Part shown: positions 1 through 64,000 of the stretch, in pieces | Layout of the letters: every line of letters begins with the position of its first letter | Position numbering within the stretch: position 1 is the first letter of the stretch | Origin: Thiomicrorhabdus sp. Milos-T2 | GTDB taxonomy: Bacteria; Pseudomonadota; Gammaproteobacteria; Thiomicrospirales; Thiomicrospiraceae | Length of the DNA stretch: 64,000 bases | NCBI RefSeq assembly: GCF_000702325.1 | Contig: NZ_KL370892.1 | Coordinates: 124,001 to 188,000, forward strand | Direction of reading: 5' to 3' | Notes under the pieces: model-generated | Told to the model about the DNA's origin: nothing | Databases searched by the model: none | Seen by the model: the letters and a program-made list of their open reading frames with translations, nothing else | Translations under genes and position numbers: made by a program

Positions 1-225
1 AAAGACACCCAAGCAACAGGACTGTTATTTGGATTATGGGGCATGCTCACCAAATTAGCCCTTGCCTTAGCCGTTGGGCTGGCTTTTCCCATATTAGATT
101 GGAGTGAAAGTATAGAACAACAAAGCACCGCTTTACTTTGGCTATATGCTGGATTGCCAATTCTGCTAAAACTGATGGCTTGGAAATTACTACCTCCTCA
201 AAAATCGAATGAAAAATCAATTTAA
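1..225 (+). CDS. C-terminal end of an MFS (GPH/MelB-like) transporter, partial
   Basis: The reading frame is open from base 1 to a TAA at 223-225 and gives about 74 residues, so the gene starts outside the window. An internal Met at base 43 is unlikely to be the true start because the residues before it (KDTQATGLLFGLWG) read as part of a membrane transporter. Two hydrophobic segments follow (around LALALAVGLAFPILDW and ALLWLYAGLPILLKLMAW), then a short basic cytoplasmic tail. The pattern resembles the last two helices of glycoside-pentoside-hexuronide type MFS symporters. The substrate cannot be read from this fragment. Confidence 0.6.
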   Translation, partial: KDTQATGLLFGLWGMLTKLALALAVGLAFPILDWSESIEQQSTALLWLYAGLPILLKLMAWKLLPPQKSNEKSI

Positions 226-231
226 GAAGTC

Positions 232-243
232 ACCAGGCCTGGT
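232..243. repeat. ACCAGGCCTGGT palindrome, intergenic copy
   Basis: Perfect 12-bp palindrome seven bases after the transporter stop codon and before the convergent LysR gene. The same sequence recurs many times in the window; other intergenic copies are listed separately. There is no T-run, so it is not a standard terminator. Confidence 0.85.
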
Positions 244-295
244 AGTTTGTTGAAATAACTTTGTTAATGAGGCATTCTATTTTAAGTTATTTGCC

Positions 296-1285
296 TTATT
301 TAGAAGTTTTTGCATGAGAAAGTTCTTGATTAGGTAAGGCAACATATTGCATACCTTTATCTAATAAAAAACCGAGAAATTCATTGGCCATGACTGAGAG
401 TTGCTTATTTTTGGGATAGACAATATTCCACTGTTTTTGAATAGGAAAATTCTCAACATCTAAAATTTCAAACTGATTATTAGGCTCACATACCTGTAAG
501 GCATGCTGAGATACGCAAGCTATCCCTAGCTCCGCTGCCACACACTGTTTAATTGCTTCGTTAGAAGCTAAAACCATACGTTGATTGACTTTTAAGTCCG
601 CCTTAGCAAGAGTACGTTCAACCGCATATCGAATTCCAGAGCCCTCTTCACGCATTAAAAATGGCTCTTTTGCTAAACGTTTAAGGCTCACTTTTTGCCC
701 CACTAACGCATGATTTTTAGGCGCAATAATCACCAAAGGATTGGGAGCAAAAGGAGTAACATTTAAATCCAGTTCTTGCGGAGGAATTTGCCCCATAATA
801 TAGAGATCGTCCAAGTTATTATTGATACGTTTTAAAATATTCTCTCGATTAACAATCTCAAGACCTAACTCTATATCCGGGTAAGCTTTACAAAACTGGC
901 CTAAAACTAATGGCGCAAAATATTTAGCGGTTGAAATCACCGAAATTCTTAACCTACCGCGCTTCATCCCTCTAAATTCATCAAGCGTACTTTCTAGATT
1001 AGAAAGCTGATTAATGACATCACGACAACTGCTTGCCACCTCTTCACCGACTTCTGTAAGATGAATTTTGCGCCCTACTTGCTCATACAAAGGCATATCA
1101 ATCGCCTCAGCCAAACTCTTTACCTGAACAGAGATAGTGGGTTGGGTTAAAAACAGTTCTTCAGCGGTACGGGTAAAACTTAAATTTCGTGCTAAGGACT
1201 CAAAGATTTGAATTTGCCTTAATGAAGCGTGACGAATTAAAAAATTAGAACTGGCAGGATGATTTTCTAAAGTCGGTTCAGTCAT
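296..1285 (-). CDS. cbbR: LysR-family transcriptional regulator, CbbR-like
   Basis: A 329-residue LysR regulator. The N-terminal winged helix-turn-helix lies at about residues 20-78 (LRQIQIFESLARNLSFTRTA, then LFLTQPTISVQVKSL). The remainder is the periplasmic-binding-like effector domain. The DNA-binding segment matches the CbbR subgroup, which controls Calvin-cycle (cbb) operons in response to metabolites such as NADPH or RuBP. The start at 1285 has an AAGGG ribosome site. No RuBisCO gene is visible nearby, so the target may lie elsewhere; a different LysR target, such as a nitrogen or sulfur gene, remains possible. Confidence 0.72.
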   Translation of the reverse strand: MTEPTLENHPASSNFLIRHASLRQIQIFESLARNLSFTRTAEELFLTQPTISVQVKSLAEAIDMPLYEQVGRKIHLTEVGEEVASSCRDVINQLSNLESTLDEFRGMKRGRLRISVISTAKYFAPLVLGQFCKAYPDIELGLEIVNRENILKRINNNLDDLYIMGQIPPQELDLNVTPFAPNPLVIIAPKNHALVGQKVSLKRLAKEPFLMREEGSGIRYAVERTLAKADLKVNQRMVLASNEAIKQCVAAELGIACVSQHALQVCEPNNQFEILDVENFPIQKQWNIVYPKNKQLSVMANEFLGFLLDKGMQYVALPNQELSHAKTSK

Positions 1286-1370
1286 AAAAAGCCCTTAATT
1301 TAAAAATAAAAGTTTTTCACGATTAAAAATTGCGCAAAACTCTCAACAGGCTTCATCTTACCCAAAAAAA

Positions 1371-1405
1371 GACTTTAGGTCACACTCGATAAAACTAAAT
1401 TTAAA
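1371..1405. repeat. 35-bp dispersed repeat, copy 1
   Basis: The segment starting GACTTTAGGTC and running through CTCGATAAAACTAAATTT is repeated with a few mismatches at 9221-9256. The two copies flank the whole seven-gene minus-strand operon at 1.5-8.9 kb, both in plus orientation. The meaning is unknown; it may be a remnant of recombination or a shared regulatory segment. Confidence 0.5.
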
Positions 1406-1471
1406 TCAGACAAACCAACTTCATCGTGATGAATTCAAGTTCAAAATTCCCAATTGGGATATAAACAGATT

Positions 1472-2851
1472 TTAGAAAGGAAGCTTTAAATTTGAATCGA
1501 CTGCGAGAATTTTTTCACGAAATAAGGCTTTAATTCGATCCAAAGCGGCTTGGGTTTCCCCTTCAAATCGTAAGGTCACAATGGGTGAGGTATTGGATGG
1601 GCGAATCAAACCCCATCCATCTGCAAAATCGACCCGCAAACCATCTAAATCAAACACCTTGCCTTCTGTAAATTGGGTTAGTTCTTTAAACTTATTAAAA
1701 AATTGGTAATGCTCGCCTTCTGCAAAAGGCATGTCGAGTTCTGGGGTGTTGATGCCATTGGGTAAAGTTGCAAACAGATCGGCGGCTGTTTGCTCTGATT
1801 TCGCGACTATTTCACACATACGCGCACCCGTATAGATTCCGTCATCAAAACCAAACCAGCGCTCTTTCCAGAAAATGTGCCCTGAAACTTCACCCCCTAA
1901 AACGGCACCTGTTTCACGCATTTTGGCTTTCATAAAAGAGTGGCCAGTTTTCCAGATAGTGGCTTTACCACCAGCTTGCTCAATGATTTTTGGTAATAAA
2001 GAGGTGCATTTAATGTCATAGATAATTTCACCGCCAGGCTCGCGAGATAGCACATCTTGCGCATACAACATTAACTGACGATCGGCATAGAGACTGTTAC
2101 CGCTATTATCGACAATTCCACAGCGATCGCCGTCTCCATCAAAGGCGATGCCTAAATCAGCGCCCTCTTCTTTAACCGCCGCCACTAAATCAGCTAGATT
2201 TTGGGGTTTGGCTGGATCTGAATGATGATTTGGGAAGGTGCCATCAATGTCACAAAATAATTCAATCACTTCACAGCCCATGGCGCGAAACACAGCTACA
2301 CCGAAAGGACCCGCGACCCCATTGCCGCCATCCACCACAATTTTCAAAGTTTTGGCAAGTCGAATATCATTGACAATGTATGATTGATAAGCCTGAAAGA
2401 TATCCTGTTCAATGACCGAACCCGATCCTTCAGAAAAGTCATTGTCTTGAATACGTTTGAGGAGATTTTGGATGTAGTCGCCATATAAAGTGATGCCGTC
2501 CACCACCATTTTTATGCCATTGTAATTCGATGGGTTATGCGATCCGGTAATCACTACACAGGAGTTAACCCCCTCTAAAGTCGCCGCGGCAAAATAAGCC
2601 ATGGGCGTCGGTACCTGGCCAATATCAACTACATTAACACCAGTAGAGATTAACCCCGCAATCATGCGGTCACGAAAACGTGGCCCGGATAACCGACCAT
2701 CGCGCGCCAACACAATTTTGTCTTGCCCTGTTGCCAGAAGTGCAGAACCTAAAGCCTTACCAACCAGCTCGACGGTTTCTTCGGTCAAGACATCATCGAC
2801 GACACCTCGAATGTCGTACATACGGAAAATACTTTCAACTACCTGTGTCAT
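1472..2851 (-). CDS. algC: Phosphomannomutase/phosphoglucomutase (AlgC/ManB type)
   Basis: An alpha-D-phosphohexomutase of 459 residues that interconverts hexose-6- and hexose-1-phosphates for sugar-nucleotide synthesis. The catalytic phosphoserine loop TGSHNPSNYNG sits near residue 104, the metal loop DGDGDR near 235, the sugar-binding GEVSGH near 320, and the phosphate-binding SNTSP is near the C-terminus. The start at 2851 (MTQVVESIFRMYDIRG) fits the family. The open frame extends to 2962 but would then overlap the upstream kinase gene. It is the last gene of the operon of phospho-transfer proteins, so its product may feed or be modified by them. Confidence 0.9.
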   Translation of the reverse strand: MTQVVESIFRMYDIRGVVDDVLTEETVELVGKALGSALLATGQDKIVLARDGRLSGPRFRDRMIAGLISTGVNVVDIGQVPTPMAYFAAATLEGVNSCVVITGSHNPSNYNGIKMVVDGITLYGDYIQNLLKRIQDNDFSEGSGSVIEQDIFQAYQSYIVNDIRLAKTLKIVVDGGNGVAGPFGVAVFRAMGCEVIELFCDIDGTFPNHHSDPAKPQNLADLVAAVKEEGADLGIAFDGDGDRCGIVDNSGNSLYADRQLMLYAQDVLSREPGGEIIYDIKCTSLLPKIIEQAGGKATIWKTGHSFMKAKMRETGAVLGGEVSGHIFWKERWFGFDDGIYTGARMCEIVAKSEQTAADLFATLPNGINTPELDMPFAEGEHYQFFNKFKELTQFTEGKVFDLDGLRVDFADGWGLIRPSNTSPIVTLRFEGETQAALDRIKALFREKILAVDSNLKLPF

Positions 2852-2933
2852 GGCAAGCCTTTTTAATAATAATGTGCAAAACATCAAAAGGGAAGCTTTA
2901 CACCCTAGGTGTTCATTAATTGAAGCGGCAGTA

Positions 2934-4055
2934 TTAAACTTTTTCCAGTTGCTTGAGCACAAGCTGGCTGGCTTCGTGAAAATCGATTTTACCGGTTAAT
3001 TCCCAACATGGAATGTCTCCCAATTTTTGAAAATAAGGGGCTGTTTCTAGTTTTTCTTCCAGCGCCTGCTCAAAGGATAAAAAACGGCCATCCGCATCTG
3101 CATAAAAAGGCCCAGGGCTTTTTATAATTGCCGCCAATAATTCAGGAGAGTCTTTCAAAGTGGTTTGACGAAGAGCCGTTGCTTGTTCGCTATTCCCTTG
3201 CCAATTTAAGACGACCAATGCAGATAATTGTGCTTCAGGCTTATAGCAGTTAGAACCATAAATTTCATTCACATCTGCATCGAATTTATGTTCAAGTTGA
3301 CGAAGTGCCTCTTGCGGCATCGCCAAATAGTCTTGTTTTTGCTGTTCAGAAATTAAACCATGCAATCTTGGATTATGAACGATGGTTCCAGGATTAATAC
3401 GAGGGTGTTTTGGAATACCGCGCATCACCACTTGACTGTTTTGGGTTTCAAAGACCAAGCGATCATTGCTGATAAAATGCTCTCCCATCTCCATTAAATG
3501 CAGCATCAAAGTCGATTTCCCACCGCCAGAAAGCCCTGCGATTGCAAGCCCTTTTCCTTGAATTTCTAAAGCGGCACAATGACCCAACAACCAACCTTGT
3601 CTTAGGTGATGATTTAGAGATTGTGTCAAGATAAAGTTAATCACTTGATTTGGGTGCGCCTCAACCGGTCCGATGCACAATGGCACGTCTGAATGCTGCC
3701 AAAGCAACATACCCGTTTTCACTTTATAAACAAAACGACCCAATGGCGATTCGAGGATTGCGTCTTTTCGGCCAGATTTACTCAATGGACGAGGCCAGTT
3801 TGCCCAATCCTTGCCAACCAAATTAAATTCATCCGATTCGATTGCTTGTATCCTGCAATCAGGGTCTTGGGTATGGGTCACAACATTTTTAAAATAGCGC
3901 TTAAGTTCAGTTAGAAGAATAGCGGAATTCGTCTGTATTTCAAAAACCTGATCTGCTAAGGTTAAAAATAATGAGGACGATTGCCAGACAGTATTGCCTC
4001 TTGTGGCCTCTAGCTGTGAGGTGAGTTGCTGAGTTGAATTCATTGTTGATTTCAT
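2934..4055 (-). CDS. HprK-related kinase B (GAK neighbourhood)
   Basis: A 373-residue P-loop protein related to the HPr kinase/phosphorylase fold. The Walker A motif GLSGGGKST lies at residues 174-182 after the core strand LEIQGKGLAIA, followed by a conserved SNDRL at 196-200, the HprK-like position for a metal or base residue. It lacks the N-terminal domain of true HprK. I recall this family as HprK-related kinase B, found next to a particular ATP-grasp enzyme in the GAK gene neighbourhood. Its start overlaps the ATP-grasp stop by four bases (ATGA), which indicates translational coupling. The phosphorylated partner is unknown; no PTS HPr is encoded nearby. Confidence 0.82.
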   Translation of the reverse strand: MKSTMNSTQQLTSQLEATRGNTVWQSSSLFLTLADQVFEIQTNSAILLTELKRYFKNVVTHTQDPDCRIQAIESDEFNLVGKDWANWPRPLSKSGRKDAILESPLGRFVYKVKTGMLLWQHSDVPLCIGPVEAHPNQVINFILTQSLNHHLRQGWLLGHCAALEIQGKGLAIAGLSGGGKSTLMLHLMEMGEHFISNDRLVFETQNSQVVMRGIPKHPRINPGTIVHNPRLHGLISEQQKQDYLAMPQEALRQLEHKFDADVNEIYGSNCYKPEAQLSALVVLNWQGNSEQATALRQTTLKDSPELLAAIIKSPGPFYADADGRFLSFEQALEEKLETAPYFQKLGDIPCWELTGKIDFHEASQLVLKQLEKV

Positions 4056-4951
4056 TGTTTATTCGCACTGAGTTGTTGAATAACAAAATCTGCATAGGCG
4101 GTTGCCATATCCAGTCCTAAGCCTTCCTTTGCACCTTTAAAACCACCAAAAGCGGAAACCTCAAAACAAACGGCACCCTCTTCGGTTTCTGCAATATCAA
4201 CAGTGGTATAGGTCAAATCAAATTGCGCTTGTGCTTGGCGAGCCATTTCAATGATTTCTTCTGACGGTTCGGCTTTGGCATACTTACCCCCATCTTGAAT
4301 CGTCGTATTCCAGCTATTCCCATTGGCAACTCGGGCATAAGCGCCTTTATATTCACCATTTAAGAAAACCAGCCCCATGTCTTGCCCAGGCAAATTAAGT
4401 TTTTGTTGTATATAGAAAAACCCATGTTGTTGGTAATACTGCTCTAATTTTTTTTTCAACTTATGTTCGCTCAAAGAGTCATCTAATACCAACATGCCGC
4501 GTGCTTTCGTTGAAAACAAAGGTTTGAGCACCACAGTGCCAAATTTTTGCACCGCCTCATATGCCTGGCCAAGATTTTCGGTAATCATTGTTGGCGGCAT
4601 AGGTATATTGCCCTTAGCCAAGGAAACGGTACAACTCATTCGGTCAACCAAGCGAATAATTTCAGAAGGTTTGGAATAGATTTTGACACCGCATTTTTCA
4701 ACAAAGCGTAAAATTTCTAACCGGTTAATCACCGTTGGACTGTACTCTTGCGAAATTTTCTTAATAATAATGCCGTCCAGCTGGCATAGGCTATGGTTTT
4801 TATACATGACATCTGGCGTGGCTAAGTCAGCAACCACCTGCTGAATATCAATCACTAAACGAAACCCTGTTTTTGCTTCAATGGCGTCTGCGAGGACTTC
4901 GGTGGACCATTTACCAGGTATGCCGACAACGGCAATTTTTAAATCAGTCAT
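4052..4951 (-). CDS. GAK-system ATP-grasp enzyme
   Basis: About 299 residues beginning MTDLKIAVVGIPGKWSTEVL. ATP-grasp signatures include VVLKPLFSTKARGMLVL, the basic segment and the glutamate-rich strand YTTVDIAETEEGAVCFEVSA, in the place of the metal-binding acidic residues. ATP-grasp enzymes join a carboxylate to an amine or thiol through an acyl-phosphate; the substrates are unknown here. I chose 4951 because AAAGGAAA precedes it at good spacing; the frame is open to 5017 but that would overlap the upstream gene further. It overlaps the preceding kinase stop by eight bases. The N-terminal VVGIPGxWS block is typical of the GAK ATP-grasp family. Confidence 0.85.
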   Translation of the reverse strand: MTDLKIAVVGIPGKWSTEVLADAIEAKTGFRLVIDIQQVVADLATPDVMYKNHSLCQLDGIIIKKISQEYSPTVINRLEILRFVEKCGVKIYSKPSEIIRLVDRMSCTVSLAKGNIPMPPTMITENLGQAYEAVQKFGTVVLKPLFSTKARGMLVLDDSLSEHKLKKKLEQYYQQHGFFYIQQKLNLPGQDMGLVFLNGEYKGAYARVANGNSWNTTIQDGGKYAKAEPSEEIIEMARQAQAQFDLTYTTVDIAETEEGAVCFEVSAFGGFKGAKEGLGLDMATAYADFVIQQLSANKQ

Positions 4952-6587
4952 GGAAAATTTCCTTTGGAATTTCATATTTTTTTCTGTTGGCCTTATCAAG
5001 CTGTATGACCTGCTCAATTAAATAGCGACCTTTAAAATGCATAGATTTTGCATGTTCTTTATCAAAAACAAAGCGTGTTGAGGTAATAAAAGACCGTCCT
5101 AAACCGAGCGCCATGCGAAGACTGTAATCTTCATCTTGAATTTTTTCTGCATAACTTTGACCAAAATCGTAAATGGCTTCCATAGCCAACCTGATTAACT
5201 GGCGCACATCAGGATCAAAATTGGTCATACGATAAAATGAAACCATTAATACCGATAAATCTTGCACATAATCTAAGTACTCAGAACGATGAAGGTCAAT
5301 AAAACTGATATGTTGTTGCACCGAATCATAGAGAATATTATCGGTATTAAAATCTCCATGAATATAAACGGCTTGCGGCACCTTTAGCTTACGTTCTACC
5401 TTGGCTGCCTGTTTAACCAGTTTTTCTAATGTGGCCTGTTTCATATCCCCAATTTGAAGACCCTTGAGGTTAAAATCAGGATGCACCTTATAAATATTTT
5501 TCAGGCGTTTTTCTAATTGCTGCATATAATTTGCTGGATGAATTTCATCAATACGGGTTTGTTGCCAAATATCTTCCAAGGTAACGAATAGGGTTTTCAA
5601 ACCTGCCTTGAGGGGTTTACGCTCTTTTTGCAACAACAGCTTGTCAAAAGTTTTTCCCGTCAGGTATTCAAATAAAAGAGCGGCTTTATCTCCGGTCTTT
5701 TGGTAAGAATAGACTTCTGGTGCGATGCCTGGAAATTTCTTATTCCAGCTATCAATCCCTTTCTTTTCTTCTAGCAATTTTTGTTTTTTACCTTCTTTAA
5801 AAATTGCCAGAATTTCCCCTTCGGTTTCTTTGGAAGAACGTACACCAGAAATAGTACAACCCGATTTGGTTTCGCCCATAGAATGAATTCTGAGGTCGGG
5901 CAAAGAAATATCCTGTTTTAAATCATTAATGCTTGCCTCAAGGGCATGATAGCGGTCTATTTGAATAAACTGCCCGAGATTAGCCGAAATAATGCCTTCT
6001 CCAACGCGTAAAAGTGCATCACCCATAATGTCGATATCTTTTAGAATAAAACTGGCCTTAAGCAATGCATCGGTTTGTTGTCCGGTACGCAGTTGTTTTT
6101 TGTATTTTTCAATCTGCAGCTGGCAGGCCTGGTGAATTCTATTTTGCAAACGGCAAATATCGATTGATAAACCAAGACTGTCGGAATCAATTGCAGGCAG
6201 AACCAATGACAGACCTTTACTTAAGTCCGAAAATGCAGAAAATACATTATGTTTATGCAGGAGATTTGAACCGCAGATTTTTTTAAGCTGAACAGCCATA
6301 TCAAACAATTGCTTAGCAAGTGCCTTAAGAGCATGCCCCACATGTTCATAAGATTGAACAATCAGTTGTGATTCACGAGAAGAATCATGCATTAAGCTTT
6401 GATATTCATGGCGAGCTCTTTGCAGTAAATTGAGATGGGCGATATCGATATAGTCCATCAAATTTAGACTTTTTTCGATAAAAGCTGGATCCTGGTGGTC
6501 CAGTGCATCTTCAATATTTTGCAGCTGTTTTTGAACGTCAAGCAATAGAAATTGCAATGATTCATACAGAGAAGACATTATTTTCAT
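4944..6587 (-). CDS. Two-domain protein: helical N-terminus plus APH-like phosphotransferase
   Basis: A 547-residue protein. Residues 1 to about 230 are predicted all-helical, with heptad-like spacing and no motif I recognise. Residues from about 245 to the end form an aminoglycoside-phosphotransferase/choline-kinase-like domain: the Brenner motif HGDFNTDNILYD begins near residue 410 and the metal-binding SFIDLHR near 428. It probably phosphorylates a small molecule or protein, not necessarily an antibiotic. A second possible start lies at 6578; neither has a strong ribosome site. It sits between the amphi-Trp gene and the ATP-grasp gene. The helical domain might be a binding or dimerisation module. 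Confidence 0.75.
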   Translation of the reverse strand: MKIMSSLYESLQFLLLDVQKQLQNIEDALDHQDPAFIEKSLNLMDYIDIAHLNLLQRARHEYQSLMHDSSRESQLIVQSYEHVGHALKALAKQLFDMAVQLKKICGSNLLHKHNVFSAFSDLSKGLSLVLPAIDSDSLGLSIDICRLQNRIHQACQLQIEKYKKQLRTGQQTDALLKASFILKDIDIMGDALLRVGEGIISANLGQFIQIDRYHALEASINDLKQDISLPDLRIHSMGETKSGCTISGVRSSKETEGEILAIFKEGKKQKLLEEKKGIDSWNKKFPGIAPEVYSYQKTGDKAALLFEYLTGKTFDKLLLQKERKPLKAGLKTLFVTLEDIWQQTRIDEIHPANYMQQLEKRLKNIYKVHPDFNLKGLQIGDMKQATLEKLVKQAAKVERKLKVPQAVYIHGDFNTDNILYDSVQQHISFIDLHRSEYLDYVQDLSVLMVSFYRMTNFDPDVRQLIRLAMEAIYDFGQSYAEKIQDEDYSLRMALGLGRSFITSTRFVFDKEHAKSMHFKGRYLIEQVIQLDKANRKKYEIPKEIFHD

Positions 6588-6596
6588 CTGAATGCT

Positions 6597-6890
6597 TTAA
6601 TCGCTTTGTTTGTTTTTTTTCGGTTTGATAAATAAGGGCGAATTGTCAGAAGAGTCTTGCTCATCAGAAAGCCAACTTAATTTAATTCGTAAGCTTTGTT
6701 CTTTTTTGCTTTGACTGGCTCGAATGCGTAAACGACTAATTTTATTAGGGCGAAGTAGCAAAGACTCTTCGTCATCAGAAAATAAGACCTCGCCTTTTTC
6801 TATTCCTTTTGTCAGGGCTTTTAAATAGCTGACAATGGCTTCTTTATCCTGTAAGGATTCATGTTCAAAGTTATTTGTGTGTTTTGTCAT
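6597..6890 (-). CDS. amphi-Trp domain protein
   Basis: A small basic protein of 97 residues. The pattern fits the amphi-Trp domain: an N-terminal helix with KEAIVSYLKALTKGIEKGEV, then alternating strands ending in LRIKLSW with the conserved tryptophan. Small proteins of this family are found in the same neighbourhoods as HprK-related kinase B and the GAK ATP-grasp enzyme; the function is unknown. I chose the ATG at 6890, five bases after AGAGG, over the upstream GTG at 6896. The C-terminal tail is Ser/Lys-rich and probably disordered. It could be a carrier or phospho-acceptor for the kinases around it, which is inference. Confidence 0.72.
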   Translation of the reverse strand: MTKHTNNFEHESLQDKEAIVSYLKALTKGIEKGEVLFSDDEESLLLRPNKISRLRIRASQSKKEQSLRIKLSWLSDEQDSSDNSPLFIKPKKNKQSD

Positions 6891-6936
6891 ATACACCTCT
6901 TGACTGAAGCATTGTCGTTACGATTCAAAAATCGTC

Positions 6937-8157
6937 CTATGCACTAATCATTTCTGGATGGAATTGTTTCGGATGGCTAAGTTCGCTGCACAGAGCAGAA
7001 ACTATCCCGTTTATGCTGAATATTGTAACAGCTTCACCTGGCGTGTTCATTTGAGATTGTTTGCGGCAATTAGCGTTCAGCTGAGTGTCGCATTCAAAAT
7101 TCAGTAACCCCTGGCGGACAAAAAGCTGCTGACCGTTTAAATGACTTCGGTGACCATTCACCAATGCAAATATTCTTTGTGATTTCAGTATGCGACTGCC
7201 CACTTCTGTGAGTGGAAAATCTTTTTCTCGATACTTAGTTCGGAAAACATTACCGTAGGCACTGTAATACATTTGAAAAATTAAGCCCTTCGACATGGCA
7301 TGTTTAAAATCCATATTGAGTTTTTCCACGCCTTGTTCCAAAATTTGTTCGGCGATATGATCGTCAAGCCCTGCATGACTAAACAGATAACTGCCGCTGC
7401 GGTGCATTAAAACCAATTCGCGGAAGAACCAATTAAACTCGCCACCCTCGTCGATAAAAAGTTGTTTCGCTTTATGTGCGGCTTGATAGACTTGGTTGAG
7501 TTCTAATCCAAAATCAGCACAGGCCTTTAACAGGTCAACATTTTTGTGTTTAATCTGACGGATTTCTTTGTCAATCTGGGATGGGGTCATAAAATCTGCA
7601 GCATATTCGGGGAACCGTTCAAACCAATCGTCTTGAGGCATGAGTTCTTTGAGAATGGTGCTTTCAGTTAAAGTCGGCGTTGGCTCATTTAAGCAATAGG
7701 TTTCATAAACTTCTGCCAGAAAGGAAGCCACTTTTCTGCCCATACGAACAAAAAAATGGGACTGACGCAAATCATCCATAAAATTAAGGGCCAGCAGTCC
7801 AGCATAAACTCGAATATCGTGATTACCCGCTAATAAAACCAAATCGACTTGTTGTTGCTTTAACTGGTGTAACAGATGAAAAAGCTGTAAGTTACTTGGC
7901 CCTTTATCAAAACAATCGCCACCAATCATAATTTGCCCTTGCAAACCTTTATCGGTTAACTGGATTTCTTCCAGACTGCTCTCTTCTGTCACAAGTTGGC
8001 TCAATTTTAAAGAACGCAAAAAGGCTTCCGCATCGGCATGTAAATCGCAGAAAAAATAGGTTTCTTTATCCGGCATCAACCAGGCATTTGATGGAAATTG
8101 AACCGGATTTTCCGGCTGCCATGCATGGGTAATTTGAGAGGTAAATGGCTTAGTCAT
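6937..8157 (-). CDS. Calcineurin-like metallophosphoesterase
   Basis: A 406-residue PPP-type phosphatase. The metal-binding blocks are in family order: CDLHAD near residue 37, GGDCFDKG near 79, LLAGNHDIR near 108, then late histidine blocks FSHAGLDDH and VNGHRSHLNG. This is the usual DxH, GDxxDRG-like, GNHD and GH arrangement, with Lys in place of Arg in the second block. It should hydrolyse a phosphomonoester or diphosphate; the substrate is unknown. The start has an AAGGAG site. As the second gene of the operon, it could reverse a phosphorylation made by the kinases downstream. Confidence 0.85.
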   Translation of the reverse strand: MTKPFTSQITHAWQPENPVQFPSNAWLMPDKETYFFCDLHADAEAFLRSLKLSQLVTEESSLEEIQLTDKGLQGQIMIGGDCFDKGPSNLQLFHLLHQLKQQQVDLVLLAGNHDIRVYAGLLALNFMDDLRQSHFFVRMGRKVASFLAEVYETYCLNEPTPTLTESTILKELMPQDDWFERFPEYAADFMTPSQIDKEIRQIKHKNVDLLKACADFGLELNQVYQAAHKAKQLFIDEGGEFNWFFRELVLMHRSGSYLFSHAGLDDHIAEQILEQGVEKLNMDFKHAMSKGLIFQMYYSAYGNVFRTKYREKDFPLTEVGSRILKSQRIFALVNGHRSHLNGQQLFVRQGLLNFECDTQLNANCRKQSQMNTPGEAVTIFSINGIVSALCSELSHPKQFHPEMISA

Positions 8158-8169
8158 TTTATAGACTCC

Positions 8170-8889
8170 TTAATCTATCATGAGTTCAGTTTTATCAACA
8201 GCGCGCACTTTCCATTCGCCATGTATTTTGACAAAAGACCTGTCCGGTTGATTTTTAGCTTCGGTATATTCAAAAAAAAGTGGGGCAGCGTGATACATGG
8301 AATATTTAGCAATGTCTTCAAACTCTAATATCCCTAATAGATAAGCCGCATGACGAAAAGAGGCGCCATGCCCAACGACAATCATCAGCGTGTTCTTTTT
8401 AACAGACTTTCTCAGTTTCACACATTCTTTGCGAATAAACTTGGCCAAACGCTCGCCTGAGTCCATCAACGATTCTGCACCATCAAATGGCAAGCAGTAA
8501 TAAGAATCTGATTTCCAATTAAAGTCCGGACATTCGTAGCGCGGATCTTCTTTCAACAATCCTTCAATTTCAGTAACAGTCAAATTAGCCACTGCACCCA
8601 CAGAACGCTCATTAAGCTGTGAACTCGTCTCAATATCAAAGTCGTAATTTATATTTTCTTTGATAATTTTAGCTGTCTGCCAAGCTCGTAATAAATTGGA
8701 GGAATGAATCGCAGAATGTATCTTTAAGTTATGAGCTTCAGCAAATTGTTCAATAATCTTTGCCGTGGCTACAGATTGTTGCTGACCTTTATCCGTTAAA
8801 CCAAAAGGTTGGAAGGCACTCGGTGTTTTTGGTTTTTGTTGATATTCGCCATGACGGACAAAAACGAGGGTAATGGTTGGGATATTCAT
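8170..8889 (-). CDS. Histidine phosphatase (phosphoglycerate mutase/SixA superfamily)
   Basis: A 239-residue cytoplasmic protein. The phospho-accepting RHG motif is at the N-terminus (LVFVRHGEYQ), and the second catalytic histidine appears as VVGHGASFRHAAYLLG at about residues 168-185. NERSVG and LTDKG are also typical of the superfamily. It is the first gene of the seven-gene operon, 12 bases before the metallophosphatase, giving two unrelated phosphatases and two kinase-type genes in one transcript. SixA-like phosphohistidine phosphatases fit a phospho-relay idea, but a small-molecule phosphatase is equally possible. The ribosome site is weak. Confidence 0.83.
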   Translation of the reverse strand: MNIPTITLVFVRHGEYQQKPKTPSAFQPFGLTDKGQQQSVATAKIIEQFAEAHNLKIHSAIHSSNLLRAWQTAKIIKENINYDFDIETSSQLNERSVGAVANLTVTEIEGLLKEDPRYECPDFNWKSDSYYCLPFDGAESLMDSGERLAKFIRKECVKLRKSVKKNTLMIVVGHGASFRHAAYLLGILEFEDIAKYSMYHAAPLFFEYTEAKNQPDRSFVKIHGEWKVRAVDKTELMID

Positions 8890-9023
8890 AAACGAAATCT
8901 TAGAGCAAAGACGTGGGATAAATATGACAGTTTAATGAAAGCAAAAGCAGTCGGTTGTCATAGCATCTTAAGAACGCGTAGAAACAGATCATGCTTCACT
9001 GTTTTGATTTAATCCTACTATTG

Positions 9024-9184
9024 GAGACCTTTGCACGAGACCATGAACACATAAAAACAGCTATAATTCTCTATCTTCAAACTAAAAAATCCGCCCAATA
9101 ACTAGTTATTATGCGTATTTTTTAGCCCAAATCTAAAGAATTCTATCTTGTTTTTCTTGCGCCCCTGTCTCGTGCAAAGGTCTC
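9024..9184. mobile_element. MITE-like element, 161 bp, type A
   Basis: Begins GAGACCTTTGCACGAGA and ends with its exact inverse TCTCGTGCAAAGGTCTC. It is flanked by the direct repeat TATTG (9019-9023 and 9185-9189). A central palindrome AATAACTAGTTATT lies in the middle. It carries no plausible gene. A nearly identical copy lies in inverted orientation at 44863-45023. This pattern indicates a non-autonomous transposable element moved by a transposase not present in the window. Confidence 0.88.
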
Positions 9185-9220
9185 TATTGAAAAGCTTAAA
9201 ATTGGTTTCTCTAAAAAGGC

Positions 9221-9256
9221 GACTTTAGGTCTCTCTCGATACAACTAAATTTTAAT
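9221..9256. repeat. 35-bp dispersed repeat, copy 2
   Basis: GACTTTAGGTC followed by CTCTCGATACAACTAAATTTT, matching 1371-1405 with few differences. It lies upstream of the small gene at 9361 and just after the MITE. Confidence 0.5.
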
Positions 9257-9360
9257 CGTATAGACAATCTTCGTAGTTATATATAGAAACCTTCAATTTC
9301 TGAGTTTTTTACTGGGTACTTATAATCGAGTCATCTTCAATCGATTAAGAGGCACCAATC

Positions 9361-9669
9361 ATGGCTATTCAATTGTCTTCAAAACAACAAAATAAGGCAC
9401 TAATTAAACAAACTGCACACAAACAAAATTCAAAAGCTAAGGTTGTAAATTTTGTAGCAAAAGAAGTAAACATGATGCCCGCTCAATGGAAACGTCAAGG
9501 AAATCCTACGCCATATGAATTAAGCACCACTATTGCAACCTGTAAAAGATTATGGCACATGAACAAAGAAGCCTTAAATCACCCAGAGTGTAATAAAGAA
9601 AAGACTCAAGAAAATATCAAAACACTCGAAAGGCTTTATCTCATGTTGATGGATTATTTGGTGGCATAA
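9361..9669 (+). CDS. Small basic protein of unknown function
   Basis: 102 residues, rich in Lys, Gln and Asn, with no signal peptide or membrane segment. The N-terminal 35 residues look disordered and basic; the rest is predicted helical (YELSTTIATCKRLWHMNK and ENIKTLERLYLMLMDYL). An AAGAGG ribosome site precedes the ATG. I do not recognise the family. It is a single-gene unit between the MITE and a truncated iron-sulfur gene. Confidence 0.55.
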   Translation: MAIQLSSKQQNKALIKQTAHKQNSKAKVVNFVAKEVNMMPAQWKRQGNPTPYELSTTIATCKRLWHMNKEALNHPECNKEKTQENIKTLERLYLMLMDYLVA

Positions 9670-9788
9670 GTAATCAATAACACAATAAATAAATTGATAA
9701 ATTGTCTTAATTTATTAGCGTTTATTTATTACCTATTAGGCACAACGAATAAAAACACATTTTTTCAAAAAAAACATATATTCGAAGC

Positions 9789-9959
9789 CTGTTCAAGAAT
9801 GCGAAAGCAGATAATAATGATGACTTGATATGCTATTGTTTTGGAGTGTCTAAAAATGACTATTTAGATAACCCAAAAACTAGAGAGTTTGTAGTTGAGC
9901 AAACCCAATTGAAAAACTGTGCTTGCGAACTTCGAAACCCTTCAGGAAATACTGTTTAA
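9789..9959 (+). pseudogene. 5'-truncated BFD-like [2Fe-2S]-binding domain
   Basis: The frame ending in TAA at 9957-9959 encodes DLICYCFGVSKND, then REFVVEQ and KNCACELRNPSG. The spacing CxC ... CxxC-like (CYC, then CAC) matches the BFD-like [2Fe-2S] domain found at the end of bacterioferritin-associated ferredoxin and CopZ-type proteins. No in-frame ATG precedes it and a TAA lies a few dozen codons upstream, so the N-terminal part has been lost. The gap 9670-10046 otherwise holds an AT-rich stretch resembling the sequence before tRNA-Phe at about 36028-36060. Confidence 0.6.
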
Positions 9960-10046
9960 AAGATTTTCCTAAAGGGAGCTAGTTTAATTTTTTAACGGTG
10001 AGTATTTACACAAAATTATTTACAGGGTCAAAACAATTTTGTATTC

Positions 10047-10976
10047 CTACATTGAAGACTCTAGTCTTAAATAAGTACGATTTAAATTTTGCTTATGCCA
10101 TGAGTCATAATGTTTCAAATGGCTAAATTCTGGCCAATCTTTGTTATCTGCAACAGCACTATCAACACCTGCAAAATCTTCAGCAGCAGGGCTTAATTTG
10201 TTAATTAGCTTGTTAAGATAGTTACCCGTCTCAGCATCGGCCTGTTTCCAGTCTGATACGTTTCCATGACCGGGCACAATGTGCTCTGCAGGCAGTTTAC
10301 GCATGGCTTTATAGGCTTCATTCCAGGTAATTGTATTAGACCAAGGGTGCACACCAAGCATACGATCTAAATACACCATATCACCAGTGAACAACACTTT
10401 TTGTTTTGGTAACCATAAAGCTGAATCGCCTGGAAAATGGGCGTCACCATAGAAATTTAACTGCATCTCTACACCACCAATGGTCATGTTATTAGAAGTC
10501 TTTTCAAGGACAACATCAGCTGTTTTCATTTTAACCCCCTTTGCAGCAGGTACTTTTGTAACAAGATGATCGACTAGCTGGTTAAACATTGCAGTTTGCG
10601 TTTTAACCGTTCCTTTATAAGCGTAAATTTTAGCGCCATGTTTTGAAAAATAATCATTACCTAACCAACGGTGATCTTGGCTTCCAAGATTAATTACCGC
10701 TACGATGGGTTGGTCTTTAATCTTTTTAGCGAGCGATTCTAGCTTTTTAGCCGCAACATCCCCCGCACCTGAATCAACTAAAACCCAGCCATCAGCCGTA
10801 TCAATAAACCCTATATTATTATTAAGTCCAAGATTTTCAGGCGTTCTGTCAGTAAGTGGCCCTATGTAGGCATAAACATGGTCTGCGACCTTTTTCGTTT
10901 TAAATTCCATTGCATAACTGTTGAAAGCAACCAATGCCAACAGCACAGCGAATAATGAAGTTATATTTTTTTTCAT
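10047..10976 (-). CDS. Secreted MBL-fold metallohydrolase-like protein
   Basis: 309 residues with a clear signal peptide (cleavage after FNSYA, near residue 22). The metallo-beta-lactamase fold is visible: WVLVDSGAGD, the first metal segment, GDAHFPGDS near 188, VLFTGDMVY and VPGHG near 246. The usual HxHxDH motif is altered to LGSQDHRWLGN, so the first two histidines are missing, although the later DH is kept. Relatives are periplasmic proteins near sox or quinoprotein genes. It lies 3' of soxAX on the same strand, but a terminator-like hairpin at 11093 and its own upstream repeats suggest a separate transcript. The substrate is unknown. Confidence 0.78.
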   Translation of the reverse strand: MKKNITSLFAVLLALVAFNSYAMEFKTKKVADHVYAYIGPLTDRTPENLGLNNNIGFIDTADGWVLVDSGAGDVAAKKLESLAKKIKDQPIVAVINLGSQDHRWLGNDYFSKHGAKIYAYKGTVKTQTAMFNQLVDHLVTKVPAAKGVKMKTADVVLEKTSNNMTIGGVEMQLNFYGDAHFPGDSALWLPKQKVLFTGDMVYLDRMLGVHPWSNTITWNEAYKAMRKLPAEHIVPGHGNVSDWKQADAETGNYLNKLINKLSPAAEDFAGVDSAVADNKDWPEFSHLKHYDSWHKQNLNRTYLRLESSM

Positions 10977-11007
10977 CCTATATCCCTTTTAAAATTACAT
11001 TAAGAAT

Positions 11008-11040
11008 AACTATAATTAATATGTATAGTTTACTATAGTT
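11008..11040 (-). promoter_or_regulatory. Inverted/direct AACTATA repeats before the MBL gene
   Basis: AACTATA at 11008-11014 and its inverse TATAGTT at 11024-11030 and 11034-11040 lie 30-60 bases upstream of the MBL start. Three spaced half-sites suggest an operator for a small dimeric regulator such as an ArsR-type protein. The assignment rests on symmetry only. Confidence 0.35.
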
Positions 11041-11092
11041 GATGTAAACATCATTAAGAAAACCTGTAGTTATCATACTTTCTACTTTACTG

Positions 11093-11113
11093 AAAAAAGC
11101 CGGCAAGCCGGCT
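11093..11113 (-). terminator. Terminator after soxX
   Basis: On the minus strand a stem AGCCGGC/GCCGGCT with a two-base loop is followed by six T. It lies about 70 bases after the soxX stop and separates soxAX from the MBL gene. Confidence 0.75.
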
Positions 11114-11185
11114 AAATCATTTTCGGAGGAGTAGTACAATTTGAGGCAATGTAGCCTGCCCCAATTATCAAAAACCCCCTGCTTA

Positions 11186-11851
11186 TTATTGGTTTACAGG
11201 TGATTTCGGATCCATTAAAAAGGCCATAATGTCAGCAATTTGTTTGCTTGTTAAGACATTATGTACCCCAAAACGCGGCATACCTGAACAAGCGTAAAAA
11301 GCATGTGCATTGTAAATTTTTTCATAAGTATATTTTACCATGGCATCACTGGTACCACGTTTACCATAACCAGTCAGTGATGGCCCTAAATTACCTGCTG
11401 CTGGCTCATTTGGGGCAAGAGCATGACAAGCATAACAGTTACCACCGTTAGGTTTTTTTCCTGTATCAGGCTTAATTTTACCAATACGCATTCCATAACC
11501 GCTACTGGCAAGTTTTGCGCCGTTTTTCCAGTCACCAAGCTGAATGCCTTCTTGTGGATAGCTAATTAATTCTTTATTAAATTGTTTAATCTTTGCCGCT
11601 AGTTCAGGAGTCGGCTTATTTTTATAGGCTGAACAGACTTTATTACTGTAATCTTGAACTAAACGTTTACGCTCTTCTGGAGTAGAGCGTGTCCAACTTT
11701 CATTCACTGTCTGCTCTGCTGATTTTAAAGTTTCCGCATCGAATGCCGCACCTTTAATCTCTGTTGCATAGCCACTAGAAATACCACTTAACATAACCAT
11801 TGCTACTGTAGTGGAGGTCGCTAACCATGTTTTAACTGTTGATTTTTTCAT
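11186..11851 (-). CDS. soxX: Sulfur-oxidation cytochrome SoxX
   Basis: The monohaem c-type subunit of SoxAX, which in the periplasm couples thiosulfate to the SoxYZ carrier. A signal peptide ends near SSGYA. The single haem motif is CYACH (near residue 138), and a Met that can be the sixth ligand lies in CSGMPRFG. The C-terminal block VLTSKQIADIMAFLMDPKSPVNQ is typical of SoxX. At about 221 residues it is longer than short SoxX forms because of an N-terminal helical extension before the cytochrome fold. The ATG at 11851 follows AAAGGA. It is 23 bases after soxA, the reverse of the common soxX-then-soxA order. Confidence 0.92.
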   Translation of the reverse strand: MKKSTVKTWLATSTTVAMVMLSGISSGYATEIKGAAFDAETLKSAEQTVNESWTRSTPEERKRLVQDYSNKVCSAYKNKPTPELAAKIKQFNKELISYPQEGIQLGDWKNGAKLASSGYGMRIGKIKPDTGKKPNGGNCYACHALAPNEPAAGNLGPSLTGYGKRGTSDAMVKYTYEKIYNAHAFYACSGMPRFGVHNVLTSKQIADIMAFLMDPKSPVNQ

Positions 11852-11874
11852 CTTCAATTCCTTTACAATTTCAG

Positions 11875-12669
11875 TTAACGTTTAATTGATGGCACATGAA
11901 TCTCGCCACCATTTGACTCTTTTGTCATGAAGGTAATCAAATCAATCGTTGCCTTTGAACCAAAATCGACATCAGGTAAACGCATCTGCCAATGACAATC
12001 CCACATACGGTTTTGCATGGTTCTTACAGTCGATTTAGAAACACGGTAAGTTGGCCAAGATGGAATGGTCGTTTTATCATTGTAGGCGTTGTAAAGCGTT
12101 TGTAATCGAATACGTTTGCCATCTGCAGCATGACAAGTTGCACATGAAAAATCCATGCTGCCTGAGCGACGCCAAAACAATGCCTCACCAGTTTTATACG
12201 AGGCCATTTCTTTTGGGTGTGAAAGGGTTAAATTAAACTTATCTCCATTAGACTGAGCCGCCACATAAGCAACAATCTTTTCCATCTCAGAATCTTTACC
12301 TTTTTTAGGATTGGAAAAGGCATTTTTAATAATCGTATCTTTATCTTTACCCTGTAGAGTAATCATGCAATGCATCAAACGAGACTCTAAGTCCATGACT
12401 TTATCTGTATCTTTAAAGTATTTAGGCAGTTCAGCATAAACCCCTTCAACCACACCAGGGCCTTTACCTAAATCGCACTTTTCTAAACTAACATTTTTAG
12501 GACCTGCTTTAGCATGAAATAATTCTTCACCATCATCCACCCAAAATTCACCTGGGCTATCCTCTAACATAGCTCTATAGTCCTTAACACTCGCTTCTTC
12601 AGCATGGGCCGATATTGTTAAACTAGAACCCAGCACCCCCAGTGTTACTAACTTTAGTAATTTATTCAT
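11875..12669 (-). CDS. soxA: Sulfur-oxidation cytochrome SoxA
   Basis: The catalytic cytochrome subunit of SoxAX. A signal peptide ends at TISAHA. One haem motif (CATCH) lies near residue 178. The catalytic cysteine haem ligand, which carries a persulfide in the family, is in RMWDCHWQMRLPD near 225. In the N-terminal half CDLGKG and SRLMHCM keep only the cysteines of a lost first haem. The ATG at 12669 has GAGGTG seven bases upstream; a GTG at 12675 is less likely. No soxYZ or soxB lies in the window, so SoxAX is encoded apart from its partners. It is preceded by a hairpin and a sigma-54-like promoter. Confidence 0.93.
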   Translation of the reverse strand: MNKLLKLVTLGVLGSSLTISAHAEEASVKDYRAMLEDSPGEFWVDDGEELFHAKAGPKNVSLEKCDLGKGPGVVEGVYAELPKYFKDTDKVMDLESRLMHCMITLQGKDKDTIIKNAFSNPKKGKDSEMEKIVAYVAAQSNGDKFNLTLSHPKEMASYKTGEALFWRRSGSMDFSCATCHAADGKRIRLQTLYNAYNDKTTIPSWPTYRVSKSTVRTMQNRMWDCHWQMRLPDVDFGSKATIDLITFMTKESNGGEIHVPSIKR

Positions 12670-12712
12670 TTGCACACCTCAATTGATTATATTTTTCACA
12701 TATAGCGATTGA

Positions 12713-12761
12713 GCACCTCGATTAATCCCTGGTTTAATCTTGCAAGAATTATTCGAGGTGC
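12713..12761 (-). promoter_or_regulatory. Long inverted repeat in the probable soxA leader
   Basis: GCACCTCGATTAAT (12713-12726) is repeated inverted as ATTATTCGAGGTGC (12748-12761), 13 of 14 positions pairing. If transcription starts from the box at 12775-12790, the repeat forms a hairpin at the very start of the soxA mRNA. The inner arm resembles the soxA ribosome-binding region (CAATTGAGGTGTGC), so the first arm could pair with either one. Confidence 0.6.
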
Positions 12762-12774
12762 CCATCTCATATAT

Positions 12775-12790
12775 AGAAATTCGCATGCCA
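12775..12790 (-). promoter_or_regulatory. Sigma-54-like promoter of soxA
   Basis: The minus strand reads TGGCATGCGAATTTCT: a strong -24 element and a -12 element with TC in place of GC. The box 17227-17242 before the porin has the same spacing and the same TTTCTAT -12 region. A sigma-54 activator gene is adjacent. Confidence 0.5.
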
Positions 12791-12860
12791 ACGAACAACG
12801 ATGTTAACCTGTTGAATATAAAGAGTATTATTTTAAGAGGTGAAATTACGACATGGCTGT

Positions 12861-12888
12861 TTGCAAATAGTATTGCAAAACGCAATAG
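12861..12888. promoter_or_regulatory. Candidate enhancer site upstream of soxA
   Basis: TTGCAAATAG is followed by the palindrome TATTGCAAAACGCAATA, about 70-100 bases upstream of the soxA -24 box. A closely similar block starting with the same ten bases lies before the porin at 17294-17320. This placement fits the binding site of an NtrC-type activator. Confidence 0.5.
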
Positions 12889-12984
12889 AAAAGAACTAAA
12901 GCGCCGCGCCCAACAGTGGGCGGTAAAAGAAGTTTACCTAGACTGGCTTATTGACCAACAAAACAACAACAAACACGACAGAAA

Positions 12985-14349
12985 TTATTCACTCTTTTGT
13001 TGTTGCAGTTTGCGGTACAACGTAGAGGGATCGATACCGAGCTTTTGCGCAGCTTGGCTTTTATTACCCTGACAGGCATTCAACACATGATCTATCCATA
13101 ACGACTCTATTTGAGCCAATGTGGCGTCTTCAGGAAAAAGTACATTTTGATTAGAGATAGAAGGCACTTTGGTTTCATGCAATTCATTAGGTAGGTAGGC
13201 TAGCTCAATGGTATCATTTCTAGCTAAAACAACCGCTCTTTGCATAACATTCTCAAGCTCTCTAATGTTACCAGGCCAGCTGTAACGGCTAAGTGCCTCT
13301 AGCGCTTTATTTGAAAGAGAATAGATTTTTTTATTAAACTTTTGAGCATAATAAGAAACAAAAAATTCGGCCAGTCCTGCTAAATCTTCCTTGCGCTCTC
13401 TCAATGGCGGTAAATCAATTGGAAAGACATTAATACGGTAATACAAATCTTCTCTAAATAACCCTTGATCAACCAATTCCTTTAAGGGCTGGTTGGTGGC
13501 AAATAAGATTCGTACATGAACTTGAATAGCTTTACTACCACCTACTCTCACCAAAGTTTGATTTTGTAAAAAATGTAACAGTTTTGCCTGAATATCGAGT
13601 CGTGTACTGTTAATTTCATCTAACAGTAAAGTGCCATTATTAGCGAGTTCTAGCAACCCTAATTTACGATTTAAAGCCCCTGTAAAGGCGCCTTTTTCGT
13701 AACCAAATAGCTCGGACTCTACCAAGTTTTCGGGCACCGCGGCACAATTAAGCTCAAAGTAAGGCCCACGAGGATTGGCTCCCATGGCATGAATTGTTTT
13801 AGCCATAACCCCTTTACCCACTCCTGTTTCACCATTAATCAGTACTGAAACATCTAATGGGGCCACCTGGTCTATTTGTTGCATTACCTGTTGCATAATG
13901 GGTGAATGAACAACTGGCGCCATTGGCTCTCGTTCAAGTTGATTGAGCCGGGTCTCAATTTGTCGCATTCGCAAACGATGTTCTAGCAATTTACGCAATC
14001 GGCTCAATAGATTTTTAATTAACTCGGTTTCAAACGGTTTAGTAATTAAATCAAACAACCCATGCTTAAATCCATCAACGGCATCTTGTACACTGGCGTA
14101 GCCAGTAATCATCACCACCTCTGTTTCTGGGTGCAAACTTTTTGCTGCAACCACCACCTCATTTCCATTACCGTCTGGCAGGCGTAAATCAGTTAGGACC
14201 ACGTCAGGGCTAAGATGCCTAAGCTGGTTAATACCCGTGTGCACCTGCTGGCAATGGCTTGCACTAAAGCCTTGTTCAGTGGCGAGTTCGCAAAGCAATT
14301 GCGCCATATCCACATCATCTTCAACCACCAAAAGTGAAAATTCATGCAT
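12985..14349 (-). CDS. Sigma-54-dependent response regulator (NtrC family)
   Basis: 454 residues in three domains. The receiver at 1-120 has the phospho-accepting Asp in VVLTDLRLPDG and Lys in LITKPFE. The AAA+ domain at about 145-380 has Walker A GETGVGKG and the sigma-54 contact loop ELFGYEKGAFTGA. The Fis-type helix-turn-helix ends the protein (ACQGNKSQAAQKLGIDPSTL). It activates sigma-54 promoters after phosphorylation. It overlaps its kinase gene by eight bases. Shared boxes upstream of soxA and the porin make these two genes the probable targets. Confidence 0.92.
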   Translation of the reverse strand: MHEFSLLVVEDDVDMAQLLCELATEQGFSASHCQQVHTGINQLRHLSPDVVLTDLRLPDGNGNEVVVAAKSLHPETEVVMITGYASVQDAVDGFKHGLFDLITKPFETELIKNLLSRLRKLLEHRLRMRQIETRLNQLEREPMAPVVHSPIMQQVMQQIDQVAPLDVSVLINGETGVGKGVMAKTIHAMGANPRGPYFELNCAAVPENLVESELFGYEKGAFTGALNRKLGLLELANNGTLLLDEINSTRLDIQAKLLHFLQNQTLVRVGGSKAIQVHVRILFATNQPLKELVDQGLFREDLYYRINVFPIDLPPLRERKEDLAGLAEFFVSYYAQKFNKKIYSLSNKALEALSRYSWPGNIRELENVMQRAVVLARNDTIELAYLPNELHETKVPSISNQNVLFPEDATLAQIESLWIDHVLNACQGNKSQAAQKLGIDPSTLYRKLQQQKSE

Positions 14350-15778
14350 CTTTTCTTACCTTTAATATAATTTGTGTACCCTTTGAATCGCTTTTTATCA
14401 GTTCAATAGAACCTTGCATTTGCTGCATAAGCGTTTTATTCAAATATAACCCCAAACCTGTCCCTCCGTTGGTATCACCCTGATATTGGCTTTTGGTAGT
14501 AAAAAAAGGTTCAAAGATTCGTTGTTGCATTTCTGGTTCTATGCCCTGACCATTATCGGTAACCACTACTTCAATTTGATTATCTGTTAATGACTCTTGC
14601 ACCTCAATATTAATATGACTGGCCTTAGCTTCCATACTATTAGTTAACAAATTAAAAAGAATTTGCTCTAAAGCAGCTTTATCTACTTGGGCACGTAGAC
14701 TGGGTGGAGCGACTAAATTAAGCTGTATTTTGGCTTTTCGTTTAGCAACAGGTTGGATTAATGCAACCAACTGGTTTATGAACGTAATTAAATTAATCGA
14801 TTGCAACTCTAAAACGGGTGGTTTGGACGAAGAAAGTAAGTTTTTAACCTGTTCAGAGCAGGTCTTTGCCTGACGCTCAATGGTTTGTAAACGCTTCTTA
14901 AGTTTTTCATCTTGGGTTTGTTGCATACTCATTTGTGCATAACCAATGATATTGGCTAAAGGAGTATTTAAATTGTGTGCTAAACCTGCTGCCATCTGAC
15001 CAACGGTAGCCATGCGCTGGCTGTGACAAAGGTTTTGGGTTGCTTGATTAGTAAATTTATGCGCATCTTCTAGTGATTTAACATGCTCTTTTAAAGCCTC
15101 TTGTAGCTCACGAATAGCATGATTCAAAATATTCAGTTCATCAGGTAAATCCGCTTTGAACTCTATTATTTCATCAAATATTTTATCACTTGAATTTAAG
15201 TCATTCGCCAGTTGCGAAATCGGATTAACAAGGTGTTTATTAAGTAATGTTTTGACCACATAAAATAGGCCAAATAGAATGATAATCAGCCCTAAAAATA
15301 AAATAACTGATAATTGATTAAGAGGCTTTTCAATGGACTCCAGACTAAAAACCAAACTAATTTTACCGGCTGGTTGATCAAAAAAAGTTAATGGTTTTTC
15401 AATGTGCAAGATTTCATGCTGTGAATCAAGTTTAGGTTCAATTTCGGCTAACACTTGATGACGTTCATTTTCTATTTTTAAGCCTATTAAATCAGTATTA
15501 TGGTTGACTAAATCATCCACCATACGTTCAATTACACTGTATTCTTGTAACATGACCGCATCTAAAGAGATTGCCGCCGCCTGTTGTGCTAAAGCCTCTG
15601 CTTTTTGGTAAATTGCATCATGCAAAATATGAGAAATAAGGTAATAGCCTGCAGCACCTGAAGAAAGGATGACCACAATCAAACCCGTACCTAAATAAAA
15701 ATTTAAGCGACCAATTAATGTTTTAGGTTGAATAAAAGACATTATTTTTCTAAATTTTGCGATTAATCTATCAATCAT
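14342..15778 (-). CDS. Membrane sensor histidine kinase
   Basis: 478 residues. Two membrane segments (about 24-50 and 175-197) flank a periplasmic sensing region of about 120 residues. A HAMP-like linker and coiled coil follow. The phospho-accepting His lies in the H box AAGLAHNLNTPLANIIGYAQ, where NLNTP replaces the usual EIRNP; the N, G1 (DNGQGIEPEM), F and G2 (GGTGLGLYL) boxes are intact. It is the cognate kinase of the overlapping NtrC-type regulator. From the neighbouring genes, the signal may be thiosulfate or another sulfur compound; this is inference. Confidence 0.9.
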   Translation of the reverse strand: MIDRLIAKFRKIMSFIQPKTLIGRLNFYLGTGLIVVILSSGAAGYYLISHILHDAIYQKAEALAQQAAAISLDAVMLQEYSVIERMVDDLVNHNTDLIGLKIENERHQVLAEIEPKLDSQHEILHIEKPLTFFDQPAGKISLVFSLESIEKPLNQLSVILFLGLIIILFGLFYVVKTLLNKHLVNPISQLANDLNSSDKIFDEIIEFKADLPDELNILNHAIRELQEALKEHVKSLEDAHKFTNQATQNLCHSQRMATVGQMAAGLAHNLNTPLANIIGYAQMSMQQTQDEKLKKRLQTIERQAKTCSEQVKNLLSSSKPPVLELQSINLITFINQLVALIQPVAKRKAKIQLNLVAPPSLRAQVDKAALEQILFNLLTNSMEAKASHINIEVQESLTDNQIEVVVTDNGQGIEPEMQQRIFEPFFTTKSQYQGDTNGGTGLGLYLNKTLMQQMQGSIELIKSDSKGTQIILKVRKDA

Positions 15779-15860
15779 AGCACTCGCTTTTATTTTGTCC
15801 CTAAAAATTTATGATTTATTTCTGGGTTAAACTAAAGCTCTATAGCGGTCTCTAGTCACA

Positions 15861-15887
15861 AAAAAGCCGGCATATAGCCGGCAAAAA
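15861..15887 (-). terminator. GCCGGC stem-loop between porin and kinase
   Basis: Two GCCGGC units separated by a five-base loop, flanked by A6 and A6 on the plus strand, so the minus-strand transcript of the porin ends in a stem and a T-run. The core resembles the terminator after soxX. Confidence 0.6.
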
Positions 15888-15918
15888 ATGAAATTAACTA
15901 AAAAAATTTGCTTATTGT

Positions 15919-15998
15919 GACATTTGCACGAGATAGTTGCTAAATAAAATAGGTACCTAGAACTATTTTTATTAGTGCATGCTCTTGCGCAAAGGTCT
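15919..15998. mobile_element. Short degenerate MITE relic
   Basis: Left end GACATTTGCACGAGATA and right end GCTCTTGCGCAAAGGTCT match the inverted terminal repeats of the MITE family with several changes. Only about 80 bases remain. It lies just downstream of the porin stop. Confidence 0.6.
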
Positions 15999-16006
15999 TT
16001 TATTTA

Positions 16007-17095
16007 TTAATAACCAAATTTTGCATCAATACCTACGGTAAAGGTCGTCGCATCATCTGAACCACGTTCATGTTGAGTCCAACCAGCAAATATAGCAGAT
16101 TTTTTGGTTAGCTTGTACTTACCACCTAAACCAATTGTTGTAGCGTCATCAGTTGTGCTATAAGCGTTATCCTGACCTGCTTCATTAATACCGTAACTAG
16201 CCGTTAACAAGCCATTTTTACCTACTTTTTGTGACACGACAGCAAATGTGTTTTTACCTAAATTCATTCCTGTAGCATCTTCATACAAAGCGGCAACGGT
16301 TGTACCAGAACCAAATTTATACTGTGCAGTAAATTGATTTGATGACCCATTTTTTGCTTTGGTTGCATCTGTTGCACCAGGATCATTATCACTATCAAGC
16401 GTGATAGTGTCCGCCGTTAAACGTAATCCACCATTCGTATACTTAACACCAAAACCAGAAGCAGACCCACCCGTCATATCCGCTAACTTACCAGAGTTAT
16501 GTATATCAACCCCTGTACTGTTGTCAGAAAGTACAGAGTAGTTTGCATTTACTTCAAAACCATTAAACTTAGGTGATACATATTCAATTGTGCTATTAAA
16601 ATAGTTAGAGTTAAGGTTTGAGGCACCTTGCTGCCCACTTTGACGAGCCTGAAGCACATGGTCAGTCCAAGGATCAATAGCGGTATAACTTGCTTTATAA
16701 CCGACTGTTAAACGCCCCATTCGAACCTTACCGTAATCTTTATTCTTTAAACCAGCATACGCTTCACGCACATAAATCGATTGGTTTTCACCAGAATTAT
16801 CACCATTATCACCAACAGTGTTATATGCCGCTTCAAGTTGGTAGATAAGTGCGGTATTGCTTAAAGTGGTGTCTAAGCTCCCCTTTAACCCTAGACGTGA
16901 AGCGTTACTTTTGAATTCATCACCTTCTGTGCGGCCTGCCATTGTAGTTGCCGTACCATAATTAACACTTGAAATATCGTATGAGACATTGGCTTGTCCG
17001 TAAACTTTCATAACATCTTCAGCCATAACTTGTGGGGCAACGAATGCGGCTGATATAGCAGAAATAAGTAGTGTTTTATTAAACATTTTATTCAT
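16007..17095 (-). CDS. Gram-negative general porin
   Basis: 362 residues with a signal peptide ending at QVMA, then EDVMKVYGQANVSYD, the usual first beta strand of trimeric porins. Alternating aromatic strands follow, and the protein ends in FTVGIDAKFGY, a C-terminal aromatic residue needed for outer membrane assembly. The start at 17095 has GAGGA six bases upstream. It lies beside the two-component system and carries a sigma-54-like box and an upstream site similar to those of soxA. It may admit thiosulfate or other anions; the specificity cannot be read from the sequence. Confidence 0.9.
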   Translation of the reverse strand: MNKMFNKTLLISAISAAFVAPQVMAEDVMKVYGQANVSYDISSVNYGTATTMAGRTEGDEFKSNASRLGLKGSLDTTLSNTALIYQLEAAYNTVGDNGDNSGENQSIYVREAYAGLKNKDYGKVRMGRLTVGYKASYTAIDPWTDHVLQARQSGQQGASNLNSNYFNSTIEYVSPKFNGFEVNANYSVLSDNSTGVDIHNSGKLADMTGGSASGFGVKYTNGGLRLTADTITLDSDNDPGATDATKAKNGSSNQFTAQYKFGSGTTVAALYEDATGMNLGKNTFAVVSQKVGKNGLLTASYGINEAGQDNAYSTTDDATTIGLGGKYKLTKKSAIFAGWTQHERGSDDATTFTVGIDAKFGY

Positions 17096-17226
17096 AGTAA
17101 ATCCTCAACTTTGAGCTTATATTTTTTATTGATATACATTTTTTATGTATATATATGACACTTTGGCTATTTTTAAGTCTGCCAACCCGACTCGCGTTTT
17201 AACTAATTTAAGATCGCTTATTACAT

Positions 17227-17242
17227 AGAAAGGTTCGTGCCA
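17227..17242 (-). promoter_or_regulatory. Sigma-54-like promoter of the porin
   Basis: The minus strand reads TGGCACGAACCTTTCT. The -24 half is perfect (TGGCACG); the -12 half has TC for GC. It matches the soxA box at 12775-12790 in spacing and in the TTTCTAT end. It lies about 130 bases upstream of the porin start. Confidence 0.5.
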
Positions 17243-17293
17243 TAGTTAACTCATTGATTTAAAATAGGTTTTATTTTATTGCGGTATTGAAAC

Positions 17294-17320
17294 TTGCAAA
17301 TAGACTTGCATTTTGCAATA
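17294..17320. promoter_or_regulatory. Candidate enhancer site upstream of the porin
   Basis: TTGCAAATAG, then TTGCATTTTGCAA and TA: the same order of elements as 12861-12888, about 52-80 bases upstream of the porin -24 box. No other obvious gene feature lies in the 320 bases before the porin. Confidence 0.5.
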
Positions 17321-17422
17321 CACATTAGCTAACAGTAATATCGCTTTCAATTAAAATTTTATTTAGCCAGCAAGCAATTTTTGCGTTAACTCTGGAGTTT
17401 TGTTGTAATGTTGTTTTACTTT

Positions 17423-17617
17423 GAGACCTTTGCACGAGAGTATGCACGAGTAAAAATGGTTAAAATTCACCTGATTTTTGTTGAAAACCTTGCGAATAGC
17501 TAGCTATTCCCTGCGCTTTCCGTCGCAAACGAAGAACTCGACGCCCGAAGGGGTAAGTCGAGAATCGGGCAAATTTTCCCTCATTTTTCTTTCGCACCTA
17601 TCTCGTGCAAAGGTCTC
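17423..17617. mobile_element. MITE-like element, 195 bp, type B
   Basis: Terminal inverted repeats GAGACCTTTGCACGAGA and TCTCGTGCAAAGGTCTC are flanked by the direct repeat ACTTT (17418-17422 and 17618-17622). A central palindrome GAATAGCTAGCTATTC is present. The interior is shared with 44363-44546 but carries an extra inverted segment around CGACGCCCGAAGG. It ends about 28 bases before the start of the PhnD-like gene, so it may have changed that gene's promoter. Confidence 0.88.
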
Positions 17618-17645
17618 ACTTTATGAATGTGCTAGGGGCTATAAA

Positions 17646-18518
17646 TTGAAAAAACAAACTTTTCGATTACTACTTTTAATAGCGTCAATACTACTTTTAA
17701 CCGCATGCCAAAATGAAGAACCTACTGCACAAGAGGCTAATCCAATTGAAGAAAATAACGTGCTTGTATTGGCCGTATTGCCTTATGATGTGCCCACCAA
17801 AATTCAACGCCATTTTGCCCCTTTATTAACTTTTTTATCTAAATCATTAAACCGTCCAGTAAAGCTTTATGTCGCTACAAGTTATGAAGAGCAAATTTTA
17901 AAAATTGTAAGAGGGCAAGTAGATTTAGCCTATTTAGGGCCTTCAAGCTTTGTACGAGCTTATGACCGATTTGAATCAGCTAAGGGTAATAAAATTCAAC
18001 CTATCGCTACTGAAATTCCTTATGAAGCAGCCATTGTCGTTCGTAAAGATAGCCCTATTAAAAATATCTCTGATTTAAAAAATCACACTATTGCTTTTGG
18101 CGCGTACCAATCTTTTGCTGGGCATTTTAAAATTCGAGACTCATTAAAGAAAAATGGGGTAAGTCTATCTGACTTAAAGCTATACAGCTTTTTAGGACGG
18201 CACGAACGGGCAATTATGTCGGTTGTTTATGGTGAGTTTGATGCTGCGGCAGCTTCTTCAGGCATTGTGAGACGAATAAAAGGGTTAAACTACTCAATTA
18301 AAACTATTTACAGTACTGATGAGTTGCCACCCATTATGATTGCAGCTTCGCCATACATGCCAAAAGAGTGGGTATCAAAGCTAAAAAATAGTTTTCTCAA
18401 TCCAAGTTTTGAAGGCCAAGAGGCCATAACTATGTTTGCCCCCGGCGGAACCTTTTTACCTTTTAATAACCAAGCTTATGAGCCTGTTAGACAAATAATG
18501 AAGATTTATGAACAATAA
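17646..18518 (+). CDS. PhnD-like substrate-binding lipoprotein
   Basis: A periplasmic lipoprotein of about 290 residues. The lipobox LLLTAC is at residues 20-25. The rest is a phosphate/phosphite/phosphonate-type binding fold: VLAVLPYDVPTKIQRHFAPL, then YLGPSSFVRAYD, AIVVRKDSPIKNISDLKNHT and GAYQSFAGH. I chose the TTG at 17646, seven bases after AGGGG; the open frame runs upstream into the MITE and cannot be the real start. No ABC permease or ATPase lies nearby, so it may be an orphan receptor, perhaps sensing for a kinase. The ligand is unknown. Confidence 0.82.
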   Translation: MKKQTFRLLLLIASILLLTACQNEEPTAQEANPIEENNVLVLAVLPYDVPTKIQRHFAPLLTFLSKSLNRPVKLYVATSYEEQILKIVRGQVDLAYLGPSSFVRAYDRFESAKGNKIQPIATEIPYEAAIVVRKDSPIKNISDLKNHTIAFGAYQSFAGHFKIRDSLKKNGVSLSDLKLYSFLGRHERAIMSVVYGEFDAAAASSGIVRRIKGLNYSIKTIYSTDELPPIMIAASPYMPKEWVSKLKNSFLNPSFEGQEAITMFAPGGTFLPFNNQAYEPVRQIMKIYEQ

Positions 18519-18547
18519 TTGTTTGGTTAGGAATTTTGGCTTTTTTT

Positions 18548-18670
18548 GAGACCTTTACACCAAAGGGCATAAACACGAGAGTATGCGCGAATAAAAATGG
18601 TTCTAGGTGCCCCTTGAGGGTAAAAATTTTACCCAATTCTTGTTGTACCCCAAGGGCACTTCCGTTGAGC
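18548..18670. mobile_element. Truncated MITE, variant end
   Basis: Starts GAGACCTTTACACC and continues AAGGGCATAAACACGAGA, a longer form of the family end also present at 59047-59098. The inside has a GGGTAAAAATTTTACCC palindrome and a TACCCCAAGGG segment shared with 44363-44546. No right terminal repeat is found. The rest of 18519-18970 holds only AT-rich sequence and the operator-like palindrome at 18803. Confidence 0.65.
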
Positions 18671-18802
18671 TATTTTTAGGAAAAGCTATTGATTTATTAG
18701 CAGCTTAAATGAAGTTGCACTTAATATGCGAATTCAAGTTATGTAAATAGAGAATGAAAAGATGTGTATCTATGGGGATGATATTATCATTTGATTATAT
18801 AT

Positions 18803-18818
18803 GTATATGCGTATATAC
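18803..18818. promoter_or_regulatory. Operator-like palindrome before the rhodanese operon
   Basis: GTATATGCGTATATAC: arms GTATAT and ATATAC around four bases, about 155 bases upstream of the first rhodanese gene. AT-rich ATAT palindromes of this kind are typical of ArsR-family repressors, including the persulfide sensors BigR/SqrR; the specific regulator is not visible nearby. Confidence 0.4.
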
Positions 18819-18970
18819 TAATTATAAGGAATGGTTGAAAATATTTAACAAAACCAGATTTAAATGGTTACTAGTTGAGTTTTGAAATGCTAAACAAGTG
18901 AAAACATTTGGTTAATTAAATGAGAACTTTCGCACATTAATCGTATAAAGGTTTTTAAAGGATAAAAAAG

Positions 18971-19360
18971 ATGAAAGAACTAGATTTTGATACCTATTTA
19001 AAAGATTTTGATTATCAAGAAAGACTTGATATGAAAATTCAAATGCCTGAACTTTTTGAGCTTTATGCCAAAGGAGAGGCTCAGGTGATTGATATTCGTT
19101 TTAATGAAGAGTATTCAGCCTGGAATATCGGGTTTGGAGATCATATTCCTCTGAATGAATTGCCTGATAGATTAAATGAAATTGATAAAACTAAAACCAT
19201 TGTGACTATGTGCCCACATTATGATAGAGCGGAAATTGCAAGACTTTTCTTGAAGCTTAAAGGTTATCAAGCACGTTACCTTACCGATGGTATGTTAGGC
19301 GTTGTCAATTATCTTCGTGGTGATCAGGCAAGAGATTATATGGCAAAAATTAAAGGATAG
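18971..19360 (+). CDS. Single-domain rhodanese-like protein
   Basis: A 129-residue cytoplasmic protein with one rhodanese domain. The active-site loop is MCPHYDRAE, with the persulfide-carrying Cys near residue 78. VIDIRFNEEYSAWNIGFGDHIPLNELPDRL is the usual first half of the fold. The variant loop CPHYDR is not the common CxxGxR form. It heads an operon with a second rhodanese and a TauE/SafE-type exporter, suggesting movement of sulfane sulfur and export of sulfite or thiosulfate. An AAAGGA site precedes the start. Confidence 0.85.
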   Translation: MKELDFDTYLKDFDYQERLDMKIQMPELFELYAKGEAQVIDIRFNEEYSAWNIGFGDHIPLNELPDRLNEIDKTKTIVTMCPHYDRAEIARLFLKLKGYQARYLTDGMLGVVNYLRGDQARDYMAKIKG

Positions 19361-19364
19361 AAAC

Positions 19365-19727
19365 ATGGAACCATTTGTAAAAAATGTTATCCCTAGCAAT
19401 ATGAGTAATATGCGTATAGGGGTTGATGAATTCATTGAACTTTATAACGAAGGTAAATGTGAATTGGTTGATGTACGTGTGGCGATGGAAACAAAAGTCT
19501 GGCAAGTTAATTTTGGCCTTCAAATTCCAGCACCTGAACTGCCTGAACGTTTAAACGAATTGCCAAAAGACAAGCTGATTGTGGTTGCCTGCCCTCAAGC
19601 TGATCGATCTAATATGACTCGTATGTGGCTTGCTTCGCAAGGTTTTGAGGTTAAATATCTTATGGGTGGCTTGCTTGGATTGATGGATCATCTTAAAGGC
19701 GGTAATGCCAAAAAGATTCGGGGTTAA
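19365..19727 (+). CDS. Single-domain rhodanese-like protein
   Basis: 120 residues with the same fold as the gene before it: LVDVRVAMETKVWQVNFGLQIPAPELPERLNELP and an active-site loop ACPQADRSN. It is clearly a diverged tandem duplicate of the upstream gene. I chose the ATG at 19365, preceded by AAAGGA and four bases after the upstream stop; the frame is open earlier, within the first gene. It ends two bases before the exporter gene. Confidence 0.85.
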   Translation: MEPFVKNVIPSNMSNMRIGVDEFIELYNEGKCELVDVRVAMETKVWQVNFGLQIPAPELPERLNELPKDKLIVVACPQADRSNMTRMWLASQGFEVKYLMGGLLGLMDHLKGGNAKKIRG

Positions 19728-19729
19728 TC

Positions 19730-20482
19730 ATGAGTATTGATTTACTTCAATACGCCTTATATTTTTTGCTGACACTGGGCTTTTCAACCCTGTTTTCGAT
19801 GGGAGGGGTGGGCTCTGCCATTGGTCTTGTGCCCATATTTTCCATGATGGGAATGCCGCTTAACTTAGCAAAAGCAATAGGGCTTTTTATCAATTCTGCA
19901 TCCACGATTACTGCGTCGTTCATGAACTTTTTTCGCGGTGTGTTAGATATAAAGTTTGCACTGCCACTTATTATATCCATTTTAATTGCCACACCGATTG
20001 GTGCCTGGATGAGTCAATATATACAACAAGAAATTGTTGAGTGGATATTGGTTTCTTTCTTGATTGTAAGTGCCTTGTTGTTGATTTTTAGTAAGCGTGA
20101 AACCAAAGTTGTTTATGACAAAGTCTGGATACTTTATCTTATTGGTGGTGTGGTTGGACTTATTTCCGGAACCATTGGAGTGGGCGGGGGCGCACTTATG
20201 ATGCCATTGCTCATTTTACTTGGATTTGAGGCAAAAAAAGCAGCTTATGCTATTAGTTTTGTTATCCCTTTTTCAAGTTTGGGTGCCTTTACAACCTATC
20301 TTACTTTTGTTGATATGGATTGGGTTTTGCTTGGTGTGGTAACCGTGGCGGCGATTATAGGCGGGTACATAGGTGATTTTATAATGCATTATCGCCTCAA
20401 TGCCGCACAAGTAAAAAAACTTATCGCTGTAGTACTGCTGTTACTTGCCTCTAAAATGATTTATAACCTTTTAGGAGTTTAG
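19730..20482 (+). CDS. TauE/SafE-type sulfite/sulfur-anion exporter
   Basis: 250 residues with seven or eight membrane segments. The family motifs GVGSAIGLVPIFSMMGMPL (first repeat) and GTIGVGGGALMMPLLILLG (second repeat) are clear, giving the two-repeat TSUP architecture. Members export sulfite, sulfoacetate or thiosulfate. Its place after two rhodaneses supports a sulfur anion as substrate. The start directly follows the upstream stop, so the genes are probably co-translated. Confidence 0.88.
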   Translation: MSIDLLQYALYFLLTLGFSTLFSMGGVGSAIGLVPIFSMMGMPLNLAKAIGLFINSASTITASFMNFFRGVLDIKFALPLIISILIATPIGAWMSQYIQQEIVEWILVSFLIVSALLLIFSKRETKVVYDKVWILYLIGGVVGLISGTIGVGGGALMMPLLILLGFEAKKAAYAISFVIPFSSLGAFTTYLTFVDMDWVLLGVVTVAAIIGGYIGDFIMHYRLNAAQVKKLIAVVLLLLASKMIYNLLGV

Positions 20483-20483
20483 C

Positions 20484-20720
20484 ATGATACATGTTTTGAA
20501 AAAAATTGCCGATTGGATTATTGAGAATGAAAAAAAAGAGGCAACAAATTGTGGGATTCCTGATGAGATTATCGATGATTGGCGATTGACCATAGAAGAA
20601 CATCAAAATAGAATGAAAAATGATGATAAAACGGATACTGAGCAATATGATATGCTTCAAGAACTTGATAAACAAGTGAAAGAGATTGAGGCGATTCGTA
20701 AAAAGAAATGTCACAAATAA
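20484..20720 (+). CDS. Small charged helical protein, unknown
   Basis: 78 residues, highly charged, with three predicted helices (IHVLKKIADWIIENEKKEA, DDWRLTIEEHQNRMK, and DMLQELDKQVKEIEAIRKK). The ATG follows the exporter stop directly, so it belongs to the rhodanese operon. I do not recognise a family. It might be a regulator or a partner of the exporter. Confidence 0.6.
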   Translation: MIHVLKKIADWIIENEKKEATNCGIPDEIIDDWRLTIEEHQNRMKNDDKTDTEQYDMLQELDKQVKEIEAIRKKKCHK

Positions 20721-20767
20721 TCAAACCGTTAACAAGAAAAATGTATTCAGAATATTAGGGTAACTAA

Positions 20768-20828
20768 AGAGGGCAGTACCCTTTAATTTATCTTATTGAA
20801 TTTGTTAAATAATTCTGCCCCCTTTTTT
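20768..20828. repeat. Palindromic GGCAGTACC...CTGCCCCC unit with T-run
   Basis: GAGGGCAGTACCCTTTAA at the left and TTCTGCCCCCTTTTTT at the right, with TTATCTTATTGAATTTGTT between. The same core is present at 25371-25457 where an insertion sequence has landed. Here it lies just after the operon and could serve as its terminator. Confidence 0.6.
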
Positions 20829-20987
20829 ATAGAATTGAATTTACCCAAATCTTGCAAGTTTCTCAAAATATTTAATATTATTGGAGAAAAGAGTCCGTGC
20901 CGAATGGTACTTACTTAAGCGTAATCATTTGAATTAATTATAAACAAAAGAACGGTCTAATGGGAGGCTTCTCCCGGGAGAGAAAAG

Positions 20988-21965
20988 ATGATAAAAAAAT
21001 TACTGAAGCGGTATGGAGTGCAAATTGGGGCTTCTGCCTTAGCTATGGCATTGTTGTTATCGGTTCCGTTGGTCAGAGCGGCTGACATCGGACCCTTGGT
21101 TTCGGTCGCTTGGCTCAAGCAACACGCCAACGATCCCCATATCGCCATCTTGGATATACGAAGTGACAGAAAGGACTACCTCGAACGGGGACACATTCCG
21201 CAGGCTCGCCTATGGGACAAGAGCAATACCAAGAACCTGGTTGACCTCAAAGGCATCGGCCAGGTGATGCCCACAGCCAAGGGCGTTGCCGATTTGCTGG
21301 GAAAACTGGGAGTAAAAAGCGGCGATGCCGTGGTTCTCACCAATAATGGGAGATCGCCCCAAGATGTAACATTCGCCACGCGTGCCTATTGGGCACTGCG
21401 GTACTACGGCGTGAACGATATTGCCATTTTGGATGGCGGCACGGGCAAGTGGGCCAGCGAGGGATTACCTATCAGTCATGACGCAGCCCCTACGCCTGTG
21501 GCGACTACTTTGCAACAGGGAGTACCGCCAGTAAGGGCTGTATCTGCTATCGTGGGAGTCAATTGGGCCTACACCCTTTTAGACAAGCAAAAAACGGAGT
21601 TTATTGATGCCCGTCCCCCTAAGGTTTTCATGGGCCAGGATAAGCCCCCGTTCGATCCGAAATATGGACATATTCCCGGTGCGGTGAGTTGGCCGGCATC
21701 AGAGCTTTTCACCCGACACCCCTCCAAGATCAAGGGTTTTCAGGAATATTTTACGTTCAAAAACAGGGACGAAATCGAATCATCAGCACGAGCACACCGA
21801 GTGAACCTGAATAGAGCAGCCATAGTGTATTGTGATACGGGCCACTTGAGTTCGGGCGTGTTTTTCGCATGGCGGGAAATTCTGAAAAAGGACAATCTGA
21901 AATTTTTCCCCGGTTCCATGCGCGTATGGGGCGAACAGAACTTGCCGACTGCCATGGGGAAGTAA
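20988..21965 (+). CDS. Secreted tandem-domain rhodanese (thiosulfate sulfurtransferase type)
   Basis: 325 residues with a signal peptide ending at VPLVRA. Two rhodanese domains: the first (WLKQHANDPHIAILDIRSDR) has LTNNGRS instead of an active Cys and is inactive. The second has the catalytic loop YCDTGHLSS with Cys near residue 284. It acts in the periplasm, probably on thiosulfate or persulfides. Its DNA is visibly GC-richer, with different codon choice (many GGC, GCC, CTG), than the AT-rich neighbours, suggesting transfer. GGGAGGCTTCTCCC just upstream can fold over the GGAGAG ribosome site. A GCGGTCAGG inverted repeat follows the stop. Confidence 0.85.
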   Translation: MIKKLLKRYGVQIGASALAMALLLSVPLVRAADIGPLVSVAWLKQHANDPHIAILDIRSDRKDYLERGHIPQARLWDKSNTKNLVDLKGIGQVMPTAKGVADLLGKLGVKSGDAVVLTNNGRSPQDVTFATRAYWALRYYGVNDIAILDGGTGKWASEGLPISHDAAPTPVATTLQQGVPPVRAVSAIVGVNWAYTLLDKQKTEFIDARPPKVFMGQDKPPFDPKYGHIPGAVSWPASELFTRHPSKIKGFQEYFTFKNRDEIESSARAHRVNLNRAAIVYCDTGHLSSGVFFAWREILKKDNLKFFPGSMRVWGEQNLPTAMGK

Positions 21966-21977
21966 TTGGGATAGGGG

Positions 21978-21996
21978 CGGTCAGGTTACCTGACCG
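21978..21996 (+). terminator. Inverted repeat after the GC-rich rhodanese
   Basis: CGGTCAGGT T ACCTGACCG, a nine-base stem with minimal loop, 12 bases after the stop. There is no T-run, so it may be a mark of the transferred segment rather than an intrinsic terminator. Confidence 0.5.
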
Positions 21997-22189
21997 ATTC
22001 TCTCCCACACAATTCTAGAAAAAGGGGCAGCTTAGAATCAATTTGCAAGTGCAACACTAACTTGGATAAAGATAACACCCTAAAGCGAATGTTAGGTAAA
22101 GAGATAGGGAGATGGGGTAAAAAGCCTTGGCTATGTCAAAAGCCTTGAGGTCATTAAATTGACCCCGCAACTTTCTGTTTGGTTTAAAA

Positions 22190-22594
22190 CTACTGTAGCT
22201 TTTCAATACGCCCACTTAATTCCGTACTAGTTTTTAAGGTATTATAAATAGTACCGTATTTTTCAATATTGGTATGCAACAGTGCCAGACGTTTGTCGAT
22301 TTCTTCGGTTTTGATACGCACGGTGTAGTCTATTTTTTGCATTTTTGGTGGACTGTCCTGACGCTCGCCAGTAATCTCAATCTCAATCGCTTCAAACTTA
22401 AAATTAAGTATTGGCGCAACACGCTCAATATTTTTAAGAATGCAGGCAGCCAATGAAGCTAAGAGTAATTCAGCTGGATTAAAGGCTTCTGAATTGCCTC
22501 TTAAATCTGAATCTATTGTCAGCTTGGCTTGTTTGCAGCTGGCTTCACTGTGGTGATGATCCACCCATTTGGCTTTCACTTGATAACTTAACAT
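22190..22594 (-). CDS. OsmC/Ohr-family peroxide-stress protein
   Basis: 135 residues. NPAELLLASLAACILKNIERVAPILN is the central helix of OsmC proteins with the active Cys in SLAAC; the second conserved Cys position of Ohr is not obvious. Flanking strands fit the family (YTVRIKTEEIDKRLALLHTNIEKYGTIYNTL). The ATG at 22594 has GGAGA upstream; the open frame to 22675 is not needed. OsmC proteins reduce organic hydroperoxides or carry sulfur-related functions. It is the last gene of the metal/peroxide stress set. Confidence 0.82.
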   Translation of the reverse strand: MLSYQVKAKWVDHHHSEASCKQAKLTIDSDLRGNSEAFNPAELLLASLAACILKNIERVAPILNFKFEAIEIEITGERQDSPPKMQKIDYTVRIKTEEIDKRLALLHTNIEKYGTIYNTLKTSTELSGRIEKLQ

Positions 22595-22643
22595 GACAAT
22601 TCTCCATAGCGTATTGATTTGTAACTTTTTGCAAATATACGGA

Positions 22644-22796
22644 TTAGACCATAACTTCAAATACTTGCCCAACAACCGCAGTTAATGCCATGGCTAAGGC
22701 TCCCCAAAACCCAACACAAAAAGCCCCTTTGAAGAGAGAGGCACCACCAGCATAGGCCGCAATGGCTCCCATTATCGCCAGTAAAGCTAGGTGAAT
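22644..22796 (-). pseudogene. 3' fragment of a VIT-family transporter gene
   Basis: About 50 codons, from LALLAIMGAIAAYAGGASLF to GQVFEVMV and stop, almost identical in DNA to the end of the intact VIT gene at 26799-26943. The start of the gene is missing. Homology breaks at about 22796, next to a fragment of a different gene. Confidence 0.85.
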
Positions 22797-22797
22797 T

Positions 22798-22969
22798 CAA
22801 TTCCAAAGTGCAAGTACATCACTAAAATTATGCAAAGTATCACTCAAAAGAGCAAGATACCCTGAAATAATTCCCCCGATAATTTGCGATAGAGTAATAA
22901 TGATATTTAAAATAATCGTGATAAAAAGATTTTACCATTCACATTATGGTGGTGATGATGTTCAGACAT
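22798..22969 (-). pseudogene. 5' fragment of a cation diffusion facilitator gene
   Basis: Starts MSEHHHHHNVNGKIFL, a His-rich N-terminus typical of CzcD/ZitB-type CDF exporters. After a one-base frame change it continues ITIILNIIITLSQIIGGIIS, then SGYLALLSDTLHNFSDVLALW with the metal-binding HNFSD. It breaks off after about 55 codons at the junction with the VIT fragment. The start is one base after the stop of the thioredoxin-fold gene. Confidence 0.8.
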
Positions 22970-22970
22970 T

Positions 22971-23288
22971 TTAGTCCCTCGTTTCTAAAAAACTTTCAAA
23001 CGCTTCGGTGATTTGTTCTGCTTGAGGGAGGCCTTCTAAAAAGATATTTCCATCCAGGACAAGAGTAGGATCTTTTTCTACTCCTGCCTCAATCGCTTTT
23101 TCAGCATTGTATTCATACTCAAACCGCACCCTTAAAGGTAGACGTTTAATAGCACAGCTTAAGCGTTTTGAGAGTTTTTTTGTTGCTACTTTATCTCCAT
23201 AGAGAATGGCTTGTAAAAGAGGCGATTCTGTTTTGTGGGGGTTAAGTATCTCACCCGCTTGCATCTCCCTACAAACATACATCATCAT
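22971..23288 (-). CDS. Thioredoxin-fold protein without CxxC
   Basis: 105 residues, related to the gene at 27904-28242. The shared second half is the end of a thioredoxin fold: EAGVEKDPTLVLDGNIFLEG with the cis-proline-like DPTLV, then a helix ending FESFLE. Cysteines (VCREM, LSCAI) are not in a CxxC pair. It sits between desulforubrerythrin and the CDF fragment with near-zero spacing, so it belongs to their operon. A redox role is uncertain because the active pair is missing. Confidence 0.6.
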   Translation of the reverse strand: MMMYVCREMQAGEILNPHKTESPLLQAILYGDKVATKKLSKRLSCAIKRLPLRVRFEYEYNAEKAIEAGVEKDPTLVLDGNIFLEGLPQAEQITEAFESFLETRD

Positions 23289-23293
23289 GTGTT

Positions 23294-23947
23294 CTACTGT
23301 TTTGTAAGCAATCGAGAAAAATACTCTTGAGGGTGGTTACAGACTGGGCACGCTTTTGGCGGTTTTTTACCTCTATGCACATGTCCGCATACTTCGCAAA
23401 TCCACTCTTCTTCTCCCTCTACGCTTTCAAATTCCTCTTTTACTTTAAGGCGTTCAAGCAACTCTTTATACATTTTTTGATGTTCAAGCTCTACTTTACC
23501 AATGGCTCCAAAAAGGCGTGCTGCATCGTTATTTCCTTCCTCTTTAGCGATGGCCTCAAATTCTGGATACATAGTAAGGTTTTCATAACTCTCCCCTTCA
23601 ATAGCATCTTGCAAGTTTGCCAAAGTATCTCCAAACTCAGTACTGCTTTTAATCATATTCTGTAACTTAAATTCCAACTTAGCATGCTCTTTTTCATTGT
23701 TTGCTGCACGCTGAAAATGCCTTGCAACATCTCTAAAGCCCTCTTTTTGAGCTATTTTTGCATAAAACTCATACTTGTTTCTGGCCATTGATTCACCTGC
23801 AAAAGCTTTTAGCAGGTTGACCAAGGTAAGATTTTCAGTGGTACACTCCATCTCCTGACCACAACAAACTAGTGTGCCTCCACCGACAGTACTCACTTCA
23901 ACAACATTTCCGCATTGCTTACATCTATAACTTTCGAACTTTTTCAT
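23294..23947 (-). CDS. Desulforubrerythrin-type peroxidase
   Basis: 217 residues, three modules. An N-terminal desulforedoxin-like iron site (YRCKQCGNV, then LVCCGQEM) covers about residues 1-36. A four-helix diiron domain has AGESMARNKYEFYA, NEKEHAK, EGESYENLTMYPEF and ELEHQKMY at about 45-165. A C-terminal rubredoxin has CEVCGHVH and CPVCNHP at about 183-205. This architecture matches the desulforubrerythrin (Rrc) known from Campylobacter jejuni, which reduces hydrogen peroxide. It is uncommon in gammaproteobacteria, supporting acquisition from a microaerophile. The downstream genes concern metal and peroxide stress. Confidence 0.9.
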   Translation of the reverse strand: MKKFESYRCKQCGNVVEVSTVGGGTLVCCGQEMECTTENLTLVNLLKAFAGESMARNKYEFYAKIAQKEGFRDVARHFQRAANNEKEHAKLEFKLQNMIKSSTEFGDTLANLQDAIEGESYENLTMYPEFEAIAKEEGNNDAARLFGAIGKVELEHQKMYKELLERLKVKEEFESVEGEEEWICEVCGHVHRGKKPPKACPVCNHPQEYFSRLLTKQ

Positions 23948-24100
23948 TTTTAAAGCCTCATTATTTGCACTAAATTATATCGCTATAAAGTGTCTAGTGT
24001 TTTAGAACCTGAACAATCTGTTTTCGAGGAATATCGTGCCAAGGTTTTTTTAACTTAGAATTGGGCGTAACATAACTCTTTTTAACTTATCGCATACAAA

Positions 24101-25288
24101 CTATTCACTCATATCTTCTCTTGAAGATGACTCCTCTGTTTGAGTAACAAGTTCAATATCGAGTGCATCGAAGAGTGTAACAATATTTTCATCAGCATCC
24201 ATGTGACTCAGAATCACTTTATCAGTGTTGAGCAATAATAACTTTGCTACGAGCTTAAATGCCCTGCCTTTGCTGTCATTTGCAGTGGGATTACTAATAA
24301 TTTCACGACTAAGAACCTCCCCCGAACTTTCCTCATGAATTATTTCAAGCCAGGGAGATCTACCAAATTCATTACTAAGGTGCTCTTTATCACTATCTAG
24401 TAATCTTACAATGGTTTGGTAAGAGGGGTGATCCGGCTCATAATGAATAGTCGCAGCTTCAAGCTCAGGTATAGCATTGTGTAATTCATCAACAAAGAGG
24501 TCAATACGTTTATGAGCTTTTGCTGCATTGAAATTGAGAATTTTTAGTTCAATATCGGCAAAATAAACACTGCCTGACTTTCTAATATTTAAGCGTTTTA
24601 TCTCTGTTATATCAGGATTTGCAATTAAAATATCATAGGCTCTCGCATCGAGTTTGGTATCTACAGCATCTAGTAGAGAAAACAATGCTTCTTTAAGCAC
24701 ATCGTAAGCCCCTTTAAATATCATTAAAACAATTATAATAACCGCAACTTCTTGGGCATACGCAACATGGTAATGGTGAGCTATCAACCCAAGAACGACG
24801 ATCGTACCTGCACCAATATCACCTAACCAATTAACAGCATCCGCTTTAACCCCCGGAGAGTTTAATCGCTTTGCTGCTTTAAGTTCATAGATATAAAAAA
24901 TATACTGAATAAGTATCACAACCAAGACAAAGCCAACTGTGCTCCAGATATTTTCTGGGGTCATTACACCTGTTTCAAAAAAAACAGAGTGGATAATTTC
25001 ATAACCCGCAAATAATATTCCTATCCCACCAAGAAGGGCAGCCATATCTTCAAGTTTGTGCAAACCGTAGGGAAATTGCTTAGATTTATGCCCTGCAAAT
25101 AGAAGAGCTAAAAAAATTAACAGTGCTCCAAATACATCAGAGATAGAATGGATACCATCAGCGATAATTAAGGTGGAACTCATCATCCACCCCCACCCTA
25201 GTTTAGCTACAGATAAAGTCGCATTGAGCATTACGGAAGCAAAAAGCCAGCGCTGTTTTTCATCACTATTTCGAATATATTTGAACAT
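24101..25288 (-). CDS. Cation diffusion facilitator with extra C-terminal domain
   Basis: 395 residues. Six membrane helices with the family site in IIADGIHSISDVFGAL; the second site reads KADAVNWLGD, with Asn in the place of the usual His. The cytoplasmic CDF domain follows (YDILIANPDITEIKRLNIRK). From about residue 290 there is an additional domain of the NifX/NifB-like dinitrogenase cofactor-binding kind (FGRSPWLEII, SKGRAFKLVAKLLLL, DALDIELV). Such fused CDFs are thought to move Fe or Mn. The gap to the next upstream gene contains the IS-bearing palindrome. Confidence 0.82.
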   Translation of the reverse strand: MFKYIRNSDEKQRWLFASVMLNATLSVAKLGWGWMMSSTLIIADGIHSISDVFGALLIFLALLFAGHKSKQFPYGLHKLEDMAALLGGIGILFAGYEIIHSVFFETGVMTPENIWSTVGFVLVVILIQYIFYIYELKAAKRLNSPGVKADAVNWLGDIGAGTIVVLGLIAHHYHVAYAQEVAVIIIVLMIFKGAYDVLKEALFSLLDAVDTKLDARAYDILIANPDITEIKRLNIRKSGSVYFADIELKILNFNAAKAHKRIDLFVDELHNAIPELEAATIHYEPDHPSYQTIVRLLDSDKEHLSNEFGRSPWLEIIHEESSGEVLSREIISNPTANDSKGRAFKLVAKLLLLNTDKVILSHMDADENIVTLFDALDIELVTQTEESSSREDMSE

Positions 25289-25370
25289 TTATGCTTTCTT
25301 CTCTATTTAGTCGGATTTAAATATAACATGTGGATAAAAATTTGCCAAATTCTATAAGTAAAGAAGTAAA

Positions 25371-25457
25371 GGGGTCAGTACTCTTTAAATTATCTTATTG
25401 AATTTGTTGAATAATTATTATTTTTCGCTTTAAAAAATATTTAAAGAGTACTGCCCC
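25371..25457. repeat. Long hairpin unit disrupted at its right end by an IS
   Basis: GGGGTCAGTACTCTTTAAA (left) pairs with TTTAAAGAGTACTGCCCC (right) with one mismatch, enclosing TTATCTTATTGAATTTGTTG. The core matches 20768-20828. The original T-rich tail (CCTTTTAT) now lies after the insertion at about 26738, so the unit was probably a terminator-like hairpin before the insertion. Confidence 0.7.
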
Positions 25458-26729
25458 ACTGCTGTCCCACTTAATTTCTCACCAAGCCTAAACTCATTTG
25501 GGGCCTCACGTTTTCTACATTAGGTGGTGGCTTCAAAAGTTCTATTAACGGCCTTCTAATAAATAGATTCATTTGTAGTAATCTTAAAATCTGCTGAAAA
25601 CTCTTTTTCGATCCTGATTGAAACTTAAGAAAAGCGATAATCAAATAAACACATAATGCGGCCATGAATTTGAGTCATTACCGCATTTTTAGAGTTACCT
25701 AAAAAAGCTTTGATTTTTAGATTTTGTTTGATCCATTTAAAGAAGAGTTCTACCTGCCAACGCTCTTTATATATATCTGCAATTGTCTGAGCTGACCAGT
25801 TCATTTGATTGGTAATAAACTGATAATCTTTTTGCGTGACGGGGTCGTAATAATTCACTAAGCGAATAGCGGGTAAGTTTTCTCTAAGGGATTTCTGTCC
25901 AGTGTATTCAATGATCTGATCAGAAATAATGTTTAAGTTTTTTGTCGTCGGTAACGTTTTTACAACTTTATACTTTGCATTGCCTCGGATTCTTGTTACC
26001 CATACCAACCCTTTTGAACTCAAGGCTTTGTGCCAGCTGAAGTTGTTATAACCTTTGTCAAAAACGAGTACACTTCCCTTTGGAAACTTCCATAAATCAA
26101 CTTGTTTCATTTCAGACTCTTTGGCTCCTGTTAAGGATGCAAAAGCTGGGATAAGGCCATCATGATCAAGTCCAATATGCAGTTTCATGGCTGATTTTTT
26201 CTTATTGTAATCCGCCCATGGAAAAAGCTTCATGGAAAGATCAATAAGAGAACCATCCAACGAGAATAGCTTTGATTTGAATCTGAAATTATGTTTTGGT
26301 GAGTGCTGAGAGCATTGTTTGTAAAGCTTAGAAAACAAGTCAGAATAGAACTGATAATCTAGCTTTTCATTGGCTCGACTGAATGTCGTGCGTTTTATTT
26401 TTTGGCTGCCTAAATGATATTGCTGTTGGGGTTGTGACTCTATTGTGGCTTCAATATCTCGAAGGCTATGGCGTGCACCTATCTGGCCAATCGCCAAGGC
26501 TGCAAATTGAGACCAGCGACTTAAAGCGTCACTTCGTCTTTTCCCATCATGAATGCTTGAAAGCTTTTCAAATTCAAGTCTCGGAAACATTTTTAAGACT
26601 TGTGATAATACTGTATTATGAAAGCTCATAGTCTGAATCCTCTGTTATTACATATGTTTGGTGGTACTTACATTGTAACAATCTGTATGGATTCAGGCTT
26701 TTTCATTTTAGCTAAGTGGGACAGCAGTG
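25457..26729 (-). mobile_element. IS4-type insertion sequence, 1273 bp
   Basis: Terminal inverted repeats CACTGCTGTCCCACTTA (left) and TAAGTGGGACAGCAGTG (right). Direct target duplication GTACTGCCC at 25448-25456 and 26730-26738 (9 bp). It holds one transposase gene on the minus strand, with a frameshift. Length, duplication size and transposase type all fit the IS4 family. The insertion point is in the right arm of a palindromic repeat. Confidence 0.88.
25471..26629 (-). pseudogene. IS4-family transposase, frameshifted near the C-terminus
   Basis: The main frame runs from 26629 to a stop at 25625 (334 residues). The RNase H-like DDE core is visible: LFSLDGSLIDL (first D), GSVLVFDKGYNN (second D), and the Y-(2)-R-(3)-E-(6)-K signature YKERWQVELFFKWIKQ. 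Near 25660 the frame changes: QIHGRIMCLFDYRFS stops, while the next frame reads MAALCVYLIIAFLKFQSGSK and continues to 25471, the expected family end. One missing base explains both. The catalytic core precedes the break, so activity is uncertain; programmed frameshifting is not usual in this family. Confidence 0.82.
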
Positions 26730-26798
26730 GTACTGCCCCCTTTTATATTACCCTAATAAAATAGGCATCATTGCGCTCATGAAATCAGTAAAAAAATT

Positions 26799-27494
26799 TT
26801 AAACCGTAACTTCAAATACTTGCCCAACAACCGCAGTTAATGCCATGGCTAAGGCTCCCCAAAACCCAACACGAAAAGCCCCTTTGAAGAGAGAGGCTCC
26901 ACCAGCATAGGCCGCAATAGCGCCCATTATCGCCAGTAAAGCTATACAAAAGAAACCCACCCAATAGATCAGCGTATCTAATGGTGCAAACCAAGCAAGC
27001 AACAGAGGTAAAGCCGCTCCCACGGTAAAGGTTAGGGCAGAGGTAAGAGCTGCTTGCAGGGGTTGTGCATTGACATTGACTGAAATCCCTATTTCATCTC
27101 TAGCATGAGCATCAAGCGCATTATGTTGCATCAGTTGATCGGCAACCATTTTTGCAAGTTCTGGTGTTAACCCACGATTTTCATAAATTTCAGCTAATTG
27201 CGCTTTTTCTTGTTCTGGGTAGGCTTCTAGTGCCACCGCTTCAATCTTTAAGTCGGCTAGTTCTGTATCGGCTTGTGAGCTGACCGACACATACTCCCCC
27301 GCGGCCATAGATAATGCACCAGCCACTAGGCCAGCAACTCCTGCTACGATAATAGCATCTTGAGAGCTGCCTGCGGCCGCAACCCCAATAATTAAGCTGG
27401 CAGTAGATACGATACCATCATTGGCACCCATTACCGCCGCACGCAACCAACCCACTCGGTGGGTTTTGTGATCCTCATGTTCTAAGTAGGACAT
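26799..27494 (-). CDS. VIT/CCC1-family iron or manganese transporter
   Basis: 231 residues with five membrane segments. The first block GWLRAAVMGANDGIVSTASLIIG and SMAAGEYVSVSSQADTE are family signatures; the glutamates in EYPEQEKAQLAEIYENRGL form the cytoplasmic metal-binding domain. Members move Fe2+ or Mn2+ out of the cytoplasm. It starts one base after the AhpD-like gene's stop. Its 3' end is duplicated as a fragment at 22644-22796. Confidence 0.9.
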   Translation of the reverse strand: MSYLEHEDHKTHRVGWLRAAVMGANDGIVSTASLIIGVAAAGSSQDAIIVAGVAGLVAGALSMAAGEYVSVSSQADTELADLKIEAVALEAYPEQEKAQLAEIYENRGLTPELAKMVADQLMQHNALDAHARDEIGISVNVNAQPLQAALTSALTFTVGAALPLLLAWFAPLDTLIYWVGFFCIALLAIMGAIAAYAGGASLFKGAFRVGFWGALAMALTAVVGQVFEVTV

Positions 27495-27495
27495 A

Positions 27496-27873
27496 TTATG
27501 ACTCGGCTAATTGATCGAATATGGTTTTGGCATTCCCCACCACACCGCTGGAAGCGGCATGTCTCACTATGCGCACAATCGACAAAAGCTCTTCTTTGGT
27601 TGCCCCCATTTTAAGCAGTGCAGCCGTATTCACATCCATGCAATCCTCATCGCCCAACGCTAAAGCAGCGGCCAGAAAAATCATGGTGGTGGTTTTGGCA
27701 TCCAACGGGTTGGTTTCTGCATTAGTGCTCATTTTTGAACTAATCGCTTGTTCTACAAAAAAACTTGGATCGACTTTTTTGACTGATTCCATTGAACTTG
27801 GTAATTTGCCAAAATTTTCAAGCATCATAGCTTCAACCATTTCAGGGGTTGGCATTTGGTTCTGTTCTGACAT
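27496..27873 (-). CDS. Carboxymuconolactone decarboxylase/AhpD-like protein
   Basis: About 125 residues with the all-helical AhpD fold: NPLDAKTTTMIFLAAALALG, then EDCMDVNTAALLKMGATKEEL and EILSIVRIVRHAA-like helix. The usual redox motif ExxCxxCH is reduced to EDCMDVN, with only the first Cys, so peroxidase-partner activity by a disulfide is doubtful. Two adjacent ATGs; the second, at 27873, has better spacing from AAGGAG. It lies between the thioredoxin-fold and VIT genes. Confidence 0.75.
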   Translation of the reverse strand: MSEQNQMPTPEMVEAMMLENFGKLPSSMESVKKVDPSFFVEQAISSKMSTNAETNPLDAKTTTMIFLAAALALGDEDCMDVNTAALLKMGATKEELLSIVRIVRHAASSGVVGNAKTIFDQLAES

Positions 27874-27903
27874 CATATTCTCCTTAGGTTAATCATTCTT
27901 AAT

Positions 27904-28242
27904 TTATATAATGAGTTTGCGTTTTAAAAAACTTTCAATTTCTTCAGTCGCTAAAAGACCTTGAATTAAAATATTATCATTTACCACTAAAATCGGTAGA
28001 TTCGTAGCTCCAACATCGGCTGCTTTTAATAAGTCAGTTTCTATAGTGAACTGCCAGTGAATTCCTAAGCGTCTGCTCGCACAAAGAATGCGCTTTTTGA
28101 GCTTGGTAACTTCACTCCTAGAGCCGTAAAGAGTCCCTTTTACAATCAGGGCATTCTTTGCGAGCGGTGCTGATATGCCACAGGGTGTGCTTATTTCTTT
28201 CATCCTAAACCTATTATTGTAAGTGGTCATGTAAGTGCTCAT
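27904..28242 (-). CDS. Thioredoxin-fold protein, paralogue of 22971-23288
   Basis: 112 residues. VGATNLPILVVNDNILIQGLLATEEIESFL is the second half of a thioredoxin fold and aligns with the gene at 22971. LCASRRLGIHWQFTIE matches the paralogue's LSCAIKRLPLRVRFEYE. A single Cys lies near the N-terminus (STPCGIS) without a partner. The start overlaps by four bases the stop of a CDF gene fragment, so it was translated together with a complete CDF gene before rearrangement. Confidence 0.6.
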   Translation of the reverse strand: MSTYMTTYNNRFRMKEISTPCGISAPLAKNALIVKGTLYGSRSEVTKLKKRILCASRRLGIHWQFTIETDLLKAADVGATNLPILVVNDNILIQGLLATEEIESFLKRKLII

Positions 28243-28367
28243 TTGAGACGACAGTGATTCTCGCTTGCTGCACTTTCTACCTCAATGGTGCTGTGTTCAA
28301 TTCCAAAACGCTCGTGGCAATAATGCTGTAAATTTCTGAGCAGAGTGGTCCTTTTTTGGTAGCGTTC
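28239..28367 (-). pseudogene. 3' fragment of a cation diffusion facilitator gene
   Basis: About 43 codons ending HERFGIEHSTIEVESAASEN, which matches the GI-H-x-T-I-x-V-E-S C-terminus of CzcD/ZitB-type CDF exporters, then a stop overlapping the thioredoxin-fold start (ATGA). The N-terminal 5' part is missing; a CDF 5' fragment lies 5 kb away at 22798-22969. Homology begins right after the stop of the next gene upstream. Confidence 0.75.
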
Positions 28368-28368
28368 C

Positions 28369-29076
28369 CTATTGTCCAAAAAACAATTTTGAATCGGATT
28401 TTAAGCTAATTTGTTGAACATGCGCAGCAAAATTTCGATTAGGGAAAATGACATGCAGATGAATATTTAAATTAGGCATCGCAAAAAATTCTGCTCGTTT
28501 GGTTGAAGCATAAATCCCCACTAATTCAACAGGTTCATTTTTATAAGTTTCTACTTTTTTATTAGGGTTACTTTCAATACTCCATTTTACAGAGTCTGCA
28601 ACACCTTTAATTCTAAAGGGCAATAAAGCGCCTTCTTCACAGCCCAAATTTTCTACCGCTTCATCAAGCAACATATTTAACTCATCTACATCACCTGCAG
28701 AATCCAAAACTTGGGGTTCTCTCCAGCTATTTGCTGTGGCGGTAACTGCAAAAATATTGCCTACATCTTTGTCATAATGATGTCTAGCAAAAACCCCATT
28801 TAGTTGAAGCTCATCCGCACTGGATAACCAGGCCTGGTTATTATAAAAGGTGCTTTCAAAACGGGTATTGCCTCCCGGCCCATACCCAATAGTATTGGGA
28901 GTGAGTTTTATGTCTTTTAATAACACCCAAGTGCCACTGTGTTTTTCCGCTAATTCGGATTTTTTAGCACCATAAGTAGCGTGGGGGACTTCACAGGTTG
29001 CCGCTTGAGCCGAAAAAAAGGCAAAAGAGAGGCTGAAAGCCAATAAATTCGTTAGATTTTTGTTTGATCGTTTCAT
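28369..29076 (-). CDS. Secreted protein, possibly acetolactate decarboxylase-like fold
   Basis: 235 residues with a signal peptide ending at FFSAQA. The segment LNIHLHVIFPNRNFAAHVQQI resembles the zinc-binding HxH ... H end of acetolactate decarboxylase (BudA)-type proteins. LLPFRIKGVADSVKWSIES before it also fits the second strand set. The mature protein would be periplasmic, unusual for BudA, so the true function is open. Its stop directly abuts the CDF fragment, and its C-terminus may have been altered by that junction. Confidence 0.45.
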   Translation of the reverse strand: MKRSNKNLTNLLAFSLSFAFFSAQAATCEVPHATYGAKKSELAEKHSGTWVLLKDIKLTPNTIGYGPGGNTRFESTFYNNQAWLSSADELQLNGVFARHHYDKDVGNIFAVTATANSWREPQVLDSAGDVDELNMLLDEAVENLGCEEGALLPFRIKGVADSVKWSIESNPNKKVETYKNEPVELVGIYASTKRAEFFAMPNLNIHLHVIFPNRNFAAHVQQISLKSDSKLFFGQ

Positions 29077-29209
29077 TTTGTATTCCAGATTAAGTTGTTA
29101 GAAAGATGCCATGAGTCACCTTAGGCTAAGGCCTATTAACAATAGGCCAAAGGCATTTTTAGGACGTTGCAAAGCTCTCTATTTATCAAATCTTGCAAAA
29201 TATTTTTGT

Positions 29210-30184
29210 TTAGGCTTTGCCTAAATACCGAGTTTTATAAAAAGGCTCAACTGGGCCAACCGCCACCATAGCACCCACTGGACCAGCACTTTCTTTGAAA
29301 CGTCTATCGAGATGTGAGTTTTCATGATCCAAGACAGATTCCCACACACCATGCATCAAATACGCTCTTAAATCACCATCGGGTATCGCTTTACGCATAA
29401 TTTCTGTAGTCATCGCTTTGCGATAGTAATTATTGTCTTTTGTTGCCGCCAGGCCTAATTGATTAACATCGTCCTTTGGTTGAAAAGTCTGCTGAGCAAC
29501 CTTTAGCAAAGGAGTGACTCTTTTCTCAAACGCATCTAAATTCTTGTCATGAATCATTACATGATTCGCTACAGTGATTCTGTTCTCTTCTGGGCTATCT
29601 TGTGCGGATTTCAAAAAGTTTTTAATGTCATTTTGTTCTGCATAGATTCCTTTGCGATTTCCGACCAAGATGGTTTGGAAAACGCCGTGATAGTAAGCCA
29701 TAGCAATAGGTGTTTTGACAGGCCCATTTTTTGTCGGTTTATAGGCATGCATTAGAGGTTGAATGTTGTTATTAAACCAATTAACAATTTGTGCCTTTTG
29801 TAATTGTTTTTGTGATTCAAAGCGAACAAAAAGTGAGTAAAAAAACGGTAAAGAACCCTCCTTAGCACCATCTTCATAAGCAGATGAAAGTACGCCTTTC
29901 AAATCACTTGGATAGTTTTTTACCATGGTCGAATCCCCGACCATTTGTTTTAAAGATAAGCTTAAAAAGCCTGAATTTTCTTTTAGTTTTGATTCAAGCA
30001 GTTTAAGTTCATGCATCATGTTTTTGATTTCTGGACCAGCAATACGAAACTCAAAATAATCTGAAGCTACGCCTGAAAAATCGGATGATTCTTGTTGATT
30101 CAATACCTCATTTGCAGAGGCTAAACTGGTAAATCCTGCACTAGCAAGTAATCCTGTAAACCCTAAAAATTCTCTTCTATTCAT
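29210..30184 (-). CDS. Tat-exported protein of unknown function
   Basis: 324 residues starting MNRREFLGFTGLLASAGF, a twin-arginine signal. The mature part has no haem or iron-sulfur motif that I can see. It has repeated aromatic and charged helices and a His-rich end (WESVLDHENSHLDRRFKE). The segment FFYSLFVRFESQKQLQKAQIVNWF could be part of a ferredoxin-like fold. An AAGGA site precedes the ATG. It stands between two unrelated genes and I do not recognise the family. Confidence 0.5.
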   Translation of the reverse strand: MNRREFLGFTGLLASAGFTSLASANEVLNQQESSDFSGVASDYFEFRIAGPEIKNMMHELKLLESKLKENSGFLSLSLKQMVGDSTMVKNYPSDLKGVLSSAYEDGAKEGSLPFFYSLFVRFESQKQLQKAQIVNWFNNNIQPLMHAYKPTKNGPVKTPIAMAYYHGVFQTILVGNRKGIYAEQNDIKNFLKSAQDSPEENRITVANHVMIHDKNLDAFEKRVTPLLKVAQQTFQPKDDVNQLGLAATKDNNYYRKAMTTEIMRKAIPDGDLRAYLMHGVWESVLDHENSHLDRRFKESAGPVGAMVAVGPVEPFYKTRYLGKA

Positions 30185-30328
30185 TGTTTATTCCTTTGGT
30201 TTACCTTCATTTTAATAGGAGATGGAATTAAAAATAAAACCTATCAAAAGGAGAGGTGATAAAAATTACGCCTAAAACTTTAGTAAATTCTTCACTTTTA
30301 CGAAGCGTTCCACACTATGCGGCCTATA

Positions 30329-30943
30329 TCATTTAAGCCATTCTGCTACCAATTTCTTGGATGGAATGCCTCCAGAATGAACCGTTTTCTCATTAATAAC
30401 TACACCTGGCGTGCTCATAATGCCGTAAGATGCAATCTCTGCAATGTCTTCTACTTTGACAACATTCACAGCAACGTTGAGTTCATCTGCAGTGGCTTGG
30501 ATTAATTTAACCGTGTTATTGCAGTTAGCACATCCCGTTCCCAAAACCTTAATCTGCAAAGCATCGTCGCCGCTGGCGCCACAACAAGAAGCGCTTTCTT
30601 TAGCGTCTTTATTATCACCACAGCACGAGCTTGATTCTTTATTTTCTGCTGAGGCTTCTGTTGAGGTTTTGTCATTGCTTTCACAACATGAGCTGGCTTT
30701 TGTTTCCGGTTTAGCCGTCCCACAAGTGCCACCCGGGCAGCACTCACCTGTTTTAGAAAGTTTGCCAATCATTTCTGACGGGCAAAAGCCGGTATAGGTG
30801 GCTTGCAACCCCATAAACGCAGGCATAATGGCTAACCATAACCAGTTGGCGGACAATAAATCTGTTTGCCCAGAAAAATGTGCGAGAACAATCGCCACTA
30901 AAATTAAAAGCGTCATTAAACGCACCATTAAATTACCTTTCAT
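30329..30943 (-). CDS. Membrane-anchored thioredoxin-like protein with Cys-rich linker
   Basis: 204 residues. Two membrane helices at about 5-47 form a DUF2892-like unit ending with ATYTGFCPSEMIGKL. A linker of about 70 residues is rich in CC pairs (ECCPGGTCG, SSCCES, SSCCGD, ASCCGA). The last 75 residues form a small thioredoxin-like domain with the active pair in GTGCANCNN and the cis-proline region MSTPGVVINE. Such proteins accompany permeases in arsenic or thiol detoxification loci, as here. The CC pairs may bind arsenite or other soft metals. Confidence 0.82.
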   Translation of the reverse strand: MKGNLMVRLMTLLILVAIVLAHFSGQTDLLSANWLWLAIMPAFMGLQATYTGFCPSEMIGKLSKTGECCPGGTCGTAKPETKASSCCESNDKTSTEASAENKESSSCCGDNKDAKESASCCGASGDDALQIKVLGTGCANCNNTVKLIQATADELNVAVNVVKVEDIAEIASYGIMSTPGVVINEKTVHSGGIPSKKLVAEWLK

Positions 30944-30962
30944 GCTTCCATCTCCTTAAAAT

Positions 30963-31934
30963 TTATGCATATAAAAAATTAAATAAATAACCCACCAATA
31001 TAAAGGCCACCGTGAGTACACCCACAAAAACTCCTAAAGCCTGCCATTTAATCACTTTACGTAAAATAAGCAGTTCCGGTAAAGAGAGTGCAGCAATACT
31101 CATCATAAGCGCCAAACTTGTCCCAATGGGAACTCCTTTATTAATCATCGCTTCAATCAAAGGAATGACGCCAGTGGCATTTGAATAAAGCGGTACGCCC
31201 ACTAAAACAGCGGCAGGTACACTCCACCAGTTAGACGAATCACCTAGATAGGTACTCACCCAAGCCTCTGGAACAAAACCATGAAAAGCCGCCCCTAATG
31301 CAATACCAATAAATAGCCAATGCCAAATACGTTTAACAATCACTTTTACTTCATTCCAAGCAAATTCATGGCGTTGATTAAATCCACCACTATTGGCTTC
31401 TAGCTCTTGTTGTTGGCGCATTTTAATATCCCAAACATACGATTCTACCCAACGTTCTGGTTTAAACCATTCAATAACGATAGAACCAATATAAGCAACC
31501 ACCAGGCCTGCTAAAACATACAGCAAGGCAACTTCCCAACCTAAAATGGTCATTAATAAAACCACCGCCACTTCATTAATCATTGGGCTAGCAATTAAAA
31601 AGGCAAAGGTAATACCAATAGGGATTCTTGCCTCTACAAAACCAATAAACAGAGGAACCGATGAGCAGGAACAAAAAGGCGTAACGCCACCCAGTGTAAT
31701 TGCAAGTGAACGAGCCAACCACTGAGGACGACCCGCCACAATTTGCCTAACACGCTCGGTTGAAATCATTGCCCTAAGCAGACCCATGACATAGATAATC
31801 ACCACCAATAAAAAGAATATTTTAGTGGTATCCATTACAAAAAACTGAACGGCAGCGCCTAACTGACTTTCCAAGCTGAGTTGAAAAACATCTTGCGCAA
31901 CCCAATTTCCAAAGACTTCAAATATTTCGAACAT
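30963..31934 (-). CDS. Permease of the ArsP/DUF318 type
   Basis: 323 residues with eight or more membrane segments in two halves. The signature TPFCSCSSVPLFIGFVEA, with its Cys-rich loop, and IASPMINEVAVVLL mark the family; the second half has VPLYSNATGVIPL. Known members export organic arsenicals (ArsP), although many have other or unknown substrates. It lies 19 bases upstream of the thioredoxin-like gene and has a perfect ArsR-type palindrome in its promoter. Confidence 0.82.
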   Translation of the reverse strand: MFEIFEVFGNWVAQDVFQLSLESQLGAAVQFFVMDTTKIFFLLVVIIYVMGLLRAMISTERVRQIVAGRPQWLARSLAITLGGVTPFCSCSSVPLFIGFVEARIPIGITFAFLIASPMINEVAVVLLMTILGWEVALLYVLAGLVVAYIGSIVIEWFKPERWVESYVWDIKMRQQQELEANSGGFNQRHEFAWNEVKVIVKRIWHWLFIGIALGAAFHGFVPEAWVSTYLGDSSNWWSVPAAVLVGVPLYSNATGVIPLIEAMINKGVPIGTSLALMMSIAALSLPELLILRKVIKWQALGVFVGVLTVAFILVGYLFNFLYA

Positions 31935-31968
31935 AAAATAACTCCTAAAAAAACTTATTTATTAATAT

Positions 31969-31984
31969 ATCCGCATATGCGGAT
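31969..31984. promoter_or_regulatory. ArsR-type operator before the permease
   Basis: Perfect 16-bp palindrome ATCCGCATATGCGGAT, about 35 bases upstream of the permease start. The half-site TATCCGCAT recurs between arsR and the GAPDH gene, supporting a shared regulator. Confidence 0.7.
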
Positions 31985-32061
31985 TTATTCAAGTATTTTT
32001 TTTAGTATGCGAGTCTTTCATGAATAGGATATGCAATAAGAGGTCTAGCAGAAGACGGGCT

Positions 32062-32445
32062 TTAGGTCTTTGGATGACACTGTTTTGTTATGCTTTCAAA
32101 GCCTTTTAATCCGCTTCTATCCTCTTTAGACTGTTCAAGTTCTGATAAAAAAGATAAGCTCGTTTGTAAAACATCGAAAGCAGGATGATTTTTATCAACC
32201 GCATAATGCATCCAAGTTCCCTCACGCCAAGAGACAACAATGCCTTGATTCTTTAAATAAGCCAGATGCCTTGAGACAGTGCTCTGAGATAAATCAAGCA
32301 CATCCATAAACTCACAAACACATAAAGATTCTTCAATACTCAACAGGCCTAATATTCTAAGCCTAACCGGTTCAGCTAAAGCCTTATGGAACTGAGCATA
32401 TTCTTCTAATGGTTTTAAGTTTTGTATGTTTTCAGAGTTTGTCAT
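32062..32445 (-). CDS. arsR: ArsR-family metalloid repressor
   Basis: 127 residues. Winged helix-turn-helix with RILGLLSIEESLCVCEFMDVL, the arsenite-binding CxC of classical ArsR in the alpha-3 helix, followed by LDLSQSTVSRHLAYLKNQGI, the DNA-recognition helix. It represses until As(III) binds. It is divergent from the GAPDH gene and 128 bases after the permease start in the opposite direction of reading, so it can control both units. Confidence 0.92.
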   Translation of the reverse strand: MTNSENIQNLKPLEEYAQFHKALAEPVRLRILGLLSIEESLCVCEFMDVLDLSQSTVSRHLAYLKNQGIVVSWREGTWMHYAVDKNHPAFDVLQTSLSFLSELEQSKEDRSGLKGFESITKQCHPKT

Positions 32446-32487
32446 AAAAATTTAATTGATATTGAATTTAAAATCATTTTAAATAGT

Positions 32488-32507
32488 ATATCCGCATTAA
32501 CAGATAT
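32488..32507. promoter_or_regulatory. Second ArsR-type operator, arsR-GAPDH intergenic
   Basis: ATATCCGCATTAACAGATAT: outer arms ATATC and GATAT with the TCCGCAT half-site of the permease operator. It lies between the divergent arsR and GAPDH genes and would allow autoregulation and control of GAPDH-arsC. Confidence 0.6.
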
Positions 32508-32537
32508 AAGCAATAACTGGTTTTTAAAGGAGTGAAA

Positions 32538-33554
32538 ATGATTCGTATCGCAATTAATGGTTTTGGACGCATGGGACGTTTGGGATTGCGCCAAGCTTTT
32601 GACTGGGAAGGCATTGAGTTTGTTCACATCAATGAAATCGCTACAGATGCCGCAGGATCGGCTCACCTTTTAAACTATGATTCAGCACATGGTCGCTGGC
32701 AGAATAAAGCCACTGAAGAAAATGAACAAATTGTCATTGGCGAACAACGCATTGGTTACAGCTCACAGAAAAACCTTGAAGATTTTGACTGGGGCTCCCT
32801 AAATGTCGATATCGTTTTAGAATGCACCGGAAAATTTCGTACTCGTGCCGATGTCCAACCTTATTTTGACCAAGGGGTTAAACAAGTGATCGTCGCCGCC
32901 CCTTTAAAAGAAGGGGTAAAAAACATTGTCATGGGCATTAACGATGATATTTTTGTCGCGGGTGAAGACACCTTAATTACTGCCGCATCTTGCACAACAA
33001 ACTGCATTGCGCCTGTGATAAAAGTATTACATGAAAAAATTGGCATCTCTCACGGCTCAATTACCACTATGCATGACCGCACGAATACACAAAAAGTAGT
33101 CGATCACGGACACAAAGATTGGCGTCGTGCTCGCTCCAGCTTTGAATCTTTAATCCCAACCTCTACAGGTTCTGCAACCGCCATAGGCACCATCTTTCCA
33201 GAATTAAATGGTCGATTAGACGGAATTGCAGTACGTGTGCCATTTATGAATGCCTCTTTAACAGATTTGGTCATGGAAATGCAAAGACCCACCTCTATTG
33301 AAGAGGTCAATCAACTCTTTAAAGATGCCTCAGAAACCTATTTAAAAGACATTTTAGGCTATGAAGAATTGCCATTAGTCTCCGTGGACTATGAGGGCGA
33401 GACCTGTTCATCTGTCATTGATGCTCAATCGACTCGTGTTGTAAATGAATCTCATGTCAAAGTCTTAGCTTGGTACGACAATGAAATTGGCTATATGCAA
33501 CGTATGATGGAATTGGCCGTTAAAGTCGGCAAAGCGAATCAAAACTTAGATTAA
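32538..33554 (+). CDS. Glyceraldehyde-3-phosphate dehydrogenase of the arsenic (ArsJ-associated) type
   Basis: 338 residues. NAD-binding [18 protein letters not shown] at the N-terminus and the catalytic [10 protein letters not shown] with Cys near residue 154; WYDNEIGY at the end. Sequence details and context (ArsR divergent, ArsC downstream) point to the arsenic-linked GAPDH, which makes 1-arseno-3-phosphoglycerate for export by ArsJ. No arsJ gene is present in the window. The ATG at 32538 has AGGAG at good spacing; the GTG at 32532 is less likely. Confidence 0.85.
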
Positions 33555-33600
33555 CTAAACTTAACTTAACTTAACTTAACTTAACTTTGCTTAACTTAAC
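33551..33600. repeat. TTAAC pentanucleotide tandem repeat
   Basis: Ten five-base units, eight of them TTAAC and two changed, starting in the GAPDH stop codon and ending about 20 bases before arsC. Its length could vary by slippage and change the spacing between the two genes. Confidence 0.85.
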
Positions 33601-33621
33601 TAAATTTGACTGGAGACAAAA

Positions 33622-34098
33622 ATGTTTAATGTTCTATTTCTGTGCACAGGAAACTCTAAAAGAAGCATTATGGCCGAAGCCATTTTAAACAATAGGGGCA
33701 AGGATCGCTTTAGGGCTTTTAGTGCGGGAAGCCATCCAAAAAAGGAAGTGGATCCAAATGCTATTGAAATCATCAAAGCCGCTGGCATAGAGGTACCCAG
33801 TGATATTACACCCAAAAGCTGGGAAGTCTTTGGGCAAGAAGATGCGCCAAAAATGGATTTTGTAATCACCGTTTGCGACAAAGCAAAAGGCGAACTATGT
33901 CCAGTTTGGCCAGGTCAACCCATGTCTGCTCATTGGGGAGTCGAAGATCCCCAGGAAAAGGATGGCGATTTAAGAGAATATAGGGACGTACTCAGAATCT
34001 TAACGACCCGCATTCAACTATTTACTCTATTAAAACACCAAAACCTTAGCCGAATGAAACTTCAGCAAGAAATGGATGAAATTGGTCTAAAACAATAA
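33622..34098 (+). CDS. arsC: Arsenate reductase, low-molecular-weight phosphatase type
   Basis: 158 residues. The P-loop is FLCTGNSKRSIM (CX5R), with catalytic Cys near residue 8. The later redox cysteines appear in VCDKAKGELCPVWPG. This is the thioredoxin-coupled ArsC family related to LMW tyrosine phosphatases. It reduces arsenate to arsenite for export. It follows the GAPDH gene on the same strand, separated by the TTAAC repeat, and has a GGAGA ribosome site. Confidence 0.9.
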   Translation: MFNVLFLCTGNSKRSIMAEAILNNRGKDRFRAFSAGSHPKKEVDPNAIEIIKAAGIEVPSDITPKSWEVFGQEDAPKMDFVITVCDKAKGELCPVWPGQPMSAHWGVEDPQEKDGDLREYRDVLRILTTRIQLFTLLKHQNLSRMKLQQEMDEIGLKQ

Positions 34099-34456
34099 CT
34101 TTCTCTTTTACCTCCTTACCTCCACTCAAAAATAGGTCATTATCAATAGACATTAATAATGACCAACGGCCAGCTTAGAATACTTGACCATTACAGTATC
34201 AGGCTGGGTGACAAGGCGTATAGTTTCTGGTTTAAACTATTTGATAAATGTGGTGTATTTTCGCTTCAGTTATATGACACCAAATAGTAATGTTTGAGTT
34301 AATGACTTTGCCTATCAGAATTTTTTTAGCTTTTCAAAAAGTTCTCGTGCAAAGGTCTCAAAGAAATAAAAATAGACGCAAAATATTCAAATAAATATCG
34401 ATTCTCTTTTTGTTTTTTAAAAGTTTCTAGATTGCATTGGATGCCTGGTGATACTG
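34099..34456. other. Intergenic region with a MITE end
   Basis: 358 bases without a gene. TCTCGTGCAAAGGTCTC at 34343-34359 is a perfect MITE right end; no matching left end is nearby, only the diverged AATGACCAAC region further left. The rest holds nothing I recognise. Confidence 0.65.
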
Positions 34457-34705
34457 CTAATAAACCTGAAATGTGCCCCCTGTATTCGGATAATGCAAAT
34501 AGCCTTTATAGCATTGGATGCTTTCTGCTACATCTAAAGAGATTCCGTAAGTTTCAGCAAGCTTAACTTCAATTTGTTTTTGCTCTTGATAATAGCTTGG
34601 TGCGTATTGAGATATCATCCAAATAGACCAAATAAATATTCCGACCAAAACGGTCTTTAATACTCGTTCTATCCAAATGATTTCTTGTGGGTTTTGATAA
34701 GCCAT
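34457..34705 (-). CDS. Small membrane protein, unknown
   Basis: 82 residues with one hydrophobic segment (VLKTVLVGIFIWSIWMISQ, about residues 15-34) and a soluble C-terminal part with one Cys (SIQCYKGYLH). An AAGGAG site precedes the ATG. Small proteins of this kind are frequent in integrative elements; the adjacent HD-domain gene supports that setting. The family is unknown. Confidence 0.55.
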   Translation of the reverse strand: MAYQNPQEIIWIERVLKTVLVGIFIWSIWMISQYAPSYYQEQKQIEVKLAETYGISLDVAESIQCYKGYLHYPNTGGTFQVY

Positions 34706-34821
34706 AGCATTCTCCTTTACATGATTAAATAAAACCTTTCTCTATGAAGACGATTCCGTCAAATTTTGAACGTCTGTGAAAGCCTTGAGAAAGGTATTTT
34801 GCTTATTATTTAAAGAGGCCA

Positions 34822-35769
34822 TTAATTCAAACGATTAAGGTAATGTTTGTTGGCTCCAATATTGAGTTCAGCAAAGTGAAAGTATTCCGGCTTATCTTTA
34901 AACGCCATGCTCCTTAAAGATGCTGATGTGCTGAGCCTATCTGCCATTTTTATAGCATTACCTGACACAAAACGACAGATACCTTGCTTTTCTGTCCAAG
35001 TCAATAGGTATTGCAGTGTCTCAGCCCCCTCTTTCCAGTATTCGTTCAAGGTATTGATAGGCTCAGCAAGCAGCATAAGCGTGAATTGATCATGATCAAT
35101 CAATCGTCCTGTTGAGGAATGCTGATTGAGTCCAATAGTTTTAACCTTTCCCACATCATGAAATATTGCCGCAATAACGGCAACTTCTTTTTCCTTCCTT
35201 GAAACATCAATAAGTGACTCTACCGTTTGTTGGGTCATCAAGGCACACTCTAACGAGTGCATCAGTAATCCTCCTGGAAAACTATGGTGATGACGTTTGC
35301 TGGCAGGAATACTCACAAAGGCCGTCATCAATGGTTTATCCATTAACACTTCTCTTGCAAACATTCTCAACGGAATAACACTTAAGGTCTCAATCAACTC
35401 AAACAGCTGATACAGTGATTCAAAATCATAGCAGGCCTGGTAGATTGGATAGAGTTGTTCAAGCGTTAAGGTGCTTTTAAAAAGTCGCCAGTTCAGAACT
35501 GAGCCATCATTACCTTGCTCTAACCATAGGTAGAGTGATTCATTATTTTGAAGGTTTAGGCTTTCATATCGCTGATTGATTTCAGAGTAATCTTCGCTAT
35601 CGACTTGGATATAGTGAGTTAGGTAGTGTTGGTCTATTAGACTCACCTGACACCAACCGTAATCGGAACAGCCTAACTCTTGTCCAAAAATACCAGCATA
35701 GCCAATAAGCTGTTTACCATTGCCGACTTGGAGACGTTTTTGTTGGTTGTAAAGCATAATTGGGTTCAT
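34822..35769 (-). CDS. HD-domain protein, TraI/relaxase-region type
   Basis: 315 residues. The core HHHSFPGGLLMHSLECALMT ... IAAIFHDVGKVKTIG is a metal-dependent HD phosphohydrolase domain (His in HSLE, HD in FHDVGK) at about residues 160-225. This arrangement is common in the TraI-like HD proteins of integrative conjugative elements and also in YhaM-type nucleases. The N-terminal 150 residues are not recognised. With the small membrane gene and the regulator fragment it appears to be a remnant next to tRNA genes. Confidence 0.7.
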   Translation of the reverse strand: MNPIMLYNQQKRLQVGNGKQLIGYAGIFGQELGCSDYGWCQVSLIDQHYLTHYIQVDSEDYSEINQRYESLNLQNNESLYLWLEQGNDGSVLNWRLFKSTLTLEQLYPIYQACYDFESLYQLFELIETLSVIPLRMFAREVLMDKPLMTAFVSIPASKRHHHSFPGGLLMHSLECALMTQQTVESLIDVSRKEKEVAVIAAIFHDVGKVKTIGLNQHSSTGRLIDHDQFTLMLLAEPINTLNEYWKEGAETLQYLLTWTEKQGICRFVSGNAIKMADRLSTSASLRSMAFKDKPEYFHFAELNIGANKHYLNRLN

Positions 35770-35822
35770 TGATAGACCTCCATCGTTATCTGTTCTTTTA
35801 GTTGTGTAACAAGGTGTTCAAG

Positions 35823-35954
35823 ATCAAAGTTGGTTACAGCACTTCAACTGACACTCTCAATAAACTATGCGATTTTTTTGATTATGAGATTTCAGAATTG
35901 GTTAAATATGTTTCAGAAGATCAAATGCAGAAAAAGACCGATACAGAAGAGTAA
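35823..35954 (+). pseudogene. 3' fragment of a Cro/CI-type (XRE) regulator gene
   Basis: The frame ending at 35952-35954 encodes STDTLNKLCDFFDYEISELV and a short acidic tail. This is the last helix of the XRE helix-turn-helix domain and the usual continuation in small phage-like repressors. The N-terminal part is missing. It supports an old integration event beside tRNA-Phe. The rest of 35770-36065 shows nothing else. Confidence 0.55.
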
Positions 35955-36065
35955 AGTTAGATAATTTAGTCCTTTTGTCGATTTAACAAAATTGACGAGT
36001 ACTTGGGCACAAAATGGGCACCATCTGGGCACAGCGAATAAAATCATATTTTTTCAAAATAAAAT

Positions 36066-36094
36066 TTGACAGTCGCGAAGCCCGTCCATATAAT
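36066..36094 (+). promoter_or_regulatory. Sigma-70 promoter of tRNA-Phe
   Basis: TTGACA (36066-36071), 17-base spacer, TATAAT (36089-36094): a perfect consensus promoter, 16 bases before tRNA-Phe. It should also drive the following tRNA-Leu. Confidence 0.9.
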
Positions 36095-36110
36095 ACGCCC
36101 ATTCTATTTT

Positions 36111-36186
36111 GGCCTGATAGCTCAGTCGGTAGAGCAAGGGATTGAAAATCCCTGTGTCCCTGGTTCGATTCCAGGTCAGGCCACCA
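36111..36186 (+). tRNA. tRNA-Phe (GAA)
   Basis: 76 bases with an encoded CCA. Acceptor arms GGCCTGA/TCAGGCC pair fully; anticodon GAA lies in the loop GATTGAAAATC; the T-arm is GGTTCGATTCC. Directly downstream of a consensus promoter. Confidence 0.96.
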
Positions 36187-36226
36187 TATTTTAATAGGGT
36201 GTTTAATTTAGTTAAACATCTTATTC

Positions 36227-36310
<84 letters not shown>

Positions 36311-36316
36311 ATTCAA

Positions 36317-36350
36317 AAACCTCGATTGATTCGTCAATCGGGGTTTTTTT
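36317..36350 (+). terminator. Terminator of the tRNA unit
   Basis: CCTCGATTGA and TCAATCGGGG form a stem with a four-base loop followed by seven T, six bases after tRNA-Leu. Confidence 0.9.
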
Positions 36351-36445
36351 ATGTCTAAAATTTACCTAAATTCACGTGATATTGGCAATACACTAACTAA
36401 ACAAACCTGTAATTGTTTTATTTAATTTTGTTTAATTAAGAAGCT

Positions 36446-36457
36446 ACCAGGCCTGGT
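36446..36457. repeat. ACCAGGCCTGGT palindrome, intergenic copy
   Basis: Extended as CTACCAGGCCTGGTAA, between the tRNA terminator and the 3' end of pgl, that is, between convergent units. Confidence 0.85.
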
Positions 36458-36598
36458 AACTTTAGGTTTGAATGATTTAAAAATACTCAAAAGACATTAC
36501 TTAAAACGACATATACTCTAAAACCTCTTTCTTAAATGCATATTTACAAACAGCGGCTTTAGAAGTTTAGGGGTTTAGCTTAACTCCCTCTATTACAC

Positions 36599-37348
36599 TC
36601 ATTCTCCTAATGCTGCTTTATCTATATAGACTTTGGTTTGTTGACCACTGACGAGAGCTATTGGTAAAGCTTGATTTTGGTTAAGCCATTCAGAAACAGC
36701 TTGTTGTTTACCCGCACCGGTTATGATTTTTATCAATACGCGACTTTTAGAAAATGCCACATAATTTAAACTAACACGCTGTAAAGGCGCTTTAGGTGAG
36801 TTGTTTTCAATGATAATGGGCGCACTGATAAAATCGCTTTCACAAGCCTTTTCACAGCAAATTGTTTGCACACTTTGGGCTTCGTTATGTTCTGGAAATA
36901 AGCTTGCTGTGTGCCCATCTTCACCCATTCCTAATAAACAAACATCAAATGCTTTGACTTCATCAAACAAACAGGCATAGTCATTGGCGGCTGATTTTGC
37001 GCCTTTTTCAACTTGCATAAAATGAATGTTTTGCTCAGGAATGGAAACTTTTGTTAACCAGTTTTGGAGCAGAGCTTGGCTGTTTCGTTCATTATCTTCA
37101 AAGGGTAAAACCCGTTCATCGCCCATATAAATATGCCAGTTAGCCCAGTCAGCATTAGCTTGACTAAGCAACTGGTAACAACGATTTGGAGTGGAACCAC
37201 CTGCGGTAATAAAGTGAAACTCACCCTGCTTGGAAATAGCTTGTTTGGCAAGCTCTAATATTTCTTTAGTAAGTTGTTGAGCGAGCTGCTCAGCCTCATT
37301 AAAAACAAACCAATTTTCAGGAAGTGTGGATGTCGTCACTAGAGTCAC
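36599..37348 (-). CDS. pgl: 6-phosphogluconolactonase
   Basis: 249 residues. The family blocks [29 protein letters not shown] and [16 protein letters not shown] are present. It hydrolyses 6-phosphogluconolactone in the oxidative pentose phosphate pathway. It starts with GTG at 37348, overlapping the zwf stop by four bases (GTGA). Last gene of the gpgP-gpgS-phosphorylase-gnd-zwf-pgl run. Confidence 0.93.
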
Positions 37349-38829
37349 TCTTTACAATGCTGATTAATATAAGTACGCCAGTATTGTTCAGGATGTTCAA
37401 ACAGTTTTTGTGAACCTTCAGGGCCCCAACTTCCGGATGGATAGGTATCAATATAGTCTGTTTGGCTTGCCCATTCGGTTAATATTGGGTCAACAACATT
37501 CCAGGCTGCTTTTACTTCATCAAAACGTAAGAATAGCGAACGGTCACCTTTAATGACATCTAATAAAAGTTCTTCATAGGCATCTATTTTGGAGTTTTTA
37601 TCGTATTTCATTGCCGCATCTAAACTGATTTGCTCGGTATTAATCTCTAGGCCAGGTTGCTTGGCTATCATCTCAATTTTAATGGATTCATCAGGTTGAA
37701 TACCAAATATAATCCAGTTTGGTTCCATCTTTTTCACTTGAGAGTCGCGGAAAAACTGTTTTGGAGGGTGCTTAAAACAGATGGAGACCAGGGTTTTGGA
37801 CTCTTTCATGTTTTTACCCGTTTGGATATAAAACGGCACGCCTTCCCAACGCCAGTTATCAATATATAGTTTTAAAGCGGCATAGGTTTCGGTAACGGAA
37901 TCTGTTGCAACACTTGGCTCATCTAAATAGCTATGCACCGGGTTATCATGCACAAAGCCTTCGGAATATTGAGCACGATATGCATGGCCTTTAACTTGTT
38001 TCTTTTGAATTGGTCGAATAGATTTAAGGAGTTTAACCTTTTCATCTCGCAGCGACTCCGCACCCATTGAAGCAGGCGGCTCCATAGCGACTAAGGCTAA
38101 TAGCTGCAATAAATGACTTTGAATCATGTCACGTAAAGCCCCACTTTGATCATAGTAACCCGCCCGCGTACCCACAGGTTTATCTTCTGCATGAGTAATT
38201 TGAATATGGTCAATGGTATTGCGGTTCCACAATGGCTCCATCAAGGCATTGGCAAAACGAAAAACCATGACATTTTGAACCATCCCTTTACCTAAGTAAT
38301 GATCAATACGATAAGTCTGTTCTTCGGTTAGCGCTTGAGAGATTTTATTTTGTAAGGCAGCCGCACTTTCAACATCGTAACCAAAGGGTTTTTCTAGCAC
38401 GACACGGCGCCAACCTTTAGTTTCATCCAATAAACCATGCGCCTTTAATTCGGCAGTCACTTGGCCAAATAAGTCGGGGCCTAAAGAGAGATAAAAAGCG
38501 ATTTTAGAAGAGTATTTGGCATCCGCTAGTGTTTCAGCCAACATCTCGTAGGCCTCTGGCTGAGAGATGTCCATTTGTACATAATCCATACGCTTTACAA
38601 AGGCATCAAAAACTTGGCGATCAAATCCACCACGGGCAATCGGTTCAATGTACTTTTGAATTTCTGCTTGCCAATCCGCTTGCTGCCAATCACGACGACC
38701 AATCGCCACGATTCGCATATCTTCAGGCAAGCGACCAACGCATTCTAAATGGTAAAAAGCAGGCATTAATTTAGTTAGCGACAAATTACCTGTCGCACCA
38801 AATACCACATAAGTATTGGCTTCAACCAT
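37345..38829 (-). CDS. zwf: Glucose-6-phosphate 1-dehydrogenase
   Basis: 494 residues. NADP-binding [21 protein letters not shown] at the N-terminus, where SLTK replaces the usual DLxxR-like order; the substrate site [13 protein letters not shown], and VLEKPFGYD. It makes 6-phosphogluconolactone and NADPH. GAGG ribosome site inside the end of gnd; the gap is two bases. Confidence 0.95.
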
Positions 38830-38831
38830 GA

Positions 38832-40289
38832 TTAAACCTCATACGTTGTAGAGCTTATATTACCGCCTGACTGAATCCAATCAGTATGGAAAAACTCTCC
38901 ACGTGGAGCATCAACACGTTCATAGGTATGAGCGCCAAAGTAATCACGTTGAGCTTGTAATAAATTAGCAGGAACCACTTCACTACGATAGCCATCAAAA
39001 AATGCCAGAGCAGAGCTTAAGGTTGGTGTTGGAATTTGCTGTTCTATCCCAAAAATAATGGCTTTTCGCCATTGTGGTTCAGCGCCTTTAATTGCTTTTT
39101 CAAAGAAAGTAGCTTGCAGTAAATTAGCCAGGCCTGGTTGTTTTTCATAAGCTTGTTTAATTTCACCTAAGAAGCGACTACGAATAATACAACCACCACG
39201 CCACATTAGGGCAATTCCACCGTAGTTTAAGTCCCAAGAATAAGCTTTAGCCGCTTCAGCCATTAGCATATAACCTTGTGCGTAAGAGACAATTTTTGAG
39301 GCATATAACGCATCATGAATAGATGCAATAATGGCTTGTTTCTCTTCTTCAGAATAATTTTTAGCGGATGCTTTTCGTGGATAAATTTTTGAGGCTTCTA
39401 CACGCTCAGACTTTAAGGCCGATAAACAACGTGCGTAAACCGATTCGGTAATCAAAGTAACCGGAATTCCAAGCTCTAATGAACTAATCCCTGTCCATTT
39501 TCCTGTGCCTTTTTGGCCTGCGGCATCTAAAATCTTATCAACTAATGGCTCTCCATCAGTATCTTTAAAACTTAAAATCTCCGCAGTAATTTCAATTAAA
39601 TAGGAATCTAAAACGCCTTTATTCCACTCAGAAAACACGGTTTGGCATTCGTCAGCACTCATACCTAAACCTTCACGCATTAGCTGATAGGCTTCTGAAA
39701 TCAATTGCATATCACCGTATTCAATACCATTATGAACCATCTTCACATAGTGCCCGGCACCGTCATCACCTACCCAGTCACAACAAGCCTCATCACCTGA
39801 CTTAGCTGCAATAGATTGAAAAATAGGTTTAACACTTTCCCAGGCCTTTTTGTTTCCACCAGGCATAATCGATGGCCCAAAACGTGCACCCTCTTCACCC
39901 CCAGAAACTCCTGACCCAATAAACAAAATACCTTTTTCTGCTAGCTCTTTTGTTCTGCGATTTGAATCAATATAAAGTGAGTTACCGCCATCAATAATAA
40001 TGTCGCCTTCATCAAGCAGAGGAACGAGCTGTTCAATAAACGCATCCACAACTTCGCCAGCTTTAACCATTAACATCACCTTACGAGGCGCGGCAAGAGA
40101 ATCCACTAACTCTTTTAAAGAGTATGCCGCGCTAATTGGAAAACCTTGAGCACGGTTCTGTATAAAGTCATTGGTTTTTTGTTCCGAACGGTTATAAACA
40201 CTAACATGAAAACCGTGTTCCGCCATATTCAAAACTAAATTTTGCCCCATAACGGCAAGGCCAATTAAACCAATATCTGCAGCTGACAT
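38832..40289 (-). CDS. gnd: 6-phosphogluconate dehydrogenase, decarboxylating
   Basis: 485 residues, the long form. NADP fold [21 protein letters not shown]; the substrate site [21 protein letters not shown] and the catalytic Lys in [16 protein letters not shown]; the C-terminal helical domain has [11 protein letters not shown]. Oxidises 6-phosphogluconate to ribulose-5-phosphate. Its leader contains a 9-bp tandem repeat just upstream of the AAGGA site. The gene contains one CCAGGCCTGGT. Confidence 0.95.
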
Positions 40290-40303
40290 ATTTATTCCTT
40301 ATT

Positions 40304-40339
40304 TAATTCATGTAATTCATGTAATTCATGTAATTCATG
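40304..40339. repeat. TAATTCATG tandem repeat, four units
   Basis: Four perfect nine-base units between the phosphorylase stop and the gnd ribosome site. The copy number may vary by slippage and could alter transcript spacing or stability between the two genes. Confidence 0.9.
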
Positions 40340-40399
40340 TAAGACTTTAAGAGCTTTAAACAAGCCCTTTTGAGCAAAACGCTTTAAATGCGTTTTATA

Positions 40400-42154
40400 T
40401 TACCATCGATTAGTTATCCATACGGTTTGATAAGGCGCTAAGGTCATTTCACCATATAAATCAGTAATCATCTGACCACTAATAATTTCTCGCCACTCGT
40501 CCATATCAATTAAGTTTAACTGGGCTAAATTTAGAGTTTGTGATTGATTCGTGACATTATTAACCACAAAAACACTTTGATCACGCATCAAACTTTGGCG
40601 CCAAAATCCAAACAATGTATCCTCTAAATGCAATGTAAATTGGGTTGCATTTGGATGAAATGCCGCTTGTTCTTTACGCAGCGCAATTAAGTGGTTTAAA
40701 CCCTTTAATACCGCATAATGTTTGGAATTTGTATCTTCCAAAAGAGGGGTTAACTCACTCTCTTGCCATTGATGACGATTTATATCTCGATTATGCTCCG
40801 TTTTATGCAAACTTTCATAATCATTTTCGGTTGCAAAAAAAGAATGAATGTAAATCGCTGGCACACCTTCTAAAGCAATCGCAATCGCATGCGCGCATAA
40901 CATGCGTTGTACCTGATATTCATCTTCACCTTCACAAGTCCCTTTAAAGGCATCGATAAGGGCGATATTAATCTCATAAGGATTTTTTTCACCATTTAGT
41001 CCAGTACGCCAAGAAACTTTTGCACCAAAGGATTGTAATACATGAATCATATTTTGCAATTCTTCTGGATCAAGAAGACCTTCGGCAGGACGAACGCCAA
41101 TGCCATCGTGGCTGGCAATAAAGTTTAAATAGGTCGTCCCCATTTGCGCTGGCGGCATAGACATTAACCATGTTTTTAGGTGTTTGGCAGACCCTGTAAG
41201 CAATGAATTAATAAGCAATGGAGGTAATGAGAAGTTATAAACCATATGGGCTTCATTGGCATTACCAAAATAGGTCAAATTCTCACGTTTAGGTACATTC
41301 GTTTCTGTAATGATAATGGCATTAGACAGACGATATTCAATTAAGGCTCGCATTAATTGAATAGCCTGATGTGTCTCTGGCAGATGCATACAACTGGTAC
41401 CAATAATTTTCCATAAAAAACCGATGGCATCTAAGCGGAAAATGCTGGCACCCTTATCTATATACATTGAAATAAGGCGCATAATCTCTAGAAACACCTC
41501 TGGGTTAGAGAAGTTTAAATCTATTTGATCATGACTAAACGTGCACCAAACATACTTTTCGCCTTGCGGGGTCATGGTAGGTCTCAGCAAAGGCGTCGTT
41601 CGTGGTCGTACAACCTTAGACAAGTCATCTTCTAAACTGGCTTGTACAAAATAGTTTTGGTACTTTGGGTTTCCCTTAGTAAATTCTTTAAACCAGGCAT
41701 GTTCACTTGAACAATGGTTTACAACTAAATCCGCCATAATTCGGTAATCTTGGCTAATTTCAGTTACGTCTGACCAATCACCTAAATCGGGATTAATGTT
41801 TTCATAGTCAGAAACGGCAAACCCTCCATCCGAGGTATAAGGATAATATGGCAGAATATGCACCATAGAAACAGTCTCTTTTAAGAACTTATCCAATACC
41901 TTTTTTAAGGTAGCAAGTGGCTGCTCATTAACGTTAACAATGGAATCGCCATAAGTGATAACCATGACATCTTTTTCATTCCAATGAGATTGGTGCGATA
42001 AAGGCATTTCACATTGCGTTTTATCAATCCCGGTTTTTTCAATAAACTGCTCAGCAAGTTCATGGGTATTCTCGCTAGGAAACAGTGATTGAATAAGCGG
42101 CGAAATACGCTCTATTAATGCATCATAAGCTTGTTGAGATGTAATAGTATGCAT
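40400..42154 (-). CDS. GH13 subfamily 18 phosphorylase, probably glucosylglycerate phosphorylase
   Basis: 584 residues. A sucrose-phosphorylase-type GH13 barrel: HILPYYPYTSDGGFAVSDY, ADLVVNHCSSEHAWF, FRLDAIGFLWK with the catalytic Asp, ITETNVP with the general acid Glu, and FIASHDGIGVRP. It transfers glucose from a glucoside to phosphate. Immediately upstream are the genes to make glucosylglycerate, so I infer that compound as substrate, giving glucose-1-phosphate and glycerate. Sucrose phosphorylase is the alternative. The GAGG site starts at 42154 and is 15 bases after gpgS. Confidence 0.85.
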   Translation of the reverse strand: MHTITSQQAYDALIERISPLIQSLFPSENTHELAEQFIEKTGIDKTQCEMPLSHQSHWNEKDVMVITYGDSIVNVNEQPLATLKKVLDKFLKETVSMVHILPYYPYTSDGGFAVSDYENINPDLGDWSDVTEISQDYRIMADLVVNHCSSEHAWFKEFTKGNPKYQNYFVQASLEDDLSKVVRPRTTPLLRPTMTPQGEKYVWCTFSHDQIDLNFSNPEVFLEIMRLISMYIDKGASIFRLDAIGFLWKIIGTSCMHLPETHQAIQLMRALIEYRLSNAIIITETNVPKRENLTYFGNANEAHMVYNFSLPPLLINSLLTGSAKHLKTWLMSMPPAQMGTTYLNFIASHDGIGVRPAEGLLDPEELQNMIHVLQSFGAKVSWRTGLNGEKNPYEINIALIDAFKGTCEGEDEYQVQRMLCAHAIAIALEGVPAIYIHSFFATENDYESLHKTEHNRDINRHQWQESELTPLLEDTNSKHYAVLKGLNHLIALRKEQAAFHPNATQFTLHLEDTLFGFWRQSLMRDQSVFVVNNVTNQSQTLNLAQLNLIDMDEWREIISGQMITDLYGEMTLAPYQTVWITNRW

Positions 42155-42169
42155 GGTAAAACCTCTTAA

Positions 42170-43408
42170 TTATTTCGCTTTATACTCTTCCATATCCGCA
42201 TCTACTGCTGCCGTAATTTCTTGCAATATATCCGGAAAAGCCGATGAAACTCTGTTCCATGAAGGAATAAATGGCGTTTCCATCGGTGCATCTAAAAAGT
42301 GTTTACCGGCTTTAATAATGTTTTCGCAAAACATCTCTACCGCAATTTCTTCCTTATGCACATCAAGGTTTAATCCATTCATCATGGCATCATTGCGATA
42401 AGACTCAATCAAATCTAATGCAATACGGTAATAGGTCGCTTTAAGCGTTCTAAAACCTTCTGTTGTAAACGTCACACCTTCAGCGGCTAATTTACGATAA
42501 AACGCCTTGGCAATATCTATCGACATTTTAGAAAGCCCTTTCTGGGCATCTTCAGCGGATAAGTCTTGATGTTTATGATCATAAATATCAGCAATATCCA
42601 CCTGACATATTCGGTTTGAGCTGATATTACGTTTCATTTCAGAAAGTACACCAATCTCTAAACCCCAATCTGAAGGAATTCGTAAATCTGAAATAACCCC
42701 GGTTCTAAAAGCAAATTCACCCGCTAAAGGGTAACGATAAGAGTCAATGTGATCTAGATACTCACTCGCTCTTTCATTTTGCTCACCTGCTGTTTTTTGG
42801 AGTGCTCTAATGAGTGGAGTAACTAATAAACGGGTTACTCGGCCATTCATTGTGCCGTTAGCAATACGAGTATAAAAACCTTTTGCAAAGGCATAGTTAA
42901 ATTGAGGATTGGCTACCGGATAAATTAGTCGTGCTAATAAGGATCGGTCATAAGTAACAATATCGCAGTCATGTAAGGCAACAGATTCAACCTTATTTGA
43001 ACCCAAAACATAACCGGTCATATACCAAACATTTCGCCCTTTACCGGGTGCTTCTGGTGCAATACCTTCACTTACCAGCTTTTTATGAATGGCTTGCATT
43101 CTTGGACCATCATTCCAAATCACTTTTACGTTTTGTGGTAAGACTGAAAAATACTCCAAGGCATGACGATATTCCGCCTCATTTGCTCTATCCAAGCCCA
43201 CGACAATCTCTTCTAAATAGGGTACCGACTTAAGTTCTTCAACAATGGTTGCCAAAGCAGGAGTTTGCAATTCTGAATACAAACTAGGCAAGATTAAACC
43301 TAGCGGTCGCTGTTTACTGTATTTAAGTAAATCTGCCTCCATCTCTTCAATAGGTCTATCCACTAAATTATGTAAAGTGGTAATAATGCCGTTCTGATAA
43401 AAATCCAT
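42170..43408 (-). CDS. gpgS: Glucosyl-3-phosphoglycerate synthase
   Basis: 412 residues, GT81 family. The N-terminal GILPSLYSEL-like strand is followed by VVGLDRANEAEYRHALEYF, the nucleotide-binding and phosphoglycerate segments (PGKGRNVWYMTGYVLG), and the metal-binding DCDIVTYDR. SDWGLEIGVLSEM carries later donor-site residues. It joins glucose from an NDP-glucose to 3-phosphoglycerate. Followed by phosphatase action this makes glucosylglycerate, a compatible solute of salt and nitrogen stress. GGAG site before the start; gpgP-like gene precedes it. Confidence 0.9.
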   Translation of the reverse strand: MDFYQNGIITTLHNLVDRPIEEMEADLLKYSKQRPLGLILPSLYSELQTPALATIVEELKSVPYLEEIVVGLDRANEAEYRHALEYFSVLPQNVKVIWNDGPRMQAIHKKLVSEGIAPEAPGKGRNVWYMTGYVLGSNKVESVALHDCDIVTYDRSLLARLIYPVANPQFNYAFAKGFYTRIANGTMNGRVTRLLVTPLIRALQKTAGEQNERASEYLDHIDSYRYPLAGEFAFRTGVISDLRIPSDWGLEIGVLSEMKRNISSNRICQVDIADIYDHKHQDLSAEDAQKGLSKMSIDIAKAFYRKLAAEGVTFTTEGFRTLKATYYRIALDLIESYRNDAMMNGLNLDVHKEEIAVEMFCENIIKAGKHFLDAPMETPFIPSWNRVSSAFPDILQEITAAVDADMEEYKAK

Positions 43409-43475
43409 ACTTGCTCCTTCCCATCATTGGGAGTTTAGATATCTTGTGATTCTTAAGTGTTAGTAAATGCCTCTA

Positions 43476-44315
43476 TCAAGCTTCAAGCCAACTTAATACA
43501 GCTTGATTCCAACCTTCTGGACCAAATGCTTTGGTAGTGACCACTTTAGGATGATTCACCTTGGGAGGAGGGTTAACCGGCGAACAAATAATCACCGGAT
43601 AATCACTCGCTTCTAATAACGGAACATCATTATTGCCATCCCCTAAAGCCATGGTTTGCACTTGATCTTGCCAGGCCTGGTGGTAATAATTTGTTAAACA
43701 CTTTAGGGCTAAACCTTTATTACTTAACCCCATTAAATGCACAAATCGCCCCCCTTTAATAACCTGCAAACCACGCTGACTCATAGCCTGACTAAACTCG
43801 GTTAACGCTTGTTCACTGTCTTGCCAGAGCAAAGGTTCTGAAAAATTACGTTGCTTTGCTTTAACTGCACTATTTAGGGGCAACCCTGTAAATTCAACTA
43901 CTTGCTCGGCACTCATCTCTGAAAACCCTATAAAAGATAACTGATGTTGAGTTTTATAGTTTTGTGAAATTTGCAGTATTTGAGGTAATAAAACAGGACT
44001 TAAACTCATGTATTCAAAATCATCACCCCAAGACTGAATAACGGGATTATCAATAACAGAGTTGCGTTTTAATAAATCCTTATTGAGAGAACCTTTATTC
44101 CAAAAAATACCCGCTCCATTTTCAACAATAAATGGGTAAGAATTCGCTAACTCGGCTTTAAGATCAATAACCTCAGCTGCAGTTTTACTGGTGGTTAATA
44201 GCCATGGAATAGCTTGAGCATTTAAGGCCTTTATTGCAGGCAGTGCTGGCGTATAACTGTAATCATGGTGATCGAGTAACGAGCCATCTAAATCCGTAAA
44301 TATTATTTTTTTCAC
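43476..44315 (-). CDS. gpgP: HAD phosphatase, glucosyl/mannosyl-3-phosphoglycerate phosphatase type
   Basis: 279 residues. The HAD motif I is FTDLDGSLLDHHDY, motif II LLTTSKT, and motif III/IV ALGDGNNDVPLLEASDYPVII; the family cap has VENGAGIFWN. It removes the phosphate from glucosyl-3-phosphoglycerate. The start is GTG at 44315, after AGGA; an overlapping ATG leads to an immediate stop. First gene of the minus-strand run. Confidence 0.88.
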   Translation of the reverse strand: MKKIIFTDLDGSLLDHHDYSYTPALPAIKALNAQAIPWLLTTSKTAAEVIDLKAELANSYPFIVENGAGIFWNKGSLNKDLLKRNSVIDNPVIQSWGDDFEYMSLSPVLLPQILQISQNYKTQHQLSFIGFSEMSAEQVVEFTGLPLNSAVKAKQRNFSEPLLWQDSEQALTEFSQAMSQRGLQVIKGGRFVHLMGLSNKGLALKCLTNYYHQAWQDQVQTMALGDGNNDVPLLEASDYPVIICSPVNPPPKVNHPKVVTTKAFGPEGWNQAVLSWLEA

Positions 44316-44362
44316 ATCATTCCTATTTTTGAGAGTCTGGCTCCTCGAGAAACAAACCTATA

Positions 44363-44546
44363 GAGACCTTTGCACAAGAGTATGCGTGAGTAAAAATGGT
44401 TAAAATTCACCTGATTTTTGTTGTACCCCAAGGGTACTTCGGTTGGGCGACAACTTGCGAATAGCTAGCTATTCCCTGCGTTTTCGGCCGCAATCAGGCA
44501 AATTTTTCCTCATTTTTCTTTCGCCCCTATCTCGTGCAAAGGTCTC
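44363..44546. mobile_element. MITE-like element, 184 bp, type B
   Basis: Left end GAGACCTTTGCACAAGAG; right end TCTCGTGCAAAGGTCTC; target duplication CTATA at 44358-44362 and 44547-44551. The interior matches 17423-17617 except for a middle segment with TACCCCAAGGGTACTTCGG. Central palindrome GAATAGCTAGCTATTC. It lies directly upstream of the gpgP-like gene and may contribute to its promoter. Confidence 0.88.
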
Positions 44547-44812
44547 CTATAAAAAATTATTGCTGCACTATTTAGATGCATAACGTCTCACTCGCAAAGT
44601 TTATTTTGCAAGTAACGTGCCAAGCACATCATCCCTATTTATCACTCTTTAAAGAATTATAATTTATAGATATTAAACAATAAGTTATATAAATATGACT
44701 TAAATAATAGATTTAAAACCTTTCTTGCAAGAATTCATTACCCATATAAAAAAAGTCTTATTTTGGTGCAAAAACAATAAATCCCGTTAGTTATAAGCTG
44801 TTATGCAAACCA

Positions 44813-44824
44813 ACCAGGCCTGGT
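44813..44824. repeat. ACCAGGCCTGGT palindrome, intergenic copy
   Basis: Extended as AACCAGGCCTGGTT, in the 311-base gap 44552-44862 between two MITEs. The rest of that gap holds AT-rich sequence and no gene I can see. Confidence 0.85.
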
Positions 44825-44862
44825 TAGTTTTATGTTATCCTTTGATTTTTAAATTACACTCT

Positions 44863-45023
44863 GAGACCTTTGCATGAGACAGGGGCACAAGAAAAACAAG
44901 ATAGAATTCTTTAGATTTAGGCTAAAAAATACGCATAATAACTAGTTATTGGGCGGATTTTTTGGCTTGAAGATAGAGAATTATAGCTGTTTTTATGTGT
45001 TCATGGTCTCGTGCAAAGGCCTC
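44863..45023. mobile_element. MITE-like element, 161 bp, type A inverted
   Basis: Reverse complement of 9024-9184 with only a few changes. Starts GAGACCTTTGCATGAGAC and ends GTCTCGTGCAAAGGCCTC. Target duplication ACTCT at 44858-44862 and 45024-45028. The high identity to the distant copy means recent spread. Confidence 0.9.
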
Positions 45024-45104
45024 ACTCTCATTACTCGCTTAATCCGTAAGGTTTTTAAAGTAAACACCTTCAATTTTTCTGTTAAGTGCAGACTAGGAAA
45101 TCAA

Positions 45105-45569
45105 ATGATTCAGATTAAACACTCTATTTTAAAATTCCCTTTTATTGCATTACTGCTTTTCATGACATTTTCACTTACCGCCTGCATAGGTGATTCACAA
45201 CCTTCAGAAAGTGATATAAAATCAATGGCTGCTCAATATTTTGATAACCAGTACAGTGGATTATTTATCACCAGCAATGTTATTAAGAAAAACGGATATA
45301 AACAAAACGAAACTCATTATGTAGCCGAACTCACCATTACTGGAACCGCACAGCAAGACTTAGACAGTTATGCAAAAAGCATCATGAACGATTCTTCTCT
45401 ATCAAGTCTAGAAAAAATCACCAATAGTATGGCGGTAGGGTTACTAAAAATGACCATGCCCGATTTTGAAGCCGGTGACCAAATTGAATTTGAAAAAAAC
45501 TATCTCTTTATTAAAACTGACAATGGCTGGCAGCTCAAAAATGAGCTCAAGCCTGAAGACCAACTATAA
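45105..45569 (+). CDS. Lipoprotein of unknown function
   Basis: 154 residues. Signal peptide with lipobox FSLTAC, Cys near residue 26. The mature part starts with a Ser-rich linker, then a domain with YVAELTITGTAQQDLDSYAK that looks like a small alpha-beta fold (compare FxxDxxG-type lipoproteins). The ATG at 45105 follows AGGAAA; the frame is open further upstream through a MITE, but that start has no support. It precedes luxS by 13 bases, so it may be co-transcribed. The family is unknown. Confidence 0.65.
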   Translation: MIQIKHSILKFPFIALLLFMTFSLTACIGDSQPSESDIKSMAAQYFDNQYSGLFITSNVIKKNGYKQNETHYVAELTITGTAQQDLDSYAKSIMNDSSLSSLEKITNSMAVGLLKMTMPDFEAGDQIEFEKNYLFIKTDNGWQLKNELKPEDQL

Positions 45570-45582
45570 AAGGACCTAAACC

Positions 45583-46104
45583 ATGCCATTATTAGACAGC
45601 TTTACCGTTGACCACACCATTATGAATGCGCCAGCAGTGCGTGTTGCCAAAACCATGACATCTCCATCAGGAGATACCATTACGGTTTTTGACTTACGTT
45701 TTAATAAACCAAATGAAGACATGATGAGTGAAAAAGGGATTCATACCCTTGAGCATTTGTTTGCAGGTTTTATGCGTAATCATCTAAATGGTGATGGCGT
45801 TGAAATCATTGATATTTCGCCAATGGGTTGCCGTACCGGTTTCTACATGAGCCTATTAGGCTCTCCAACAGAAGATCGCGTAGCAACTGCCTGGATCGGT
45901 GCAATGAAAGATGTATTAAATGTTCAACGAATGGAAGATATTCCGGAGTTAAACGAATATCAGTGTGGAACCTTTGTTATGCACTCTTTAGAAGAAGCCA
46001 AAGCGATTGCACAAAACATCATTGACCAGGGTGTAGGCGTTAATAAAAATGAGGACATCGCGTTAAGTGAAGAGACCTTAAAGTCACTTGGTAACGAAGT
46101 TTAA
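45583..46104 (+). CDS. luxS: S-ribosylhomocysteine lyase
   Basis: 173 residues. The metal-binding HTLEH with Cys in [14 protein letters not shown]; the N-terminal [19 protein letters not shown] is typical. It splits S-ribosylhomocysteine into homocysteine and DPD, the AI-2 precursor, recycling the methyl cycle. AAAGGA site. Directly upstream of mtnN, which makes its substrate. Confidence 0.97.
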
Positions 46105-46117
46105 GCAGGAAGATTCC

Positions 46118-46810
46118 ATGAAAGTAGCCATTATTGGAGCAATGGAAGAAGAAGTCTCTCTTCTACGCAGCAAACTGGAGAATCAAACCACCGAGATTCA
46201 TGCGGGGTTTGAATATTATCAAGGGCAAATTAATGGGTCAGACATCGTACTGTTGCGCTCAGGAATTGGCAAAGTAAATGCCGCGATTAGCACCACCATT
46301 TTACTTAACCTTTATAACCCAGACTACGTCATTAACACTGGCTCTGCAGGTGGTTTTCATACTAACTTAAATGTAGGCGATATCGTGATTAGTAGTTCGG
46401 TTTGTCATCACGATGTAGATGTCACTCCGTTTGGTTATGATCTTGGACAAGTACCAGGCCTGCCAGCTTGTTTTTTACCGGATAAAAATTTAGTAAAAGC
46501 GGCTCAAAGCAGCATTGAATCACTTCAAGAAGTGGCTCATATGCACGGATTAATTGCCACGGGTGATCGCTTTATGCATCAACCTACAGATGTGACTAAC
46601 ACACGCAATAATTTCCCAGAAATGATTGCCTGTGAAATGGAAGCGGCTGCCGTTGCACAAGCTTGCCATACCTTTGAAAAGCCATTTGTGATTATTCGTT
46701 CTTTATCGGATATTGCGGGCAAAGAAAATGCCAAAACTTTTGAGCAATACCTAGAACAAGCTGCGACCCATTCGGCTAAAGTTATTTTAGGTATGTTAGA
46801 TCGTATTTAA
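46118..46810 (+). CDS. mtnN: 5'-methylthioadenosine/S-adenosylhomocysteine nucleosidase
   Basis: 231 residues. VAIIGAMEEEVSLL at the start, VINTGSAGGFHTNLNVGDIVISS, and the catalytic SLSDIAGKEN. It removes adenine from methylthioadenosine and S-adenosylhomocysteine; its product feeds LuxS. The ATG at 46118 follows GGAAGA; the frame is open upstream into luxS. Confidence 0.96.
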   Translation: MKVAIIGAMEEEVSLLRSKLENQTTEIHAGFEYYQGQINGSDIVLLRSGIGKVNAAISTTILLNLYNPDYVINTGSAGGFHTNLNVGDIVISSSVCHHDVDVTPFGYDLGQVPGLPACFLPDKNLVKAAQSSIESLQEVAHMHGLIATGDRFMHQPTDVTNTRNNFPEMIACEMEAAAVAQACHTFEKPFVIIRSLSDIAGKENAKTFEQYLEQAATHSAKVILGMLDRI

Positions 46811-46832
46811 AGCAAACAAGCTCTAACCAAAC

Positions 46833-46859
46833 AAAACGCCGGCAAATGCCGGTGTTTTG
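46833..46859 (+). terminator. Terminator of luxS-mtnN
   Basis: AAAACGCCGGC and GCCGGTGTTTT pair around a four-base loop, about 22 bases after the mtnN stop. Confidence 0.85.
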
Positions 46860-46877
46860 TTTTAAATTCTATAAGTT

Positions 46878-46889
46878 ACCAGGCCTGGT
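46878..46889. repeat. ACCAGGCCTGGT palindrome, intergenic copy
   Basis: Extended as GTTACCAGGCCTGGTAGC, between the mtnN terminator and the convergent DUF2238 gene. Confidence 0.85.
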
Positions 46890-46917
46890 AGCTCTGTGAT
46901 TAGTTAGGTGGTTAGAT

Positions 46918-47529
46918 TTATAAGGCTTTTATTTGGCGATTATGCCATCTAGATAAAAATAGAATCGCTGAAATCGCCCCAAAAAACGCCCACCCCATAT
47001 CCGACTGCGTATCCCATATATAACCTTGTGTGCCTAAAAAAGCATCGGCTGCCTCGTCAGAACCTAAGGCAACCCACCATTCAATTAGCTCATAAAAAGC
47101 ACTGAATGCTAAGGTAATAGAAATACTAAAAAAGTTTGTCCAGCCTATCCCATTTACCACCTGTTTACGTATTAGAATTTCTCTTGCTATTAATACTGGA
47201 ACAAAGCCCTGCGCAAAGTGTCCCAATTTATCGTAGTTATTTCGTGACCAGTCAAACTCTAATTTAAGCCAATCAAACATGGGCACTTCAGCGTAAGTGT
47301 AATGTCCACCCACCATAAGAATAATGCAGTGAATTAAAATTAGAGAATATAAGAGTGAGGTTAAATGAAAACTGCGAAAGGTAAAAGCCAGTAAAACAAT
47401 ACCAATCATCGCAGGTACAACTTCTAAAAACCAAGTAAACATGTCTTTAGGAGCGATTGCAGACCAAACAAATACCACAAAAAAAGTGGCTAGCCATAAA
47501 GCATGATTAAGCTTAAATTGGTTTAACAT
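46918..47529 (-). CDS. DUF2238 (YjdF-like) inner membrane protein
   Basis: 203 residues, six predicted membrane helices. The conserved block NNYDKLGHFAQGFVPVLIAREI and FYELIEWWVALGS plus LGTQGYIWDTQSDM are the family markers. The function is unknown; the conserved Asp, His and Glu residues in and near the membrane may bind a metal. It stands alone. Confidence 0.85.
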   Translation of the reverse strand: MLNQFKLNHALWLATFFVVFVWSAIAPKDMFTWFLEVVPAMIGIVLLAFTFRSFHLTSLLYSLILIHCIILMVGGHYTYAEVPMFDWLKLEFDWSRNNYDKLGHFAQGFVPVLIAREILIRKQVVNGIGWTNFFSISITLAFSAFYELIEWWVALGSDEAADAFLGTQGYIWDTQSDMGWAFFGAISAILFLSRWHNRQIKAL

Positions 47530-47580
47530 GGCTTTATCTCTAGTTACCCCATAAAACAGAACTTAAATCCTACCGATTAC

Positions 47581-47592
47581 ACCAGGCCTGGT
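47581..47592. repeat. ACCAGGCCTGGT palindrome, intergenic copy
   Basis: Perfect copy 51 bases upstream of the DUF2238 start, in the divergent side of that gene. Confidence 0.85.
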
Positions 47593-48055
47593 CAATGAAA
47601 ATACGGTAAATTTAAACCTATAGTCGAACGGTATAAGTTGAAGCTAGTTAATAAAATATAAAAGTTTGGATTTAATCAGACAGTACAATGATTGAAAAGC
47701 CTTTTTAAATATTGAGCCTTTGCCTTAAATTTTGTCACGCAGGCTTCCCGTTACTTTTTGCAATTTGGCAAAAAAGTAACCAAAAAACAAACCCCACTCC
47801 AGAAATGGGCAAGTTCTAAGCTTGTGAACTGAAAACGCTGAACTCGCTTCGCTCAAACAGCAGCGTTTTTTTACCGTTCTCTACGCTAAGAACCTTGCAC
47901 CATTTATAACAAGGGGACTTAAGGCGTTTGTCCACGCTTCAATATTAATCATCAAAAAAGTTAAGAAAACTCTTATCTCATTTTAATTGGTTATTAAATT
48001 AGAATCGTAATTAACTGTTGTCCTGTCAGATTAAGTTCAATTTTTTTCAAATAAA
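47593..48055. other. Intergenic region with a stem-loop
   Basis: About 460 bases without a gene. GTTACTTTTTGC (47750-47761) and GCAAAAAAGTAAC (47768-47780) form a stem followed by A-rich sequence. The next 120 bases (ACCCCACTCCAG through GCGTTTTTTTACC) look like a non-coding relic. No reading frame is convincing and I identify no known RNA. Confidence 0.5.
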
Positions 48056-48074
48056 AAACCCCGTAAACGGGGTT
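48056..48074 (-). terminator. Terminator of the GGDEF/EAL gene
   Basis: AAACCCCG and CGGGGTTT pair around a short loop; on the minus strand the stem is followed by T6, about 40 bases after the stop of the gene at 48113. Confidence 0.85.
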
Positions 48075-48112
48075 TATTGATGACATGCTACACTGACTAG
48101 AGTGCTTTAAGA

Positions 48113-49651
48113 TTAAGCAATCACGGGAAGCTGTTGTTGAATTTGTTGCTTAAAGGTCTCAGCATCTATAGGTGCTGACCAATGATTACCTTGAGCCATT
48201 GAACAACCCATCGCTTTATATTCAGCCGCTTGCTCTGGAGTTTCTACTCCGGTAGCAATCACACAAACGTCTAATGTTTTGGCCATTTGTACTAAAGCTT
48301 GCACCCATTTTTTTCCTTTTGCATTATTCATATTGCTCAATAACCAGTCACGGTTTAATTTAAGCTCTTGCAAATTTAACTGGGGAAGCGAGGCTAAATC
48401 TAGTGGGCATTTACCTACTTCACTTAAGGTCACTTGATAACCGGATTCGGTTAAACCATTTAAAACGGCTTGTAATGCATTATTCTCATTTAATGAAGGA
48501 ACGGCAAACTCTAGTTGTACTTGAGAGGCTGATACACCATATTTTTCAAAGCGTTTATTTAATTCAGTCACAAAATCTTGTTGCTGCCATAGCGCATCAA
48601 CAACCGGAATTGAAACCATCATTTCATCGTTATACTGTTGCCACTCTTTTAAAAAATAAAGCCCTGAATCCATTAACCAAGCACCAAGAGAATAGGCCGA
48701 TTGACTTTCATTTAAGAGTTCAATCCAGCTGGCAAGGTATGGGCCTTCAATATCTTTTTCATTCCATTTAGCCGTAATGCTCGCGCCAACAATACAGCCG
48801 GACGTTAAATCAATTTGTGGTTCAAAAACGGTTTTAATCTGGCCATTATCTATGGCCGTTTCCAATCGTTTAAGAAGAGAGCTTTCTGATGCCAAAGGCA
48901 ATTCACTAATGTCACTATAAAAACGATAAGTACTGCGACCAGCATGCTTTGAGGCATATAAAGCTTGGTCTGCACGATTAGTTAAATTTGAGGCCGTTTT
49001 GGCATCCTCTGGAAAACATGAAATACCAATACTGGTTGAGATTTGAACATCATTACCATTAATCCAATAGTCTCTACTTACTTCTCTGATAATACGCTGA
49101 CTAATACACTCTATAAGCTCTTTATCATCAACATCAGCAATTAACACAACAAATTCATCACCCCCTAAACGGCTGACAATATCACCTTCTCTTACGGCTG
49201 AAATTAAACGTGCGCTCACATTACGTAATAACTCGTCGCCCGCTTGATGACCTAATTTATCATTAACCCCTTTAAAGCCATCTAAGTCTAAAAAAAGTAA
49301 ACCAAACTGAGTATTGGCATCTTCTGCTTTAATGACTAACTGCTCTAAGGTGCTATTAAAATAAGAGCGGTTGGGTAAATGCGTTAAGGCGTCATAATTA
49401 GCTTGGCGAAATAGTTCACGAGTGCGTTGCTGGACTTGGCTCTCTACCATTTCCGCAATTTCACTTGAAATATCGCCGGTATTTGAAAAACGAGTTTGCA
49501 ACGCACGCATCATTTTCTTAACGCTAAAACCTTCATCTTTTTGCTGATGGTCCATCATAACTTGTGAGCGGTTGCGTTCAGACTTTAAAAAACGAGTCAC
49601 TTCTGGCGAAACTTGACTCTCTTTTTCTACTTGGCTGTTTAACTCTATCAT
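48113..49651 (-). CDS. GGDEF protein with degenerate EAL domain
   Basis: 512 residues, cytoplasmic. A short N-terminal region (1-85) has no known sensor. The GGDEF domain at about 90-245 is complete: RLGGDEFVVLI with the inhibitory I-site RxxD (REGD) five residues before it, so it should make cyclic di-GMP. The EAL domain at about 260-510 has lost catalysis: the EAL motif reads SIT (VGASITAKW) and the metal-binding DDFGTG segment is VGKCPLD. It may act as a receptor or regulatory module. Confidence 0.9.
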   Translation of the reverse strand: MIELNSQVEKESQVSPEVTRFLKSERNRSQVMMDHQQKDEGFSVKKMMRALQTRFSNTGDISSEIAEMVESQVQQRTRELFRQANYDALTHLPNRSYFNSTLEQLVIKAEDANTQFGLLFLDLDGFKGVNDKLGHQAGDELLRNVSARLISAVREGDIVSRLGGDEFVVLIADVDDKELIECISQRIIREVSRDYWINGNDVQISTSIGISCFPEDAKTASNLTNRADQALYASKHAGRSTYRFYSDISELPLASESSLLKRLETAIDNGQIKTVFEPQIDLTSGCIVGASITAKWNEKDIEGPYLASWIELLNESQSAYSLGAWLMDSGLYFLKEWQQYNDEMMVSIPVVDALWQQQDFVTELNKRFEKYGVSASQVQLEFAVPSLNENNALQAVLNGLTESGYQVTLSEVGKCPLDLASLPQLNLQELKLNRDWLLSNMNNAKGKKWVQALVQMAKTLDVCVIATGVETPEQAAEYKAMGCSMAQGNHWSAPIDAETFKQQIQQQLPVIA

Positions 49652-49826
49652 GGGGTAAACCTCGTGTTCCGTTTGGCGATTTTATCATTCAAATCCCGTA
49701 TAATATGGGCTGTTGATTTGCTGACCGCTCTACGGTTTATTAAAACTTTTTCTAAAGTTTTGTTTAAAGTTGCCGATATATTGGCTCTTTGTTTTTTATT
49801 AATTACCTCTTAGCAAAGGAGATGCC

Positions 49827-51017
49827 ATGTCTAGCATTGGTACACCATTTTCACCCACCGCTGTTAAAGTCTTATTATGTGGTGCAGGTGAATTAGGCAA
49901 AGAAGTTGCCATTGAATTACAACGTTTTGGTGTAGAAGTGATTGCCGCTGACCGTTATGAGAACGCCCCTGCTATGCAGGTTGCAGACCGTAGCCATGTC
50001 ATTGATATGCTAGATGGCGATGCCTTAAGAAACATTATTGAACTCGAAAAACCACACATGGTGGTGCCGGAAATTGAAGCGATTGCCACCGATACTTTAG
50101 CGGCAATGGATAACGAAGGTGTCAAAATAATACCAACGGCGCGTGCCACACAATTGACAATGAACCGTGAAGGCATCCGCCGTTTAGCGGCCGAAGAGTT
50201 AGCTATTCCAACCTCTCCTTATGAGTTTGCCGATAGCATAGAAGATTTTGCCGCTGCCGTTGAACGCATTGGCATTCCTTGTGTGGTAAAACCTATTATG
50301 AGTTCGTCTGGTAAAGGACAAAGCGTCATTAAATCTGTTGCCGATATTCAAGCTGCTTGGGATTACGCTCAAGAAGGTGGGCGAGCAGGTAAAGGCCGCG
50401 TGATTGTTGAAGGCTTTGTAGATTTTGACTATGAGATTACTCTATTAACCGTTCGCCATGAAAAAGGTATTAGTTTTTGTGAACCTATTGGCCATCACCA
50501 AGAAGACGGAGACTACCGTCAATCTTGGCAACCCGCAATAATGAGCGAACAAGCCATTAATACTTCAAAAGAAATTGCCGAAAAAGTGGCAAATAATCTT
50601 TGTGGTAAAAATGGACGTGGACTATTTGGCGTTGAGCTATTTATAAAAGGAGACCAAGTCTATTTTAGTGAAGTGTCGCCCCGCCCTCACGATACAGGCC
50701 TGGTAACCCTTATGTCGCAAGACTTATCTGAATTTGCGCTCCATGCCCGTGCAATTTTGGGTTTGCCCATTCCAAATATCACCCAACATGGCTCATGTGC
50801 TTCCAGCGTTATTTTGCCTACCGGTACCTCAACACAAACCAACTTTTCTAATTTAGAGGAAGCCTTATCCGACAATGACACGCAAATCCGCTTGTTTGGA
50901 AAACCCGATATTAATGGCCGTCGACGTATGGGAGTGGCCATTGCCAGAGCAGACACGATAGAAAATGCCATCCAAAAGGCCAATAAAGCTGCCGCCGCAG
51001 TAAAAGTCACCTTCTAA
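49827..51017 (+). CDS. purT: Formate-dependent phosphoribosylglycinamide formyltransferase
   Basis: 396 residues, ATP-grasp enzyme of purine synthesis: uses formate, ATP and GAR to make [24 protein letters not shown] at the start, [14 protein letters not shown], and [17 protein letters not shown] near 290-310. An AAGGAG site precedes the ATG. It makes the third step of purine synthesis independent of formyl-THF. The gene contains one CAGGCCTGGTAA. Confidence 0.95.
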
Positions 51018-51207
51018 TAGCGATTTTTTTACGAGCGGTACTCGTGATAAAAAAGAAAATTTGTTTGAATTAGGCTGTAAACCTATCCCACAGTTTGCAG
51101 CTTGCTTTTCACCAAAAAACTACGCCATTTCATAACCATAAAATAAAAAACTGTCATTTCTTAGCCATCAAAATTTTGACTCCCGGTTAACCTACCTATT
51201 CCAACTT

Positions 51208-51219
51208 ACCAGGCCTGGT
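51208..51219. repeat. ACCAGGCCTGGT palindrome, intergenic copy
   Basis: Extended as CTTACCAGGCCTGGTAAG, a perfect 18-base palindrome, in the 452-base gap after purT. The gap also holds the sigma-54 promoter at 51336; the rest shows nothing. Confidence 0.88.
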
Positions 51220-51335
51220 AAGTTTCTTCTTGATAAACCACACTACCTATAAAAACAATAATCCTATTAATTACAGCAACTTAACTTAGATTTTAACTCT
51301 TGAAACAACCATATCCCCTATCTTCTTATTAAAGT

Positions 51336-51352
51336 TTGGCACAGCTTATGCT
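51336..51352 (+). promoter_or_regulatory. Sigma-54 promoter before fliS-like gene
   Basis: TTTGGCACAGCTTATGCT: the invariant GG (51338-51339) and GC (51350-51351) are ten bases apart, and TGGCAC is the full -24 consensus. It is 118 bases before the fliS-like start, so the leader is long. Confidence 0.65.
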
Positions 51353-51469
51353 GTACGACAGGCAAAGCAAAAACTTAAGCGAAATTTAGAGCTAAAGTTT
51401 TGCAAAAAATATAAAGCTAAAAACACAAAGCTAAAGTTCGCTAAACACACAATTAATAGGGGAAACCTA

Positions 51470-51910
51470 ATGACTTTAAACAACACAACACCTAATGACG
51501 TTAAAGCACCCATTTTAGAAGAGTATCACCGCAATCATGAAGCTGAAAAACAGCTTGCAGAAAACCCTCGAAAAACGATTTTATTACTTCTTCAAGGAGC
51601 GGTAGATAAAGGTAATTTAGCAAAAGTTTGCCACCAGAGTCAGGCTCTAGTAGAAAAAGGCTTTCACCTAGGTCGCATGACAACGATTCTTGATGCTTTA
51701 CGTGACCGCCTAAGCTTAACTCAAGACACTCCACTAGCTTATGACTTAGAAGAGTTATATCGCTATGCTGACCAAAGTATTCAAGAATCTGTTTTTGAAA
51801 AAGATACTTTCTATCTTGATAGTGCTATCGAAATCTTAACTGAACTTCGCGATGCATGGATGGAGATGATGCAACAAACAGGGCAACTTCCTGAAAGCAC
51901 TAATTCATAA
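51470..51910 (+). CDS. FliS-like flagellin export chaperone
   Basis: 146 residues, all helical. RKTILLLLQGAVDKGNLAK, the central segment IQESVFEKDTFYLDSAIEIL, and the typical FliS end LTELRDAWMEMM. FliS binds the flagellin C-terminus and prevents early assembly. It is a lone gene: no fliD, fliC or other flagellar gene lies nearby. The sigma-54 promoter is in keeping with polar flagellar gene control. An AGGGGAA site precedes the ATG. The overall similarity is moderate, so a FliS-derived chaperone for another client is possible. Confidence 0.72.
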   Translation: MTLNNTTPNDVKAPILEEYHRNHEAEKQLAENPRKTILLLLQGAVDKGNLAKVCHQSQALVEKGFHLGRMTTILDALRDRLSLTQDTPLAYDLEELYRYADQSIQESVFEKDTFYLDSAIEILTELRDAWMEMMQQTGQLPESTNS

Positions 51911-52018
51911 ATTCAATCATTTTTACCTCATTTTATAGGCCAAATTCAATAGTATTGATTTTGGCCTTTCTTTTTTGCATCCATTATCTTATTAATAATT
52001 GAGAGACAATTGACATAA

Positions 52019-52045
52019 TTAGCACTCACTTGCAAAGAGTGCTAA
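52019..52045 (+). promoter_or_regulatory. CIRCE operator (HrcA site) before rpoH
   Basis: TTAGCACTC-N9-GAGTGCTAA: the exact CIRCE consensus with perfect arms. A promoter TTGCAA (52030) with TATATT (52054) and an 18-base spacer overlaps it, so a bound HrcA repressor would block rpoH transcription. Confidence 0.92.
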
Positions 52046-52092
52046 AAACAGTGTATATTAACTTTATTAGTCATCATTAATGGAGTGTGTTT

Positions 52093-52977
52093 ATGACAAC
52101 TACAACTTTAGCACAAGGTTCACAGGCTAATAACCTGCCTTCTTTACATGCGTTGTCTAGCCAGTTAGTTCCGGGGCAAAACCTGGAATCTTATTTGCAC
52201 ACAGTTCAAAGTGTGCAAAAACTCACGGCAGAACAAGAGATGGAATTGGCGGAAAAACTATATTATCAAGATGACGTTGAAGCAGCGCGTCAGCTGATTT
52301 TATCTTCTCTTCGTTATGTTGTGCCTGTTGCTAGAACCTATAATGGGTATGGTTTGCCACTAGGCGATATTATTCAAGAAGGTAATATCGGTTTGATGAA
52401 AGCCGTTAAACGTTTTAATCCTGAAGAAAAAGTTCGCTTAATGACCTTTGCCGTGCATTGGATTCGTGCTGAAATTAATGAATATGTGATTAAAAACTGG
52501 CGTATTGTTAAAACAGCCACGACCAAAGCGCAGCGTAAACTGTTCTTTAAGCTACGTAGCTCTAAAAAGTCTTTAGAGTGGTTTAGCGATAAAGATGCTG
52601 ATAGCGTAGCCGAAGAGTTAGGAGTCACTCGTAAAGATGTTCTAGAAATGGAAACTCGTCTTTACGGCAAAGACTTGCCGGTAGATATGTCTTCTGATGA
52701 GGAAGAAAATGTCACTTTTCCGGTTTTAATTAGCCAAGAGGCTGACCCAGAAACGGCGTTAGTTCAACAAAATCATGCCGACTATGAAATGGCTCGTATG
52801 CAGCAAGCATTAGCTACTTTAGATGATCGTAGTCGTGATATTTTGCAGCAACGCTGGTTGTCTGAAGATAAATCTGGATTAAAAGCTTTATCTGAGCAAT
52901 ATGGCGTTTCTATGGAACGCATTCGTCAAATTGAAGTGCAAGCGTTAAGCAAATTAAAAAACCAGTTAGTTGCCTAA
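52093..52977 (+). CDS. rpoH: RNA polymerase heat-shock sigma factor sigma-32
   Basis: 294 residues. Region 2 (SSLRYVVPVARTYNGYGLP, then DIIQEGNIGLMKAVKRFNPE), the RpoH box QRKLFFKLR near residue 132, and region 4 ending in YGVSMERIRQIEVQALSKLK. It directs heat-shock gene expression. The start with TGGAG seven bases upstream is the ATG at 52093; a GTG at 52087 is possible. It is preceded by CIRCE, so HrcA seems to control it. Confidence 0.95.
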   Translation: MTTTTLAQGSQANNLPSLHALSSQLVPGQNLESYLHTVQSVQKLTAEQEMELAEKLYYQDDVEAARQLILSSLRYVVPVARTYNGYGLPLGDIIQEGNIGLMKAVKRFNPEEKVRLMTFAVHWIRAEINEYVIKNWRIVKTATTKAQRKLFFKLRSSKKSLEWFSDKDADSVAEELGVTRKDVLEMETRLYGKDLPVDMSSDEEENVTFPVLISQEADPETALVQQNHADYEMARMQQALATLDDRSRDILQQRWLSEDKSGLKALSEQYGVSMERIRQIEVQALSKLKNQLVA

Positions 52978-53047
52978 GCCTAACTGGAGAGATTTAATAA
53001 ATATTTAAAAATTAAATCCTTTTTAATAAACCAAAATAACCTTAAAG

Positions 53048-53072
53048 GCCTGTTTTATAACAGGCTTTTTTG
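53048..53072 (+). terminator. Terminator of rpoH
   Basis: GCCTGTT and AACAGGC stem with a short loop, then TTTTTTG, about 70 bases after the stop. Confidence 0.88.
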
Positions 53073-53088
53073 TTTTTATGAGATAGAA

Positions 53089-53772
53089 ATGCCGTATCCA
53101 ATAAAAGAAACTGATTTTCACAAATTTCCTGTATTTTTACTTGCCGCTTTAATGGCAAGTTTAGCTGGCTATGTCAACAGTGCTATGTTGATTGAGTTTG
53201 CTATGCCGGTTAGCCAAATGACAGGGATTGCATCCCGCTTAAGCGACGGAATAATTCATATTCAATTTGATTTACTCATCAATGCTTCTATGGTTTTATT
53301 TGGATTTTTATTTGGCGCTTTTTTATCGGGTTTAATGATTGGTCAAAGACAATATCGTCAAGATAATGCTTATGGCTATGCGTTACTGTGTATCAGCACT
53401 TTACTTACTGCATCTACAATTCTATCTTATATAGGATCAACCTTTTCGGTTCTACTCACCGCTATAGCTTGTGGCTTACAAAATGCATTAATTGCGAGTT
53501 ATCGGGGTTTACAAATTCGCACCACCCACATGACAGGAATTGTGACAGATATTGGAGTCTTCATTGCTGATTTTGTTAAAACTCGCTCACCATGGACCTG
53601 GCAAGCTTATCTACTCGTTGTCTTATTTATCAGCTTTATTGTAGGTGGTTTTATCGGTATTGTCACTTATGAATACTTTCCAAAAAGAGCAATGACTCTG
53701 CCAGCAGTGGTAATGCTCATTCTTGGCATGGTTTATTTAAAAGTAGGGGTACATCAACCAAAGAATCCTTAA
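53089..53772 (+). CDS. DUF1275 (YoaK-like) membrane protein
   Basis: 227 residues with six membrane helices. SLAGYVNSAMLIEFAMPVSQMTG and CGLQNALIASYRGLQIRTTHMTGIVTDIG are the family blocks (usually Gx(V/F)NA ... RTTHMTG). A transporter-like protein of unknown substrate. It is adjacent to ovoA but probably has its own transcript. Confidence 0.85.
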   Translation: MPYPIKETDFHKFPVFLLAALMASLAGYVNSAMLIEFAMPVSQMTGIASRLSDGIIHIQFDLLINASMVLFGFLFGAFLSGLMIGQRQYRQDNAYGYALLCISTLLTASTILSYIGSTFSVLLTAIACGLQNALIASYRGLQIRTTHMTGIVTDIGVFIADFVKTRSPWTWQAYLLVVLFISFIVGGFIGIVTYEYFPKRAMTLPAVVMLILGMVYLKVGVHQPKNP

Positions 53773-53872
53773 TTTACAATAAATAAACTTAACAGCACGT
53801 ACAATTAATCTAAATTTATTATACAATAATTATACAATTATTTTATTTACCTGAATTCAGCCTGGAGCCCGT

Positions 53873-56023
53873 ATGTTAAACCCTCAGGAACTTATCGCTC
53901 AAACACTTATCATTAACAGCGGCGATATTGAAGCCAAACGCGATGAGATTAAAGCTTACTTTAACCAAACTTACGATAGCTATGAAACCCTGTTTGAAAC
54001 TTTAAAATCTGATTCTGCGTTTTATGAACGGCCTTGCTCTTTAAGACATCCTTTAATTTTTTATTTTGGTCACACGGCTACTTTTTTTACTAATAAATTA
54101 GTTTTAGCCAAACTTTTACCCGGGCGCATCAACCCGCATATTGAGTCCATGTGTGCTATTGGTGTCGATGAAATGTCTTGGGATGATTTAGATGAAACTA
54201 ACTATGATTGGCCTAGTGCGGATGATGTAAGAACCTATCGTCAGCAAGTCAGAGAGGCCGTTAATGAGTTAATTGATAAGATTGAATTTACGCTTCCAAT
54301 AAACTGGCAAAGCCCAATGTGGCCTATTTTAATGGGCATTGAACATGAGCGTATTCACTTAGAAACCTCATCGGTATTAATTCGTCAATTGCCAATTACT
54401 TCGGTTCAAACGCACCCACTATTCCCAACCTGCCCTTCTCATGGAAATGCACCCGCAAACTATTTAGCAGAAGTTCCCGCTGGAGAAATCAATATAAACC
54501 ATACTGACCCTTCCGAAGTTTATGGTTGGGATAATGAATACGGCCATCATCAAGCAACCGTTAAGGGTTTTAAATCAGCTGCATTTTTAGTTTCTAACCA
54601 AGAATATTTAGCCTTTGTAGAAGATGGCGGTTATGAAAAACCTGAATATTGGGATGAAGAAGGCGACAACTGGCGTAAGTTTTCACCGTTAAAACATCCC
54701 ACTTTTTGGGTAAAAAAGAACCACACCCCGCAAGGGAGTATAAAGGCCTGGTATCTTCGCTGTATGACAGAAGAGATTCCAATGCCATGGAACTGGCCAG
54801 TAGAAGTGAATCAACTGGAAGCACATGCTTTTTGTGTTTGGAAAGCTCAAAAAACAGGGACGCCGATACGTTTACCGAGTGAAGATGAGTATTTACGTTT
54901 GCGTGAGCATAGCCAAGCTTTAAATTTTAAACAGCAAGCCAATTGGAACTTACAAAAATACGCCTCATCAACACCTATAGATGAAAATAAAACCGGAGAT
55001 TTCTATGACGTTTTAGGAAATGTCTGGCAATGGACGGCAACCCCTCTTTATCCTTATGAAGGCTTTAAAGTGCATCCACTGTATGACGACTTCACCATGC
55101 CGACCTTTGATAATAAACACAATATTTTTACTGGTGGCAGTTGGATTTCTACCGGAAATGAAATTAATGGTCATTCTCGTTATGCATTTCGTCGTCACTT
55201 TTTTCAACATGCTGGCTTTCGTTATATTGAATCCGATGCCGATGTGCAAACTAAATTTTCAACCTATGAAACGGATAAATCGGTATCACAGTATTGTGAA
55301 TTTCATTACGGTGATGACTATTTTGGCATGGAAAATTTTGCCAAAAAATATGCAGAGATTGCCATCAATGCCATCAAACAAGATGCCGATTTTAGCAATA
55401 CGGCAGATTTATCCGTTTTAGAGGTAGGTTGCTCAGTTGGACGCGCAAGCTTTGAACTAGCCAAGTATTTTAACAGAGTAACGGGGCTAGATTTCTCTGC
55501 ACGGTTTATTCAAATTGCTAATCAATTGCAACAAAATGGCTCTATTCGCTATAGCATTCCTATTGAGGGTGAAATAATGGACTTTAAATCTAAAGCCCTT
55601 ACGGACTTAGGTTTAATTGAAACCGCCTCACGTTGCCAATTTATTCAACAAGATGCCGCTAACCTTAAACCTCATATAACGGGGTTTGACATGGTACTGG
55701 CTTCAAACTTAATTGAGCGCCTCTATGATCCGGCTAAGTTTTTAAAAGACATTAATGAGCGAATAAACCCTAAAGGCTTGTTAATTATGGTCTCGGATTA
55801 TTCTTGGCAGCAGGAATACACCGATAAAGACAAATGGATTGGGGGTTATAAAGATAGCCTATCAGGCGAGAATGTAACCTCTATTGAAGGACTGCATGCC
55901 ATTTTGGATGAACACTTTGAATGCATCTCCACAATGCCCTCTATTCCCTCTGTATTTAGAGTCACTAGTAGAAACTTTACGCTTAATGATTCAGAAGTCA
56001 CCATTTGGAAAAAAAGAACTTAA
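53873..56023 (+). CDS. ovoA: 5-histidylcysteine sulfoxide synthase / mercaptohistidine N-methyltransferase
   Basis: 716 residues. The N-terminal DinB-like region contains the iron ligands: HTATFFTN (His67) and IEHERIHLE (His158, His162). The FGE/SUMF-like core spans about 195-460 (GWDNEYGHHQATVKGF, GDFYDVLGNVWQWTATPLYPY, GGSWISTGNE). The C-terminal methyltransferase domain (about 490-716) has SVLEVGCSVGRAS-type SAM-binding. It makes a sulfoxide between histidine and cysteine and later methylates the imidazole to give ovothiol A. GGAG site. An amidoligase-like gene and an ovoB-like gene follow on the same strand. Confidence 0.93.
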   Translation: MLNPQELIAQTLIINSGDIEAKRDEIKAYFNQTYDSYETLFETLKSDSAFYERPCSLRHPLIFYFGHTATFFTNKLVLAKLLPGRINPHIESMCAIGVDEMSWDDLDETNYDWPSADDVRTYRQQVREAVNELIDKIEFTLPINWQSPMWPILMGIEHERIHLETSSVLIRQLPITSVQTHPLFPTCPSHGNAPANYLAEVPAGEININHTDPSEVYGWDNEYGHHQATVKGFKSAAFLVSNQEYLAFVEDGGYEKPEYWDEEGDNWRKFSPLKHPTFWVKKNHTPQGSIKAWYLRCMTEEIPMPWNWPVEVNQLEAHAFCVWKAQKTGTPIRLPSEDEYLRLREHSQALNFKQQANWNLQKYASSTPIDENKTGDFYDVLGNVWQWTATPLYPYEGFKVHPLYDDFTMPTFDNKHNIFTGGSWISTGNEINGHSRYAFRRHFFQHAGFRYIESDADVQTKFSTYETDKSVSQYCEFHYGDDYFGMENFAKKYAEIAINAIKQDADFSNTADLSVLEVGCSVGRASFELAKYFNRVTGLDFSARFIQIANQLQQNGSIRYSIPIEGEIMDFKSKALTDLGLIETASRCQFIQQDAANLKPHITGFDMVLASNLIERLYDPAKFLKDINERINPKGLLIMVSDYSWQQEYTDKDKWIGGYKDSLSGENVTSIEGLHAILDEHFECISTMPSIPSVFRVTSRNFTLNDSEVTIWKKRT

Positions 56024-56093
56024 CGCTTAAAAGAGGCTTTTTTACATTGATTGAATCTTGCAAATACTTTCAAAAACATCACGCTGGAAACCC

Positions 56094-57035
56094 ATGAAAC
56101 AATCTATGCAAAATCAAATCGAACACGTTATTGAACAAAGCGTAAATTGGAAAAGTAAAAATACCGAAAGCATCGATATCGAAAGGGTTGAGGGAACCCT
56201 ATCGCCCAATAAATTTAAAACGCAGTTATGTGCTCAACTTCAACCCTTTGAGCAAAGCATTGTAAACTTATCAACCGGCTATGCATGTGGTTTTGAAATT
56301 GAGTTTTTTCTAAATCCCAGCAGGTTATCCGATCTTCAAAAAGAGATTGCAGACATCTTGCCTGATTATCAGATGCTGTTAATTTTTTTAGATGAAGTTC
56401 CCAAAACGAATCATCGTCACTTTTACCTTATTAAAGAAAAGACAGGCCAACCCCCAGAAGGCATGCAGAGCTTTGAATTAGTTAGCCCCATCATTGATTA
56501 CAAAAGCCTACCCTATTTTATAAATACTTTTTTTACTCTACTCAATAAATACGGCGCAACAGACAATGATAGCATTGGCTTTCATTTGCACGTTTCGACT
56601 CAAAGCCCTTCAAAAATTTCCCCTATTTCATTGTTATATTTTTTAGATCAGCAAGAGGTTTTAAACGCCAAAGAGCGTCAATACACTCGAAATATTATTG
56701 AGCAGTTTTTTAGCTATTCCGCTCATGATTGGCAGTGGATTTTTGAAGAAGTCACTCGCAAATGTTACAACGTTAACTTTTTACATTACCACCATAATAA
56801 TCACATTGAACTGCGCTCTATGGGCGGAGCAGGCTATCTAAAAAATAATAAAGAGATTCTCTTAAACTGTTTTCAATGCTTGTTAGCCTATGAAAGAGCT
56901 TTAAATACCCCCATCGCAACCATTGCTCAAGGAATTTTAGAAAAATATGCCTTAGACAAGCAGGTGATACAAACTAAAAACTTAAGTTACCAAGCCTTAA
57001 AAGAGTCAGATGATAACCATATATGGTTTGTTTAG
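56094..57035 (+). CDS. Amidoligase-like (COOH-NH2 ligase) protein
   Basis: 313 residues, cytoplasmic. GYACGFEIEFFL, ELVSPII, IGFHLHVST and HIELRSMGG match the glutamine-synthetase-fold metal- and nucleotide-binding positions of the amidoligase family (Amidoligase_2). Such enzymes form amide bonds between a carboxylate and an amine with ATP. It lies between ovoA (70 bases before) and the ovoB candidate (93 bases after), in one direction, suggesting that it modifies an ovothiol-pathway compound. I chose the ATG at 56094; the frame is open from a TTG at 56058. No such step is known to me in the pathway. Confidence 0.75.
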   Translation: MKQSMQNQIEHVIEQSVNWKSKNTESIDIERVEGTLSPNKFKTQLCAQLQPFEQSIVNLSTGYACGFEIEFFLNPSRLSDLQKEIADILPDYQMLLIFLDEVPKTNHRHFYLIKEKTGQPPEGMQSFELVSPIIDYKSLPYFINTFFTLLNKYGATDNDSIGFHLHVSTQSPSKISPISLLYFLDQQEVLNAKERQYTRNIIEQFFSYSAHDWQWIFEEVTRKCYNVNFLHYHHNNHIELRSMGGAGYLKNNKEILLNCFQCLLAYERALNTPIATIAQGILEKYALDKQVIQTKNLSYQALKESDDNHIWFV

Positions 57036-57127
57036 AATAAATGGAAAAAAATTACATTAATTCTGTTACAATTTCGCTTAATGAAAATTTAGCACCTCTT
57101 AATCAGGTGACAACTGAAGAAGCGATT

Positions 57128-58315
57128 ATGTTCAACTTTAACCAACCGATTTCAAGAATTGGAACTCACGCTGAAAAGTATGAGTTACGTAAGGCCGTTT
57201 TCGGCACAGAAGATGTTTTGCCTATGTGGGTAGCCGATATGGATTTACCTACGCCCCCCTTTATTTTAAATGCCATTAAATCACGCTTAAATCACTCGCT
57301 ACTAGGTTATACACATACTCCTGATGCGTTGTATCAATCAATTATAGACTGGCAAAAGCAACACCATTATCAAGTCGAACCCTCTCAAATTGTATTTACT
57401 CATAATGTTGCCAATGGATTCTTTATGGCGGTTGCGGCATTAACCAGGCCTGGTGATTCTATTGTGGTGCAACTACCGATTTATCCACCTTTTTTAAAAG
57501 CACCTAAACTTCATGAACGGCATTTGGTTGAAACGCCGTTACAATTAATTAATCACCGTTATGAAGTGGACTTTGAAGCTTTTGAAAAAGCCGTTGTGGA
57601 TAACTCTGTAAAACTTTTTTTATTTTGTAACCCTCAGAACCCTTCAGGCCGTGTTTGGCGGCTTGAAGAGCTTCAAGAACTGGCAGATATCTGTTTAAAA
57701 CATCATGTCATTATTGTTTCTGACGAAATTCATTCTGATATGGTTTATGCCCCTAATAAGCATATTCCCATGGCCTCATTGTCCAAAGAGATCGCCAATA
57801 TCACGGTGACTTTAAATTCACCTGGTAAAACGTTTAATTTAGGGGGCTTACAAATAGGTTATGCCATTATTGCCAACCCTAAACTTAAAGCCCAGTATTT
57901 GGCTATTTGCCAACAAAATTCTATTGATAGCCTTAACCTGTTTGCACAAACCGCTTTAAGTGCTGCTTATACCAACCAAGGCCTTCAATGGCGTGACGAA
58001 TTACTGAACCATTTCACGGATAACATTAACTTACTAGAAAGCTTTTTTGCAAAAGAGTTCCCTAATGTAAAAATAATGCGACCAGAGGCTTCTTACTTAG
58101 TTTGGTTAGATTTTAGAGAAATATTCAGTTCTCACCAAGCGTTAAAAGATTGGTTAATACAAAAGGCAAAATTAGGATTAAATGATGGCGAAAGTTTTGG
58201 TGGAGAATGTCATGCAGGAACCGGATTTATGAGAATTAATCTCGCTGTCGCAAAAATGGAATTAGAAAAAGCCTTAAGGCAGTTGAAGCAGGCAAAACAC
58301 TTTTTACCTGCATAA
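57128..58315 (+). CDS. ovoB: PLP-dependent C-S lyase, OvoB candidate (PatB/MalY type)
   Basis: 395 residues from MFNFNQPISRIGTHAEKYEL, a start that fits PatB-type aminotransferases; the frame is open from 57041, right after the upstream stop, and neither start has a clear ribosome site. Fold type I with CNPQNPSGRVWRLEE, the SDEIHSDMVY block and the PLP-binding Lys in NSPGKTFNLGGLQ. It resembles cystathionine beta-lyase. OvoB cleaves the sulfoxide made by OvoA to 5-thiohistidine. Its position supports that role over general lyase activity. Confidence 0.82.
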   Translation: MFNFNQPISRIGTHAEKYELRKAVFGTEDVLPMWVADMDLPTPPFILNAIKSRLNHSLLGYTHTPDALYQSIIDWQKQHHYQVEPSQIVFTHNVANGFFMAVAALTRPGDSIVVQLPIYPPFLKAPKLHERHLVETPLQLINHRYEVDFEAFEKAVVDNSVKLFLFCNPQNPSGRVWRLEELQELADICLKHHVIIVSDEIHSDMVYAPNKHIPMASLSKEIANITVTLNSPGKTFNLGGLQIGYAIIANPKLKAQYLAICQQNSIDSLNLFAQTALSAAYTNQGLQWRDELLNHFTDNINLLESFFAKEFPNVKIMRPEASYLVWLDFREIFSSHQALKDWLIQKAKLGLNDGESFGGECHAGTGFMRINLAVAKMELEKALRQLKQAKHFLPA

Positions 58316-58318
58316 ATA

Positions 58319-58394
58319 TGGTACAGCCACGAGGACTCGAACCCCGAACAGCCCCTTAGGAGGGGGCAGTTATATCCAGTTTAACTATGGCCGC
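58319..58394 (-). tRNA. tRNA-Arg (CCT)
   Basis: 76 bases on the minus strand with CCA encoded. The arms GCGGCCA and TGGCTGT pair (with G-U pairs); the anticodon arm GCCCC-CTCCTAA-GGGGC carries anticodon CCT; the T-arm is GGGGTTCGAGTCCTC. It lies three bases after the ovoB stop, convergent with it. Confidence 0.93.
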
Positions 58395-58497
58395 ATTAGA
58401 TTTAAAATTATTGAAATTTATAGAAACTTATAACAATTTATAATATTGCATAAAATTTCTTAAGATTTCTTAAGATTTCATTAAGTTGTATAAAATT

Positions 58498-59037
58498 TTA
58501 ATCAGGCTGATCAAGAGCACCTAAACGTACTGTTTCATACTGACCTGTTTGGGTGTCTAGTTTATAAATATTAAAATTGGTGTCAATATTAAAATCAGAA
58601 GAACGTGAAGCATAGTTGGATGAAATACTACCTTCTGGCGAATGAATACGATGAAATACGTTCTCTGGCCAACCTAATATAGCCGCTCCGTCAAAGATTT
58701 TTTGACTATTGTGATAGATTGCATCCGGCGTGACTTCAAAGTTTTCTACCTGACCATGCTTAACGGAATAGAGCTGTACTAATCGACGCCCTTGATGAAC
58801 CACTAATTTGTCTTCTTGGTCAGTATGCATATACCAATACCAAGTATCATCCCCTTTAATTAAGGGACTTTTACCACCAGGTTCATGAGTAACTAAGTCC
58901 ACACCGGCTAAATCATCAACAACACCATCCACAGAAAAAAAGCACACTTTTGGCGTACTTCTTAACGCTTTAAGCGGCATGATAAAACACAAGTTTTCTA
59001 TATAGGTATTTCTAAAACCAACTTCTAATGAAAGCAT
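58498..59037 (-). CDS. Cytoplasmic protein of unknown function
   Basis: 179 residues, soluble, no signal. FFSVDGVVDDLAGVDLVTHEP, WYWYMHTDQEDKLVVHQGRRLVQLYS and AIYHNSQKIFDGAAILGWPE suggest a beta-rich sensor or cupin-like fold, and ILGWPENVFHRIHSP has conserved-looking charged residues. I do not recognise it. GAGG ribosome site. A MITE relic covers its promoter region. Confidence 0.55.
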   Translation of the reverse strand: MLSLEVGFRNTYIENLCFIMPLKALRSTPKVCFFSVDGVVDDLAGVDLVTHEPGGKSPLIKGDDTWYWYMHTDQEDKLVVHQGRRLVQLYSVKHGQVENFEVTPDAIYHNSQKIFDGAAILGWPENVFHRIHSPEGSISSNYASRSSDFNIDTNFNIYKLDTQTGQYETVRLGALDQPD

Positions 59038-59046
59038 TTTTTACCT

Positions 59047-59098
59047 CACTTTTCTTTCGCACCTATCTCGTGTTTATGCCCTTAGGTGCAAAGGTCTC
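59047..59098. mobile_element. MITE relic with extended end
   Basis: TTTTCTTTCGCACCTATCTCG is followed by TGTTTATGCCCTTAGGTGC and AAAGGTCTC, the same lengthened terminal form as at 18548, inverted. It has no partner end and lies just upstream of the gene at 58498. Further shortened traces are at 59133, 60213 and 62830. Confidence 0.6.
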
Positions 59099-59252
59099 AT
59101 AGAGAATTATAACCCTTTTTAAACATTCCTCGACTCTTGCAAAGATCTCTTAATATTAAAAACTAATTTAAATTATCCGTGTTAACACAACACTTTATTT
59201 AGAGTGTTTTTACACGAGAAGGTTCTCTGACAAAGCTCTAATAACAGAGAAT

Positions 59253-60143
59253 CTACAAGGGTTTAACTTGGTATTTTACACTTAACATATGCTCTGCTTT
59301 ACTGGCTAAAGTGAAACTATTATCCAAAACATTTCCACTTTCTACACAAGCAAATTCTAACCAGGCCTGGTCATCTATATCCGCAAATCCTTTAACCGTT
59401 TCTGGACCAGGATTCCAAACAACACTAGATTGTGAATTACGTTTTTCAATCATTATTCTGCGGTTATTATCCGCATCCACAATCGTAACCGTTTCTGATT
59501 GGTTCAAATATACCGAATCTTTAGGTGGATTTAATACCACAATCTCTTTTTCAATTTCTGCTTCGGCATTTTCATTTAGCTTATCTAAATGTGTGCTACC
59601 TTCAAACCCGGTAATTTGCATTCCAACTGGATTGGCTACTGCAAAATAAGTATGTAACGCCTCTGTTATTTCTACAGACTCATCACTTAAATTTGCACTC
59701 GTTAAGGTTAAGGTTAAGCTTTCGCCGACTTCAATACAAAGTTTTAAACTGAATGCATATGGCCATTGTGCAAGCGTTTCTTCATTTGACTCACAGCCAA
59801 GTAATACGCGGGTAACCCCGGTATCCATATGCACTGCCTTTTCAATAGACCAAACCATACTGCGTACAAAACCATGAGCTGGCAGGCCTGGTTGTTTACC
59901 AGGGCCAAACCATGGCCAACAAACAGGAACACCGCCTCTTACCGGCTTAGAACCATCATAAATAGCGTTGTTACTTACCCATAAAACCTCTTTTTGGCCT
60001 TTAGGTATAAAACTCAGAACGGATCCACCCATCGTTGTAATGGTGGCTTTAGCAAAGGGATTATCTATTTCAATCAGTTCAACTTGATCTCGGTGACTAA
60101 ACTTGATGCCTTCTACAGAAAATTTTTCTTGATGATTTGTCAT
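59253..60143 (-). CDS. D-hexose-6-phosphate mutarotase (YeaD-like)
   Basis: 296 residues, aldose-1-epimerase-type beta sandwich. GGSVLSFIPKGQKEVLW, RGGVPVCWPWFGPG, GFVRSMVW and ALHTYFAV carry the active His/Asp region; VVWNPGPETVKGFADI ends the fold. It balances alpha and beta forms of glucose-6-phosphate, which suits the glucosylglycerate and pentose phosphate genes. The ATG at 60143 follows AAGGAG; the frame is open to 60176. Contains two CAGGCCTGGT units. Confidence 0.88.
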   Translation of the reverse strand: MTNHQEKFSVEGIKFSHRDQVELIEIDNPFAKATITTMGGSVLSFIPKGQKEVLWVSNNAIYDGSKPVRGGVPVCWPWFGPGKQPGLPAHGFVRSMVWSIEKAVHMDTGVTRVLLGCESNEETLAQWPYAFSLKLCIEVGESLTLTLTSANLSDESVEITEALHTYFAVANPVGMQITGFEGSTHLDKLNENAEAEIEKEIVVLNPPKDSVYLNQSETVTIVDADNNRRIMIEKRNSQSSVVWNPGPETVKGFADIDDQAWLEFACVESGNVLDNSFTLASKAEHMLSVKYQVKPL

Positions 60144-60249
60144 AAATTTATACTCCTTAAAGTTTAAATACTCCACAGTGAACTAAACAACCACGCCAAA
60201 ATAATTAGACAAGATCTTTGCAAAGGTCTATTGACCTAAGACCAATGAA

Positions 60250-61332
60250 CTAACGCCAATCGGTTAACGTCTTTTCTAAAAGTTCTTTTGGATAATCACC
60301 CGTTACATAAGCTTGCCCGATTGATTTCAAAAGCACTAAACGAATCGTTCCAGCTTGGACTTTTTTATCACCAGCCATTAAGTCTAGAAACTTATCATTG
60401 TTCATTTCTGAAACGCTTGGAGGTAAAACAGGTAAGTTAGCGCGATCAAATAATCCCTGAATGCGTTCTTCATCGGCTTGGGTTAAGTCGCCTAAAAGCT
60501 TAGACATATACACAGCTTGCATTGATCCCGCGCTGACCCCTTCTCCATGCAACCATTTTCCATAGCCCATTCCTGCTTCAATCGCATGACCAAAAGTATG
60601 TCCTAAATTAAACAGTGCACGTAACCCGGCTTCTTTTTCATCTTTAGCAACAATGTCGGCTTTATCTTGGCAAGAACGTTCAATAGCATAAGCTAAGGCT
60701 TCAGGCTCACGCGCTAATAAACGTTCAATATTGGCCTCTAACCACTCAAAAAATTCAGGGTCCTGAATCAAGCCATACTTAATCACTTCTGCCAGGCCTG
60801 CTGATAATTGACGGTCTTCTAAGGTATTTAACGATTCCGTATCAATCACCACACATTCTGGTTGGTGAAAGGCTCCAATCATGTTTTTGCCTAATGGATG
60901 ATTTACCCCTGTCTTACCGCCTACAGAAGAATCTACCTGCGATAACAATGTGGTTGGCATTTGAATAAAGTTCACACCACGTTGAAAAGCAGCGGCCGCA
61001 AACCCGGTCATATCGCCAATAACCCCGCCGCCCAAAGCAACCAAAGTGCAACTACGATCAAAACGGTCGCCAATTAACTTATCAAACACGAGGTTTAAGG
61101 TTTCTAAATTTTTATACTCTTCACCGTCTGGCAACACCACCGATTCAACGTTAAAGTCAGCAAACGTTTGCTTGCACTTTTCTAAATACAATGGGGCTAC
61201 CGTAGTATTGGTAACAATTAAGACTTGCTGACCCTTTACGTAAGGCTTTACCAAATTGGCATTACCCATTAAACCTTGACCAATAAAAATAGGGTAACTT
61301 CTATCCCCTAATTCAACTTTTAATGTTTTCAC
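60250..61332 (-). CDS. aroB: 3-dehydroquinate synthase
   Basis: 360 residues. [41 protein letters not shown], the metal site [11 protein letters not shown] with LHGEGVSAG, and the catalytic Lys in VKYG (EVIKYGLI). Second step of the shikimate pathway. Downstream of aroK on the same strand, 83 bases between, with a MITE-derived hairpin in the gap. Confidence 0.95.
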
Positions 61333-61359
61333 TTAAAATTCTCTTAATTTTTTTATATT

Positions 61360-61391
61360 GAGACCTTTGCAGCCGTCTCTTAAAAGGTCTC
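61360..61391. repeat. MITE-derived hairpin between aroK and aroB
   Basis: GAGACCTTTGCAGC and TTAAAAGGTCTC: a compact inverted repeat built from two MITE ends, 32 bases. On the minus strand it is followed by AATATAAAAAAA, so it is not a standard terminator. It may still affect aroK-aroB expression. Confidence 0.6.
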
Positions 61392-61415
61392 TTATTTGTC
61401 TTGTCATAAACAATA

Positions 61416-61940
61416 CTAAACAATGTGTTCAGACTCTAGGCGATCAACAATCTGTTTTACCACTCTATGAACAGGTACTTGCTGTGTTTCAATCACTAAA
61501 TCGGCCATTTCCATATACCAAGGTTCACGTTTTTGCATTAAATCTCTCAACACCTGAGCCGGGTTATCCGTTTGTAATAGCGGACGATTACGGTCATGCT
61601 TAGTTCGCTGAATCAGTGATTCAACTGGCGATTTTAAATACACCACAAAACCTCGCGTTCGTAGATGCTGTCGATTACTCTCGGTTTCTACTACACCGCC
61701 GCCGGTTGCTAATACAACTTCGGTTCGCTCTGAAAGCTCATCAATCATTGAGGCTTCACGATGACGAAAACCCTGCTCACCTTCAATATCAAAAATCATG
61801 GGGATTGTGGCACCTGTGCGCGCTTCAATTTCATGATCGCTATCAACAAATTGATAATGTAGCTTTTCAGCTAACAACTTACCTACAGTCGACTTTCCCG
61901 CCCCCATAGGGCCAACTAAAAATATACTTTCTTTATGCAT
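61416..61940 (-). CDS. aroK: Shikimate kinase
   Basis: 174 residues. Walker [19 protein letters not shown] at 11-28, [28 protein letters not shown], and LATGGGVV for shikimate binding. Phosphorylates shikimate for aromatic amino acid synthesis. Upstream of aroB as in most proteobacteria. Confidence 0.95.
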
Positions 61941-61989
61941 CTGTTCATTATAAATACATTTTGTTAATTTACTTCATCTTATACCCTGA

Positions 61990-62751
<762 letters not shown>

Positions 62752-62882
62752 GCCCATATTAAGAGTCCTTTTCTTATGTCGGGAATCTAAAAAATAGTGA
62801 ACAAATTGTAGCTTTTTTATACATTTATCGACTCTTGCAAAGAGTCTCACATTAATTAATACAACCCTTTTACCTACCCTAG

Positions 62883-64000
<1,118 letters not shown>

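Follow-up and report, generated by a model that had tools for sequence, protein, structure and literature searches.

Six co-oriented genes in the window, i.e., the whole 64-kb stretch of DNA analyzed here, form one system, which encodes the GAK proteins together with a PhoU-kinase fusion and is headed by a near-perfect Pho box. As predicted from this box, the operon appears to be switched on in phosphate shortage, and we consider it an even call that the six genes are a Pho regulon (phosphate-starvation) operon encoding the GAK system and working by the mechanism proposed below. The first-pass annotation had read the locus as a reversible phosphorylation circuit. Its kinases and phosphatases do co-occur and such a circuit may still operate, but the set is better described by phosphate starvation than by a phosphorylation circuit alone, because the kinase contains a PhoU domain and a Pho box precedes the operon.

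Gene content and distribution of the GAK set

The seven minus-strand reading frames that had been joined into one coupled operon are all open at the positions, and belong to the families, originally assigned, and the coupling holds for six of them:

8924..8941, minus strand: Pho box (predicted PhoB site), CTTTCATTAAACTGTCAT, 13 of 14 repeat positions matching
8170..8889, minus strand: histidine phosphatase (HP), first operon gene; PF00300 (His_Phos_1) 67 bits
6937..8157, minus strand: PPP-type metallophosphatase (PPP); PF00149 (Metallophos) 21.3 bits, weak, just under the 21.5 cut-off
6597..6890, minus strand: amphi-Trp protein; TIGR04354 65 bits, cut-off 31
4944..6587, minus strand: PhoU-APH fusion kinase, 547 aa; PF01636 (APH) 40.9 bits, cut-off 23.2; model pLDDT 90.5
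5970..6578, minus strand: PhoU domain of the fusion kinase, residues 4-206; fold and profile matches
4052..4951, minus strand: GAK-type ATP-grasp ligase, RimK/LysX/MptN-like; TIGR04356 455 bits, cut-off 300
2934..4055, minus strand: HprK-related kinase B (HprK-B), last gene of the conserved set; TIGR04355 304 bits, cut-off 200

The first junctions are gaps of 12 nt (HP/PPP), 46 nt (PPP/amphi-Trp) and 9 nt (amphi-Trp/kinase), followed by an 8-nt overlap of kinase and ATP-grasp, where the ATP-grasp ATG overlaps the kinase stop, and by an ATGA overlap of ATP-grasp and HprK-B. The seventh gene, a phosphohexomutase, is uncoupled: its likely ATG (2851; the 2962 start is an in-frame TTG further upstream) lies 82 nt past the HprK-B stop. 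An early model had the kinases and phosphatases act on this mutase, and the gene's position on the same strand as well as a close orthologue found in 7 of the 32 genomes of the genus, each of them GAK positive, speak for it. However, it was found near GAK in none of the 56 other loci fetched (some of them short contigs). Six relatives carry the orthologue, in four of them 150–168 kb from GAK within one contig and in two on a separate contig, near genes that we take to be dut, argB or yajQ; in 8 of the 15 GAK-positive members of the genus, nothing closer than distant paralogues (≤35% identity) came up. The mutase was rejected as a member of the set on its absence from the 56 loci and its distant location in the six relatives, and a role as target is most improbable.

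HP, PPP, amphi-Trp, APH-like kinase, GAK ATP-grasp and HprK-B are each present in 41–57 of 57 loci. They recur together with their active-site motifs kept, and the grouping of HprK-like kinase, ATP-grasp and amphi-Trp as a GAK system, already made in the first-pass annotation, was borne out across these 57 loci and 62 genomes of the order, counts in which related sequences are non-independent events. The phosphatases are frequent but dispensable: a local HP was found in 41 and a local PPP in 43 of the 57 loci, and in one genus the set consists of amphi-Trp, kinase and ATP-grasp only. A PPP search outside the set in 18 genomes, 14 of them GAK positive, gave a full-length match in six (G024, G052, G054, G055, G059, G060) and none in 8 of the 14 GAK-positive genomes searched (G016–G019, G023, G036, G040, G053). 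G052 and G060 have distant copies (36–37% identity), that of G060 broken by a stop, and neither copy is preceded by a Pho box.

Within the order, ATP-grasp occurs in 33 of 62 genomes (32 above cut-off, plus G050 with a split frame), HprK-B in 28, all among these 33, and amphi-Trp in 34, i.e., all 33 plus G056. Across the phylum the spread is patchy, with ATP-grasp above cut-off in 13 of 398 genomes; the full-length PhoU-APH protein was likewise found in 13, all of them ATP-grasp positive. Five plasmid records from three Rhodobacterales genera also carry the set. This patchy and partly plasmid-borne distribution would suit an anti-phage defence module, yet the six proteins matched none of the PADLOC models at E≤0.001 and the operon has a conserved phosphate-type promoter site, leaving defence a very faint prospect.

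GAK loci of other lineages add SixA-Nudix, CofD-like and CHAD proteins. A CofD-like gene neighbours the set in 7 of the 57 loci; the GAK family TIGR04357 matched with 543 bits in L080 and with 255 bits, under the cut-off, in L085, and in none of the 62 genomes of the order, own genome included, at E≤1e-10. The SixA-Nudix protein occurs in 11 related loci and its Nudix half is closest to human DIPP1 (E 2e-8); at the window locus itself, no Nudix gene adjoins the operon. CHAD genes were present in 20/33 GAK-positive vs 7/29 GAK-negative genomes of the order (own genus 14/15 vs 4/17, genus g3 6/7 vs 3/4), a comparison in which many GAK-negative genomes are small and incomplete, and in 0/11 GAK-positive genomes of the remaining genera. 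CHAD proteins attach to polyphosphate granules (PMC10892726). Since their distribution is uneven, polyphosphate is a lead, not a result, and CHAD/polyphosphate as an obligatory GAK partner was rejected on the 0/11 count.

Pho box and PhoU-kinase fusion

The Pho box was searched with the pattern CTGTCAT-N4-CTGT(C/A)A(C/T), scoring 14 repeat positions (consensus from PMC3465305). The site in the window, which starts 52 nt upstream of the first gene's ATG, is its sole match with at most one mismatch in 64 kb. In 1,007,897 bases of loci there are five 13/14 sites, all five at GAK operon heads, against a mean of 0.1 expected from ten Markov-simulated sequences. The excess shrinks with relaxed scoring (at least 12/14: 19 vs 6.6 expected; at least 11/14: 115 vs 74), and with up to three mismatches the whole window holds 4 sites vs 4.6 by chance, which is not above chance; only near-perfect sites stand out. 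A simple promoter/terminator scan gave nothing above chance.

Among the 25 own-family operon heads, 17 have a box of at least 11/14 within 100 nt upstream, and 16 of these boxes begin 51–73 nt before the start. By the same measure, controls gave 0/219 other genes of the same loci and 1/109 internal operon genes; over all loci, 1/529 other genes reached at least 11, this one (13/14) being a CHAD gene, which in L072 is the first gene of the GAK operon. Three of the remaining eight heads reach 11/14 within 150 nt (L050, L042, L053), L064 has 10, and the short sets L060, L061, L065 and L066 have 8–9. Outside the own family, 3 of 17 heads reach 11, plus L072, and L073, L074, L085 and L086 do not; the test left out L079, L082, L083 and L084, where the contig ends. 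Because many heads, mostly outside the own family, have no box of at least 11/14, control by phosphate does not extend to all GAK sets, and most distant lineages lack the box. In G024, about 190 kb separate the HP-PPP pair from the core, and each of the two pieces is preceded by a 13/14 box.

The helical domain of the kinase had been described as new; by fold, HMM and profile-profile comparison it is a PhoU domain, though a degenerate one. Its model superimposes on PhoU 1t72 over 200 residues (Z 23.7, rmsd 1.9) and, over 200–210 residues, on 4q25 (Z 23.6) and 1t8b (Z 23.3), both titled PhoU or PhoU-like, and on 1sum (Z 22.3), titled hypothetical, which we take to be a PhoU as well. Profile-profile comparison with PhoU gave an hhalign E of 1.7e-14. 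At E≤0.1, Pfam PhoU recognized 26 of the 38 family members (best 9.8e-14), while the window protein itself stays under the cut-off (15.1 vs 23.5 bits). Of the two E/DxxxD metal motifs, the first has no conserved acidic pair in the 38 members and the second is mixed, with acidic residues in 13/38 and 24/38 at its two positions. For this reason, the PhoU half may not sense what PhoU senses. The kinase-family profile also matched stand-alone proteins, both in 16 further genomes and as second hits; the four scanned are PhoU (107–161 bits), and two of their genes follow what is presumably pstB.

We propose that, when phosphate is scarce, PhoB would bind the box at 8924–8941 and turn the operon on. 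Amphi-Trp, PhoU-APH kinase and the RimK/MptN-type ATP-grasp ligase would form the core, with the degenerate PhoU domain as the sensing or docking half of a small-molecule-type kinase, and would make, or join to amphi-Trp, a phosphorylated, amide-linked group. HprK-B might put on further phosphoryl groups; HprK homologues can place several phosphates on one Ser (PMC8498205). HP and PPP, in other lineages also the DIPP-like Nudix protein, could then strip phosphate, so that the modification would track phosphate status and give phosphate back to the cell.

Candidate products and acceptors

Conservation was read from hand-picked alignment rows excluding near-duplicates and cut or merged frames: 41 of 56 frames for the kinase (later 38), 30 of 51 for ATP-grasp, 30 of 35 for amphi-Trp (later 27), 29 of 49 for HprK-B, 26 of 41 for PPP and 26 of 40 for HP. 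HP has R12, H13, R68, E94 and H174 invariant in 26 sequences, and its profile found no match in the PDB at 1e-10. The metallophosphatase is, judged from its residues, calcineurin/PPP-like: the Pfam score is below cut-off, and the main PPP motif residues (D38, H40, D81, D84, N112, H113, D114, H261, H336) are invariant in 26 sequences. In HprK-B, H159, the P-loop G177–T182 and N197-D198 are invariant in 29 sequences. Pfam Hpr_kinase_C matched 13 of these 29 at E≤0.01 and the window protein under its cut-off (28.5 vs 33.3 bits); the N-terminal part had no Pfam match, and the profile gave only short P-loop matches in the PDB.

The kinase half, with HGDxNxDN and DLxR residues invariant in 41 sequences, is of the small-molecule type (APH/methylthioribose-kinase fold) and matches methylthioribose, fructosamine and choline kinases. 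The ATP-grasp family has 60 invariant positions in 30 sequences; after its own TIGR04356, the next match is MptN (158 bits), and a profile search of the PDB gave 12 sequences at E≤0.1, namely ligases of the RimK/LysX type and further ATP-grasp ligases, none of them labelled PPIP5K or ITPK. The protein looks like a ligase on these sequence matches, none of which points to an inositol kinase, and the inositol-kinase reading was not adopted. These relationships, together with the CofD-like genes adjoining some sets, also suit the tailoring or salvage of a small molecule, such as a cofactor tail or a lipid head group, with phosphate shortage as the inducer. The APH kinase and HprK-B would phosphorylate, ATP-grasp would add an amino acid, the phosphatases would trim and amphi-Trp would serve as scaffold, with CofD-like proteins transferring a phospho-acid in some lineages. 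We regard this as a possibility to be taken seriously, if an unlikely one: the set has no further dedicated biosynthetic enzymes, the order has no CofD-like match, and a PhoU domain with several phosphatases is, in our judgement, unusual for a biosynthetic operon.

In the amphi-Trp protein, the conserved motif F-x-H-x-S-L-x-D at the N-terminus is followed by a helix and four strands (model pLDDT 85). The model had no Foldseek match at E≤0.001, the fold search gave VIA at best (Z 2.5), and the best sequence-profile match was E 0.004 to an entry named dIG14; a new fold is not claimed. Across 30 sequences, H9 and S11 are conserved to at least 90%; by motif count, Ser is present in 46/52 and His in 50/52, with L039, L076 and L078 mis-anchored by the pattern, and in the alignment L039 and L076 carry both. 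The presence of amphi-Trp in 33/33 ATP-grasp genomes of the order, its conserved His and Ser, and the phosphorylation of a peptide Ser by HprK homologues (PMC8498205) are consistent with an amphi-Trp-centred protein modification. PhoU-APH and/or HprK-B would phosphorylate the His/Ser of the tail, HP/PPP would dephosphorylate, ATP-grasp would add amino acids, and phosphate control would be secondary. On the other hand, Ser is retained in L062 and L066, genomes without an HprK-B match, and L067 and L068, both with HprK-B, have Ala in its place; HprK-B acting on this Ser as the sole cause of its conservation is therefore unsupported. A RimK-type acceptor is expected to have a conserved C-terminus, and the amphi-Trp C-termini are not conserved in the 30 sequences; the kinase half, moreover, is of the small-molecule type. 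Altogether, we rate modification centred on amphi-Trp as doubtful.

Relation to known systems

We found no paper naming the GAK system in the open-access literature. The GAK genes have so far been family names without a function, and the predicted link to phosphate starvation offers a first testable role. Compared with the GAK system as defined by TIGR04356, TIGR04355, TIGR04354 and TIGR04357, ATP-grasp, HprK-B and amphi-Trp are all above cut-offs, whereas the CofD-like protein is absent here and throughout the order. The PhoU-APH kinase, HP, PPP and Pho box lie outside the GAK family names examined. GAK ATP-grasp is related to RimK/LysX/MptN ligases over its whole length but constitutes a conserved family of its own. 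HprK-B shares the P-loop kinase core with HPr kinase and lasso-peptide Ser kinases; it differs in its sub-threshold Pfam score, its unmatched N-terminal part and an operon without an HPr gene.

The kinase of Asp1 is of the ATP-grasp type. In the eukaryotic inositol-pyrophosphate cycle, Asp1 also has a histidine phosphatase half, and Aps1 is a Nudix protein (PMC11323792). The GAK loci share with this cycle an ATP-grasp protein, a histidine phosphatase, a DIPP-like Nudix protein (in the extended loci) and, if the Pho box acts as predicted, a tie to phosphate homeostasis; they differ in that the GAK ATP-grasp looks ligase-like and no inositol enzyme was seen. It is conceivable, though improbable, that the system is a bacterial, PhoB-controlled counterpart. 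The PhoU-gated kinase and HprK-B would then set a mark that contains a phosphoanhydride, either on the His/Ser tail of amphi-Trp or on an amide-linked metabolite made by the ATP-grasp enzyme, DIPP-type Nudix, histidine and PPP phosphatases would erase it, and the mark would report and buffer cellular phosphate.

The PhoU-kinase fusion and the conserved Pho box open the question of amphi-Trp, HprK-B and GAK ATP-grasp to direct experiment. If phosphate starvation does govern the set, bacteria would have a modification system for phosphate stress that the Pho regulon, as described, does not include. The six-helix PhoU fold is shared with the PhoU of pstSCAB-phoU across the full domain, but here it is fused to a kinase, has lost the first metal motif and is not located beside pst; a PhoU domain would thus be wired directly into a kinase, rather than acting on PhoR.

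Gene set and co-occurrence of the GAK genes

The host genome comprises 2.66 Mb on two contigs, and its genes suggest an autotroph of the Thiomicrospira group that oxidises sulfur. Seven genes of the window belong, as the first-pass annotation had stated, to one strand and to the following families:

1472-8889, minus strand, in order of transcription: histidine phosphatase (HP), PPP-type metallophosphatase (PPP), amphi-Trp protein, APH-like kinase, GAK ATP-grasp enzyme, HprK-related kinase B (HprK-B), phosphohexomutase

From HP to HprK-B, the successive junctions are gaps of 12 nt, 46 nt and 9 nt, an 8-nt overlap and a 4-nt ATGA overlap; the likely ATG of the phosphohexomutase lies 82 nt 3' of HprK-B. 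Around the GAK ATP-grasp gene we gathered 56 further loci (32 from the same order, 20 from other Pseudomonadota, one Aestuariispira contig and three Rhodobacterales plasmids), giving 57 with the window. The ATP-grasp gene is present in all 57 by choice of loci, the kinase in 55, amphi-Trp in 52, HprK-B in 51, PPP in 43 and HP in 41, several loci ending at contig edges. The suggested co-occurrence of these six families, each found in 41 to 57 of the loci, was thus borne out. Gene orders differ by the exchange of two blocks: 19 loci, window included, have HP-PPP-amphi-Trp-kinase-ATP-grasp-HprK-B, and the majority of the distant loci have kinase-ATP-grasp-HprK-B-(extras)-HP-PPP-amphi-Trp. A 102-aa ORF divergent from the operon (9361-9669, plus strand) has no family match and found no partner when the 57 loci were clustered.

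Among the 62 genomes of the order, the ATP-grasp gene exceeded the cut-off in 32, or 33 when counting genome G050, in which it lies in two pieces. In that locus (L063) the kinase and ATP-grasp genes are each broken into two reading frames, which suggests decay of the GAK set or sequencing error. HprK-B occurs in 28 genomes, all inside the 33 (the ATP-grasp-positive genomes without it are G016, G017, G018, G019 and G040), and amphi-Trp in 34, namely all 33 plus G056. The latter carries amphi-Trp at C1:504601-504801 with neither ATP-grasp above the cut-off nor HprK-B, perhaps as a remnant or in an independent role. Across 398 genomes of the phylum, ATP-grasp was found in 14 (13 above the cut-off), HprK-B above the cut-off in 14 (13 ATP-grasp-positive genomes and G201, with the gene at a contig start), and the full-length kinase in 13, every one ATP-grasp-positive; the first kinase domain alone matched in 16 further genomes. 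Additional HprK-B matches were contig-edge fragments (G094, ATP-grasp-positive, and G245) or short 45-bit matches (G176, G362). A PPP profile was run on 18 genomes; full-length matches occurred in 6 of 14 GAK-positive genomes, mostly chosen for missing a local PPP gene, and in none of the four GAK-negative genomes. Genome and locus counts therefore identify amphi-Trp, kinase and ATP-grasp as the smallest set observed (L060, L061, L066 and, on a short contig, L065), to which HprK-B and, often, the phosphatases are added.

The phosphohexomutase, previously counted as the seventh gene of the system, occurs in none of the 56 other loci. A close orthologue (65-68%) is present in 7 of 32 genomes of the genus, window included, all GAK-positive; eight GAK-positive members of the genus have none. 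In the six other carriers it lies 150-168 kb from the GAK genes on the same contig (G023, G024, G046, G047) or on a different contig (G036, G041), near what we take to be dut, argB or yajQ. We therefore favour a rearrangement as the explanation for its position in the window and dropped it as a GAK member.

Elsewhere in the window, the following genes were observed:

17478-18518, plus strand: phosphonate-type periplasmic binding protein (152.6 bits)
25625-26629, minus strand: DDE transposase with DUF4372 (insertion element), neighbours unrelated
40400-44315, minus strand: consecutive genes for a GH13 enzyme of the alpha-amylase type, a 412-aa protein that matches no Pfam family and is presumably glucosyl-3-phosphoglycerate synthase-like, and a HAD phosphatase; the three may form a glucosylglycerate (osmolyte) cassette
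53873-57035, plus strand: FGE-sulfatase/DinB/methyltransferase fusion, to our eye resembling an ovothiol or ergothioneine synthase; immediately after it comes a putative amidoligase (Amidoligase_2, 26.7 bits)

A PhoU domain fused to the kinase

What had been described as a new helical domain of the kinase is a PhoU domain, according to both structure and sequence matches. The kinase model (547 residues, pLDDT 90.5, from 38 sequences) places six long helices before the kinase half. Their four best structural matches, 1t72, 4q25, 1t8b and 1sum, span 200-210 residues at 1.9-2.2 Å with Z values of 23.7-22.3, obtained by re-aligning Foldseek's best 1000 chains, where unrelated helical bundles can reach about 14 according to the tool's note. 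The first three are titled PhoU or PhoU-like; 1sum is titled hypothetical, and we take it to be a PhoU as well. Pfam PhoU was matched at E≤0.1 by 26 of 38 kinase family members (best 9.8e-14), the window kinase by itself staying below the cut-off (15.1 vs 23.5 bits). Profile-profile comparison of the N-terminal domain with PhoU gave E 1.7e-14, and the family profile also matched stand-alone proteins at E of about 1e-10 to 1e-13, of which all four scanned are PhoU (107-161 bits). Of the PhoU metal motifs, as named in PMC5686610, the first is not conserved in the kinase family and the second only in part. The kinase half is similar to methylthioribose kinase, fructosamine kinase, choline kinase and aminoglycoside phosphotransferases, and all 41 sequences retain its HGDxNxDN and DLxR residues.

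Predicted Pho boxes at the heads of GAK operons

Upstream of the operon lies the only match in the 64-kb window with at most one mismatch to the Pho box consensus CTGTCAT-A(AT)A(TA)-CTGT(CA)A(CT) (PMC3465305; PMC4415409):

8924-8941, minus strand: predicted Pho box CTTTCATTAAACTGTCAT, matching 13 of 14 repeat positions and starting 52 nt ahead of HP

Scoring the 100 nt upstream of operon heads on the sense strand, with a threshold of at least 11, yielded 17 of 25 heads from the window's own family, the box beginning 51-73 nt before the start in 16 of the 17; related genomes in these counts are not independent. Among the controls, the threshold was reached by none of 219 further genes in those loci and by 1 of 109 genes internal to an operon. 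Eight own-family heads fall outside the 25: three score at least 11 within 150 nt (L050 13, L042 11, L053 11), L064 stops at 10, and scores for the short sets L060, L061, L065 and L066 are 8-9. Heads from other families passed in 3 of 17 cases (L067, L068, L087), and other genes of all loci in 1 of 529, the exception, with a score of 13, being the first gene of the L072 GAK operon, which encodes a CHAD protein. Five sites of 13 exist in the 57 loci (1,007,897 bases, both strands) against a mean of 0.1 expected from ten Markov-simulated sequences, and all five head GAK operons:

before HP: window and L059
before the kinase: L068
before CHAD: L072
before amphi-Trp: L050

Fourteen sites score 12, five of them at GAK heads. 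In genome G024 the HP-PPP pair is displaced by about 190 kb from the core and has its own 13/14 box, likewise with its start 52 nt ahead of HP (L116), and the core retains a 13/14 box (L050). Shared descent by itself hardly accounts for boxes at four different head genes and in a split operon.

Extended loci, proposed function and known systems

Outside the own family, 11 loci encode a SixA-Nudix fusion, both halves being found by Pfam in the one protein scanned. Human diphosphoinositol polyphosphate phosphohydrolase 1 is the best match of the Nudix half in L086 (E 2e-8), with Ap4A hydrolases next. The catalytic His of SixA is replaced by Gln in 4 of the 11 (RQG for RHG in L034, L072, L073, L074), which suggests that the Nudix half may be the constrained part. 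A stand-alone Nudix gene occurs in seven loci by clustering or nine by tblastn, and the GAK CofD-like protein in six or seven, with none in the 62 genomes of the order. CHAD proteins occur in five loci (three scanned); their N-terminal part, in which Pfam finds no match, is taken for a CYTH domain. Of the 62 genomes of the order, 27 have CHAD; these are 20 of the 33 GAK-positive and 7 of the 29 GAK-negative genomes, with an uneven spread among genera. Polyphosphate granules are described as carrying CHAD proteins (PMC10892726).

Judged by its relatives, the GAK ATP-grasp family is of the ligase type: the next-best families are MptN (158 bits) and the RimK family (103), and PDB relatives are RimK/LysX. 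Our best reading is that GAK constitutes a phosphate-stress module with a phosphorylated, amide-linked product, the amount of which would be set by opposing kinases and phosphatases. The acceptor would be either amphi-Trp or a metabolite, and HP, PPP and Nudix could act as erasers. Ahead of its helix, amphi-Trp carries a conserved F-x-H-x-S-L-x-D tail, the Ser of which does not track the presence of HprK-B.

NCBIfam labels the families "GAK system" without function. Open-access searches found no paper on the GAK system, amphi-Trp or HprK-related kinase; among the papers listed for ATP-grasp, HprK, CHAD or histidine phosphatase together with the Pho regulon, no title concerned this set. As far as these searches go, the fusion of PhoU to a kinase and the presence of a Pho box before GAK genes are unreported. 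Among known systems, lasso-peptide clusters encode HprK homologues that phosphorylate a Ser at the C-terminus, those of Proteobacteria adding several phosphates (PMC8498205). Phosphate genes of fission yeast are under the control of an inositol pyrophosphate that is set by a kinase, a histidine phosphatase half and a Nudix enzyme (PMC11323792). PhoU of Salmonella makes contact with the kinase PhoR (PMC9239213), whereas in GAK, PhoU is fused to a kinase.
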